In this document: in pieces, positions 1 to 64,000 of the stretch
How the letters are laid out: each line of letters opens with the position of its first letter
Numbering within the stretch: the first letter of the stretch is position 1
NCBI GenBank assembly: GCA_034620365.1
Contig: JAQGEQ010000062.1
Location: 1-64,000, forward strand
Length of the DNA: 64,000 nucleotides
Reading direction: 5' to 3'
DNA from: Pegea sp. RAD2-039
Taxonomy: Eukaryota > Chordata > Thaliacea > Salpida > Salpidae
Notes under the pieces: generated by a model
What the model was told of the DNA's origin: nothing
Seen by the model: only the letters and a program-made list of their open reading frames with translations
Databases searched by the model: none
Position numbers and translations under genes: made by a program

Positions 1-50
1 ACCCTAACCCAAACCATAAACCCTAACCCTAACCCTAAACCTAACCCGTA
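1..50. repeat. Degenerate telomeric repeat (CCCTAA)n
   Basis: About eight CCCTAA-like units, some with substitutions or length changes, at the very first bases. CCCTAA reading 5'-3' on the plus strand is the orientation of a left chromosome end with a TTAGGG telomere. Only about 48 bp are present, so a short interstitial telomere tract is the alternative. Confidence 0.75.
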
Positions 51-546
51 GTTTCCAGATACGAATAACAGAAAAGCTTTTACTTGTGATAAAACACTTA
101 AGGTATACCCCCTAATATTATGACCACCTTTGCACAAATACTTGAACAGATTTTGTAACTAAACATCAAAGTTTGCAAATTCCAACTCAAATTTTTAACA
201 GGAATCTCCAATAAGTTGGTTTGAATCATTTTCTTTTTCCTCTTTATAATTATCGAGAGTTCGAGGTTCACCACAAAACTGATAAAAGTGAAACTATTAA
301 AGAATTTTATAAACTGAAATGTATCCGGTATAAACTTTTAATCATACTTTTGATCAAAGTCTATTTTCATTTTCATTTTCAGCATCTCAGTTAGTTTAAA
401 GCCAAAGGTTATCTGATATCTAAACTTGATGAAAATTACAATTAAATCGAAAAGTTCTGTATCAAGTAAATATTTATTGCGAGAAAATAATCATCATGAT
501 TCTAACAATTTAATGGGGTGTCCAGTGATTCAATAGTGAAAAGAAA
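51..546. other. Subtelomeric spacer / tubulin 3' flank
   Basis: AT-rich, no coding exon seen. The part from about 401 onward is the 3' flank of the tubulin gene and is duplicated beside the tubulin pseudogene (from about 3458), so that duplication included noncoding flank. Confidence 0.5.
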
Positions 547-2589
<2,043 letters not shown>

Positions 2590-3457
2590 TTTTAAAGATA
2601 AACTTGATTTCAAAAAGCTACAAACAAAGAAAAACTCTATGCAAGACTATTATGCATTCAATACGGAGATATGTATCGTCGATAATAAATTTTTGTCTGT
2701 CTGTTACAGTTTTTAAACTCTTTCACTGATTTTATTGCTGCTTACGATGATTTGAAACTCTCAAGCAATTGTTTCTCTAATCAAAGTTAAGTTGTACAAA
2801 ATCAATCTTTAAACTGTTTTATCAACTTTTTGTGGTCATGAACACTTTACACCATTTGATATTATAAGTATTAAAGAAACAGATAATATTTTCACTTTCA
2901 ATCAAAAATTTTTAAAGTAAAATAAAATAGGATAAAATATGATATAGAATAAATCTGATTTACTTTCTTAAAATGTTGCTATGAAACTTTACTCTAATTG
3001 GAATAAAAAGAAATAAAGTTTTAAAATGTAAGCAGTTTATTATTTCTTCATCTAATCATCGAACAATTTGAAATGAAATTTGCTAAACTATAACTATTTA
3101 AATTTTACATAATAAACTATATTGTTGATTTTAACTCGACTACTACAGATGTTGATCTGAAGACTTTTTTAAATGTTAATCTGATTGGAGTTTTTTGAAG
3201 ATATTATTTAGAATAGTGAAACTGCTGACTTTATAAAAAGTATATCTTAACAAAAAAAAATGTTAACTTCAACAAAATGTTCTTTCATTCTACAATGTGC
3301 TCGTCTGGTTACATGATAAGAATTTAGTTTGAAAGTCAATAACATTTGCTTTAATTCAACATAAAAACAAAGCAAATAAAATCCAGTTGAAGGGATTTAG
3401 CTTGAAGACTTGATCTTTAGAACTGACAAAAATATCAATGACATGAGTCTAGTACTT
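2590..3457. other. AT-rich spacer upstream of alpha-tubulin
   Basis: Contains the presumed tubulin 5'UTR and promoter (minus strand, above 2590). No further exon, RNA gene or repeat recognised. Confidence 0.4.
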
Positions 3458-4076
<619 letters not shown>

Positions 4077-4708
4077 CAGTTCTTTCACCTTTTGTTTCGT
4101 TTCGGGAAAAAACAGTTAAAAAAACAATCTCGGAAAAACGTTATTGTTCCACTGGCATTTGCACAGGCATTTATTGTCACCCTGTTTATTGCCCTTTTGT
4201 TCCATCCGGCCAGTTGTGTGCTGATGCTAAGGTATGTCCAGACAACATTCTAAAGTACAATCCGGTTTCATTGCAGTTAAAATTTTGATGTTCGGAGTAA
4301 CCCTAGGTTATGCCAGAAAATTTATTAACGAATTGCTTAGCAGATGAGCTAAATTTCTCACTGCATGTTTTGATTTTCTCAAGCCGAATCTCCTACAAAA
4401 CCTCCACTGAAACCCCGAACTTGATAAAAAGGGCTTAGAGTGTTCACCGTAAATCAAACGGTAGAACTCAGAAGCTTTTTCTAGCAGTATTGGAACAGTT
4501 ACTGGGCAGCCCTTCTCACGTTCCTGTGAAACCAGATATAAAGATCAAATTCCAGCAAACAAACTTGCGACATTAACGTAAAAATGGATTGATTGTCAGC
4601 TTTCCAGTGATTTCCATTCAGGAAGACATTGATTTTAGCTGAATTAGTTAAATCTACTCGATGGGGACCGGCCAGATTAGCGGTGGCCGTAATAGCGAGG
4701 ATGCACTG
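4077..4708 (-). mobile_element. Tigger/pogo-like DNA transposon, N-terminal half, decayed
   Basis: On the minus strand the element starts at 4708 with a terminal repeat beginning CAGTGCATCCTCGCTA. It continues into broken-frame sequence resembling a Tigger transposase: a CENPB-type DNA-binding part (GFQWRFCRRFGLR), then the catalytic start (NETGLYFRMLSG) and a stretch like VTINACANASGT. An internal deletion then joins this to sequence also found at 15.6 kb, and the copy breaks off at the tubulin pseudogene. Stops and frameshifts are frequent, so it is inactive. Family-level assignment is from motif recognition only. Confidence 0.75.
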
Positions 4709-4985
4709 CATTAAAAAAAAGGAAAGATTCACAGTGTAGAAATGGTAATGTTGGTAATGTTATAACAGTTCAACTTCTGCTTGAACAACACGAGTGATTC
4801 TGACATGACAATATCTGATGGCAGCTGGTTTCATGTACTAATCGTGCGGTATGAGAAAAAATTCACTCTGACCAATGTACCAGGTGATATAAGCTTATTA
4901 AGATGTAATGTGTGTCGTCTGCGATGATATAACTTGAGGGAAGGACTAATAGAAAAAAAATCATTAAACTGGAGGTCAATTAGGT
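4709..4985 (-). mobile_element. Non-LTR retrotransposon 3' fragment (Jockey/CR1-like)
   Basis: Minus-strand copy of the reverse transcriptase C-terminus that is better preserved at 18.9-19.1 kb, recognisable by the ...TWNNLPSEIVMS...-like segment. It is truncated upstream, and its 3' UTR is interrupted at 4708 by the Tigger-like element. Confidence 0.8.
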
Positions 4986-5394
4986 TGTGGATAATATTAA
5001 ATTAATCTATCTTTTATAACAATTGATCCCGATTTTCTAATTTTATATTTAACTCATATGGAAGTCATAATGATAATAGTTTATATAATTATATACAAAA
5101 ATCCAATTTTATATTACAGTTTATTTCAGTTGCCTTTCAGCAAACTGAAAAACATTTCTCCATGTGATAATGAATCTATTAAAGTTTACACGAGTTTTTC
5201 ATCTCAGATTTAATCTAGTGTTCCAAATAATAACGGTTAAGTCAGAGCCTTTGACTTGAATAAGCGAGCTTTCCTTTTCTTCTAGTTTCTTATTTCCTTA
5301 TGATATTCTCAGTTACAAAAAATCATTGCCACCAGATTCTTAAAGATTTTATAAAGATTATAATTTTTCGTCTCTTACAAGATTGATTTGAGCT
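4986..5394. other. AT-rich spacer
   Basis: No supported feature seen. Confidence 0.4.
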
Positions 5395-5682
5395 TTGGTG
5401 CAACACTTTAATGGGTTAAAAACTAACAACGAACGACTTTTAGTTACAAATAAATACATGTTCTATGTTTTAGAAGTGTTGAAGAGATTACAAGCTGTCA
5501 TTTTAGTTGAAATAACTGTTGCCTATACGCTTTCAATCACCAATCGCAAGATTCATTCAGGAAGTTTTTCCACTTACGTGAAATTTAAGCTAAAAAAGTC
5601 GCCGGTTTTAAGGGTTGTTATCGCTGTGCCAGATGAAGACATTTTTAAACTTGTGAAAACAATTGTTATTAACTTAATTTAA
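5395..5682 (+). CDS. Unrecognised open frame, possibly an isolated exon
   Basis: A 95-codon open stretch whose first codon in frame is TTG (first ATG is at 5458). It is less AT-skewed than its surroundings and its 3' half is rich in Lys and Val (for example VLRVVIAVPDEDIFKLVK). I recognise no family and see no convincing splice partners. It may be a chance open frame or an exon of an unknown gene; low confidence. Confidence 0.2.
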   Translation: MVQHFNGLKTNNERLLVTNKYMFYVLEVLKRLQAVILVEITVAYTLSITNRKIHSGSFSTYVKFKLKKSPVLRVVIAVPDEDIFKLVKTIVINLI

Positions 5683-5980
5683 TCATAACAAAATTAATCA
5701 TGTGGAAACATTAAACTTGGAAAGAGATTAAGTACTTTTTATTGATTATGTAGATTATATCAAAGGTTAATATGGGATTATATCTGTGAAATAATAAAAT
5801 TATTTTGAGATTTTATTAAAGAATTTTCCGATGATATTGTGATTGGTTATCACCATAATTATTAATTGTTTGCTTGTAAAGTGATTATGACATCATAATT
5901 GCTGAATATATTTAAGCTGAAATCTTAAACAATCGTAACTTTTTTGAATCTATCCGATGCATTCAAACTTTTTCGCTGCC

Positions 5981-8900
5981 ATGAATTCTAGTATAAATCG
6001 ATCAAAAATGCCAAAAAATGCTGAAGTAAGTTTTATTAGTTCTTGTTTAATTTATTTTTTATCATAAGTTATCGGCTACAAACAAAAATATTAGAAAAAA
6101 AGAAAATTTAAATAAAAATAAAGTTTTACTATTTTTCTAGAATATAATTTATATCAAACTTATTCAAGGTCTATATATATAAATTAAAAATTTAAAAGCA
6201 TTAATATTTTCGGAATTTTGCATAGATTTTAATCTAAACAAGTATTTTTATCCTAATAACGTTATTTTAAGCAAATTACATCAGATTAGAACATTTATAA
6301 AGGCACATAGCTTAAACTATCGAGAATAATTCTTTTTTGAGTAAAAATAAAAGAAAGTTTCTTCAAAAAATTATATTTAATCAGCAGACAAACTTGGCTA
6401 GCTTTCTTTTCCTTACAAGCCTAAGTTTGAAAATAATATTGTTTAAGTTATCATTATTAAACATTATTATTATTATTATATTTAAAGTTGTTTGTAGTTT
6501 AAGAAACTCAGAAGAGTTATAAATAGTAATAACCATACAAATTATTACAAAAAAGTATTGTAGAAATGATAACTTTGAAACAATATATAATTGTAAGACA
6601 AATTGTAATCATTTATACAATTTCTTTCAGATGTGTGCTCATAAACTGTCTTTAAACAGTGTTGATGACTTCATTAAAGCAATTGCTGAAGTATTTTTGA
6701 TGGATTTATTTTAATATTGTTTTTTGTAGAAAAATAAGCATTACAACTTAGTTATTTTAATTAAGTATATTAAAACGAATGTAAATCAATTAAAGTGTAG
6801 CATTTTGGGAGTTAAGCTTAAAATATGAGGGTTCAACTTTTTGTGAGTCATGAACACAAAATTATAGCTTAAAAGTTTGCAGAATTTCAGCATTAAAATG
6901 GTCATTACCAAATATCTTTTCAAAAAAGTCTCAAAAATGTTACTCCTCTGTAAACTACACTCTGAGATGACCTCCTTTTTCATAACCACAATTGTCAGAT
7001 ACGAATGAGATTTCACTTTAACAACTTAGCTTTAATTTTTAACATTAAATGCAAATATATTTATAAAATTTACGAACAGCAAAACAAAAAGATTCTTGAT
7101 TAAAATACCTTTTTATCTAAATATAATAAAAAGAACATTTTAACTTTATTACTTTTGCATTTTACTTTAACTGAATTAATAAGTTCTGAAATTTATATTT
7201 TAAATTTACGGGTCTAGATGAAAAAAGGTCATATAAAATTATTTAGCTCAAATTTTAGCATTTTTTTTGCGATTAAAATTAAAATATCTAAAATCAATTT
7301 CTATTTTATGTAGAATCTTGTTAACAAAGTTTTAATGGAGATTTCAATAAAAATGAGATGTTTTAACGAATGTAAACAAGCTAAACAATTTGAGGTGATT
7401 ATTTTGTATTAAAATACCTTTTTATTGATATTACAAGACAATAATGACACGCAGGGTATGCAGTAATAATAAACTTTAAAAATCTATAATTTCAATTTGA
7501 CATAATTTTGTTTATTCTAAGTATAAATTAATAATTGAAGCACCTATTGGTCCAGAGTATATTTTAAATCATTAAAATAACCGATAATTATTCGAAGTTA
7601 ACTCAAAAATTTCTCTATTAATTTAAGAAATTATCCATAAAAAAAACTACTGACCTATATAAAAACACGACAAATTGATTAAATAAACTATTCATTAATA
7701 GCGATTAAACAAATATAAAAAGTTAAAAAACTTTCTATAAATTAATTAATCTCGTTCAAATGACTGTAATGAGTTGCAAAACCTAAAATTACAAATCCCT
7801 ATAAACATCATGTAAAAATATTATAACAAACAGCTTTAGAATAATCGATTACAAAAATCTTTTAAATAATCTTTCAACAGAAAATTGAGAAAGGAAGCTT
7901 TTTGAAACTTTTAGTGGCAACTGATATTTTGCAACAAAAACATAATAATAATTGTCAAATAACTGAAAATGATTTGAATAATGAAAAGGTAATATTTTTT
8001 AAACCTAGTAATTCATTTGGTATTTAACCAAAAGAACTAACAAAATAACAAACTTTTTTTGACAACCTGAAACTTGTTTAATCTTTTAAATAATCTTTCA
8101 ACAGAAAATTGAAAAGAAAAACTCTTTGAAACAAACAGTGGCAACTGATATTTTGCAACAAAAACAAAATAATAATTGTCAAATAACCGAAAATGATTTG
8201 AATAATGAAAAGGTAATATTTTTAAACCTAGTAATTCCTTTGCTATTTAACCAAAAGAACTAACAAAATAACAAACTTTTTTTGACAACCTGAAACTTGT
8301 TTAATCTTTTAAATAATCTTTTGACAGAAAATTGAAAAGAAAAACTCTTTGAAACAAATAGTAACAACTGATATTTTGCAACAAAAACAAAATAATAATT
8401 GTCGAATAACCGAAAATGATTTGAATAATGAAAAGGTAATATTTTTAAACCTAGTAATTCATTTGCTATTTAACCAAAAGAACTAACAAAATAACAAACT
8501 TTTTTTGACAACCTGAAACTTGTTTAATCTTTTAAATAATCTTTCAACAGAAAATTGAAAAGAAAAACTCTTTGAAACAAATAGTAACAACTGATATTTT
8601 GCAACAAAAACAAAATAATAATTGTCAAATAACTGAAAATGATTTGAATAATGAAAAGGTAATATTTTTTAAACCTAGTAATTCATTTGCTATTTAACCA
8701 AAAGAACTAACAAAATAACAAACTTTTTTTGACAACCTGAAACTTGTTTAATCTTTTAAATAATCTTTCAACAGAAAATTGAAAAGAAAAACTCTTTGAA
8801 ACAAATAGTAACAACTGATATTTTGCAACAAAAACAAAATAATAATTGTCGAATAACTGAAAATGATTTGAATAATGAAAAGGTAATATTTTTAAACCTA

Positions 8901-11900
8901 GTAATTCATTTGCTATTTAACCAAAAGAACTAACAAAATAACAAACTTTTTTTGACAACCTGAAACTTGTTTAATCTTTTAAATAATCTTTCAACAGAAA
9001 ATTGAAAAGAAAAACTCTTTGAAACAAATAGTAACAACTGATATTTTGCAACAAAAACAAAATAATAATTGTCAAATAACCGAAAATGATTTGAATAATG
9101 AAAAGGTAATATTTTTAAACCTAGTAATTCATTTGCTATTTAACCAAAAGAACTAACAAAATAACAAACTTTTTTTGACAACCTGAAACTTGTTTAATCT
9201 TTTAAATAATCTTTCAACAGAAAATTGAAAAGAAAAAATCTTTGAAACAAACAGTGGCAACTGATATTTTGCAACAAAAACAAAATAATAATTGTCGAAT
9301 AACCGAAAATGATTTGAATAATGAAAAGGTAATATTTTTAAACCTAGTAATTCATTTGCTATTTAACCAAAAGAACTAACAAAATAACAAACTTTTTTTG
9401 ACAACCTGAAACTTGTTTAATCTTTTAAATAATCTTTCAACAGAAAATTGAAAAGAAAAAATCTTTGAAACAAACAGTGGCAACTGATATTTTGCAACAA
9501 AAACATAATGATAATTGTCGAATAACCGAAAATGATTTGAATAATGAAAAGGTAATATTTTTAAACCTAGTAATTCCTTTGCTATTTAACCAAAAGAACT
9601 AACAAAATAACAAACTTTTTTTGACAACCTGAAACTTGTTTAATCTTTTAAATAATCTTTCAACAGAAAATTGAAAAGAAAAACTCTTTGAAACAAACAG
9701 TGGCAACTGATATTTTGCAACAAAAACATAATGATAATTGTCAAATAACCGAAAATGATTTGAATAATGAAAAGGTAATATTTTTAAACCTAGTAATTCA
9801 TTTGCTATTTAACCAAAAGAACTAACAAAATAACAAACTTTTTTTGACAACCTGAAACTTGTTTAATCTTTTAAATAATCTTTCAACAGAAAATTGAAAA
9901 GAAAAACTCTTTGAAACAAATAGTAACAACTGATATTTTGCAACAAAAACAAAATAATAATTGTCAAATAACCGAAAATGATTTGAATAATGAAAAGGTA
10001 ATATTTTTAAACCTAGTAATTCATTTGCTATTTAACCAAAAGAACTAACAAAATAACAAACTTTTTTTGACAACCTGAAACTTGTTTAATCTTTTAAATA
10101 ATCTTTCAACAGAAAATTGAAAAGAAAAAATCTTTGAAACAAACAGTGGCAACTGATATTTTGCAACAAAAACAAAATAATAATTGTCGAATAACCGAAA
10201 ATGATTTGAATAATGAAAAGGTAATATTTTTAAACCTAGTAATTCATTTGCTATTTAACCAAAAGAACTAACAAAATAACAAACTTTTTTTGACAACCTG
10301 AAACTTGTTTAATCTTTTAAATAATCTTTCAACAGAAAATTGAAGAGAAAAACTCTTTGAAACAAATAGTGGCAACTGATATTTTGCAACAAAAACAAAA
10401 TAATAATTGTCGAATAACCGAAAATGATTTGAATAATGAAAAGGTAATATTTTTAAACCTAGTAATTCCTTTGCTATTTAACCAAAAGAACTAACAAAAT
10501 AACAAACTTTTTTTGACAACCTGAAACTTGTTTAATCTTTTAAATAATCTTTTAACAGAAAATTGAAGAGAAAAACTCTTTGAAACAAATAGTGGCAACT
10601 GATATTTTGCAACAAAAACATAATAATAATTGTCAAATAACTGAAAATGATTTGAATAATGAAAAGGTAATATTTTTTAAACCTAGTAATTTATTTGCTA
10701 TTTAACCAAAGAACTAACAAAATAACAAACTTTTTTTGACAACCTGAAACTTGTTTAATCTTTTAAATAATCTTTCAACAGAAAATTGAAAAGAAAAACT
10801 CTTTGAAACAAACAGTGGCAACTGATATTTTGCAACAAAAACAAAATAATAATTGTCAAATAACCGAAAATGATTTGAATAATGAAAAGGTAATATTTTT
10901 AAACCTAGTAATTCATTTGCTATTTAACCAAAAGAACTAACAAAATAACAAACTTTTTTTGACAACCTGAAACTTGTTTAATCTTTTAAATAATCTTTCA
11001 ACAGAAAATTGAAAAGAAAAAATCTTTGAAACAAACAGTGGCAACTGATATTTTGCAACAAAAACAAAATAATAATTGTCGAATAACCGAAAATGATTTG
11101 AATAATGAAAAGGTAATATTTTTAAACCTAGTAATTCATTTGCTATTTAACCAAAAGAACTAACAAAATAACAAACTTTTTTTGACAACCTGAAACTTGT
11201 TTAATCTTTTAAATAATCTTTCAACAGAAAATTGAAAAGAAAAAATCTTTGAAACAAACAGTGGCAACTGATATTTTGCAACAAAAACAAAATAATAATT
11301 GTCGAATAACCGAAAATGATTTGAATAATGAAAAGGTAATATTTTTAAACCTAGTAATTCATTTGCTATTTAACCAAAAGAACTAACAAAATAACAAACT
11401 TTTTTTGACAACCTGAAACTTGTTTAATCTTTTAAATAATCTTTCAACAGAAAATTGAAAAGAAAAACTCTTTGAAACAAATAGTAACAACTGATATTTT
11501 GCAACAAAAACAAAATAATAATTGTCAAATAACTGAAAATGATTTGAATAATGAAAAGGTAATATTTTTAAACCTAGTAATTCATTTGCTATTTAACCAA
11601 AAGAACTAACAAAATAACAAACTTTTTTTGACAACCTGAAACTTGTTTAATCTTTTAAATAATCTTTCAACAGAAAATTGAAAAGAAAAAATCTTTGAAA
11701 CAAATAGTAACAACTGATATTTTGCAACAAAAACAAAATAATAATTGTCAAATAACTGAAAATGATTTGAATAATGAAAAGGTAATATTTTTTAAACCTA
11801 GTAATTCATTTGCTATTTAACCAAAAGAACTAACAAAATAACAAACTTTTTTTGACAACCTGAAACTTGTTAAATCTTTTAAATAATCTTTCAACAGAAA

Positions 11901-14670
11901 ATTGAAAAGAAAAACTCTTTGAAACAAATAGTAACAACTGATATTTTGCAACAAAAACAAAATAATAATTGTCAAATAACTGAAAATGATTTGAATAATG
12001 AAAAGGTAATATTTTTAAACCTAGTAATTCATTTGCTATTTAACCAAAGAACTAACAAAATAACAAACTTTTTTTGACAACCTGAAACTTGTTTAATCTT
12101 TTAAATAATCTTTTAACAGAAAATTGAAAAGAAAAACTCTTTGAAACAAATAGTAACAACTGATATTTTGCAACAAAAACAAAATAATAATTGTCAAAAA
12201 ACCGAAAATGATTTGAATAATGAAAAGGTAATATTTTTAAACCTAGTAATTCATTTGCTATTTAACCAAAGAACTAACAAAATAACAAACTTTTTTTGAC
12301 AACCTGAAACTTGTTTAATCTTTTAAATAATCTTTCAACAGAAAATTGAAAAGAAAAAATCTTTGAAACAAACAGTGGCAACTGATTTTTTGCAACAAAA
12401 ACAAAATAATAATTGTCAAATAACTGAAAATTATTTGAATAATGAAAAGGTAATATTTTTTAAACCTAGTAATTCATTTGCTATTTAACCAAAGAACTAA
12501 CAAAATAACAAACTTTTTTTGACAACCTGAAACTTGTTTAATCTTTTAAATAATCTTTTAACAGAAAATTGAAAAGAAAAACTCTTTGAAACAAATAGTG
12601 GCAACTGATATTTTGCAACAAAAACATAATGATAATTGTCAAATGACTGAAACTAAATTTAATAATAAAGAGGTAATATTTTATTCTTTATATTATTATT
12701 ACTTTTTAAATTATATATTCTTTTAAGTTTTTAATATTCTTTTAAAACTTTATTTTATTTCTTAAAAAATTAAAAGATAAACCACCAAAAGTGTAGATAT
12801 TTTAGTTTTATCTATTTTCCTAATTCCCTGATTCTGTAAATCTTAGGACTTTGTTTTTTGATGTTTAATTTTTATATATTTTTCCAATTCAACAAGTTTA
12901 TTTCTCGTTTCATTTTTTTAAAGGAGTCCTTTTTTCGAATAAAGAAAATATCGAGTTCTGTAAACAAATCAAAAAAGAATAAGGAAAACCGTTTTTCAAT
13001 CAAGGTAGAGACTTTTAAGAACGATCTTTTTTAAAACTAAACATTTATCATAATTTTACTAAAGTTATGTTGGCTAGATATAAAGATTAAATAAAAGTTT
13101 TTAATAAATCTGAACGGCTTTCTACAAAGTTACAATTAAAAATATATTTTTTAAAGAAGCACATTCAGGGTTTTGAAATAGACATTTAAATTCTTAGTTT
13201 TTTAAACCTATTAATAGTATACAAGAATATAGAAACTATTTGAACGGAATTTTTCAATAATATTATTACATATTGAAAAAAAGTAAATTTGAAATTTTAT
13301 ACTTTGTAAGGCTTCGGTTCCTCAGCCTTCAGGAGAAAAAGAAAAATCCATTTACGAATTGGTCAGTTAAAAATTAATTATAAAATAATCCAAGTAACTT
13401 TTAACATTACTACCAAAATGGTTTATTTGCATGACTAAAATTTAGTGTTAAATATTTCTTCATTGATAAACATCAAACAAATATATAGAAATCAAAATTC
13501 TACGATGATTTACTTGACCGAATTTTAGAAGACAACGAACCAGTTTGTAGCTGGTCTTACATCAAACTTTACGAAGAGGTGACTTTTTATTTTCTTTCAC
13601 TTATTTCTTATAATCAAATCTAAGAGGTTTTTGATCAAAACATAACATTTGAAATTATAATTTGTTTGTTTGTTTAAATTTTATAATATAGTTTAAATAC
13701 TTTTTATCAATTTTATAGTAAAGATAAGTGTTTATTAAACTATCTAACTGTGCTGTCTGTTGTTTCAATTAACCAAAGTTAATCCATATACTTCTTGATC
13801 TAATCAGATGATTGCTAATGGAGATTATCATAAAATATTTTATGATGAACGTTACTGTGATGAGGATGATTTGGATGAAGATTCATTTGATGAATCTAAT
13901 TTAAATAAACAAGTAGCTTTGAGTTTGTCTTCTAACAGCATAAAAAGGACTTCAAAAAAGAGGACTAAGAAAAAAGTAAAACTTGTTTCTAACTTTAGAA
14001 AAATTTAAATATTATAACTGATATATCTAATAAAGTTTAAAAACTTTCAGTATAATTGTTTATATAATTGGTTATTCACTTTTTACTTTATTACAGATTA
14101 GCTGGAAAATTTGGCTCTATAGAAAAATGAATAAAATTCATCCGCAGGTTTGTTCGGCTTATTTTATAGTTAAATGTCAGTTTTATTGTTAAAATATATA
14201 AAGAAAAAACTTTCCTTTAACTGTTTTATATGGTTATAAACATATAACCTCTTTATATTGGTATAGCTCATAAGTAATACTTTATTTGATCGCTTCAACT
14301 GTAATCACATTGTAATTTATTGCTTTTTTTACTGCTACAAATATGACATTAAAACAATTAACATTTATAAATTAAATATTTAAAAAATTTTAATTAATTT
14401 TTCAGCCAGCCCCAGCATTTGAAGATATTTATCAAAAAGATACGGTAAAAGTTAGCTACCATTTTATAAAAATGTTTAATTTCTTTTCAATTGATTTTTC
14501 CTTGCTTCAACATATTAAAGTTTAAATTAAACAGTTTTCAGTAGCCTTTTATTAAAAGTTGTTTAAAATTCATTAAATATTTAAACTTATTTCTTGTTTA
14601 GCCTAAGAAGGGAATTAAGAAAACTATTTTGAGATTTTTTCGAGCTTTCAAGATTGGTAGTGAGTTCTAA
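5981..14670 (+). CDS. Novel 32-exon gene with 22 tandem identical-length exons; function unknown
   Basis: Assembled by eye from splice signals and frame. Unique 5' exons: 5981-6025 (ATG start, MNSSINRSKM...), 6631-6690, 7314-7394. Then 22 exons of exactly 108 nt starting at 7881, 8105, 8328, 8551, 8775, 8998, 9221, 9444, 9667, 9890, 10113, 10336, 10559, 10782, 11005, 11228, 11451, 11674, 11898, 12120, 12342 and 12565. Unique 3' exons: 12924-13004, 13326-13361, 13489-13578, 13808-13975, 14097-14147, 14406-14444, 14602-14670 (TAA). Every exon is a multiple of three, every intron phase 0, every boundary AG/GT. Total 3096 nt, 1031 aa: 62-aa head, 792-aa repeat core, 177-aa tail. The tail has an acidic run (DEDDLDEDSFDES) followed by a basic one (KRTSKKRTKKK), possibly a nuclear signal. 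No signal peptide or membrane segment in the assembled protein. I do not recognise the family. A start exon further upstream, or alternative small exons, cannot be excluded. Confidence 0.72.
7881..12672 (+). repeat. Tandem exon-intron array, 22 x about 223 bp
   Basis: Unit = 108-bp exon plus about 115-bp intron. The exon encodes 36 aa beginning KIEKKNSLKQ and ending ENDLNNEK with one Cys at position 25. All 22 exons are exactly 108 nt with no stop. Length changes of 1 nt occur only in introns (periods of 222, 223 or 224). Introns begin gtaatattttt and end tttcaacag, tttaacag or ttgacag. Exon variants: residues 10-14 are QTVAT in units 2, 7-9, 11, 14-16, 21; QIVTT in 3-6, 10, 17-20; QIVAT in 12, 13, 22. 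Unit 1 and unit 22 are the most divergent. Confidence 0.97.
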
Positions 14671-15103
14671 GCTATTATTAATACTTTTAAAAGCTTAAAT
14701 TTCATAAATTTATTAAGACATTGACAAATCACTAAATAGTTAACGGTCTTTTTGAAAGTATAAATCGATTATTTTTTGATACAGAAAAACCAACTAGTGG
14801 TTGAAAGTATCCAACAAGTTTCCAAGGATTAAAGGAAAATGACTCCTTTCTGAAATTCTGAACTTTTATTTTCAACTTTTTATTACGTTTTACTCTCGCT
14901 TAACCTAGACTTGAAGCTGCAAATACTAACTTTGTTACTAATCTGCTTGAATAGCCTGAATTATTTTAAGTATTGTTGTTTTGTCTTTTATAATACATAT
15001 AAACTCCGAAAAAAAACTGGTGACAGCATTGTATTACTATTAGCACTTCTATAAATCGAAAAAAGCATTAAATTCAATAAAAAAATGGAACTCAAAAAAA
15101 CTC
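14671..15103. other. 3' flank of the array gene
   Basis: AT-rich. An alternative last splice (ATTG|gtagtg to the acceptor before 14786) would give a slightly different C-terminus. An AATAAA at about 15077 could serve as polyadenylation signal. Nothing else seen. Confidence 0.4.
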
Positions 15104-15285
15104 ATATTTATTTATTACAATAAACGTGAAGGAGGGTGCCTAAATAGAGCACCTTCCGCTAACACACATTTTCACAAATAACATCTACTAAGTTAGAAAT
15201 AATGAAAGAAAAAGATGTCAGATATGGTATTTTGGTAGTCCTCAACGCATATAACAATGAACAATTACAAAGAATTTTAGTAATA
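15104..15285 (-). mobile_element. Non-LTR retrotransposon 3' tail
   Basis: Minus-strand copy of the element's end: short AATAAATA-type tail, a hairpin around GGTGC/GCACC, and 3' UTR. It is interrupted at 15285 by a Tigger-like element inserted after a TA dinucleotide. Confidence 0.85.
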
Positions 15286-15765
15286 CAGTGCGTCCTCGCT
15301 AATCTGGCCATGTTGGGTAAGCGTTTTTAATAATTATGGCTGGATTAGCCTTTGGCCGGATAAGAACAAAAAATCGTTTTTTTAAACAATCTTATATGCA
15401 ATGCATATAATAAAAGATCTCTCAGAATCGGCTTTCTATAAACCCTTTTGATAGATTCGAGCACACCTTAATCCATTGGTTGTATGAGTGCAGTAACATT
15501 TGGAGGCAGAAACTTGGCATTGATTTTGCCATCAGCTGATGTAAGTTCGTCTTCACTTGGATGACCAGAGCAATTGTCGAGGAACAAAATGACCCTTTCT
15601 TCTTGTCCAAGTTTTTTCACTTTTTGTATCGTTTCGGGAAAAAACAGTTAAAAAAACCAATCTCGGAAAATATCACGGTCGACTCAAGCATTTGCTTGAT
15701 TTCGGTAGACAACCGGTAGCGCTTCCTTGTTGAGATTACGAAAACAACGCGGATTTTTAGCAATA
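15286..15765 (-). mobile_element. Tigger/pogo-like DNA transposon, C-terminal half, decayed
   Basis: Plus-strand terminal repeat CAGTGCGTCCTCGCTAATCT begins at 15286 next to TA. Minus-strand frames give transposase pieces in order: NPRCFRNLNKEALPVVYRNQ, FFPETIQKVKKLGQ, then the DDE-domain segment around 15420-15610 resembling a LDNCSGHPSEDEL...LIQPMDQGV core, spread over different frames. The open frame at 15422-15610 is this degraded core. Inactive fragment. Confidence 0.8.
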
Positions 15766-16242
15766 CCAATTAAAAATAAAAAAAATAAAATGATAATTGT
15801 CAAATAACTGAAAATGATTTAAATAATGAAAAGGTATTATTTTTTAAACTAGTAATAGTTACAGTTAAACATTAAAAACATTTAAACATTAAAAATTAGG
15901 TACAGTTAAACTAGTAGTGGCAACTGATATTTTGCAACAAAAACATAATGATAATTGTCAAATAACTGAAACTAAATTTAATAATTAAAAGGTAATATTT
16001 TATTCTTTATATTATTATTACTTTTTGAATTATATATTCTTTTAAATTTCTAATATTCTTTTAAAACTTTATTTTATTTCTTAAAAAATTAAAAGATAAA
16101 CCACCAAAAGTGTAGATATTTTAGTTTTATCTATTTTCCTAATTCCCTGATTCTGTAAATCTTAGGACTTTGTTTTTTGATGTTTAATTTTTATATATTT
16201 TTCCAATTCAACAAGTTTATTTCTCGTTTCATTTTTTTAATC
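15766..16242 (+). pseudogene. Broken duplicate of the exon array's end
   Basis: About 15790-15850 matches the 3' part of a repeat exon with its donor. About 15915-16240 matches the last repeat exon (from about 12597) and its downstream intron up to the acceptor region at about 12920, almost base for base. The copied exon carries a stop (AATAATTAAAAG instead of AATAATAAAGAG) and no downstream unique exon follows, so this is a nonfunctional fragment. Confidence 0.85.
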
Positions 16243-17155
16243 ACTAAGTGATCAAGTTGATGTTTACTCTACATACATTTGTTCAAATTCTCACCAAAAA
16301 TTGCTGATAGCAGCTTTATAGTCTCTCATGAATTATCTTTTAAGTGATGAATACTATTAAAAAATCTGTGAAATGAATTTGAAAATCAGCTACAATTTTT
16401 TTGGTAGTTTCACTTTCAAGAACCAAACATAATAAGTTTCCAAATTCATCAAATTTTGGATGAACAAAGAAATGTTTAGTTTTTTGTAGAAATTTTTGTT
16501 AAAGTAATTAGATTTAAAAACAATTTGTTTGTTCAAAAATGAGTAGTTTGAATCCTACAAAACTTTTTAAACTGAAAGTTGAATCAAAATGTCACTTGTA
16601 TTTTACAGTAAGAATTATTTTTTAAATTCCAAATCATTTCTTCAGTTTGTTGGTTACTTTTGAATCATTTCAAATTCTTTTTCAACTGACGTAAACCATA
16701 TTAAAAAGCAGATGAAAAATACAGGCGGTAAGATGGATATGAAAGTATCATCTTCTTACTTGTCACATCTAACTATAAAAAAATGTGAAAAAATCTGCAG
16801 AAAATTCCGTTTTTTTTGACAAATTTGAAAAACTGAAATTTATTTACGGTTTCAATAAAAGTTTTCAAAAATGATTAAACTGAAAATTTTAGTTTTAGAT
16901 CAAAACATTTTCTCGCAGCTATGATGTCAGTTTATTTAGCACTTTCAAAACACATTCGTCATTATTAGAGCCATAAAAAATCTTCTCACACCTCGTTTCA
17001 ATCGTCACAACTTTCAATCACTGCCAACTTCGTCATTAGTGTTTCCTAACAGTAAAACTACAATTTCTTCTTCTACAACTATCCATCAGCAAGCAATGAG
17101 GACTCAACTACTTAAATATTTATCTTACAATTCAAAAATGTTTCTATTTTGGCAG
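16243..17155. other. Spacer
   Basis: AT-rich; no exon, repeat or transposon end recognised. It may hold decayed 5' sequence of the neighbouring reductase pseudogene, but I could not identify reductase codons. Confidence 0.35.
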
Positions 17156-17860
17156 AATAACGCTGAAATGTTCCCTGCAGACGAGTAAGGAAAGTTTTTG
17201 TATAGTGATGATGATTATGTTGATACGTGGAAGGTAATTGGTTGGTGTTGACATTCTTGCATGTGATTGGCTAGCGTTCTCAAGCTCGTATCTGATTGGT
17301 TAATTGCCAACTTTGATTTTAGGCTTTGATTCAACTACAAGATGAAGGTCTGGTCAAGAATATTGGAGTTTCAAACTTCAATCAGTTTCAAATCACTCGA
17401 ATTATCGAACAAACGCAAGTCACACCCGCTGTTAATCAAATAGAGTTACATCCATACCTGGTCCAGAACGAATTGGTCAGTTTTTGTTAGTCTAACAAAG
17501 TCGTGGTCACTGCTTACAGTCCACTTCACTCAGCGGACCGTCCATGGTCAGTCAAACGTTTGTTGGGGCTTTTTTGCAAAATGCCAAATTTGTCACAGGG
17601 CAACTAAGGATGACCCTGTTCTGCTGGATGATCCTAAGATTAAAGCAATCGTAGAGAGGATCGGGAAGTCTCAGGTTGAGCTCCAATTTCAAATCCAACG
17701 CGGACTGATTGTGATCCCAAAGAGCGTGACTCCTTCCCGGATTGCTTGCAACTTCTAGGTTTATCTTCTTCTGAATCCTCATCACTTGACTTTTGTATTT
17801 GAACTCTCTTCCGAGGACATGGAGGTGATCGGATCACAACTTCCGCGGATGTGCTCTTGA
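17156..17860 (+). pseudogene. Aldo-keto reductase pseudogene (partial)
   Basis: Aldo-keto reductases use NADPH to reduce aldehydes and ketones. Recognisable segments in order: NNAEMFPADE (17156), exon junction 17233/17323 reading [20 protein letters not shown], then [32 protein letters not shown], a remaining intron spliced to [17 protein letters not shown], and [15 protein letters not shown] followed by FELSSEDMEV. In-frame stops interrupt it after PADE, after VSFC and after IACNF, and the catalytic N-terminal part is missing. Retained introns show it arose from a genomic copy, not a processed one. An active parent gene would lie elsewhere. Confidence 0.9.
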
Positions 17861-18239
17861 ATGGTAAGTGATCACGTGATCCTCTTCCAAATGTAATCTT
17901 CGATTTCTCAGGGTCTCTGATCACAAATATTCCAATTACGATTACAAAGAGTAAAAAGTCTTCATCTGAACTTCATGTAATCAACCACTAATTCAGTGGT
18001 CTCTGAGATAAATAAAATGTGATTGATTTCGAAATGTTGATGTAATGAAGAAGATCTTCTCGTATTTCTTCAATTTTTTTGTTTAAAACTTAAATATCGA
18101 GTTTTTATTCAGTTCTGTATGGCTAGAAGTAACTGGTGCGTAAACACACAGGATCAGTATACATTGGTAGAGGTGGTGGATGTTTTTATTTCTACAAAAT
18201 CAAAGATAGATTTCCAAAAACAGAAAATCTTGTGATTGT
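17861..18239. other. Flank of reductase pseudogene
   Basis: Noncoding; an AATAAA at about 18011 could be a relic polyadenylation signal. No other feature. Confidence 0.35.
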
Positions 18240-19264
18240 CGATAGTAGTTTTGATTGTGTATGCAGATGACATCAAGCTATTATCTGGTTCTCACTCAAA
18301 ACTCCAAACTGCACTAAACATTGTAGAAAACTGGTCTGCAAATTGGCAACTTAAAATCCAGCCAACAAAGTCTGAAGTTATAACATTCTCCCGTAAGCCA
18401 GCGGCCAACTTCAGCAACCAATACTACATCAATGGATCCATTCTTGAACGAGTATCCTCAGTCATAGACCTCGGCATTACTCTGACATCTGACTTCAAAT
18501 GGCACAGTTATGTTTCCAGAATCTTTGGAAAATCTATCAAGCTTGTCCACCTCATCATAAAGACTTTTAATTCTAAAGATCCATGGTTTTTCGTCAACCT
18601 TTTCAAACTGTACATACGCCCTATTCTTGAATACAATATCAGTGCATGGATGCCATATCAAGTTGGTGATATCAGAAAAATCGAATCTGTTCAGGCAAAA
18701 TTTACGAGATTGGTTTGCAGGAAACTTAATATTAAATACGAGAGTTATAAGCATCGTCTCAGCTTCTTCAATCTAGATACTTTGGAAATCCGAAGAATCA
18801 AATACGACCTTATTCTGATTTTTAAAATTATTCACAACCTAATTGATCTTCAGTTTGATGACTTTTTCTCCATTAGTCCCTCCCTCAAGTTATATCAACT
18901 TAGAAGACATAAATTACATCTTAATAAGCCCACTCCACCAGCTACGTTAACCAGATTAAGTTTTTTCTCATACCGCACAATCAGTACATGGAACAATCTG
19001 CCATCAGAGATTGTCATGTCAAAATCACTTATGCTGTTCAAGAAAAAGCTGAATTGTTATAATATCGCCAACATTGCCATTTCTAAACTGTGAATTTTTC
19101 TCTTTTACAATACTATGATTCTGTGCAGTTCTTCATTGTCATATGCTTTTTCGTTTACACGTCAAATAGATCTAATTTGTGAGAATGTGTGTTAGCGAGA
19201 GGTGCTCTTTTTAGGCACCCTCCTTCACATTTATTGTAATAAATAAATAAATAAATAAATAAAT
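18240..19264 (+). mobile_element. 5'-truncated Jockey/CR1-like retrotransposon with open reverse transcriptase frame
   Basis: Begins at the catalytic YADD motif (VYADDIKLL) and stays open for about 280 codons to a stop at 19093. It covers the palm C-terminus and thumb, with the segment TISTWNNLPSEIVMSKS near the end. It is followed by a 3' UTR with a GGTGC/GGCACC hairpin and a tail of AATA-type tetranucleotides. The fingers, most of the palm and the endonuclease are missing, so it cannot be autonomous. 5' truncation is typical of target-primed reverse transcription. Confidence 0.92.
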
Positions 19265-22200
19265 AGAAAGAAATTAGCTTCGATTTGTTGCATTCAACTA
19301 ATTTGTTTTGTTTCAATTTTGTATTTTTAATTAATTCTCAGATTTTTGATTAAATTGAAGATTATTTTATTATCTAACTTTAAAAACGTCAACTTAAATG
19401 TAAACTAATATCCTTTGATTATAAAGAGCTACAAACGGTACCCATCCCCCACCCACTAAGCTATCGATTATATATACTTCGATAAACCTCGATCAAACGG
19501 CTGCTTGCTGTCAACTGTCTTATAAAGTATTTTGTTTTTACATGAGAGTGTTTAGAAGCAGTTGTGATCAGTACTGGTAACAAGCTGTTGCTGTGGGCAG
19601 AGAGATTAGTAGAATAATTATCTTTTAATTTCAAAATTGATGTTAGATTTGGTAGTCGTCAATGCTTCATGTAAGTTAATTGTGATGGGTGTTCATGAAG
19701 TCAGTTTGAGATTCTTTAACAGCTAGACAGATATTAATATTAAATCTTACTCTAAATAGATCAAAAAGATGAAATTTCCACGATTCTGCAGTTGAAAGTA
19801 TTACAAAGTAGAAAGAAGATGGTTGGTGTAAGCGAAATTTATTTCTAGTCCTATCAGTCAACATCTATTAATCATACTTGAAACCTTAACAAAATTTTTT
19901 TTTTTAATTTATAATATGAATCATTTTTATTTACATAATATTCATCTAGAAAGATAAGTCAAAATATAAACAAAATTTGTATTTAAAACAGAACAGTTGT
20001 TTTAATAATCTCTTTTGGAAGGTGTTTGAAAAGTATTATTTGTTTCAATATTTTGTGAAATTATCTGAATGTTTTAATTTATATTCAACTTTGACAAAAC
20101 TGATTTTCAAGAATTGAAGTGCAAATTGTCCTTTATCAATTTAGTTATAATTGTGTTTATAAACAAAATAAAGATGTAAAAACTAATTTTGAAAAATAAT
20201 AAGCAAAATATTATACTGGGAACTTATACAAAAGTTAAAGATAAAATTGAATACTTAACTCTATTGTATAAATGCTACATGTTCTCTATTTGTCATTGAA
20301 TCAAAAAAGATTAATTTTATTTCATGAAAGTTTGATTAGGTAGTGAAATAATTAGGCTTTTTAATAATTAGTTTTCAAATGAAATAAAATAAACACATCT
20401 GACTTTGAAATGAAAATTTCGAATGTCTTATGTATTTTTATCTTCTTTTTAACATAAACTACAAAATTAAAACATTTATAATTAAGTACTTGTATATAAC
20501 CTTTACCATATACTAATGATGAAGAATCGATAGTTATAATACTTAAAGATTGATTGTAAGAGACAACAACTAATTCGCTTATTATGGAAACAGATCATTT
20601 TATGAATTAAACATCGTTTTTTGCAATCTAGCACGCGAGCTAACATATACAAGAGGCTTTAACATGTCATATTTGTTGTGCTTTCTTAATACTTGTTTAT
20701 TTATACTTTAAAGAAGATGCTATGACGTATAGCATTATATATTTCTTTAATGCCACTCTCATTAAAATTGAATTGATTGAAGATATGTAAGCAAGAAGCT
20801 TAATAAATAACAAATTTGAGCTGTTCGTAGAGTAATTCAAAGATCGAATTGTAAAAGAAGATTGTGTGTATATTATCAGTTGATTCAAGCTGTTCAACGG
20901 TTTTATAGTTAGATTATTTTTGATGGACACAGATGAAATCGATTCCAAACACACTGGACAACTATCAATAAATATACAAACTCTTATTTTACTATCTTTA
21001 AATGTAATAGTTTCACTGGAACAGTCTGATACAAGAAACTAGCTCAACATTTTTTAGGTTAGTTCCACCACCTTTTTGACTTTTCTTTGAAAATTTTCAT
21101 GTCTTCAGCTTTTTTCATCAATAAGAAAAAAGTAATAAGAGTAAGCAATGTTCTTGCAAAAGCATCAAATATACTTTAAATTATTCTAAATTTTCTAATA
21201 CTAATTAATTTACTGTCTAAGTCGGAACTAGTATATATTATTTTAGAGGCCATTTCTAACAAAATACTAAATTGATCTGATAAGTTTTGAGTTAAATTTT
21301 TGTAAAAACAATTGTGAAAAACTTTTCTTGAAAGAATATTTTAATTTATTTTTTATGAAATTATATTTTCCGAATTGTAAAAGCCTTTTGTTTTAATTAA
21401 GACGCTCTGATTTGAGTCTCAAAATATTTGAAAAAACTTTTGATTGTATAATGTTGTTAGCCACTACTTGGTAAAGTAGTTCAAGCAAAATGATACTACA
21501 GAGAAAAAGTAAATGACGTCATCAAAAAAGTGTCTCGGCCTACATTGTACAGCTCATCACAAAGTCATAAAGAGAAGAATGCTAAAAATCTACTCAATAC
21601 CTTCGTCTTTAAAGAAGATGAAGCAGTTATAAATTAGTTCTTGAAAACGAGATGACAGACTGAAAAGCTTTATTGATGTATATGAAATTTAAGCCACGCG
21701 CCACAAAACCACATTTTAATGAATTAATGAAAGAACACAATTTATTGTAGATCTAAATACATATTATAGTAAAACAATTTTCCAAAAAACGTGATATATA
21801 TCATTAAAAAACTCTATTGAATCTTTAACAGACTGATTGATTATTTACGATAAAAATGTAAACCTTTCATGAATTCAGAAAAGCCTTTTTAGTTGGATTT
21901 AAAATAACCAACGTTAAGCGCTATTTCATGTTTAGGTTAATTTTCTTGGTTTAGCTTTGTCGGTAACCCATTTGTTTCTTTCATTTAAACAGCATGTGAC
22001 TGTTAAGTAAAAATTCAACAGCTTTTATAGCAATCATAGTGGACTAGATTGAATTATAAAGAACTGAACAGCTGGATTACAGACGCACGCTACAACGTGA
22101 TAAGCGGCCGAAAGGACTCAACTAAGGTTTCTTTAATTGCTTATATTAATTTATACAAGATGCGAATTAGTACCGTTGACACCTTCTAATTTTTAGCTTA

Positions 22201-24523
22201 CAATAAAGCATAATATGCTGACTAAAATCATCTTTATGGTACATGCCCAGTTTTAGAGTAATGCACATACTGACATGAAACTAATTGCTTTGTCGCAAAT
22301 TACTACAAACAAGTGACCACTAAGAACTTTTTAGTACTTGCCCTAAATTATCTACCAGACAATTGCTAGAAATCAAAGCGTTTACATGTCAGACTGATAA
22401 ATTGGAGATTTATTCAGCTTATGGGCCTTACATGAAATTCAAAACCTAGAGACGAAGGTTCCTAGAAACTAATAATTGCTAACAAGCTACAGGTTTTGTA
22501 ATCAAACGTTTTTGCTGGGGCAAATTTATAAAGAGAAAATACTCTCAAGTACCTCATTTGCTAAAGTAATTCAAGCAAAATATCGTAAACAATTTGCATT
22601 ATAAAAAATTATCTTTCACTTTCTTGCATTAATCTTTAACAGATAACTTTAAATATTATATTTATTCATACTGAGGTGACATGTAAAGACTAATTGTATA
22701 AAAATAAGAATGTCAAGATTTTATTCTAAAGTAGAATATATTAGTTTTTTGAGGTATGATAGAATGAAAATTAATCGTAGTAAGTTTTAAATTATTAAAT
22801 GTTCTTTATAAGCCTTGCGTAACATTGGTATTTCTAGTATTTTAGATGTAGCTTACAAGTATTAAATTTATTAATCTTTTTATTTGTGTTGTGTTTTTTA
22901 TAATCGCCCATAACGTAAGCATGAGTAATTAAATAAAAGGCCAGTTTTGAAAATTGATTTTACCAATAAATAGAAAATACCTAAGATAACTATCTCAGTG
23001 GTTTCTATTGATCTACATTACAATAAGAAAGATTTTTAAAATTATTTAATTATACTTCTTTTTTTTATTTGCTGAAAAACTGACAGAATAAGCTAAAAAT
23101 ATAAAAACAACTTGGTTAGTAGTGCTCCGAAAAAGGACAACAAATTTTATAATCATCAGTTTTACGTCCATATAGAAAGGTACACAATAAAATTTAGGCC
23201 TAACTTTAAATTAATTTTTCTTCTTTCTGATAAGTCTGCTGCAAAAAGACTGCAGTGGCCTTAATCGAAAAAAAATCTATAACCTTAGTGGAAAGATTGT
23301 AATCAATTAAAATATTTAAATATTAAAAAAAGTGCTAAGAGCTATCTATTTTTATTATTATTTTATCCTTCAAAATATGAAATTTAGTAATTCTTTATCT
23401 TAAATTCGATCAAAAACTAAATTTTAAACAAAGTCTTTTTACAGAGAAGAACACAATAAAAGTCTAACAATAGTAAAAAATGTGCAACTTTTTTTATAAA
23501 TACCAATGTAAAGTATAATTAAATTTCCAAGACAATTATTTTATACGAAAATCTTAGAATATATTTAATTCTTAATAATAGAACATAATATTATACAAAA
23601 ATCATGAACATCTAAACAGAGTTAAAAGTTATATTTTAAAGTTTTCAAAAAACTTTCTAAGAAAATTATATTACTTTATAGGAAAAACCTTGTGGGTTAG
23701 TAAATCCTATTATCATGGTAAAATCATTTTTAAGTATTAAAATAAAGTTAATGACATTTTCTGAATTGTTTGGCTTTAGTGGTGTGTTCTTAGCGATAAG
23801 ATCTTTAAAATATAATACCAAGTTTTTATAGATACAGTTTTTGGTCATAACAAATATCCTCTGAAAATTGACTTTCAAAAAGAATTGTTTTGTAATCTTT
23901 AAAAAAGCTCAAAAACCTTTAAAAGTGACAATGTAAATAAATCATGTTTAAAACCAGTCATGAAAATAACGATATAGCAGTATAAAAAGTCTTTTAGTTG
24001 TTAATTTTTTAGCAGTTTTAAAATCACTTGTTATTTTTTTCATATTTGTTTTTAGCAGAAAAAATGTATGAAATGCATAACTTCATAAACAGTTTGTCAT
24101 GAAAGGGTTTGAACTTTACCATTACAAAATCAATCAATCTAAGATTACTTTATAAAAATTGTTGGTTACAGCTAATCAAACTTTTTTGAAAAATCCACTC
24201 AATCATTCTATTTTATTTGTGTATCAGCAGGATATTTTCATACCACAAATGATTTAAACGAGAAAAGTAAGGGTGTCAGCAAAACTGAATAAACCAAAGT
24301 ACGCATTTTAAGTTGTTTTGACAAGTTTCTTTTAAACTACATCAATAATTAAAACTTTTAATATAGCTTTTGATGTAGCTGACAACAGAAGTTTTTGTAC
24401 TAAAATCATAATTGACAATGAAAATTTAAATTCTGATAAAATTAAATTTAGAACTTTATTTAATCAATTATAAAAAGTCTTATGAAAAAGTTTAAAGATA
24501 ATCAACAGAACATAGTAAAGTTA
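19265..24523. other. Long AT-rich intergenic region
   Basis: About 5.3 kb with only short chance open frames (for example 20697-20954 and 23666-23878, both minus). No family, splice chain, RNA gene or transposon end recognised. 22.0-22.6 kb is somewhat less AT-rich but shows nothing I can name. Confidence 0.4.
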
Positions 24524-26826
24524 CTAAATAAACGTTTCTTCAGATTCTTTTATCTTGTTATCTTTTCTACAAAACCCATATAAAAATACTCTCAATCGGT
24601 AGATACCATATAAAAAGCAGATATGGACAAACGGGGCCACTAAAAATATAGCACATAAGGAAGTTAAAGTCGCAGTTGTTGGATCATTTTGCCAATCTAA
24701 GATGTCGTAAACACGAGAAGTTATATTCATTTGATGTAATAGCAAAGTGAAAATAACAAAGACTGATGTAAAGATAGAAGAGTGGTAAAAATGAAGCACG
24801 CGGATTGGTGTATTAATCATAAGAAGCTCAATAATTGTGAGGATACAGCATACAGCATGCACATGAACAGTTAATAGTAAGTTAGATTCAGTTGTTTCTA
24901 CCATATTCAGGCAGCGTGCAGACCAGTATGCAAATGGAATGAAGATACTGGAAGTTGCAGAAATATTTAATAGCGTCCATAAGATGCATTTGTGTAAATC
25001 CAGGACAACTATTTTATTAAAAAACAAAATTAATTTCTATCTAATTAGTTAGTTTAAATTTCTTATTCTTTCTCCGTTATTTTTGAATATTTTAAATGCT
25101 TGAAACCTAGTTTGGATAATATAGGTTTCAAACTTTGCTAAATTTACATAAAATGTTTTATTTATAAAGTTTAATTAAATCATAGAAATTTGAAAGAAAA
25201 ACTTGGTCTTTTATTATAAAAATAAACCATAAATAAATTTCAGTGGAAATCTTTACAAACTTTTCTTGTAAATTAGAAATAGATTTAATAGAACTTGTTG
25301 AGAGATGTAAACCATCTTTACAAAACAAGCTCCTAATTGTATATCAATCATAATTAGTTTACCTGTTGTCTTACAATCTTGTTTTTTTCTTTTTGTCTGA
25401 CTACAAATATTGAAAAGAAGAATGATAAAAGATAAAACTAAAATTAAACATTTTCAATTACTTTTTGAATCAAGTTTTAAAAACAATTTACCGAAATAAA
25501 TGCATTGAATAATTTCCATCCAGTTACTGACAAATGTATAATATAATGTTTGAGTATTAACGAGCAAGTCTGCTATCATCCATCCAACTGCATATACCAT
25601 TATGATAGTTCTATAAATAAGATACCTTCTTTGACATGTAGACCACTGTTGATAAAACAATTGATTTATGTTTTAAAGAAAAGTTCATTTTTACTCTTAT
25701 GTTATTTGTGAGAATATGTGTTAGCGAGAGGTGTTCTTTTCAGGTACCCTTCTTCGCATTTATTGAAATAAATAAATAAAATTTGAAGAATAAATAATTG
25801 GATAAAATTAAAAAATACTGTTTCTATCATTCGATTGTTATATGGATAAACTTGAGTAGTTAACACCTGGCAAAATCTATTTAACTTAGTTGGAATATAA
25901 GTTTAACTTGAAAGAAGTATCAGATTTTTTAATTAAAATTCAACATTAAAAGATCAATTTTGTATGAAATTTTATAAGCTCTTTTAAAACTTAACAAAGA
26001 TGGATTACATGTAATCGATTTATATCATTATTTCTTACAATTTTATCAATTCAAAAATTTTAAACAATTGCAAAAAATGTAAAACCCAAAACAGTATGTA
26101 ACAGGTGTAACTGTTATCTATACAATTTGATACTTTAAACGTGCTAGTCAAAAATGTTTTTTTCATTTTAATATAACTTCAAAACAATAGATTGAGATTG
26201 TTATTCTATAAAGTACGATTCAAGTTTGTTTCAATTCAACTTTGTCCTTGAATTTAAGGTCTTTTAAAACAATATCTTTAAAACCACAGTCTAATATTAC
26301 AAGCTATTTAAAGAAAAAAATTAATTATTTCCTAAATTAATAAATTTCAAAATTTTGTAAAAGTGAGTATTGTAGAACAATTATATAAATTAACAATTTT
26401 AAAAGATTAAATAGGGTTAGTAAAATTAATAGTGCAATGAACAATTAAATTTCAAAGAAAAATAAATTATGCATCTTTTTAAAAATGCCATTTAAACGTG
26501 ATAAATAAGTTCAGAGAATTTGACATTCTTTTAAAAAAACATAAACTTTACTATTTACATAACTTCTATTTTCACAACAGTAAATCATGTTATAAATCAT
26601 TGTTAATTTAAAATATATGTAGATTTTTATTATATTATTACATATAAAAGTTTGCTTATTTATTAAATATTATTAATTCTGATTTAATCTGTAATTCTAC
26701 AGCACAAATAAATTAACGGATTTATATACTCACATAAAGATGTTGAAAATAATTGTTACTTGCCGATTGAAAAGCGAATAATCCAAGTTTAAATTCATTA
26801 TTAAAGCTTATAGTATTTTTGGACAT
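24524..26826 (-). CDS. Rolling-stone-like multipass membrane protein
   Basis: Three exons: 26734-26826 (MSKNTISFNNEFKLGLF...), 25492-25645 (WSTCQRRYLIYR...) and 24524-25008 (to TAG). Junctions are GT-AG with phases 0 and 1; total 732 nt, 243 aa. Several hydrophobic segments fit a six- or seven-helix protein. Family-like features are the N-terminal FKLGLF, an aromatic W before YLIYR, a helix ending near VSNWMEII, the PIRVLHFYHS loop, and a YDILDWQNDP motif before the last helix. Drosophila rolling stone is linked to myoblast fusion; function here is inferred only from similarity. The first intron (about 1.1 kb) holds a retrotransposon tail in antisense. Confidence 0.75.
25697..25785 (+). mobile_element. 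Non-LTR retrotransposon 3' tail within an intron
   Basis: About 90 bp matching the ends at 19.2 and 35.7 kb: GTTAGCGAGAGGTG hairpin region followed by an AATAAATAAATAAA tail. Antisense to the rolling-stone-like gene, inside its first intron. Confidence 0.85.
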
Positions 26827-28959
26827 TATTTGGCTTCTGTAGAGTATTATAAAAGTATGTATATAAATATAATCTTAAATATAGTATAATAAATATATAT
26901 GTAACAAACTTTTATTCAAAATTTAATTTCGAAATATCTACTTTAATCTTTTTCTTTTTAATAAAATTTTGATTTCCTTGACTCAATTAATACTTATCAA
27001 ACTTTGCACTATAAATTGCTTAGGATAATAAACTAAAAAGATTACTTCAAAATAAACTTAATAAAAGGTAAATTCAAACTGCACGAAAACGAAAATTAAA
27101 CAGCCTCTAAACACACATTAAAACCTTAAACTCGATATATAGAAGTTTTAAGAAAACTAAAAAGTGTATTGCAAAAAATAACATATTGCAGGAAAGATTA
27201 AACTTAGCGATGTGGAAAGTAATTGAAAATAACAAGCTCAATGAAAAAATGATAGAATTGTAAATAATGTGGATAGAGAATTTGATAAAACTTTCTTAGC
27301 TTTTAAGAACGTCATTAAACAGATGATTAAATTTAGTAACTGCAAACAATTATTTTATTTATTTATGTTTATCTTATTTGTAACTCTGTTTATTTATTCT
27401 AAATTTATTCAGATCTTTACAACAAAGTAAATAGAATGAGCGAAAGAAATATTTCAAGCAAATCTATACTAACTTTCTCAAATACTAAATTGTTCAAATG
27501 AACACTACTTTCATAGTATTTCAGAAAATGGATAGAAAATATTTCAATTTCTTCTAATCTTAATCACTTACGATCTGTTTGACCTTTATAGAGCAAACAA
27601 TCACATCTAAGTTTTAGTCTTATTTAATTCCATATTTTTTAAATTGTTTTCAACTTTTATTAAACTTGAAAAAGGCTGTTCAAAATATTTTTTTCGAATT
27701 GTTTTAATGCAAAGTAGAAAAATAATGTTTAGCTATTTTAATAACCTTTTAAATATTAGCATGAAATTATTTTTTAACGACTGTCAGTCGGGTTAAGAGG
27801 TTGCTGGAGCATCTTATAAGCAAATATTCTGCCCAGAAAACTATTTACTGTAAACCTAACTGAACCTTGTCTGAATTGATTATTAATGATGCAATTAAAT
27901 AAAAGCATAAAACTTAAACTATTTGTTATCCTTATAATAGTATGCTGATTTGCATCTGATGAATAGCTGAAGACTTAACAACGGATATGAAACTTGAATT
28001 TGTCAATCATTGCTTTTTAGTATAAAATTTCTGTGGTCTATATGGAATTCTTTCCAAGGCTGCACCAAACTGCTGGATGAGCATACACAGTCACTTAAGT
28101 ATTTTAAAATGACATGTGTATCAAAACTTGTAAATATTTTAAATAAGTTTAAATTTCAAGTTATTTCATAACTGATTTCTTCTCTACTTTTGATATTATC
28201 TGTAAAATGTGCTTGAAATTTGATAAAATTCTATCTTCATTATTTTCTCATTAAGAAACACTCAACTAAAAATTGTCTTACAAGTTTTTACGAGTACGAT
28301 GTTTTTTTATTACTGTGTTTATATATATATCAACGTATTTTGGCTAATGAAATGGTATTCAAATTGTAAATGGCTCAAAAACTTCGCCATGCGGTGTATG
28401 TAGAGATAAAAATTTCAAACTTAACAGAAAAATACGTAAGAAGTTTCATGGCACTTTTTGTAAGCAAGAAGTTTTAAAATTAAGTTCTATTTTTCTAAAA
28501 GAATTTTAAGAATATTCTTTTCCTTTAATATTTTCAATATTGACATTTTAGGTTATTTTTCAACTTTGAAAGTTTTGGAAAGCTGACACCTATTCGAACA
28601 ATACTACATTTTGTAGAACTTATTTAATATTTTTTGAGGTCTTCTAATATGCGGTTACAACCGAGACAGCTCAATCTAGCCACCGATAAATGTGGTCACT
28701 TCTCAAACAACTGATAATTAAGCTTTAAATTAAAATCCTTATAATTACATTTAAAATAGCAACAATAATTATCAGTACAACGCCCTTAAAGACTTCCTTA
28801 AACGCCCTTAAAGACTTGAGTATTTTCATGTCCCGTAAAATATTCTCACAATCGGTCCAGTTACTAATTACCAAATTATTAAATCATTTAAGATCAGAAA
28901 TACTTCATGCTGCTGAGTCTACACCAGATAAACTTGTCCTAAATTAGAGTACAACTCTA
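26827..28959. other. AT-rich spacer upstream of the rolling-stone-like gene
   Basis: Presumed promoter of the minus-strand gene near 26830-26900. No other exon or repeat recognised. Confidence 0.35.
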
Positions 28960-29280
28960 ATGTTGTATCTAAATGATGTCTTCTTCAGGGTCCTAACCTT
29001 AAAAAAGACTACCTTAAGCTTGCATCCGCTCAACGATTGTTTACTGAAAGCTTTCTTTAAATGTCATATACCTTTTTTCTCACATAAAGTTCTTTTCTCA
29101 AAGCTTTATATTGAATCTTTGCTTGAACTTATTAATGTTTTCGATCACCCTAATTTCAACAATTTCTTTAAATACTACTTTTTTTCCTGTAATCTCAGAC
29201 ATTTGTCAATAAAACTAAACAAATTAATTTTAATAACTACCAGTGAACTATTAGCTTTTTCAATAGAGCAACTTGTATGA
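28960..29280 (+). CDS. Unrecognised open frame, doubtful
   Basis: A 106-codon ATG-initiated frame rich in Leu and Phe. I see no known domain, no homologue and no splicing context. It lies at the edge of a decayed transposon zone and could be chance or transposon-derived. Confidence 0.15.
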   Translation: MLYLNDVFFRVLTLKKTTLSLHPLNDCLLKAFFKCHIPFFSHKVLFSKLYIESLLELINVFDHPNFNNFFKYYFFSCNLRHLSIKLNKLILITTSELLAFSIEQLV

Positions 29281-29589
29281 CAATAGCTCTTTAAAAGAGC
29301 CTAATTCAATTGGTAACAACGGTACACGCAACAAACAGCCTGTAATGATAATGAATCGTTATATCAAGCTTTATTCAAATTAGTAAGGCGACTACGCATA
29401 ACGATAAACATATTAACGATACGCACTATCTACCATACAGTCTGCTACCGAATGACAACCGCCTATATGAAAATGACGTTTAACACATTTACATCAGCGG
29501 CAAAATACTCTACTGTTATAAGGTGTCTCATTATTACCATCAACAACAATTAGTCGCAACCGTAGTACTTTAGAGGTACACTTTTAAAC
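29281..29589. other. Edge of decayed transposon zone
   Basis: Less AT-rich than its surroundings; may hold the downstream terminal repeat of the LTR element that follows on the minus strand, but I cannot delimit it. Confidence 0.3.
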
Positions 29590-31527
29590 GATCTGGTGGA
29601 CCCCCGCACACCCACACCGCCGTTTCTTCCGCTATTCGGGCTGACGTTGCCACTCCTGGTATCCAAACCATCAAAACCCTCGTCTTTATTACCCCGTTAG
29701 AAACACGAACACTAGATTCGTCCCTCTCTTCATCTTATTCTCTAGTTATCATTGGGATTCTCCTTTAAATCACTTGATGACACCCGTCGGGGACTATCCT
29801 CTTTATTACCCCGTCCTGAATGAACATCAAAGTCCTGTTCATCAGTATTTGGGTATCTGGCTAGACCCCTCAACGAAACGTTGGATTCCCAGTATACATC
29901 GCGTAGATCGGATTAGTCTTCAGTAGTTCAACCTTCTTTACACGATCATCTTGTTTATTAGTTTATACTTTTTAACATCTAAGTGATAGTATGAAGATCT
30001 CTTCTTGCTTCGTCCAATCTTTCGCTACTGTGGTTCTCATTTCATATCAAACTTATCACCTCTCTCTCCTTTCATAGAGAGTTAATGGATCTTACCCAAA
30101 AACTTGCAAACCCATCTTCATGAGCCACAAAAGTCCCTGCGCTCTCTGCAACGACTTGGATTTGTAAGGGGCTGAAGATTCATCATAAGTTCCGCATTAT
30201 TCTTCATTTGATCTTTCCTGACAATAACCGCTGAAACAAACTTCTTCTACTCCATATACTGCAATTCGTTAAAAGTCATTTGTGTGTCTCAGATGGACTT
30301 AAGAACTGTGGGTGGTAAGAGAATCTTCTACCAAAGATTTGCGTACTGAATAAATGAACAACTCGAAATGCAACAATAAAAAGGATAAGAAGAAAGTTAC
30401 AGCGCTACAAAGTTTTTATCTCGCTTCCACTATCTTCTCTTCCGCCGTGGCTGCAACAACTTCTACGGAATTCACTATTATCTTTGTGAAAACGCTCATA
30501 TACCTCCCGTCACCGTTTGTGATTGCTTCCGCTTTACTTTTCCTCGCAGCGCCAAAGTTTCAGCCAACTTATTGATCCCTGATTGTATCCAGAAAGACTC
30601 TTATTTATTCTATAGGCTCTGAGGTAGAATCTCTTCTTCTACTTTACGTTTTTAGATTTTATACCTCATAATAACTGGAGCGTCCGGATGTTCTTTCATT
30701 AAGCTAAGTCGCGCTCAAATACTCAGTTCTGGTCTGGGCCGTCATCGCAGCACTTCTCTTATTTCTTCTTATGCGGCTGCTTTATAAATGACCCGATTTT
30801 AACATCACACGAATGACTATATGGTCCTCTCTGTCCACATCTAAAACATTTGGCATGACAATTTCGTGTTTGTTTCTTCGTTACATATTTATAGAATATT
30901 GTCCCTTCTTCCCACATTTGAAACTTATGCTTGAATCATCTTGACATCTTTTAAAATTATGAGGTTTTCTACCTCCACATGTTAAAAAAACTTCTTTCAT
31001 GGCCACTACCGTCAGTTCCGCTTAGGCTTCCTTCTTGAGTTCCATTAAATTCACTGCTTCTTCTGCAGCTTCAACCGATCTGCCAGCTCCAAAGTATTGA
31101 TTGTTCCACCTGGCATCCTTCAGCGTCAGGCTTCTTCCGCAACCATTGCCTCATCCCTGATAAAGATAATCCATCTATAAATGAATCCTTAATCATACCA
31201 TCTCTGTGTTCTGCTGCCGTGGCACTCTTAAAACCTCAGTCCTTGGCCAGACTTACCAAAGTGAACCAAAAGGCTTCTATGATTGACTTGGCTTCTGTTT
31301 CTCGTTGCCTTACACAAAACCGTTTAAGCGTTTCTTTAACCTCTATATAAGTACTGGTACACGTCTTTGATTGTGCTGTTAACAACCAATTTTCTTTTGT
31401 CGATGTAATTCGACCCAAACTGTTTTAGGTAATTGGCAAAAGTTTTCTTTCAGTAACGTCATTTGCCGGATGCCAACGGACTGTTTAGGTCTAGAGACAG
31501 CTTACTTGGTTTCAGCAGTGTATCCAT
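29590..31527 (-). mobile_element. Decayed LTR (Gypsy-like) retrotransposon, mainly gag
   Basis: Minus strand. A gag-like start at 31527 (MDTLLKPSKLSLDLNS) is followed by broken-frame gag sequence including AEHRDGMIKDSFIDGLSLSG. Degenerate CCHC zinc-knuckle pieces (FKCGKKGQYS, FRCGQRGPYSHSC) lie near 30840-30960. Near 29600 a short PPDRLKVYL stretch resembles a polyprotein end, suggesting loss of most of pol. Many stops and frameshifts. Higher GC than flanking DNA. Boundaries and LTRs are not resolved. Confidence 0.6.
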
Positions 31528-31719
31528 TTTATATCTATATAAACTTTGTTACTGTAAAAAAAACTAAGTACACTTATTTAAGTCTATACTAGGTATAGCA
31601 AAAAGAAACTATCTTAACCTTTACTAAGTTTTAATTACGGTGAGCAAATAACGCCAAAAAACTGGCAACAATTCACCCAAGAAAATAATAATAATAATTG
31701 GACCAGCTTCGGCTGAGAA

Positions 31720-32783
31720 GGGGCATGTTGGACGTGTTCTGAGTGAAGATGCAAAAGCAAAGCACAGTGAAATGCGGAGGAAATTAACGAGCAAGACACA
31801 GTTAAATAGAATAGAAAAAAACCTTTAGAGCTTCTTTCTTTTCTTTATAGCTGATCTTATTCTCCTTATCAGTTGTTTATGAAGTAGAGAGCGCCATTTG
31901 GAGCAATCTACTGCGGTATCCTTCCAATTACTGGCATTGATGTTAAGCGATTTCATATCGCACTTACAGGTGTCTTTGAAACGTAAACAGAGACGGCTGA
32001 TGCTGCGTTTGCCCTTAGATAGCTCCCCGTATAACAGATCTTTTGGTGTCTGTCCGTCTTTTATAAGATGAAAGTGTCCAAGCCAGCGAAGTCTTTGCTT
32101 GTCTAGCATGCTGTACATTGTTGTCATGTCAGTGCGCTTCAAGATTTTCTTGTTTGAAACCTTTGCTGCCACTTTAAACGTAATAAACGATAAAGACAAC
32201 AAAAATAAAAGGTGTTAGGTTAATTTTCGTCAGCCTTCGACAAAGTCTAAGTTTCACTGGCGTATAAAAGCGTACTCTAGGCAAAGTCTCTAGAGATAGC
32301 CTTGCTTTTGATGGATAGATTTGAATTATCCGAGATCCAGCAAGTAAACCGTGCAAATATATCAGATGCTTTAACGATGCAGTATCTCGGCTTCTATTGT
32401 TACTGATGATGTTTATCTTTTCTAGGCTGATTTTTATTCCAAAGTCTTTACACGCTGCTGAGAATTGATCTATCAGTGACTGTAGGTCTTCTGCTGACTG
32501 TGAAACAATTGCTGCGTCATCAGCATGACGTAGGTCGCGGATGTAGATCTTTTTTACTCTACTCTTCGTATTTTGACGTAATGCTCTAAAAAGACTTCCA
32601 TAAGATCTTGAAGGGAGTTAAATTCCTTCAGCACACTCATGAAATGTTTGATTTAGCTATTTACTTGATAATAAGAAAAAGAAAATCCCAAGGAGCTTTG
32701 GGGCGAGGATATATCTTTGTTTTACTCTATTTTTGATGGTGAATGGTACAGAGTAGCTTCCGTTGTACTAGACTGTTGCCTTA
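31720..32783 (-). mobile_element. RTE-like non-LTR retrotransposon fragment
   Basis: Minus strand, several frames. From about 32780: a VPFTIKNRVKQRYILAPKLL stretch like the conserved GVKQGCVLAPTLF block, then RHADDAAIVSQSAEDLQSL (catalytic ADD), then a C-terminal open frame (31825-32202) with LRWLGHFHLIKDG, KDLLYGELSKGKRS and LCLRFKDTCKCDMKSL. These are typical of RTE-type elements. Endonuclease absent; stops between blocks make it inactive. Confidence 0.85.
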
Positions 32784-35766
32784 GTGCTTGTGTTAAATGG
32801 TTTCACCATGTTGAAGAGGCTAAGTGGGCAGCCAAACTTCAACAGTATAAAGAACAGACCCTCGCTACTGATGATGTTAAAAGTTTTAGCAAATTTGATG
32901 AACGCGATATACAAAGGTCTGGTTTGTGCTTTACATGATATGTGTCAAGATGATCGCTCAGAAAATAAGCTTCTTCTAAAAGAGTCGTATAAGCGAAATC
33001 AGAAGGAACAACCAACTGATTTCAAATACAAAGTTCGAGGTCCACCTTGTGCCTTGAGAATTGTCAAAGTTTTTTTCAAAAACGGAAGTGGCAAATAATC
33101 ACTAGACGCACATCTTCTTTTTTCAAACTTTCTCCGCACACAATTGTAATTACCATCCTTCCAGCCCAAAATATCAATTTACAAAAGCCTATCATCAAAT
33201 CTTACAAAAAGACAATTCTTCTATCACATTAGGTATGTTCTTCAACCCACCGGCGATTATCAACAAAATTTTTCAATTGAAAGCTCTTTTACGTTCTCAA
33301 GATTTCACTTTTGTTTTTATCACTGAAATTTGGTTGAAACCGTTTTATCCTGATTCTTTTCTGGTTGACGGTAATCTTTTTTGTGTTTTGCGTTGTGATA
33401 GACTGTATGATAGAGGTCGCGGTGTTTGCGTAATATACAAAATATCGCTTGCACCCAAGATCTCTAGAATTCAGATCGATCCCATTAATTGTCCAAGGTT
33501 TGAGATTATCGCTTTCGATTTTCATTACTCAAAGTCCAAATTTTCACGTTTTATATGTACCTATCTACCACCCTCTAAAACTGATGATGAGGTTACTGTT
33601 AAGGCCTTATTGAAGGTTCTGAAGAGTGTTGTGTGTCCCGATTTTTATATTTTGAGGGATTTTAATTTTATTAAAATTGATTGGAATAACCCGAATTTAG
33701 CATTTATTGGAAAATCGTTTAACTTGAATAGCGATAAAGCTAATTCAGCTTTTTTAAGTCATGCTTTTGTAAGCTTCCTCAATGCCAATAATCTATCTCA
33801 GATGACCTAGCAAGAAAACGTTTTTTGGTTTCATAAATCACAAGCTTAAGCCGAGATCTCAATTATCTCTCCTAATTGATAACAGCAACCAGCTTGTGAT
33901 GAAACCAGAGAATAAAGCTGAGTTGCTAAACAAACAATTTAATAGCGTTTTTATAACCGATGATGGCAATACTCCTTCTCTCTCCTACTCCAAAATTCCT
34001 ACAAATATCTCTAAAATGATAGATCTTGACATAACGGTCAATATGGTATCTAAGTCTATTTTTTCTTTAAAATCATCAGTTTCCAATACCCCAGATCAGA
34101 TCAAAGCTTTATTTTTAAGAAAAACTACTTCCTCTTTATCACTACCTCTATTGCTACTCTTTAACACGACTCTTAGGCGAGAAAGAGTTCCACAAATTTG
34201 GAAGAAAGCTTTTATTACTCCAATTCTTAAAAAGGGTCGCAGAAACACCGCACTAAAGTACAGATCAGTTTCGCTGACTTCAGTTATCTGCAGAACTCAA
34301 GAGCATATCATTCACAATCATATGACCAGTCATTTGATGGAGCACCATCTAATATCTGATGACCAGCATGGCTTTGTGAAACGGAGATCTTCCCTGACTC
34401 AACATCTCACTTTTCTTAATGAGCTTTCAGCTCATTATGGAAGTAATACTCCTGTGACATCATATACCTCGATTCTGCTAAAGTGTTTGATTCTGTCCCA
34501 CACAACAAGCTCATTACTGTATTGAAAAAACTTAAAAATCAACATCTTTATCTTACAGTGGATTGAAGATTACCTATCAGGTAGAACCCAACAAACTCGT
34601 GTAGAAAGATCCTTATCTACTCCTAGTCAAATCACCAGTGGTGTTCCTCAGGGTTTTGTTCTGGGTCACCTTCTCTTTTTAATTTTCATCGAAGACCTCA
34701 TCAGAAGACTAGTAGCAGTAGATGATGTCAGAGTGTTTGTGTATGCAGATGATATCAAGCTATTATCTTGTAATCCTTCAAAACTTCAAACTGCACTACA
34801 GACTGTAGAAAACTGGTCTACGAACTGACATCTCACAATCCAGCCCACAAAGTCTGAACTTATAACTTTTTCTCGTAAACCAGTTTCCAATTGCTTGAAC
34901 CAATACTCCATCAATAGATTTCTTATTCAACGAGTATCTTCGGTCCTAGACCTTGGCATTACCCTGTCATCAGACTTTAAATGACGCAATTATGTTTCCA
35001 AAACCTTTGCAAAATCAATGAGCCTTGTCTACCTTATTATAAAGACCTTTAATTCTAAAGACCCATGCTTTTTTATCAATCTTTTCAAATTGTACGTACA
35101 TCCAATTCTTGAATACTATGTCAGTGCATGGATACCATGTCAAATTAGTGATATAAAAAAATTGAGTCTGTTCATACAATATTTACGAGATTGGTATGTA
35201 GGAAACTTAATATTAAATATGATAGTTATAAACATCGTCTCAGCTTCTTCAATTTAAATACTTTGGAAATTCGACGAATTAAATGCGACTTAATACTTAT
35301 TTTAAAAATTATCTACAATTTAATTGACCTTCAGTTTGATGATTTCTTTTCCATTAGTTCTTCCCTCAAGTTATATCAGCTCAGACGACACACATTACAC
35401 CTTAAAAACCCATATCACCTGATACGTTAATAAGAGCGAACTTTTTCTCAATCCACCTAATTAATACATGGAACCAGCTGCCATCAGACATTGTCATGTC
35501 AGAATCACTCGCGTTGTTCAAGCAGAAGATGAACCGTTTCAATATTGCCAACATTGCCATTTCTAAACTGTGAATTTTTCCTTTTTTTAATATTACTAGA
35601 ACTCTATGTAATGATTCACTGTTATATGCTTTGAAAACTACCGAAGCCATATATTACATATCTTTTACTTTCTATATTTTTGACTAAATATGTTATTTGT
35701 GAGAATATGTGTTAGCGAAAGGTGCTCTATTCAGGCACCTTCCTCATTTATTGTAGTAAATAAATA
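32784..35766 (+). mobile_element. Jockey/CR1-like retrotransposon, longer decayed copy
   Basis: Broken frames in order: an ORF1-like part (LLLKESYKRNQ, YKVRGPPCALRIVKV; to about 33098); an endonuclease region (33235-33810: TEIWLKPFYPDS, then ILRDFNFIKIDW resembling the GDFN motif); a linker and reverse transcriptase start (33896-34525: WKKAFITPILKKGRRN, SLTSVIC). A frameshift follows, then DSAKVFDSVPHNKL, TSGVPQGFVLGHLLFLIF, VYADDIKLL at about 34740, and a C-terminal part to about 35570. The 3' hairpin and AATA tail end at about 35766. It is the same family as the copy at 18.2 kb. Multiple stops; inactive. Confidence 0.9.
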
Positions 35767-35789
35767 GTTTGTAATAAATTTATAACAAA

Positions 35790-35940
35790 TCTCTCTGTCA
35801 CGTTGAACGTAATATGCAGCTAAGACAACGAAAATGAAAAGTGTTGAGTTTATTTTCGATGAAATCCAGATTTCGCTGGCGTACAACAGTGGATCTCAGA
35901 CCTTGGAGGCAAACTGTGTCAGATGCTTCACTGATATTTT
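35790..35940 (-). mobile_element. Small RTE-like fragment
   Basis: About 100-150 bp similar to 32178-32300 of the RTE-like element (shared TTTCGCTGGCGTA-type stretch). Short and divergent. Confidence 0.55.
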
Positions 35941-36619
35941 TGAGCTGAGACAGAAAAATTTATCTATAATCTTACAGAAATAACTTCTCGTTGAAACCCC
36001 TCACCTAGCTGATACAAGTTTGTTTACTATCAAATATTTCAGTAGCAGTACCTTCAGAAGGTTACCTGAACAAATTAGTAGTAAGTCCAGTTCGCCAATA
36101 CCAAAGTGAGAAACACTCTCGCATTTTTTGACTAAAACTATCATTGAAGATGTAGTTCTAGGACTAGAAGTTGAATGCGGAAACGTTAAGATCTCGATAG
36201 TTCAAATTGAAAAAATTAAAGCTCAGATAGTTTAAGTCTCATGTTTCAAGACAAGATGATTTGTATTTAAACTGATTAAATTTTTTTATTAATTGTGAAG
36301 AATATTTCTTTACATCTGTTTTAGTTTTATTAAATTTAATTTATATAACAAAAACTTGTATTCTGATGTAGCAGCTTAATTCTTAAAGTTTCAAAATCAA
36401 AAGTTTCTTAGATCGATTTATAAATCGAAAACAATTTGTTAAATCAGTCAGCTAACTACAGATAGATAAATCGAACTATTCCATTAAAAGCAAATTTAAT
36501 CGTAAGCTTTTTACAATTCTGGCTTATCACTAAAATGTCTCAGATTTAAATCACCTTTAAAGATACGTTTCAGAAAAAGCCATTTTTAACAAAACTTAAA
36601 TTTTAACACAAAACACGAT
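35941..36619. other. Spacer downstream of HEATR1
   Basis: AT-rich; 3' flank of the minus-strand HEATR1 gene. Nothing else recognised. Confidence 0.35.
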
Positions 36620-39600
36620 TTAATTATCTAAATATTTCTGCAGTGATTCATCCAATAACTTCTCGAGTTGTTGAATAACTTCACGACAGTGAGTTTCTAC
36701 CATCAAGCTTTCATCTGTTGAAAAACTCAGGTGAGACTGTAGCAGATGCAGAAAAACCTAAAATGTTACCTTCCATCAGCTCGGCGAAATAAGGAACCAT
36801 CTCAGGAAGAACAATTCGGTACTCATCACCCAGACGTTCAACCAAATGCAAGATAGCAGAGGGTGCTCGACAACGAACCTTACGATAGAACGAGTTTGAG
36901 AAGATTTCAGCAGAAAAATGAGTAGAAAACCTTTTCTGATAGATGTCTAATCTTCTGCAATACTTCATGGTTGAGTGGTTGCCAGCTGACGTCATCAGAG
37001 CACGATACAGCTAGTTCTCCGATACACGGAATCACATGATTAGTGACGTAATCATCGGCAAGTTGTTCATCTTTACTCAAAGCTTCCAACTAAAGAAGAT
37101 GTAGATATAAGAGAGACACAGAAGCAGGAGGAAGATTACTTGATGAACAAGAGGTTGGAGCAACTCTTCCATCGCTTCTTTCGTCATATAGATCTTTCCA
37201 CAATACAACAAACAAGATTTAAAGGTATCAACTGCCGCTATAAGACCCGCGAAGTACTCCACTTCAGTTCTTCCTCCTTCTATTATGTAAGAGGTTGATC
37301 TTTAAACAGTAGATTGGGAAGAAGACTCACCTGTTGTCTTCAACATTTGTGAAAGATGACTGACAAAGACGGAGGCTGAAGGAGTGAAAAGGACTTTGAG
37401 TTTGTTTACAATCAAGTGAGTACATCGATAAAAGGAGAAACTACGACTGAAGCTGTTACTACATTCACAAATACTCCATTCGTGTAGCTAAAGATGATGA
37501 AGATCAGATGATGAAGATCAGATGATGAAGATCAGATGATGAAGATCAGGATGAGGACTTACTCTTAGGAAGAGTTGACGGAAAGTGGCTTCAGGAAGTT
37601 TGATGAAGAGATTGAGAATAGCTTCGAGTGTTTTGGATTCCACATAATCCACCTCATCGAGACTCAACTAAAGAAAATCGGATGATTTAAAGATGAAAAT
37701 CTTCGGAAGAACTTACTTCTTGATAGTGTCCTCGGAAGTCAAGAACTCGAAGATAAAACTGGAAGATCTGCTCCGAGAGATTATTAATGTCTTTCTTCTT
37801 GATGTTGTCACAAAATAGTTTGGCAAGATGAAGAAGAGGTCCGAAAGAGAGAGGATGTGAGGACTTCTCGATCTATAGGAAAGATTAGGATGAAACAAAG
37901 ATCAATAAATGATGAGGATCATAATATAAGGGTTAGGAGGTGATGAAGATACTTACTCGACCGCAGCAGCTTTTAAGAGCATCCAGGACACTTTGTATCT
38001 TCAGATGAGTTGGGATGAAGTTGATTAGCGCCTTCAAGCGGATGCAAATGATTCCACCGACATCAGTCGACTGATCGAGCTTCCGGGATCGTTTTTCGAG
38101 GAACTTGAGCGCTTTTTCATCATCTTGATGAAAGTTGATCCGACGAATCGAGGAGAGGATTGAGATCTGGATGAAGATGTTGAAGAGGAGCAAAAGTGGA
38201 GGAAGAAATCGCTTACCCGGAGCATAAGATCAGGGAGAGCAGGTCCGAGAAAAAGAGGAAGAGCCGAGAAGATCTTCTGAGTGGAAAGAAGAAGGATGTT
38301 CAGTAGCTGTGAGTCTTCATCCGGAGGTAGAGCATCAAACACTCCTTCTAATGTCTTAGTTATCCTAAAAGAAATGACGTCATTAACGCGAGAAGAGTTA
38401 GTCACATGACTGACTTGGGCAAGTACGCGATGCAGTGCGCTTTCAACTGTGACGTCATCTCGCCAACGACAGCAAGCAAAGAAGTGACGATCTGCAGAAG
38501 TTAGGATGAGTTGGGACAGAAATTGATTTGAGGGGCACCTTGGGTCTCGAGATGAAATTGTTGATAGTGTCACAAAGAAAAGAGAAATGTCGCGTGAAGG
38601 AAGTTAGTTTGGCGCGATCAACCAATCGCAACACGTGTTTAAGCGCAACAGCAGCTGATTGGATAAGAACGTCAGTTTCTGCGTCTTCATTTAATCTTCA
38701 AAAAGAAAGAGTAAGGAAATGGCCACTAGGTGGCGATAGAAGTTACTTAGGATGTTCAAATAGAATTTGGAAGAAATTGGTACTTAAATCCACAACTGCA
38801 TCAACCTGAAAAAGCGAGAAGATTTAGGAAGATAAGAGAAAAGATCTTTGAAAGATATGTGAGATGAAGATCAAAATGCTCTGACCTCTGCTTCACTCAA
38901 AGAGTCTGTGATGTAAGTGATTCTTGTGTTAAAAAGATGAACACTTCGATGTAAGATAAAAGTCTTCTGATGATCTTTCATCAGGTCACTAACTACTGAT
39001 AAAAACTTGCTGGTCGGTAGGCTGACATTGGCCTGCAAGACATGTGGTCAGCATTTATGTGGTCCTAACCACTGAAGTTGATGGTCACTTTAGTAAGAAT
39101 CTCATTTAATCGATGAATAAGAGTCTTGTGGTACTTCTCAGCTGATAAATCACTGACATCACGATCTTCAGAAGATTTAGAGATAAAGTGGATGTAAGAT
39201 AAGATTGATCCGACCAAACTGAAAGAGATTCAAATGAGCTGATTGCTGATTGGTTGAAATGTTGGGAACCTGTTCTTATTCGACTCAAGACATGTTTCAA
39301 AATGATTTGAAATTGAATGTTTGGAAGTTTGAAGTAAATTAGAAATAAATGTGAGAATAAGTAAAATAAATCGACGATTCTGTTTAGCACTCTTCACATC
39401 CAAGTTGATCACTGACTTATTTTGTCCATGACTTTTCTGTTTCTTATCTACAACTCATATTCTAGTTGCTGTGAATCAAATCATAGAAAATCACCTGTTT
39501 GTGGAATTGTTGGTAGATATTGCAGCAAATTTACGACACATTCTAATTGTAAATTAACATCAAATAATTTGACTATCTGGCACCAATCAGAAACCATCGT

Positions 39601-42600
39601 TTCTAGCGATGTCTTTGCAACAGAATCACTATTAATCTGAAAGAGTAGAGTTAAGATGAGACAGAAAATTAATAAACTAATTACTGATTGGTTGGCTTCG
39701 TTGTCACGTGACATCATATAATGATCAATTAATAGAAGAATGAGGGAGTGAAGATATTGATCTGTGCCGACTACCTCCATCAATTCTTGGAAGACCATTG
39801 ATCTGCAAGTGATCAGTTATCAAAAGATCAAAGATGAAAACATCAACAACCTTCTGTGGGCTGGTATATGCGGATAAGCATCAACAAACACTCTTAATAT
39901 TGAGATGATTGATTCATTCGTGTCTTTAGAATCCTGTTGAACATATTATATATAAAAGAGGTAGACTTTAAAAGATGTAGTACATGAACAAAAATAGCTG
40001 GAAGAATTGTTTTGATGGCTTCACTGATAATCTTAAATGAAAACAAATCATCTCTTTGTAACAAATTGTTCCCAATAAATGTGAAGACTGACATGACAGT
40101 ATGAAGTACTTGCTCCTACAAGATCGGATCTGTTTAATTGAGTTGCAAATGAGTCGGGATACTAACCGGTAGAAAGGAAGCGATGGAAGCTAACACGAGT
40201 AAAGCTTGTTGACATGTTTGTACATTAACACACGATTGAACACAGTCCACCAACAAGTTGACCTATTTAAAGTTTCTTTTTTATATTTCCATCAATTTAT
40301 TGAGTTTTTCAACAAACTTTTATATCATTTTGAAGATTATCATCTAATATCCGAGAAGGATCAACTCTTTTGAGAAGATTTTCTAAAGAAGCAATGATCA
40401 GTTGACACGTGTAATCAAAATTGAAATTCCAGTCATTCTTCTTCATGATAATAGCAAGAAGTTGGAAAAGAGGTCCTATCAGTTTCTGTGAAGAACAATT
40501 TTACAAATTCACTCTCTAGAGGTAGATCTCTTACTTGTGAATTAGAAATCTTCTTTTTCATTTGAATCATCTCAAGAAGAGTGATGAGACGCTTAAAAGA
40601 GTCTTCTGTTCTACTTCCATCTACAAATTACAAACTGAATTTGATCTGAAATTGATTCTTCAACCAACCTGCAGATTTCTTCGAAATTATTTTGTTGATA
40701 GAAGAGCAACAGGTCTTGAGTTCATCAGCAAGATGAAGTCCTTCAACTCGGATGTTCTACAGAAGAAGATCTGATGATCATTCATCATCAAGAAGGAAAC
40801 TTTACCTTGAAAGCTTTGTTAGTAGCTTGGATAACATTTATGTCTTCAGATGTAGATGCAGTATCCAAAATAGTTTTCAAAATCATCTTCTTCTGATCTT
40901 CATCAGATGATTTGTAAAAGTTGGAAGTGATGATGCCTATTAGTAACAGAATGATAAACAGATCAACATCCGGGAGTCTTACCAAAAGCTTCTATTTGCC
41001 AATTGCAAATGTTAGTTTGAAGGATCGCGTAAAAGAAGCTCATGACGTCATCATGTGACGCGATCAGCTGAGGTGTCACGTGATGGATGGCAAAGGTCAA
41101 GAGGTCGCTCTCCGGTGACGATAGTTGAGTGATTTGCGTCTTTTTATAGAGATCAGATGAAGATTGAAGGATTTGAAGGATCAATTTTGGATTCTGGATC
41201 TGAAATAAGAAGAGTAGATGAGGATGAAGATGAAGAGCGGATTTGAAGATACTTTGTTTAAAACTGAAGTGATAAATGTTGAAAAGAAAGGTGTGAGATG
41301 AGAATGATGCAACAAATCTTCCAACTCTTTCGACTTCTTCTCGCGTTCCAACATTTGTCTTTCTATAAACGACTCACTTCAATAAAACGCCAACTAGTGA
41401 GTGAATGAGAAAGACTCACTTTTAGTTTTCGCGATTACGTCATCAAAGTAAAGATGAAGAAGTGAAGTTGTCTCCTCGGAGTTTGTCAAGATCTCTTCCT
41501 GATGTAGAAGTATTTTATCAACTAAAGTCTTCAAACTGAAATAGAAATTAGATGAAAAAGATGATCAGAAGAGAAAGAGGATCACCTGAAGAGTTTTTGA
41601 TGATTTTCAAGGATTTCAAAAGTCTTGGATCTGATCTGTACGGATGAGGATGCAAGAGCAACTAGGAGCAAACGAACTACTTTCATCTCACTTTCATCTA
41701 TCATCTTCTTCTACAAATAAAAACTTTTATTTCTACGTCAAAAATCATCAAGACTTACTCGGAGTTCATTGGGAGCAGCTGTAATGATCTCACTTAAGAG
41801 CTGGATGCAAAGAAAGCGGATGTCGATCGCGAAACTAGGATCACTTCTATTCATCAACAGATCACTACTCCAAACGTGACTAAGAAATTCAGCAGTCTTT
41901 CCAAGATCCGCAAAAAATTGAGAAAAAGTCGAGATAAAGAACTGATGAAGAATATTAACACTGGGAGAGTCAAGTTGAAGTCGGGCACAAAAGAAGATGA
42001 AGATCTTGATGTGAGAAGATTGGATACTGGAAGATGAATCAGTTAAAGCAGATGATAATTGAGGGATTAGATGGAAGATCTTCTGCTTGTTCTCGTTCTT
42101 ATATTGACTGTAATCATCAACAACTTCCAATACATGATTTGTCAACAAGTTCAACATCTCTACATCATTTCCTGATCTTGCAATCTTGATCCCAGCCGCT
42201 AAAAGGCAGCAAAGAGCAGTTGAGCAGCGAATTTTAAGGAGGATGCTTCTGCTGAAGATATCTCTTGCAATCTTCAAATTCTTCTTCAACTTTGATGGTT
42301 GTTGAGTAAATGAGGAAACATAAACATCAACAACAACTTCCATCACAGAATTCAAATCTAATTGAAGAGATCTTTTAATATTCACCACAAATCATAAAAA
42401 CTCTTCACCTTTTTCATTTACAACAGCATTCAACACCTCACGTGACAATTCATTGTTTTCGACATGTGATGACGTCATGAGCGCTTGAAGAAGTTCGATT
42501 TTGTTGGAGAAGTCGCAAGCACCAGCAAACAAGTAGTGAATGATCCCAAAATGGATGAGATCAGAAGAAGATTGGAAGACTTGAGAGGAAAGAAGTCGGA

Positions 42601-44965
42601 GGATGTTGGGATTAACTTTGCTCCATTTTTTACGATCACTGCGTCACCTAGTGGTGAAATTGTTGTAAGGAAGATAAATGAAACTTACCTATTATTAAAA
42701 ATGATTCTGATCAGTTTTTCACCAATCAAATCCCCTCGATTCTTTAGTAACTGAGGATGATCTTGAAGAAGCTGAAACAGATCATATTTAGAAGATTTGA
42801 TCCGATAAGTTGAAACAATTTGATCTCACTGCGACTGTCTCATCAATTAACTTGTAGCAAGTGTCAACACTCAACAATGATGATATGCTGTCGATGATAA
42901 AAGATGTCTTCTTCAAATCGCTCTCTGCTTCAGGTAATCTTTGTAAAGAAGCAGAGATCTGTTTGATCGCTTGAGTTTGAATTACTGGGTCTTTATGCAT
43001 CAATGCAAGGGAAAGAGAAATGTCTTGCCCAGATAAAGGCTGGAAAAACAATTAAGGATAAAAAAGAGTGATAGAAAAGTAGTTGAAGTAAAAATGACTA
43101 ACTTTGTGCTTCACTGAAACAACTGACATCGAGAAGAGGTTGTTTAGAGACTCAGAGGTCGAAGCATCATCACTTTTCTTGTAAAATTCAGATATTATTG
43201 AATCGAAGGTAAATGAATAAGTTTGTTGAAAGGAATTCATAACAGGAGCGACACAATTAACAGAAACTTGTCTTTGCTCGTTTGTCAAAGCAACAAAACC
43301 ATCAACCAACAACCTAAAAAGATAAATTAACAATCGAATATCTTCATCAACCAATCACCATCTTACTTTAAAGAAGTTTTTTGTGTTTTTGTCGAAATGG
43401 GAATCAACTTAATGATCGAAACCAACTTATCTGATGAAGATTGTTTTTCTTCTACGTTACAATCTGTCACATCAAAATATTTTGTTAAAAAATCAATAAA
43501 AAATATAAAGATGCACCTTTGTAGATCAATCTGATGAAGTCTTCTATCATAGATGATATGAATTGATCAATTCTTTCATTTTTATTCAGAGAAGCATAAA
43601 GTTGAAAAAATTCACTTTTAGAAGTCATGAAGTTCAACACTCTGAGTAGAAAGAGAGTTGTTTATCTCCAATTAATGTTTTTATTTCAAAGCTAACTAAC
43701 TCTTTCGGAATTTCAACGAGTTTATCTTGAGTTTGCATGAATAAAATAATCAGTTTAAGGGCTTCTAATTCCAGTTTTGGTAGATGAGACTTAACTACGA
43801 GTTTGAGCAAGTTTATAAGTACATCTTCTTTCAAAGTAGTCTTTACACTCAATTGAGATAAGATCACTAAACCAGCAGCTTGAAAGTTTTCATCTTTTGA
43901 ACCAATACTCTGTTTGAAAAATTATTAATATATTTGAAATAATTAATAAAATAAACAAACCTTCAACAAAACAGGCATAACGAGTCTTAAACTGGTTTTT
44001 TTCACAACAGCCATCGAGTGAAATAAACCAGTTATGCAAGTTGTAAAAACATTCACAATCACATTCATCGACCATTTTGAACCATAAGTTTCTCGAACCT
44101 AAAACCAAATAAATGAAGAAAACAATATTTGATTATGAAATAGAAACCTGATAAGCGTCCATCATCATTTTACACATGAAAGTGAGAAACACAGAATCAA
44201 TTTTACATCTAGTTATAATGTTAGAGGTAGATGGAGATATCCCATATTTCTATAAATATAAAAAAATCTTTTAAGATGTCTTTACAAAATTCATATAATT
44301 CGATATTTTAAAATTGATATCATAAAAACCTGAACATCTTTTAACCAAGCCCAGCGATCAGTAGGATGTTTGATCTCAACAAGTTGAGCAGCGCGAACAA
44401 ACAAATTAGTGTGATAATAAGGCATAAAACACTTTACCAATGAGTCTGTGTTGAACTGAGCAATATGAAATCTACAAAAAAATTAGAAAAAGTAGAAACT
44501 TAAGGAGCTTTATTAAAATTTAAATGAAAAGATTGAAATACCTATAAATGAGCCATTCAATGCACTTAATGGAGGAACGAATTGGTACATATGGAGTTAC
44601 ATATGTCAAAAAACCATCAATTTGTTGGTCTAACTTTTCATTAAACTTTTTTGTCTGTACTGATCTTTCAATAGACTTTGCTTTGTCTGAAAAAAGATCT
44701 TCATAAAAAAGAAGATGAAAATTAGAATCCATCTGATTTAACTCTTCTAAACCAGTCAAACCTGAAAATTATAAAAAAAAATAAATTAAATTTCAAATAA
44801 GAATGACAACAAAGTGAGTTTACCTAATCCATAATAGGTTTCTTTATCTAGTTTTGCTGCATCTGAATAATCATAAAGTAAAGAAGCAGTTTTATTATCA
44901 TTCTTTTTAAGAATTTGGGATTCAGGTAAGGCTAGACGTCTTAGTTGTTCAGAAACAGAAGTCAT
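36620..44965 (-). CDS. HEATR1: HEATR1 / UTP10-like ribosome biogenesis factor
   Basis: Large HEAT-repeat protein of the U3 small-subunit processome (t-UTP group), acting in nucleolar rRNA transcription and 18S rRNA maturation. The start at 44965 gives MTSVSEQLRRLALPES, matching the conserved N-terminus. First exons are 44824-44965, 44542-44761 and 44330-44471, giving the family block LTGLEEL... and SIERSVQTKKFNEKLDQQI. Further family blocks include SVFTFIGNNLLQRDDLFSFK (about 40030-40090). The C-terminal BP28-type part holds NHVIPCIGELAVSCSDDVSW, VPYFAELMEG and, in the last exon 36620-36714, REVIQQLEKLLDESLQKYL. Many exons with introns mostly about 50-80 bp; I did not fix every junction. No disabling lesion noticed. 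Human HEATR1 is about 2144 aa; this one appears similar in layout. Confidence 0.93.
37490..37555. repeat. Short tandem repeat in a HEATR1 intron
   Basis: Four copies of a unit of about 15 bp, GATGAAGATCAGAT (plus strand), so CTTCATC-type on the transcribed sense strand. Related single motifs occur in other introns nearby. Confidence 0.85.
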
Positions 44966-47183
44966 ATTTAAAACAATCTAAATAAAAACCTAAATTAAAG
45001 AAAAAATATAAAGTTGAAGAATTTTAGATAAAAAATTACTTAAATGTAAATTACTTGTAATAATAACTGATAAAATAGTTGCAAAGTTTATATAAAAACT
45101 AATAATTAGTTTTAACTTAAACAATTAAAATTTATATATAAATTATCATACTGAAAATAATATTGATATATAAAAATAATTGATATTAATAATAGTAATT
45201 AATATATATTAATAAAACATAATATAGATAGTTATCCAGTATATGATAAGAACTAATCAAACTTAAAATACACTAAACCTCAATATTTATATACTAAGCA
45301 AACAACAATTAGAAAATTGTTATTCAGATAAAATGAAATTACAACAAAAAACCAAGAACAATTTTTAATAGCAATATATACATACACAAAATACTAAAAG
45401 TACAAATATACTTATCAAAATTAATTAAATAAATTAATAATTATCTATAAATGTGTATACATTTCATCTTTAACAATAGTATAAATTTTACTTATATTAT
45501 ATATTCATATATTCTATATAAGTATAAGATAATTAAATTGAATATTGTCATATAAATCTAGCTATGTGTTCAATTTATATTCTAAACTTTATACATTTAA
45601 AAAATGCACCAACAACATTCTTTTATTTACAGCTAAACTAAAATAAATACATTTAAAAAAATTATAAAAATAATTTTAATTATAAAGCGTACTGAAAATA
45701 CCATTTACCAAACTTAAAGTGGTACGGATAACTTGGCTTAAAATATAACTCTACAAAATGTCCACACGTGTTTCGAAAGTATTAAATCCAAAATATATAA
45801 AGCCGTTTTGACTGTATTATTTTCAGCAAAATGGGAAAATGAAGTTACTGAATAATAAGGTTCAAATATCTAATATAGAAATATAAGAACATTGTAAAGG
45901 CATAAGTACAAGTTATATGAATTGCAAAAATAAAAAATAAGTGGAAAATGAAACAAACTACCTATTTCATATCACTTGTTAACAAAATTACTTAAATTAT
46001 TTCTTAAACACAATTTTTACAGAGATTTTAATGAAGTGGTAGAGTTTTAATGAAGTGGTAGAGTCGAGAAGAACATTGTAAATTATCACTATCGAAGAAA
46101 CTAGTAATCCACTGAGTGACTTTAAAGTTGTTGAGTGGGTTAAATTTGAACAATTCTATCAACGTATTATAGATTATTAAAGAAGTAACTAGTTCTACAA
46201 ATGTGTTTCTTTTAAAACTTGAATACATTATTAGAAAAATATACCTTTCAAGTAATAGTTCTAGATGCAAACTGAGAAAATTTTAGTCTAAAAAACGTTT
46301 CGCGCGTTGTTACGAATAGAGAAGAAGTGTTTAGTACCATAAATAAATCAAAAATAAATTTTTAACTTGTAACTTTTTATGCTGCACTTTTAGTTTACAC
46401 CTCTGCTATATTTTAAGATAGCTCAAAAATTGTTCGACAAAAATTATTCTGTGTATATGTTATTTAGTTAAAGATTTATGTAGTTTATATAAATTTATAA
46501 GTATCGAAATTATAGCATTTTTTGATACTCTTATTGTTTTATATCAATCACCATTAATAGAGGTGCAATCAAAAAACTTGGAATTTGCTGCAAATTCATC
46601 TAAAACTACCTTTTTTACGTATCACAAGAAAAAGGATAAAAAATTAATAAAATTTTATTTCATTTTTGTTATCGTTTTAGACTATAGATATTTATGTATA
46701 GCTTAGGTTTAAATGGAAAGATGAAAGTAAAATATTTCTTTCTATTTTATTAACGTTTAATGAAAAAATCATTTGAATTTAAAAATGAAAAAAACCAAAT
46801 TACGACTTCTTATGCTTTATATAAATAAGTCATATTCGTACTTTTGTGATAAAATTATGTAGTTAATAAAATAGCAATATTTAGATTACAGAAAATAGAA
46901 ATCATTTTATGTTTGTTAATATTAAAATAGTTAGTTCAATTTTTAATATTTATATTAGTTGTCAAATTAGTTTCTAATTTGTTTACGTTATAATTTTGTT
47001 GTCTTATTTTGAAGGTTTTCAATTCTTGTTTAATTTTAATTGGTGGTTTTTATTTTTTAAATTTAAAGTTAAACATTTATTTATTATAAAAGTTTATTTA
47101 TTTTCAACTATATAAAGTAATAGCTGATCTAATTGTTAAATTATTAAAAAAAAGTTATTGATAAAGAAGCTTTTTTTCTGCTT
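44966..47183. other. Divergent intergenic region HEATR1 / C1orf43
   Basis: Very AT-rich 2.2 kb between divergently transcribed genes, so it should hold both promoters. An 18-19 bp direct duplication (TTTTAATGAAGTGGTAGAG) occurs at about 46025-46064. No exon or RNA gene seen. Confidence 0.45.
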
Positions 47184-47972
47184 ATGAAAATGTCTGCTAC
47201 TACTACTTCAAATGAAATTGAAACTGTTACTCAAGCTCCATTAAAAGGAAAGAACCTTTTATTTGCTTTATTATGTGGAGGACTTGGAGTTATTTTAGTT
47301 GCAGTTCTATTTAAAAGAATTATTCACCGGTTTTCTTTCAAATATACTTTAAGATCACATTTACCTGGACATAAAGCTAGTAAAAAAGTGAAGAAAATTA
47401 TTCAAAATCAATTAAATGAAATTGCTGCTTTTTCATATGAACCTTATTGGTTGCTAGAAAAAAATGACAAAAGAAATTTATTCTTAGAAAACTTTGATGA
47501 AAATGAATGTCCTTCAGAAAACCAACATCTTTATAGATTAAAAACAATTGATGGGTTTCGTAAAATTGATGAGTATCTTGGAAATATTAATCCTATATTA
47601 AGACGACCATGTGAAAGACCAATGTTACAGCATCTGTTAGCTATCAAGTCTCATAGTAGTGGATGCTTCAACTTTTTACATAGAAGTGATGTAGAAACTT
47701 TATCTGATATATATCATCATGCCAGGTTTTCTCCGAATAATTTTAGCTTAGCTGAATATATGAAGTTTCAAGAGATCTTAGATGAGGTGTTAACTTTGTT
47801 ACAAAACCCGAATGAAGTCAGAAAAAGAAAATCTTTATACAAATCTCACCGTAAATCTGTAGTTGTTTCAGTTAGTCTCCAAAATGATGATGAACCTTTA
47901 GAAATTGAGTTGATTCAACCAGAAAATAATTTGTCTGAAGATAAACCATTAATTGCAGAATGCTCTTTATAA
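47184..47972 (+). CDS. C1orf43: C1orf43 / NICE-3 family membrane protein
   Basis: Single exon, 262 aa (a second ATG at 47190 gives 260 aa). One membrane segment at about residues 28-45 (LLFALLCGGLGVILVAVLF) is followed by a basic KRIIHRF. The family block then runs through LRSHLPGHKASKKVKKI, a SYEPYWLL segment and YRLKTIDGFRKID, and later FSLAEYMKFQEILDEV. This matches the animal NICE-3 family; human C1orf43 is linked to Golgi integrity and phagocytosis, but its molecular function is unclear. First gene of a same-strand cluster with ATP23, PPIL2 and RMC1. AATAAA at about 48091. Confidence 0.88.
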   Translation: MKMSATTTSNEIETVTQAPLKGKNLLFALLCGGLGVILVAVLFKRIIHRFSFKYTLRSHLPGHKASKKVKKIIQNQLNEIAAFSYEPYWLLEKNDKRNLFLENFDENECPSENQHLYRLKTIDGFRKIDEYLGNINPILRRPCERPMLQHLLAIKSHSSGCFNFLHRSDVETLSDIYHHARFSPNNFSLAEYMKFQEILDEVLTLLQNPNEVRKRKSLYKSHRKSVVVSVSLQNDDEPLEIELIQPENNLSEDKPLIAECSL

Positions 47973-48252
47973 ATTATTTATATTTATTTGCTAATCAATT
48001 ATTATATTATTCTTTATAATTATTTCATTTCTTTTAAATTTTTCTTTAAAACTTCATTAAAATCCAGGTTATATATTATTATTATTATATAATAAAATAT
48101 TACTTTCAATTTTAAAACTATTCTTTTTTAAATATGTAGCTACTTATGATATTTTATTTTAAATTGTTTTCACTTTTTGTGATACTTATGGCTTTATATA
48201 ATATCAAATCTTATATACATTCAATGTCTTATTTTTCGATATTTTTATGTTC

Positions 48253-48254
48253 AG
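48253..48254 (+). other. Putative splice acceptor before ATP23
   Basis: TTTTTATGTTCAG ending 56 bp before the ATG; candidate trans-splice or 5'UTR-intron acceptor. Confidence 0.45.
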
Positions 48255-48310
48255 TTTATAATAATTGTGAATAAGAAAATAAGTTTGAATTAAAATTTGA
48301 TTTTGTTAAT

Positions 48311-48946
48311 ATGGGAGTTTCAAATTCTTTTGCTAATATTATGGAAGAAGTTTTTTCAGAACAGTTTAATTCTCCATTCATCAAAATACTCTTAGCTGCC
48401 ATGGAAGATTTTGGTTGCCCAGTAACACCACAACATTTTTATATAACAAAATGTAATTTTGGTCCTGACGTTAGAGGAGCTTTTGATTCTACACATAATC
48501 AAATAATTATTTGCTCTGATGCTTTTGAAAATATTTGTAAAACTACAAAGAAATATAAGTTAGAAAATGTAATCACTCATGAACTAATTCATGCATTGGA
48601 TCATTGTAGAGCTCAAAGTGATTTTCATCACAATGTTGATCATTTGATGTGTACAGAAATCCGAGCTGCTGCTTTGAGTGGTGAATGTATGTTAGTTAAC
48701 AATAAAGTTGATATTTTATTTGAGAGATTTTATGGATTTCATAAAACATGTGTTAAAAGAAAAGCATTAAATTCATTTATGACTTTATTTAAAGATTTTT
48801 CAAAAGCTGATTCATTAATGTTATTTGATAAAGTTTTTTCTTCTTGTTATTTTGATACTACTCCATTTGATAAAATACCTTTGAGTAGAAAGCAAGCTGA
48901 ACTTTCATATAAAGCTTATATGCAAAGAAACAGATATAAAATATAA
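48311..48946 (+). CDS. ATP23: ATP23-like mitochondrial inner membrane metalloprotease
   Basis: Zinc protease of the mitochondrial intermembrane space; in yeast it matures Atp6 and helps assemble the ATP synthase Fo part. Single exon, 211 aa. The zinc-binding motif HELIH sits at residues 90-94 (ITHELIHALDHCRA), followed by the family segment CTEIRAAALSGEC. The N-terminus through FGCPVTPQHFYITKCN also matches. Length is usual for the family (about 225-245 aa), slightly short at the N-terminus. Gap of 338 bp to C1orf43 and 159 bp to PPIL2, same strand. Confidence 0.93.
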   Translation: MGVSNSFANIMEEVFSEQFNSPFIKILLAAMEDFGCPVTPQHFYITKCNFGPDVRGAFDSTHNQIIICSDAFENICKTTKKYKLENVITHELIHALDHCRAQSDFHHNVDHLMCTEIRAAALSGECMLVNNKVDILFERFYGFHKTCVKRKALNSFMTLFKDFSKADSLMLFDKVFSSCYFDTTPFDKIPLSRKQAELSYKAYMQRNRYKI

Positions 48947-49069
48947 AGTTAACTAACTAAAAAAACTAAATTATATTTATTATAAAGATTATTTGTTATA
49001 TCAATATACTATTAATATAATTATTCTTCAGTATTTTATACATTTTTCTTATCTTTAATTTTGTTTTTC

Positions 49070-49071
49070 AG
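49070..49071 (+). other. Putative splice acceptor before PPIL2
   Basis: Polypyrimidine stretch TTAATTTTGTTTTTCAG ends 34 bp before the PPIL2 ATG, within a 159-bp intergenic gap. Candidate trans-splice acceptor. Confidence 0.5.
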
Positions 49072-49105
49072 TCAAAACGTTAAATAAACTTTTGCTTTTA
49101 TCAAA

Positions 49106-50650
49106 ATGGGGAAAAGACAACATCAGAGTGATAAGTTGTATGTCACTAGTAAAGAATGGGCAGAGTTTTTTGGAGGTCATAAGAAAACTAAAAACAACTC
49201 TGAATTTAGACGGCTACCATTTTTTTGCTGTAGTATTTCCTTACAGCCTGTTGAAAACCCTTATTGTTCCAAAGAAGGTCATGTTTTTGATGAATCTAAT
49301 ATCCTGCCTTGGTTGTTGAGATATAAAACAAATCCAATAACTGGAAAGAAAATGAAAATGGCTGATATGTTCAAGTTAAAGTTTCATAGAAATAATGATG
49401 ATAAATATCATTGCCCAGTTTTGTTTAAAACTTTCAACCAAAACTCTCATATTGTGGCAATTGCAACTACTGGCAACGTGTTCTCAAATGAAGCTGTTGA
49501 ACAACTGAATATTAAAACCAAGAACTGGAAAGATTTGATTACTGATGTAAAGTTTGTTAGAACAGATATTGTTGTGATTCAAGATCCTTCTAACCTTTCC
49601 AAGTTTAATATGCAGACCTTTTTCCATCTTAAACATAACCAGAAACTTCCAGATGAAGAGCTGAGAGAAAGATCTGATCCTAAATACTACCTCAAGTCGA
49701 CAAATGCTGAAACATCCGAGACTTTGAAAGAGCTTTATGAAACTTACCAAGGAGATGAAATGTTGAAGCGGCCAGCACCTCCAAAAAAAGTAAAAATTGA
49801 CAAGTACAATGCTTCTTGTTCAACTACTGGTACTGTTGCTGCTGCATTTACTTCAACTTGTCAAACTCCTCAAACTGTTTCTGAAATCCAAGCTCGAGAC
49901 GAAGATGAGGTTCGTTACGGGTTTGTTAAAACAAAAGGTTATGTTCAATTGAAAACTAATATGGGTAATATCAACGTTGAACTTCATTGTGATATCACTC
50001 CAAAAACTTGTGAAAATTTCATTGGTTTGTGTAAAAAAGGTTACTACAAGAACACCACCTTCCACAGATTAATCAAAAATTTTATGATACAAGGTGGTGA
50101 TCCTACAGGAAAGGGTACAGGGGGTAAATCTTTGTGGGGCGAGTCTTTTAAAGATGAGTTTCATTTTAAACTGACTCACAGTGAAAGAGGGGTACTGAGT
50201 ATGGCTAATTCTGGTCCTAACACAAATAAATCACAATTTTTTATCACCCTGAAGTCTTGTAAACATCTTGATAAAAAGCATACCGTGTTTGGGAAAGTTG
50301 TAGGTGGCATGGCTACTTTGTTGAATTTCGAACAGATTTCAACTGATAAAAATGATAGGCCGAAAAAAATGATTATTATTGAAGGTGCTGAGGTGTTTGT
50401 AGATCCATTTGAAGCTGCTGATAAAGAACTTGCTGATTTACGACAAAAAGAAGCTGAAAAAGAAGAAGAAAAAGCAAAAGAGGAAGTTAAAGAAGTATCA
50501 AATAAAACTCCTGTATTTGGATCTGGTATTGGCAGATACATTAATCCAGCAACTACAAAATCGGCTTTGAAAACATCATTTGAATTTACACAAGCGCCTA
50601 AAAAAAAGAAACTAACTACTTCTGGATTCTCTAATTTTAGTGGATGGTGA
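49106..50650 (+). CDS. PPIL2: PPIL2 (Cyp60), U-box cyclophilin
   Basis: Nuclear, spliceosome-associated cyclophilin with a U-box, hence a possible ubiquitin ligase. Single exon, 514 aa (human 520). N-terminus [19 protein letters not shown] matches exactly the family start. The U-box spans about residues 38-105 ([20 protein letters not shown] to GKYHCPV-like [10 protein letters not shown]). The cyclophilin domain spans about residues 278-430, with [37 protein letters not shown] and [10 protein letters not shown]. As in other PPIL2 proteins the Trp of canonical cyclosporin binding is replaced (KHLDKKHT context). A Lys/Glu-rich linker and basic end (PKKKK) follow. AATAAA at about 50701. Confidence 0.97.
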
Positions 50651-50829
50651 TGAGAACATGTTTCGGTAGAATACAGAAAAGCTCCAAGAATTTTCTCAAC
50701 AAATAAAATATTCTGTTCGTTTTGATGCTAAACTTTTTCTATGTTGTGAATACAATTCTATCTGAGCTCACTTTTGTATTTTATTTTTTTATTTGTCGAA
50801 ATTACTAATTGTAAATTTTTTGCTCTTTT

Positions 50830-50831
50830 AG
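50830..50831 (+). other. Putative splice acceptor before RMC1
   Basis: TTTTTTGCTCTTTTAG ends 15 bp before the RMC1 ATG, within the 196-bp gap after PPIL2. Candidate trans-splice acceptor. Confidence 0.5.
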
Positions 50832-50846
50832 CCAAGTGTAATTATA

Positions 50847-53714
50847 ATGAAAGATTATTATTTGAAGTTAAATGAGAATCCAGTTTTATTCAATCCAACT
50901 GGTGATGTTACAAACATATTTTTTGATGATTCTAACTGTCAGGTACTTTAATCACATAGACCAGTCTGAAATTTAGTTTTTTAAAGAGATATTTGACAAT
51001 ATTTTTTGATGGTTTTGAAGGTATTTGCAGTTAGATCATCTGGTGAAACTGGTGTTGTAGTTTCAGGACCAAGTCAGCACCAAAAAAAAACTTTTTGTTT
51101 ACGAGATAAAGGTTCCATCATTTCAATAAAGTTTTCACCAAATCATAGCATCCTTGGTGTACAAAGAAGTGATGTTTCCATCGTAAGTTATTTGTTCACA
51201 TCAATATATCTTCTTCACTTCAGACTTTTTCAGGATTTTGCAAATTTTCATAATGGCAAGATGGAGTCTTTGGATTACAGTCACAAGTGTAAAGTGAGTC
51301 TCATCTTATTGATGCTTACTCTGATCTTTTTGATGTTTTAGGGTCGTTCAAATCAAATCTTGAATTTTTACTGGTTGTCGAACAATGAAATCGTTTTTGT
51401 CACTAAGCAAGGTCTGGAAGTATATCAGGTGTTCAGTTGGCAGCATTTCGTTTATTAAAACCAACTAATATTTGATCTATTGATAGATAAAACCTGAAAA
51501 ACGGATCTTGAAGATGTTTAAGCATTTTCCCTGTTCGATTTCCTGGTCTTTATATTTGGTGAGTAGCTGGAAACAGAAAAGTTCAAATATTTGATCACCT
51601 GTTTGTTTTCAGGTTCAATCTCATATTGTGATTGTTTCTACCTCCTCATCTTCTTCAACTTTTATTGTTCCTTTTCAATTTAAGGTGAATTTTTATCTGA
51701 CTTTTTTTGTTCCCAAACTAACTTTTGGTGATTAATTTCATTTTAGGATGGAAATTTATACAAAATGTCCAAATTAGAAGTTGAAAATCATTCAATGCGA
51801 GATAAGAAGTTACAAGAAAGAGATGTGATTGTTGTTTGCTTGTCAGTTATCAACTAATTCTTTTTTCTTTCTAAATATTTCTCTTTAAGTTTAGATATGA
51901 TAAAAATTACATAGGAATAATCCGGCATCCCAAACACTCTTCTATAGAAGATTGTAAACTTGATCTTTATCTCATCAACAAGTTCGTTTAATTTTTAAAT
52001 TGATCTTCTATTAAATCATCAAATCTTTGTAGAGATTTAGCCATGCGTAAAAGTCATGTTCTTCAACTAACTAAAGATGGAAAATTTGCTTTTAATGTTG
52101 TTGATAATATGATAATAGCTCATCATCAACCTTCTAAAGTTAGTCTTCTGATCTGTTGATGAAGATATCTTGTAATCAATTGTTCATCAGACTTCACTTG
52201 CTTTTGATATCAAGTTGCCTGGTATCATTATCTCAAATGTGGTCCACATCAAGCCACTTCTACCACCTTCACGTATTAAACCATTCACGTTAGAAAGATC
52301 AGGTTCAAACAAACCCAACTTTCTTAGAAAGCTAATCTTATCTTTTCAGAATCAAGTGAAAATCCAGCAGCAGAACAACGGCAGTGTGTCTTATGTTTGT
52401 TTTAATTTTTTTATTTGAATTCAAAGTTTTCTGGAAGTAAGATCTTCGAATTATTGTAGATGCCAACAATTGGGTCGTGTTTCAACCCAATATCATCATA
52501 GATGCAAGAGTTGGATGTATGTGGCGATTAAAATCCGATCTTACAGATGTCTTTCATATTATTAAAGATCAAGTGAGAGTTATGAATTGTGGTATATATG
52601 CTGTAAGCTTCAGTTTCAGGGTTTGGTTTTAGATTTCCTTCTTCATCGAACTTCAAGTAAATCCATCATCGTTTTATTGTGTTTATCAGGTAAAAAAGAA
52701 ATAATAAAATCATCAATTTGTCAATTTCAACTCAATTTTTACTTCAGCTTTGAAACAGAAGACTTCTTTCTCACAAATTTCAATGCTCTTTTCAAAACTG
52801 AATCAAGTTTACAAAGATTTTATTGATGCTTGCAACTCGAATCAAGTAAACTATCTTCATCATTTCTTCTTCATCTTCATGAAAATACCAATCAGGAAGT
52901 GATGACGAAACCGGATGTCTTCCTCTCACAAAAAGATATGTTCTCGCTAATCTTTGAAAACTTCCTCAATGATGAGAAGCAATCCTTCAATTACAAAAGT
53001 TCGATTCTTCTTGAATATATCCGATCTTTAGAATCGTTTAAGATTGAAGTTCAGGTTAGTGTTTGGAGTTTTCTATTTGTGTTTCACTTCTTTTACTTCC
53101 AGCACTTCATCCACGAAGCAATTCTCAACCTTCTCATCAAACATCAATCTTTTTTTTTACTTGAACAACTTTTCAATCATCACATCATCACAGACTCTAT
53201 CGAAATTGCTAACTTGCTGCTAGCCAATCAACAGCACTTCCCTCATGGCTACAACATCTCTATAAAAATGCTCAAAGTAATCTTCATCATCTGATCCACA
53301 TCACCTCACTTTTATCATCTGCAGCGCTTAGCAGTAGCAGATCTGGAGATCATGAAGTTGATGCTGGAACGGAAACACGTAAATAATCTCGCATCCCAAG
53401 TATCACTTCCTCATCTTTCATCTTGTAGGTCCTCCAAGCTCTTCGATTCATCCGATCAATTGGAATGATTGATCTTGTACCTGCCGCTCCTTTTCTTGAA
53501 GCTAGTATCCATGACAACACACTTTTTTATTCCACTTATAAGTTTTTTGAAGCCAGAAACATAGTGATCCGTGGAAACCCTGAATTTGTTCCTTGTGAGT
53601 CAATCTTCTTCTGATTTCATTTTTAATCTTCATCTTTTTTCAGCACAAAACTGTGACCAGTACATGCTTCACTACATCGAGAATTTCTCTAGTGACATCA
53701 TGGAAAATCTATGA
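50847..53714 (+). CDS. RMC1: RMC1 (Mic1/C18orf8), regulator of MON1-CCZ1
   Basis: Subunit of the metazoan MON1-CCZ1 complex, the exchange factor that activates Rab7 on late endosomes and autophagosomes. Multi-exon with introns mostly 45-90 bp. Exons resolved: 50847-50942, 51021-51182, 51234-51293, 51342-51428, 51487-51558, 51613-51684, 51747 onward. Family blocks in order: MKDYYLKLNENPVLFNP, VFAVRSSGETGVVV, YWLSNNEIVFVTKQGLEVYQ, KDGKFAFNVVDNMIIAHHQ, NNWVVFQPNIII, VLDFLLHR, LLEYIRSLESFKIEVQ, VLQALRFIRSIG and QNCDQYMLHYIENFSS. The final exon ends with TGA at 53712-53714. One donor is GTTCGT (about 51992), unusual but frame-preserving. No disabling lesion seen. Confidence 0.93.
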
Positions 53715-54310
53715 CATCTTCTCTCCATCAAATGTTTCCTTTAATCATTCTACTGATTCCACTTTACTTTGGAGACGATTTGTGACTCCTAAATTATATT
53801 TCAAAAATTCGAATTAAAATCTTCTTATCATATAGTGTCTTAGTAGAGAGCTGTTGCTGCCTGATAAATTCTTAGTCCTGTTTGATGGAAGCTAGTTAGA
53901 CTGATAAGAAATGAAGCTGTTGATCAAATGTAGTTAGAATTATATAAAACAAACTCAATTCGAAATGTGAAAACTTATTCTTTACATCCTACAGAATTCA
54001 TCACAACAAATTGAATTAAATTTCTTTAGTTTATTAAAACAGACTAACTGCTATAATCAACATATTTATCTTTTAAGTTTTTTGTAAACGTTTCCACCTC
54101 TAGCATCTACCTTTAGTTTTGGTCATTTGAATAATCATTTGAAGATTTAGTTTTCGGTTTTTAAATCTTGCCGGTCACTTTGTAGAAATTAAACTTTTGA
54201 AGTAAGACATTAAAAAACTTTCACAGTTTTTATTTCTAATCTCTTCTAAAAGACTTTCCAATTTAAATTGATTCTGATCACTACAGAAAGAAGAGAATGG
54301 TGAAGATAAT
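53715..54310. other. RMC1 3' flank
   Basis: AT-rich; nothing recognised beyond presumed 3'UTR. Confidence 0.35.
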
Positions 54311-54640
54311 TTTTATTTATTACAATAAATGCGAAGGAGGTAACCTAAAAAGGGTACTCTTGCGAATACAGAATTCTCACAAATAACATCTATTTAGCCA
54401 AAAATATAGAAAGCAAAAGATGTAACACATGACATTTCGGTAGTCCTCAAAGCATATAACAAAGAACAATTACATAGAATGTTAATAATATAAAAAAAGG
54501 GGAAATGGTCACAGTTTAGAAATGACAATGTTGAAAATGTTATAACTTCTGCTTGAACAACGCGAGCGACTTCGACATGACAATGTCTGATGGCAGCTGG
54601 TTCCAAGTACTAATTGTGCGATATGAGAAAAAATTAAACT
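54311..54640 (-). mobile_element. Non-LTR retrotransposon 3' fragment
   Basis: Minus-strand copy: AATAAATA tail, hairpin (arms partly changed to GGTAACC/GGGTACT), uninterrupted 3' UTR and the last codons of the reverse transcriptase up to about 54640. It shows the undisturbed sequence at the point where the Tigger elements are inserted in the copies at 4.7 and 15.3 kb. Confidence 0.85.
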
Positions 54641-55515
54641 TAATAATAAACTTGATAAGGATAATCTCACTGTAGGTTTTGATCTACTATAAAGTCATTA
54701 ACCATTATAAGAATGGAATTATTTGAATCTAAGAATACACTCTTCCTTTAAATCAATGATCAACCTCCTTTTTAAAAATATTTAGTTTTTACTCATAATA
54801 AAAGCTACTTTGAAAAGTAGCGGACAAAATGAACAACAAAATTGTAACTTTTAACACAAGTAGTGGCACAGCTTTATTTTCAAGTTGTTTAAAAGTAGTA
54901 TCGTGCGTTTGTGGATCATAATTTGATAGTTACATCTTTCAGGTACATTCACCAAGTGTTTTAGACTATTGTAACTAGATTGACCTCAACCAGCTTCATC
55001 TACCTTTGATATGATTTAATGTAAGCGTAACACAGAAATCAACCTAAAAATAATTCGTTTATCTGATCTTTACACAAAAAAGTCCTAAAACCCGCAGCTT
55101 TTCTTCCCATATTCAGACATTGAAGTAATGTTAATAAAATTATAGAGTTGTTGATTTTCAGTTCCTAGTAGTAGCTTACAAAGTAAAAGTCACATGTGAA
55201 AAAATTTAAACTTTTATAATTAAAGGGTTGCCAAATGGATTTTAACAAAAATCATGAAAGTAAATAGGGTCTTTTCAACCAAAAATTATTTGATAAGAAT
55301 TCAATTTAGGTTGTTAAGATGATACAAGAACATCAAATATTAATGTCTTTTTGAAGAGCTTACACGAATCTAACCTAAAGATAATTTAGATGTGGATATA
55401 AATTGAAACTGGTGAGCTACAGTTGTAAATTAGTAGCTGCAAGACTAAGGTAGAAACATTTATTTGATCAAAAAGAAAATATTGAAAAAATCAAATATTG
55501 GAAAGAAATAGTTGA
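54641..55515. other. Spacer
   Basis: AT-rich intergenic sequence; no feature recognised. Confidence 0.35.
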
Positions 55516-56468
55516 CGATGGACACTTTGATGGAACTGGTTTTCAACGGGACACATTTGATGGACACTTTGATGGAACTGGTTTTCAACGGGACACATTT
55601 GATGGACACATTGATGGACACTTTGATGGAACTGGTTTTCAACGGGACACATTTGATGGACACATTTGATGGACACTTTGATGGAACTGGTTTTCAACGG
55701 GACACATTTGATGGACACATTTGATGGACACTTTGATGGAACTGGTTTTCAACGGGACACATTTGATGGACACTTTGATGGAACTGGTTTTCAACGGGAC
55801 ACATTTGATGGACACATTGATGGACACTTTGATGGAACTGGTTTTCAACGGGACACATTTGATGGACACATTGATGGACACTTTGATGGAACTGGTTTTC
55901 AACGGGACACATTTGATGGACACATTTGATGGACACTTTGATGGAACTGGTTTTCAACGGGACACATTTGATGGACACATTTGATGGACACTTTGATGGA
56001 ACTGGTTTTCAACGGGACACATTTGATGGACACATTTGATGGAACTGGTTTTCAACGGGACACATTTGATGGACACATTTGATGGTACTGGTTTTCAACG
56101 GGACACATTTGATGGACACATTTGATGGACACATTGATGGAACTGGTTTTCAACGGGACACATTTGATGGACACTTTGATGGACACATTTGATGGAACTG
56201 GTTTTCAACGGGACACATTTGATGGACACTTTGATGGAACTGGTTTTCAACGGGACACATTTGATGGACACTTTGATGGACACATTTGATGGAACTGGTT
56301 TTCAACGGGACACATTTGATGGACACTTTGATGGACACTTTGATGGACACATTTGATGGTACTGGTTTTCAACCGGACACATTTGATGGACACATTTGAT
56401 GGACACATTTGATGGACACTTTGATGGAACTGGTTTTCAACGGGACACATTTGATGGAACTGGTTTTC
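55516..56468. repeat. Minisatellite built from two interleaved units
   Basis: About 18 full copies of a roughly 30-bp unit containing GGAACTGGTTTTCAACGGG, separated by one to three copies of a 12-13 bp unit TTGATGGACAC(A/T)(T). The two units share TTGATGGA, so the long unit looks like an expanded short one. Several reading frames are open simply because the repeat lacks stops; I do not regard it as coding. Confidence 0.95.
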
Positions 56469-56822
56469 TATTTTTGCTCTATTTTTATGAGATAAAAACC
56501 ATTTTCATTCAAATTGTTTTCTTCACATCAATCAATTTATTGTTGAAAATATCTAAGATCTTTAAGGAAGAGACTAACTCTTCTGCGTAAGATTAAAAAT
56601 TAATGAGTTTCGTCTACTGCAAGTTACAAGAAAGATGTTTAAAAAATTGAAAAGTTGTCTTCTATAAGAGACATTTTAGCAAAATGAAAAATTGTTCACA
56701 AATTGAGTTAAGAAATATGAATAAAAAAATAAAAAATAAAATTTAGAATGTATCAGAAGTTTTAGAAAAAACAAATAACAAATAAAGATGAGGATCAAAA
56801 GATGAGGATCAGAAGATGAGGA
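56469..56822. other. NEDD1 3' flank
   Basis: AT-rich; close to the NEDD1 stop are three tandem copies of an AGATGAGGATCA-like motif (about 56787-56830), CATCTTCTGATC on the NEDD1 sense strand. Confidence 0.5.
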
Positions 56823-59800
56823 TCAGAAGATGCGTTTCATCCGATCTATTTCTTCTCTTAACTTCAGATTCTCTTCTAATAACTCTTTATTTAATGAACA
56901 ATCACAACTAGATCTTTGTATATGATCTTCTAACTTCATGGTCATCTTAGCAAGATGCAAATGAATGGAGCTCATTCCTTCTTGCATCTCACACCTGTGA
57001 ATCAACATCTTAATCTGTGTCTTCCTCTACCTTATCTTACCTCAACTTTTCAGTCGATTCATCAACGATTTGTCGAATAAATTGAAAAAAAGAATCAGAA
57101 GTTGTTTGGTTGGTAGTAGCGACTAGATCAGAAGGTGTTTGGTTGGTAGTAGCGACTAGATCAGAAGGTGTTGAGCTTTTCAAACCCTCACCATCACCTA
57201 CAAACGTGACTTTTGATACTAACAAGTGATTACGAAACTTTCTTACCCCTAAAAGTAGCAGTAGAGTCTTTTAACACTTTATCATTATATTTAATTCGAT
57301 CGGGCGATTGTATTTGATACTGCGGAGAATCGAAGCCCTTTTTCCGGAGGATCTGTTGTTTTTCGCTTGATGTTTCCACGCAAGTTTTTGGTGTTGATTT
57401 TGCTTCAATTGAAATCCCTGAAAAATTGAATTAAAAGATGAACAGCATCATAAAGATAAATGATAGAAACCTTCGATACTAGAAGCGGTGCTGTTGCCTA
57501 CTGAGGTACTGAGATTGAAATCAATTTGAGGCCATTTCTTAGAAGTAATACTTTCAACCGAAGAAGAACTGATATTGACTGAAGCAGCTGGATTAGAAGA
57601 AGTTGTAGGGACTTTCTGAGATGCTCTTTCACTGCAACCTTTCTGAACTAAATTGAAAATTAACAACTGAATGTTTTGAGATACAAATTACTTTCTTTTC
57701 CACTGGTTGTAGTCGATTTTGAATGTGCTGAAGAAGCTGTACTATGATCTGAAGACATAGATGTCTTGTGTGACCAAAGTTTTTTCAAATTATCTTCTAA
57801 AAGTAACAAAAGTCGGTGAAAAATATCGACGTAAAAGTTATATGAACCTTTTTCAGCTACTTCTAATGTAATTACTGATTTTTTACTTGTCCTCGAACCT
57901 TTTGAAGACTGTAGACAAAAAACTAAAGTTTAAATCAAACTTTTAGTGATCTTAAAATCCATAAATTTCAGAAGAACTTACACGAGTTTTATTTTGTGAT
58001 ATGATTTTGCGCACTGCACAATTGTGTGCGTTTGAAACCTTCTTAATCGGCTTTTCAAAGCTTCTCATATCAAACTGAAAAATGCTACCAAGTGATGAAC
58101 CAGCATAAACAGTATGACCATCATTTTCAACAGTTACTGATAACAAAGGTTCACTCACTACACATTTTGAGATATAACTAAATAGAAAATATTAATTAGA
58201 ACTTATAGTGTCGAAGTAAGAAATCTTACTTTTTTATGGTGGCATCGTATAAGATTAAAGTTTTGTCAACACCTACAGAAGCTAATAAAAGGTCATTAAA
58301 TGGTGAGAAGGCGAGGTTAGTTGCTGGTGCCTTGTGATGGTTGAAGAGATGGTATTTGGTGGAACTTAATACATCCCAGATACAAAGTGAGCCGTCATTA
58401 AACACCATTCCTATATTTACAAAGTTTTATTGGTCTTTGTTGTTGTTGAAACAGATATTTTTTTAACTTTTTACATTAAAATATAAATTCTGAAAAAGAT
58501 TCTTTTCAATTGTCTTCTTGATGATAATGGGAATTTATAATAAATCAAAAGATGAGGATTTTATCAAATTGAAAAAAATATTTGAAATTTTGATAAATAA
58601 TTTTTGAGAAATAAAAAGTTGTACAATAAATGACCAACAAAAGAGTTCTACATCAAAAGAAACGAAATTAAATCAACAACTGATGTAATTTTGTATCAAT
58701 AGAAAATATTTTCTTTTAATAAATTCGAACTTGTTTCTAAGATCAGATCAAATAAAAGATTTTTACAACACAATGTTTACTTATCATTTTTTTCATCTTT
58801 ACAAGCAGTTCAAACAAAACATTCATAAAATTTTGTATTCAAAGATTTATCAAATAACAAAATAAATTACCAAAAAAATTGTTTAAATTCCTAATATTTT
58901 AATTAATTGGTTGATACTTTTGATCTGATGTCATTTTGTTTCCAAAATAATTAAGATAGATAAATATAAGAAGCATGCATCTTATTGCTAAAAATAAAAC
59001 TAGTTTCTTGAGATAGAGATAAAACAGATGGATAAATAACAAAAACACTAAAAACTAAATCATAAAAATGAAAACGTTTAATAAAAAGATGAAAATACCA
59101 AGATGGTTTTCAACCCAGGGTGAAAAAGTCATTGAACAGATGGACACATTAGGTAAGTTGCCGTATTTTGGTTTACTGATGTGTCCAGTGCTTAATTCAC
59201 GAATAACAACTGATTTCTGCTTTCCACTTCCGGTGGCTAAATGTGTTTCGCAATAATTTAAAGCAATGCAAGTAACTTGTTGAAGATTATCCTAAAATGT
59301 AACAACTTGAAGAAAATGTTGATTGAAATATAGAAAAGTTGGCTTACATTAAAACTTTTTCTCAGTTTGAAGCTGTTCAAATCCCAAATACCTACATTTC
59401 CAGATAAACCAGCTGTGTAAAGTTTTTTCCCATTTCTATTCGTAAGAATGCAACTATGAGAATGCTTCATATTTAATTCGTATATTTGCTGGAATTCAAA
59501 GTGAAAAACTTTAATTATTTGTTTACATCACATTTTAAAAACTCTTTTATAATTCACTTTAAGATAATATTAGAAAAATTTAATTAATAAAATTTATTTA
59601 GAAGCACAGAAACGAAATAAGTGAATAGTCAGTAAGAAAAGATAAGTTGATTTACTTCTGGTATTTTATTTGTATTCAAGTTCAAGTGGGTGATACATAT
59701 CTTTTTACAATTTTGTCCAGATGAACATAAACTCTGGAAGAAAAATTGAGATCTAAATAAAACAATAAAAAAATAATTTTATCTTCACTGACTGAGTTAT

Positions 59801-60090
59801 CTTTTTTCCAAGATATATCATGAACATTTCCATTGTGAAAATTATAATCTTGAACCTCTTCTAAGGATTTAGCATCCCAAATTTTAACACAGTCACCGCA
59901 TGAAGCAATTAAAGGCACTGAAGAAATTGAATTAAAAAGTTTTAATTTATCTTAAATATCAAAAATAGATGTTTAATAAGTTGATGAAAAAATAGAACAA
60001 AGTTATTTTTTTTATTTTTTAACTTTAATGAAAGTTAAATTAATAAAATAATAGAACTTCAAACTAACCTTGCGATTGAACAGAATTCAT
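56823..60090 (-). CDS. NEDD1: NEDD1-like gamma-tubulin ring complex recruiter
   Basis: WD40 protein that targets the gamma-tubulin ring complex to centrosomes and spindles. Start at 60090 (MNSVQSQ, spliced to VPLIASCGDCVKIWDAKSLE). WD-repeat pieces follow: AGLSGNVGIWDLNSFKLRKS, QQVTCIALNYCETHLATGS, NDGSLCIWDVLSSTKYH, APATNLAFSPFNDLLLAS, VGVDKTLILYDATIKK, SSLGSIFQFDMRSFEKPIKK. Then comes a Ser/Thr-rich linker and a C-terminal gamma-tubulin-binding coiled coil (FFQFIRQIVDEST, MQEGMSSIHLHLAKMTMKLE) ending NLKLREEIDRMKRIF. Introns are mostly short; one of about 690 bp lies near 58413-59097. The stop overlaps 56823-56825. Lies 201 bp downstream of PUS3 on the same strand. Confidence 0.92.
57095..57160 (-). 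repeat. 33-bp in-frame tandem duplication in NEDD1
   Basis: Two near-identical 33-bp units (57095-57127, 57128-57160) plus part of a third. They encode the 11-residue unit TPSDLVATTNQ in the linker before the C-terminal coiled coil. Confidence 0.9.
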
Positions 60091-60145
60091 TTCACAGTTA
60101 AAAATATATTTATTAAAAAGATTATTTAGCACTAAAGATTTATTT

Positions 60146-60147
60146 CT
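60146..60147 (-). other. Putative splice acceptor before NEDD1
   Basis: On the minus strand, CTTTTTTTTTTTAG ends about 55 bp before the NEDD1 ATG in the 201-bp gap after PUS3. Strong polypyrimidine tract; candidate trans-splice or 5'UTR-intron acceptor. Confidence 0.5.
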
Positions 60148-60291
60148 AAAAAAAAAAGACTAATCATCAAACGTGTCATCATTATATAGTTCAAGAAAAC
60201 AAGTCAGATTGAAAATAAATATAATTGACATTATTTATATAAAGTTATAAATAACAAATAACATTAATCTTTTAGAGGATAACTATCTGAT

Positions 60292-61764
60292 TTAGTCTTC
60301 TTTGATTCTTGCTTTTTTACTTTCAAAATGAGCAAGTTGATCTTCTAAGGTCTTTCCTCTTGGTCTGTGAAGTACTGGTTTATAACGATCAACACAGAAA
60401 TTATCTTGAATAAGATTCTTGTTAACTCCATGTTGAATTCTCATAACATCAAGTTCTTGTGATAACTTCTCACAAGTATTAGCAGTTGTTTTTAGTATAA
60501 AATCAGAAGAAGAATGAGTTATTTCAATCATATTATCAGATTTCAAAAACCTTATTAATTCTTGAACAACTTGAGCTTTTAGGGCAATATCACTCCAAAA
60601 TGATTGACAATGAATCAACAATTTAGCAAAAGTATCTGATGATGTTTGCCATTTTAATGGTTCAGCTTCAAATAAAGAATCATGAAGTACTAATGAGTGA
60701 CCAGTTGCTAGACCGTAACATGGTTTACTCATAACTGATTGAATATTCAGAAGCTTTGAGATCACATCTTCTGTCTCTTTCTTCCATCCAATTAAAAACA
60801 GAATAGCCATCATACTTCTTACCTGATGATAAACAAAACCAGACCCAGTTATTTTAGCATAAAACAAATGGTAAGGTTCTGAAGTATCACTAGCACTACA
60901 TGGAAATATTTCGAAAGTATCAATTCGACGAACATATGTTTTACAACTAGAAACATTCAATTTACTGAAATTTCTGAAATCATGCAAGCCACAAAATTGC
61001 TTAGCAGCTGTCTTCATTAAATTAATATCTAAATTTCCTTTAGGGAAATAATAACAATACTCGCGTCCATGACAATCATGCCTTGCAGAGAAGTTTACAG
61101 TGTCCAAAGGTGACCATGCCAATACCCTAATTTCTTTGGGCAAGACCCTATTAAGAATAAGAGGATAATCTAACTCATCAGTATCTACTTTTTGGGGTTT
61201 CTTTGATGCTTCACTTTGATCAGTTGTTAGAAGTTTACTAGGAATTACCTCATCATCATCTGAATCAGCTTTTTCAGTTCGAGTTGTTAAACTATTTAAT
61301 TCATCTAACATTTCTTTAACAGGTTTGATACCCACACCACAATCTAACTTTGAGTTCACACAAAGGGTCATCACCTGATTAAAAGCACTTACACCTTTAT
61401 CAGTTCTTCCACATTTAGTAAATTTAACTGGATCTGAAGGATCTACTAATCTTGTTTCTCTCAAAGCTCCTCTTAAAATATTTTCTACTGAATCATCTAA
61501 ATTAGGATTACTTTGTAAACCATCCAAATTCCAGCCTAGATAAGCAACTTTTAGAGCAATATATCGATAATTACGTTCCTTGATTTTTCTTTTACTTCTC
61601 TTATTAGTTCTAACAAATTTGTTCATCATTTCATTATACTTAGTTGTAGCATTAGTTTGTTGGTTTTTAAGCTGGCCACATTGACATTGAAGATTCAATA
61701 CCATCTGCACAAGCTTTTCTTTACTCAGTTTCAGCAATTCTGACTTTATTATAAATTCAGGCAT
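60292..61764 (-). CDS. PUS3: PUS3-like tRNA pseudouridine 38/39 synthase
   Basis: TruA-family enzyme that isomerises uridine to pseudouridine at positions 38/39 of tRNA anticodon stems (yeast Deg1). Single exon. I chose the ATG at 61764 (MPEFIIKSELLKLSKEKL, 490 aa; human 481) instead of an upstream ATG at 61887, because the extra 41 residues are hydrophobic AT-rich 5'-leader-like sequence. The catalytic Asp is residue 122 in KCGRTDKGVSAF. Other family blocks are YRYIALKVAYLGWNLDG, RVLAWSPL, FSARHDCHGREYCYYFP and GSGFVYHQVRSMMAILFLIG. An N-terminal coiled-coil and a basic stretch (RTNKRSKRKIKER) precede the fold. Upstream partner of NEDD1 in a close same-strand pair. Confidence 0.95.
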   Translation of the reverse strand: MPEFIIKSELLKLSKEKLVQMVLNLQCQCGQLKNQQTNATTKYNEMMNKFVRTNKRSKRKIKERNYRYIALKVAYLGWNLDGLQSNPNLDDSVENILRGALRETRLVDPSDPVKFTKCGRTDKGVSAFNQVMTLCVNSKLDCGVGIKPVKEMLDELNSLTTRTEKADSDDDEVIPSKLLTTDQSEASKKPQKVDTDELDYPLILNRVLPKEIRVLAWSPLDTVNFSARHDCHGREYCYYFPKGNLDINLMKTAAKQFCGLHDFRNFSKLNVSSCKTYVRRIDTFEIFPCSASDTSEPYHLFYAKITGSGFVYHQVRSMMAILFLIGWKKETEDVISKLLNIQSVMSKPCYGLATGHSLVLHDSLFEAEPLKWQTSSDTFAKLLIHCQSFWSDIALKAQVVQELIRFLKSDNMIEITHSSSDFILKTTANTCEKLSQELDVMRIQHGVNKNLIQDNFCVDRYKPVLHRPRGKTLEDQLAHFESKKARIKED

Positions 61765-63377
61765 TATAATGATCAACAAAACAAGCTTATATTCAAAATA
61801 AAAATAAATAAGTTTAATAATTAGTAATTTCATCTTAATATATATAATATTAAAAAAAATGATCTTAAAATTACATCTTATAACCATTAAAATAAGCTAA
61901 AATAGCTTACATAAATTTTACTTTTGTTTATTAATTAGATTAAATTTAAACCGATTATACAAAGAGTTGTAATTCTAATTAATAAAGTAATTTAAGTAAT
62001 CAAAAAATATTCTATTCATTTTATAAAAAAATCTTATAATAAAAGTTTAATTTATAATCTCTTAAAATAGGAATACAAGTAAATTAGAACTTTATAATAG
62101 GAATGATTATAAGCAGCATATTTTAAAAATTATTAATGATAATTACTATAAAGTTATTAGTAAATTATAAAATAAATAAATATTTAACAATATAATAGTT
62201 ACATTTTATTAAAATAGTAATATAAATAAATACTAAGAAATAGCTTTTAATGTAAATAATAATGATTATTATTAGAATACATTACTGTTAAGATAAAAAC
62301 TTTATCTTCTAGTCATTAGTCATGAATCTAACTATTTCTAAATAAAATAAAAATAAATAGTCTTTTGTAAGAAAACCTATATTATAGATACTGTTTACAA
62401 AATTATAAAATAAATCAAAAATAATAAATTTTTTAAATTAAATTATTTGATAATATTTAGAATGACTTAAAAACTGATTTTTTTAAAAGCTATAAAAAAA
62501 TTATTTTACAATAAAATGCAAAAAAAAATAAAAATAAACACAAAACTTTAATTTAAAAATATTTTTATAATTAAACTATATGAAATATTTCAAATTCGCC
62601 AATTTAGGTTAACTGAAAAATATTTTTCAGAATATTATCGATAATTAGAATTTGTAATTTTTGTGTAAAATAAATTGGTTGCCGCTATTGAAAATACTGG
62701 TATCGTTTATTAAAAGGCCCATTAAATTACTGGCTGCTTATTTAAACATATAAATTGTAAGCAGGTAGTAGCTTTTACACTAACCAAATAAAAATTATTC
62801 GATTAAATAATTAACTCATATATTTTTAGTAAATTTTGATTTTGATAGCTTCTTTGATTTTGATAGCTTCTTTGATTTAGTTTAGCTTCATAATTTCAAT
62901 GTTTGAAATGTTGCTTATAGTAGTTACAAAATTAAATCATTGTTATCACATTAAATAGTTTATTAAAACAAAATCAAATAAACTTTTTGGAAAATTTATT
63001 GTCTAAAGTAAGTGTACTTAAAGTTTAAAATTAACTACAAATACTTACTGACAAAGTGATTTTAAAATTACATAAAATTCATAAATATTAAAAAAGATGA
63101 AATATTTTAGGTTAGTTTTCTGAAAACTATTTTCAATTCATATGAAAAATATTCAAATCTAGAAAATGTCTTCTATCATGATAAAAGCATATTATCAAAA
63201 ACTGTGATTATAACTTTATTTTTATTCCATCAAATATATTTTTTATTTTTTTTGACAATTACAGTAAAAAATAAATCCACTTCAAGGGCTATTTGTAGTT
63301 TATTCAAGCAATGTAAAAGCGATTTATTATTCATTAATTGTTGATTTTCATAACCTAAATATCAAAAATTATTTTGT
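61765..63377. other. Very AT-rich spacer upstream of PUS3
   Basis: Contains the presumed PUS3 promoter. A 19-20 bp direct duplication (TTTTGATAGCTTCTTTGAT) at about 62840-62880. No coding or RNA feature seen. Confidence 0.4.
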
Positions 63378-63820
63378 TTCATTAGAATTAACGCAAAGGA
63401 GGGTGCCTGAATAGAGCACTTCTTGCCAATGTACATTCTCACAAATAATATTATCATTATATATAAGCAAGATAAAAACATAGAACAAAATATAACAGCA
63501 TAACAGTGCCTTATTAATTAGAATATTAATAATATAAAAATTAGAAAAAGAATCACAGTTTAGAAATGACAGTGTTGACAATATAATAGCGGTTCAACTT
63601 GTGCTTGAATAGCACGAGAGAGTCTAGCGTGAAAATTCTGATAGCAGCTGGTTCCAAGTAATAATTTTGCGGTATGAGAAATAATTTGTTCAAATTAAAG
63701 TACCAGGTGATATGGGCTTATTAAGGTATAATGTGTGTCGTCTGAGATGATATAAATTGAAGGAAGGACTAATGGAGAAAAAGTATTAAACTGAAGGCCA
63801 ACTAAATTGTGGATAATTAA
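63378..63820 (-). mobile_element. Non-LTR retrotransposon 3' fragment
   Basis: Minus strand: hairpin region (GGAGGGTGCCTGAATAGAGC), 3' UTR and reverse transcriptase C-terminal codons, truncated upstream at about 63820, close to the truncation point of the copy at 4985. Confidence 0.85.
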
Positions 63821-64000
63821 AAAAATAAGAATTAAGTCGTATTTAATCTATAAAATTTCCAAAGTATCTAAATTTAAAAAGCTAAGACAATGTTTATAAC
63901 TATCGTAGTTAATATTAAGTTTCTTACATACTAATCTCGTAAATGTTGACTAAACAGATTCAATTTTTTTGATATCACCAACTTGATATATTGACATTGT
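63821..64000. other. Window end, AT-rich
   Basis: Nothing recognised. Confidence 0.4.

Follow-up and report, generated by a model that had tools for sequence, protein, structure and literature searches.

A stretch of 64,000 nucleotides from the salp Pegea sp. RAD2-039 (contig JAQGEQ010000062.1, positions 1 to 64,000; hereafter the window) quite probably harbours a tunicate protein-coding gene of 31 exons, in which an inner exon was multiplied together with its intron by unequal exchange and all resulting units are spliced in. In the gene model (5981–14670; all features on the forward strand), the exons are short (39–168 nt), each comprising a multiple of three nucleotides in phase 0. Exons 3–24 represent the repeat units and are flanked by nine unique exons (two before and seven after the array), yielding a predicted protein of 1009 aa rich in Lys, Asn and Gln (Gly 0.5 %, Ala 2.3 %). 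A second copy of the gene, located on contig C27 (the window belongs to contig C142), contains the same nine unique exons in the same order, together with three units. The nearest named relatives of the neighbouring gene PPIL2 are ascidian, and no Rfam family reaches its gathering score within the window.

One tandem array was detected by TRF (7856–12682; period 223, 21.6 copies, 97 % matches), and a scan for CAG, 108 nt and GTAATA located 22 units (7881–12672) at steps of 222–224 bp. Phase 0 is open in 22 of 22 units, each of which encodes one Cys, and the consensus reads KIEKKNSLKQIVATDILQQKQNNNCQITENDLNNEK. In the consensus, the other forward frames contain four (+1) and seven (+2) stops; stops are also absent from two of the three reverse frames, so the open frame alone proves little. 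TRF, motif scan and comparison of introns delimit 20 near-identical inner units (units 2–21, 8105–12449; 108-nt exons with introns of 114–116 nt between them), from which the distinct unit 1 (exon 3, 7881–7988) and the distinct unit 22 (12565–12672; ...TETKFNNKE) differ on average at 12.95 and 11.7 of 108 positions, respectively. The inner units comprise 13 distinct DNA forms and 11 distinct peptide forms, with a mean difference of 3.97 of 108 among them. Unit length is constant at 108 nt, length changes being confined to the introns. Diversity is higher in the unit exons (pi 0.0368; 12 of 108 sites variable) than in the introns (pi 0.0076; 5 of 115), from which positive selection is not claimed, as p is 0.077 and changes at sites 36 and 37 invariably coincide. 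Ten of the 12 variable exon sites are replacements, near the 253:53 ratio of possible changes, and the unit's own sequence is therefore without sign of constraint. The 22 exact 108-nt segments with AG/GT borders, one open frame and one Cys each, reported in a preliminary description of this DNA, are hence borne out, and the low diversity of the inner introns, compared with 3.8–6.0 % between the gene copies, agrees with its proposal that the unit was amplified recently and with its intron.

Upstream of the array lie exon 1 (5981–6025, MNSSINRSKMPKNAE), which is open from an ATG and followed by the donor GTAAGT, and exon 2 (6631–6690, MCAHKLSLNSVDDFIKAIAE). Downstream follow exons 25 (12924–13004), 26 (13311–13361), 27 (13489–13578), 28 (13808–13975; acidic, then Lys/Arg-rich), 29 (14097–14147, ISWKIWLYRKMNKIHPQ), 30 (14406–14444) and 31 (14602–14670; stop TAA). 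Codon usage favours frame 0 among the six frames for the unit and for seven of the nine unique exons, the exceptions being exons 25 and 29; per codon, the unit scores only -0.01, whereas the training stretches range from 0.16 to 0.54. The spliced gene model predicted earlier is supported beyond chance by the C27 copy, which retains the flanking exons with their splice sites; nine unique exons and 1009 aa replace the ten exons and 1031 aa originally given. The tenth exon required for 1031 aa was rejected after a search for segments of 30–180 nt in the nine introns between the unique parts: the 22 candidates open and spliceable in both copies include no 66-nt segment, and the best codon score among them is 2.3 bits.

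C142 and C27 share colinear blocks, mostly 93–97 % identical, and the two gene copies may be alleles or duplicates. In the C27 copy, AG/GT borders are present at all 11 introns, and comparison of the copies revealed no indel or stop in any exon. Their introns diverge by about 5 % overall, ranging from 3.8 % (downstream) to 6.0 % (upstream). There are no gaps in 654 sites of the unique exons and 8 gaps in 3238 sites of the introns; with so few indels, a gap-free exon set carries little weight. The end units pair across the copies, the first C27 unit differing from the window's first, and the last from the window's last, at 5 of 108 positions each; the middle C27 unit corresponds to the 20 inner units (mean difference 9.9). 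Queried with the C-terminal 108 aa and with the preceding 74 aa, the genome yielded matches at E ≤ 1 on these two contigs only, and a DNA search with the 3' part of the gene returned only the C142 and C27 loci and a fragment at 15992–16240. This fragment, matching the window gene's own intron at 99 %, belongs to a broken duplicate (15778–16240, forward strand) in which the final part of the array is followed by 249 bp of the adjoining intron; it also includes a matched part at 15778–15856 and a unit-like part at 15893–15991 containing an in-frame TAA. Over 326 bp, the duplicate is 98.2 % identical to the window copy and 92.9 % to the C27 copy.

Between the copies, the unique exons favour silent change (10 of 122 sites silent vs 16 of 529 replacement; ratio 0.37, p = 0.017); overall, they are not less diverged than the introns (26 of 654 vs 162 of 3238, p = 0.32). 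The C-terminal exons are constrained: exon 31 is identical at 69 of 69 nt, exons 28 (protein identical in both copies) and 29 differ by one silent change each (in 168 and 51 nt, respectively), and exon 27 is changed at 3 of 90 positions with one replacement. For exons 27, 28, 29 and 31, a set chosen after seeing the data, 4 of 66 silent vs 1 of 309 replacement sites are changed (p = 0.004). Changes amount to 1 of 45 in exon 1, 2 of 51 in exon 26 (splice sites kept), 6 of 60 in exon 2 (five replacements; AG/GT kept), 8 of 81 in exon 25 (frame and splice sites kept) and 4 of 39 in exon 30 (three replacements). Exons 2, 25 and 30 together with the end units display 21 replacements and 7 silent changes, a ratio compatible with neutrality (p = 0.32). 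The latter figures and the broken fragment nearby would suit a decaying former gene, with the window copy as a pseudogene at a chromosome end rich in repeats; with both copies fully open and exons 28, 29 and 31 devoid of replacements between them, however, this is improbable. Equally doubtful is a non-coding subtelomeric satellite carrying splice-like motifs and an open frame by chance. A start roughly 8 kb inward of a contig end bearing telomere-type repeats, the broken fragment of the array, the open reverse frames of the unit and the protein searches without match would all fit such a satellite, but the nine flanking exons are open and spliceable in C27 and change more per silent than per replacement site, and neither distinct first and last units across copies nor intron-only indels are expected of it. 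Judged from the two copies, the predicted protein combines a basic end that hardly changes with a repeat under loose constraint.

The favoured protein-coding gene may descend from a form like the one still present in C27, in which a middle unit lies between a first and a last unit that are each distinct. In the window copy, the middle unit would have been multiplied to 20 via unequal crossing-over or conversion between 223-bp units, the 108-nt exon being amplified along with its 115-nt intron; presumably, units were gained in the window copy and not lost from C27. Since exon and intron move together, each exchange would add or remove 36 residues and leave frame and splice sites untouched. With 22 units here vs three in the second copy, and the frame intact in both, protein length can apparently change in either direction by 36 residues at a time with no frame break, as anticipated in the preliminary description. 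On the simplest view, every unit would be spliced in to give the 1009-aa protein, in which a variable, helical repeat region is joined to a basic C-terminal part under constraint. Since every exon comprises a multiple of three nucleotides in phase 0, any choice of units keeps the frame, and the units could also represent alternative exons, used singly or skipped in varying number (Dscam-like arrays), generating isoform diversity and not a long protein. This is unlikely, since the inner units provide only 11 peptide forms with few differing positions and unit choice would add little.

By sequence comparison, the predicted long protein is an orphan, in agreement with the earlier statement that no family with this unit is known. 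No match was obtained among 5.8 billion proteins (C27 protein, 3943 candidates examined, none at E ≤ 10; window residues 828–1009, 807 candidates, none at E ≤ 1) in searches reaching proteins of 0.55–1.75 times the query length with shared exact words; the same collection does contain a relative, at 95 %, of PPIL2 next door. Pfam yielded for the C27 protein only a sub-threshold InlJ_IG match (E 0.76). A one-unit structure model using 12 of the 22 units as alignment predicts helices at residues 2–24 and 29–34 (mean pLDDT 75.5, pTM 0.33), and this predicted fold had no match in the PDB at E ≤ 10. The protein start MNSSINRSKMPKNAEMCAHKL, read by eye, displays no evident hydrophobic signal, and the most conserved part is basic and weakly H2B-like. 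The protein is probably intracellular and perhaps nuclear, and the surface or host-interaction role suggested previously finds no support.

A 29-residue stretch, formed by the end of exon 28 and exon 29, resembles the tail and first helix of H2B, a weak lead assessed by after-the-fact tests. Ungapped matches of 26–29 residues to five host H2Bs score 56, 64, 59, 64 and 57, values reached by 8, 0, 4, 0 and 4 of 3000 block shuffles, and the best of 4405 background frames scores 46. The host H2Bs come from loci other than those collected for H3, where H1, H2A, H3 and H4 occur. The HMM score is 15.8 vs at most 11.8 across 2000 shuffles, and comparison with the PDB gave E 0.33 for the complete C27 protein and 0.035 for the C-terminal 75 aa. 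The alignments stop at HP, and tblastn revealed no convincing continuation into helices 2, 3 and C of the histone fold in the window; weak scattered matches downstream of exon 31 were rejected (best E 0.059, minus strand, internal stop). Among the Pfam matches of the C27 protein at E ≤ 10, Histone does not appear, with filters that drop most matches above 0.1. There is a slim chance that the gene product is a divergent, partly H2B-derived chromatin protein, in which the helical 36-residue repeat would replace the usual tail extension and repeat number (3 to 22) would be a standing polymorphism; the length of a chromatin protein would then differ between haplotypes. Long N-terminal extensions are described for hydrozoan and sea urchin sperm H2B (PMC9903204). 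If the H2B-like stretch is real, the present protein would share an extension ahead of the H2B tail, but by eye it has no SPKK motif, and tail and helix 1 alone align, other parts of the histone fold not being found.

As a protein-coding gene with all units spliced in, the locus would offer a clean natural case of protein length changed by whole-exon units, a process that can be followed because a single assembly contains 3-unit and 22-unit forms whose end units are recognisable. Should the copies prove allelic, they would be an extreme case, within chordates, of in-frame polymorphism in exon number. The surprise is moderate, since LPA and silk genes work alike. The LPA kringle protein and spider silks are secreted. 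Schistosome micro-exon genes likewise possess many symmetric exons, these being, however, mostly very short and accompanied by signal peptides, whereas exons of 39–168 nt and no secretion signal evident by eye are found here. In spider silk Flag and Argiope MaSp2, successive introns are described as nearly identical, with exon-intron units homogenised by within-gene recombination and silk repeats dominated by A, G, P and Q (PMC1885213, PMC9779670). Iterated exons and introns are common to these genes and the present one; the tunicate protein differs from spidroins by its Lys/Asn/Gln-rich, Gly- and Ala-poor composition and by having no evident signal peptide by eye. In LPA KIV-2, whole exon-plus-intron coding units (5.5 kb, two exons of 160 and 182 bp) are reported in tandem beside single-copy relatives and number from 1 to more than 40 depending on the allele (PMC4378929, PMC6314250). 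Here, the unit is of 223 bp with one 108-bp exon and belongs to an orphan protein, and the lengths are those of two copies (alleles or duplicates) in one assembly, whereas allele lengths were measured for LPA. Both genes share tandem, in-frame, near-identical exon-plus-intron units (here 22, 97 % matches, phase 0) and a unit number differing between gene copies (here 22 vs 3): the proposed mechanism is known from LPA KIV-2 and spider silk, and the predicted protein is an orphan.

A single tandem array was detected by TRF at 7856–12682 (period 223, 21.6 copies, 97 % matches) in the source assembly (105.7 Mb, 387 contigs; window, C142:1–64000). Scanning for CAG, 108 nt and GTAATA located 22 units across 7881–12672 at a spacing of 222–224 bp, all 22 of which are open in one common frame, as the preliminary description had claimed. 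In the unit consensus, the remaining two forward frames contain 4 and 7 stops, and two of the three reverse-strand frames are open. Length variation in the array is confined to the introns, mostly 115 nt and in some cases 114 or 116 nt long. The gene model comprises 31 exons and 1009 aa: exon 1 (5981–6025), exon 2 (6631–6690), the 22 units and exons 25–31 (within 12924–14670), each unique exon having a length divisible by three. The ten unique exons and 1031 aa described previously were not reproduced, nine unique exons being placed instead; for a tenth, both gene copies share 22 extra segments with an open frame and usable splice sites, of which 0/22 measured 66 nt and the best reached a codon-usage score of 2.3 bits.

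A genome search with the unit yielded 26 matches: the 22 of the array, three on contig C27 and one broken copy at 15893–15991 that contains a stop. On C27 the gene encodes 325 aa: all nine unique exons recur there, together with 3 units and GT-AG borders in 11/11 introns. Genome searches with the C-terminal exons hit no contig other than C142 and C27. Window unit 1 differs from the first C27 unit at 5/108 sites, compared with a mean of 12.95 from the inner units (2–21); likewise, unit 22 differs from the last C27 unit at 5/108 sites, compared with a mean of 11.7 from the inner units. The 20 inner units differ on average by 3.97 among themselves and by 9.9 from the C27 middle unit. The simplest history would be an ancestor with a first, a middle and a last unit, the middle one of which multiplied in the window lineage; loss of units in C27 is a possible alternative.

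Homology to C27 extends past the gene in blocks that are colinear with the window but differently spaced (window 0–15 kb with C27 120.8–110.4 kb, 36–44 kb with 26.6–18.8 kb, 46–52 kb with 14.9–9.4 kb), mostly at 93–97 % identity, with a few shorter pieces at 86–90 %. It ends at window position 52034; C27:1–9354 gave no match of at least 250 bp to the window, and no second copy of 57.5–63.5 kb was found apart from short repeats. A 4-kb sample of contig C1 was single-copy. That the two gene copies are alleles is plausible because heterozygosity in Ciona savignyi is reported to be high enough for alleles to assemble separately (PMC1868934). A subtelomeric duplication is about equally possible because C27 extends 157 kb past the C142 end, which carries degenerate TTAGGG-type telomere repeats (1–47); at the corresponding place C27 has only 9 bases between two matched pieces. 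A 4-kb portion of this C27 extension, compared with the window, shares only short pieces (about 75–115 bp) with it, and no telomere repeat was detected in the last 2 kb of C142 or C27.

Ordinary genes, namely NICE-3, peptidase M76, single-ORF PPIL2, RMC1 (part) and tRNA pseudouridine synthase, locate at 47148–53294 and 60292–61896 (−). Among the named proteins in the 120 listed matches of PPIL2 (49088–50650), those of ascidians are closest (Ciona intestinalis 65 %, C. savignyi 64 %, Phallusia 62 %, Styela 58 % identity); a JGI/Logan protein is 95 % identical. By this measure the host is very probably a tunicate. An alpha-tubulin gene (537–2092, −) is accompanied by a second, partial copy (3458–4074), with relatives of 91–95 % on C27, C26 and C35 and weaker ones on other contigs. 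An element of ~290 bp (4714–5001) recurs on many contigs at ~88–91 % identity among the matches listed. Remains of reverse-transcriptase ORFs are present at 18236–19093 (+), 32174–32617 (−), 33106–33810 (+) and 33806–34525 (+); Pfam RVT_1 was assigned to three of these four, two below the curated cut-off, and not to 33106–33810. Two 14-bp minisatellites (37492–37554 and 56784–56832) were found, the former taking most of the listed matches of 577 in a genome search with 36000–44000. A satellite with compound periods of 30–97 bp, built on GGACACATTTGATGG, lies at 55549–56458, just past the end of C27 homology.

Divergence between the gene copies does not differ significantly between unique exons (26/654 sites) and introns (162/3238; p = 0.32), and the case for coding rests on the pattern of silent and replacement changes within exons, not on total divergence. 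Silent changes affect 10/122 and replacements 16/529 sites of the unique exons (p = 0.017). In exons 27, 28, 29 and 31, chosen post hoc, the figures are 4/66 and 1/309 (p = 0.004), and exons 28 and 31, likewise post hoc, changed at 1/234 sites (p = 0.001 versus downstream introns). Exons 2, 25 and 30 together with the end units show 21 replacements and 7 silent changes, not distinguishable from neutral (p = 0.32). Gaps number 0 in unique exons and 8 in introns. Codon usage, trained on seven open window stretches (two without Pfam match), prefers frame 0 for the unit, with a score near zero, and for 7/9 unique exons, the exceptions being exons 25 and 29.

Units 2–21 comprise 13 DNA and 11 peptide forms. 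The unit sequence seems loosely constrained, with frame and length kept, because replacements account for 10/12 variable exon sites, close to their share among all possible changes (253 to 53), and stops are absent (0 observed, 0.7 expected by the possible-change count). Diversity in the array is nearly fivefold higher in exons (0.0368) than in introns (0.0076), an excess that is not significant by counts of variable sites (p = 0.077).

Protein database searches retrieved no homologues of the C27 protein or of window residues 828–1009, and no Pfam family was assigned to the C27 protein. A single-unit structure model (alignment, 12/22 units) displays a helix at 2–24 and a short one at 29–34 (mean pLDDT 75.5, pTM 0.33); a Foldseek search of PDB (E ≤ 10) returned nothing similar. 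Towards the C terminus, the stretch SIKRTSKKRTKKK-ISWKIWLYRKMNKIHP, spanning the exon 28/29 border, aligns ungapped with the tail and helix 1 of H2Bs encoded by the host itself, scoring 64 for two of five and 56–59 for three; in 3000 block shuffles these scores were reached 0 times for the former pair and 4–8 times for the others, and the top score of 4405 other frames against the same H2B was 46. An HMM of the five H2Bs gave 15.8 bits (maximum in 2000 shuffles, 11.8), and the PDB match to H2B had E-values of 0.33 (whole 325 aa) and 0.035 (C-terminal 75 aa). Helices 2 and 3 of the histone fold were not found in the alignments or by tblastn in the window, and membership of H2B is therefore rejected; a partial relation, noticed after the fact, may serve as a lead only. 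The five host H2Bs compared fall into two tail classes, and histone genes are numerous and clustered on C46, C309, C11, C5, C105 and C361 (150 matches scored of 221 candidates).

The entire locus would be transcribed and 30 introns removed, with every unit included in the mature transcript. Unit number would shift through unequal exchange between the 223-bp repeats, neutral to the frame because exon and intron move together. In its most likely role, the product would act inside the cell, its repeat region adjustable in length or valency and attached to a basic end under constraint.

The closest known case of such a genetic mechanism is LPA KIV-2 (PMC4378929, PMC6314250); iterated, homogenised introns are also described for spider Flag and Argiope MaSp2 (PMC1885213, PMC9779670). 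Among the papers listed for tandem or repeated exons, no title was recognisable as this gene. The mechanism would thus be of a known kind, shared with LPA KIV-2 and the spider silk genes, in a protein for which the database searches retrieved no relative.
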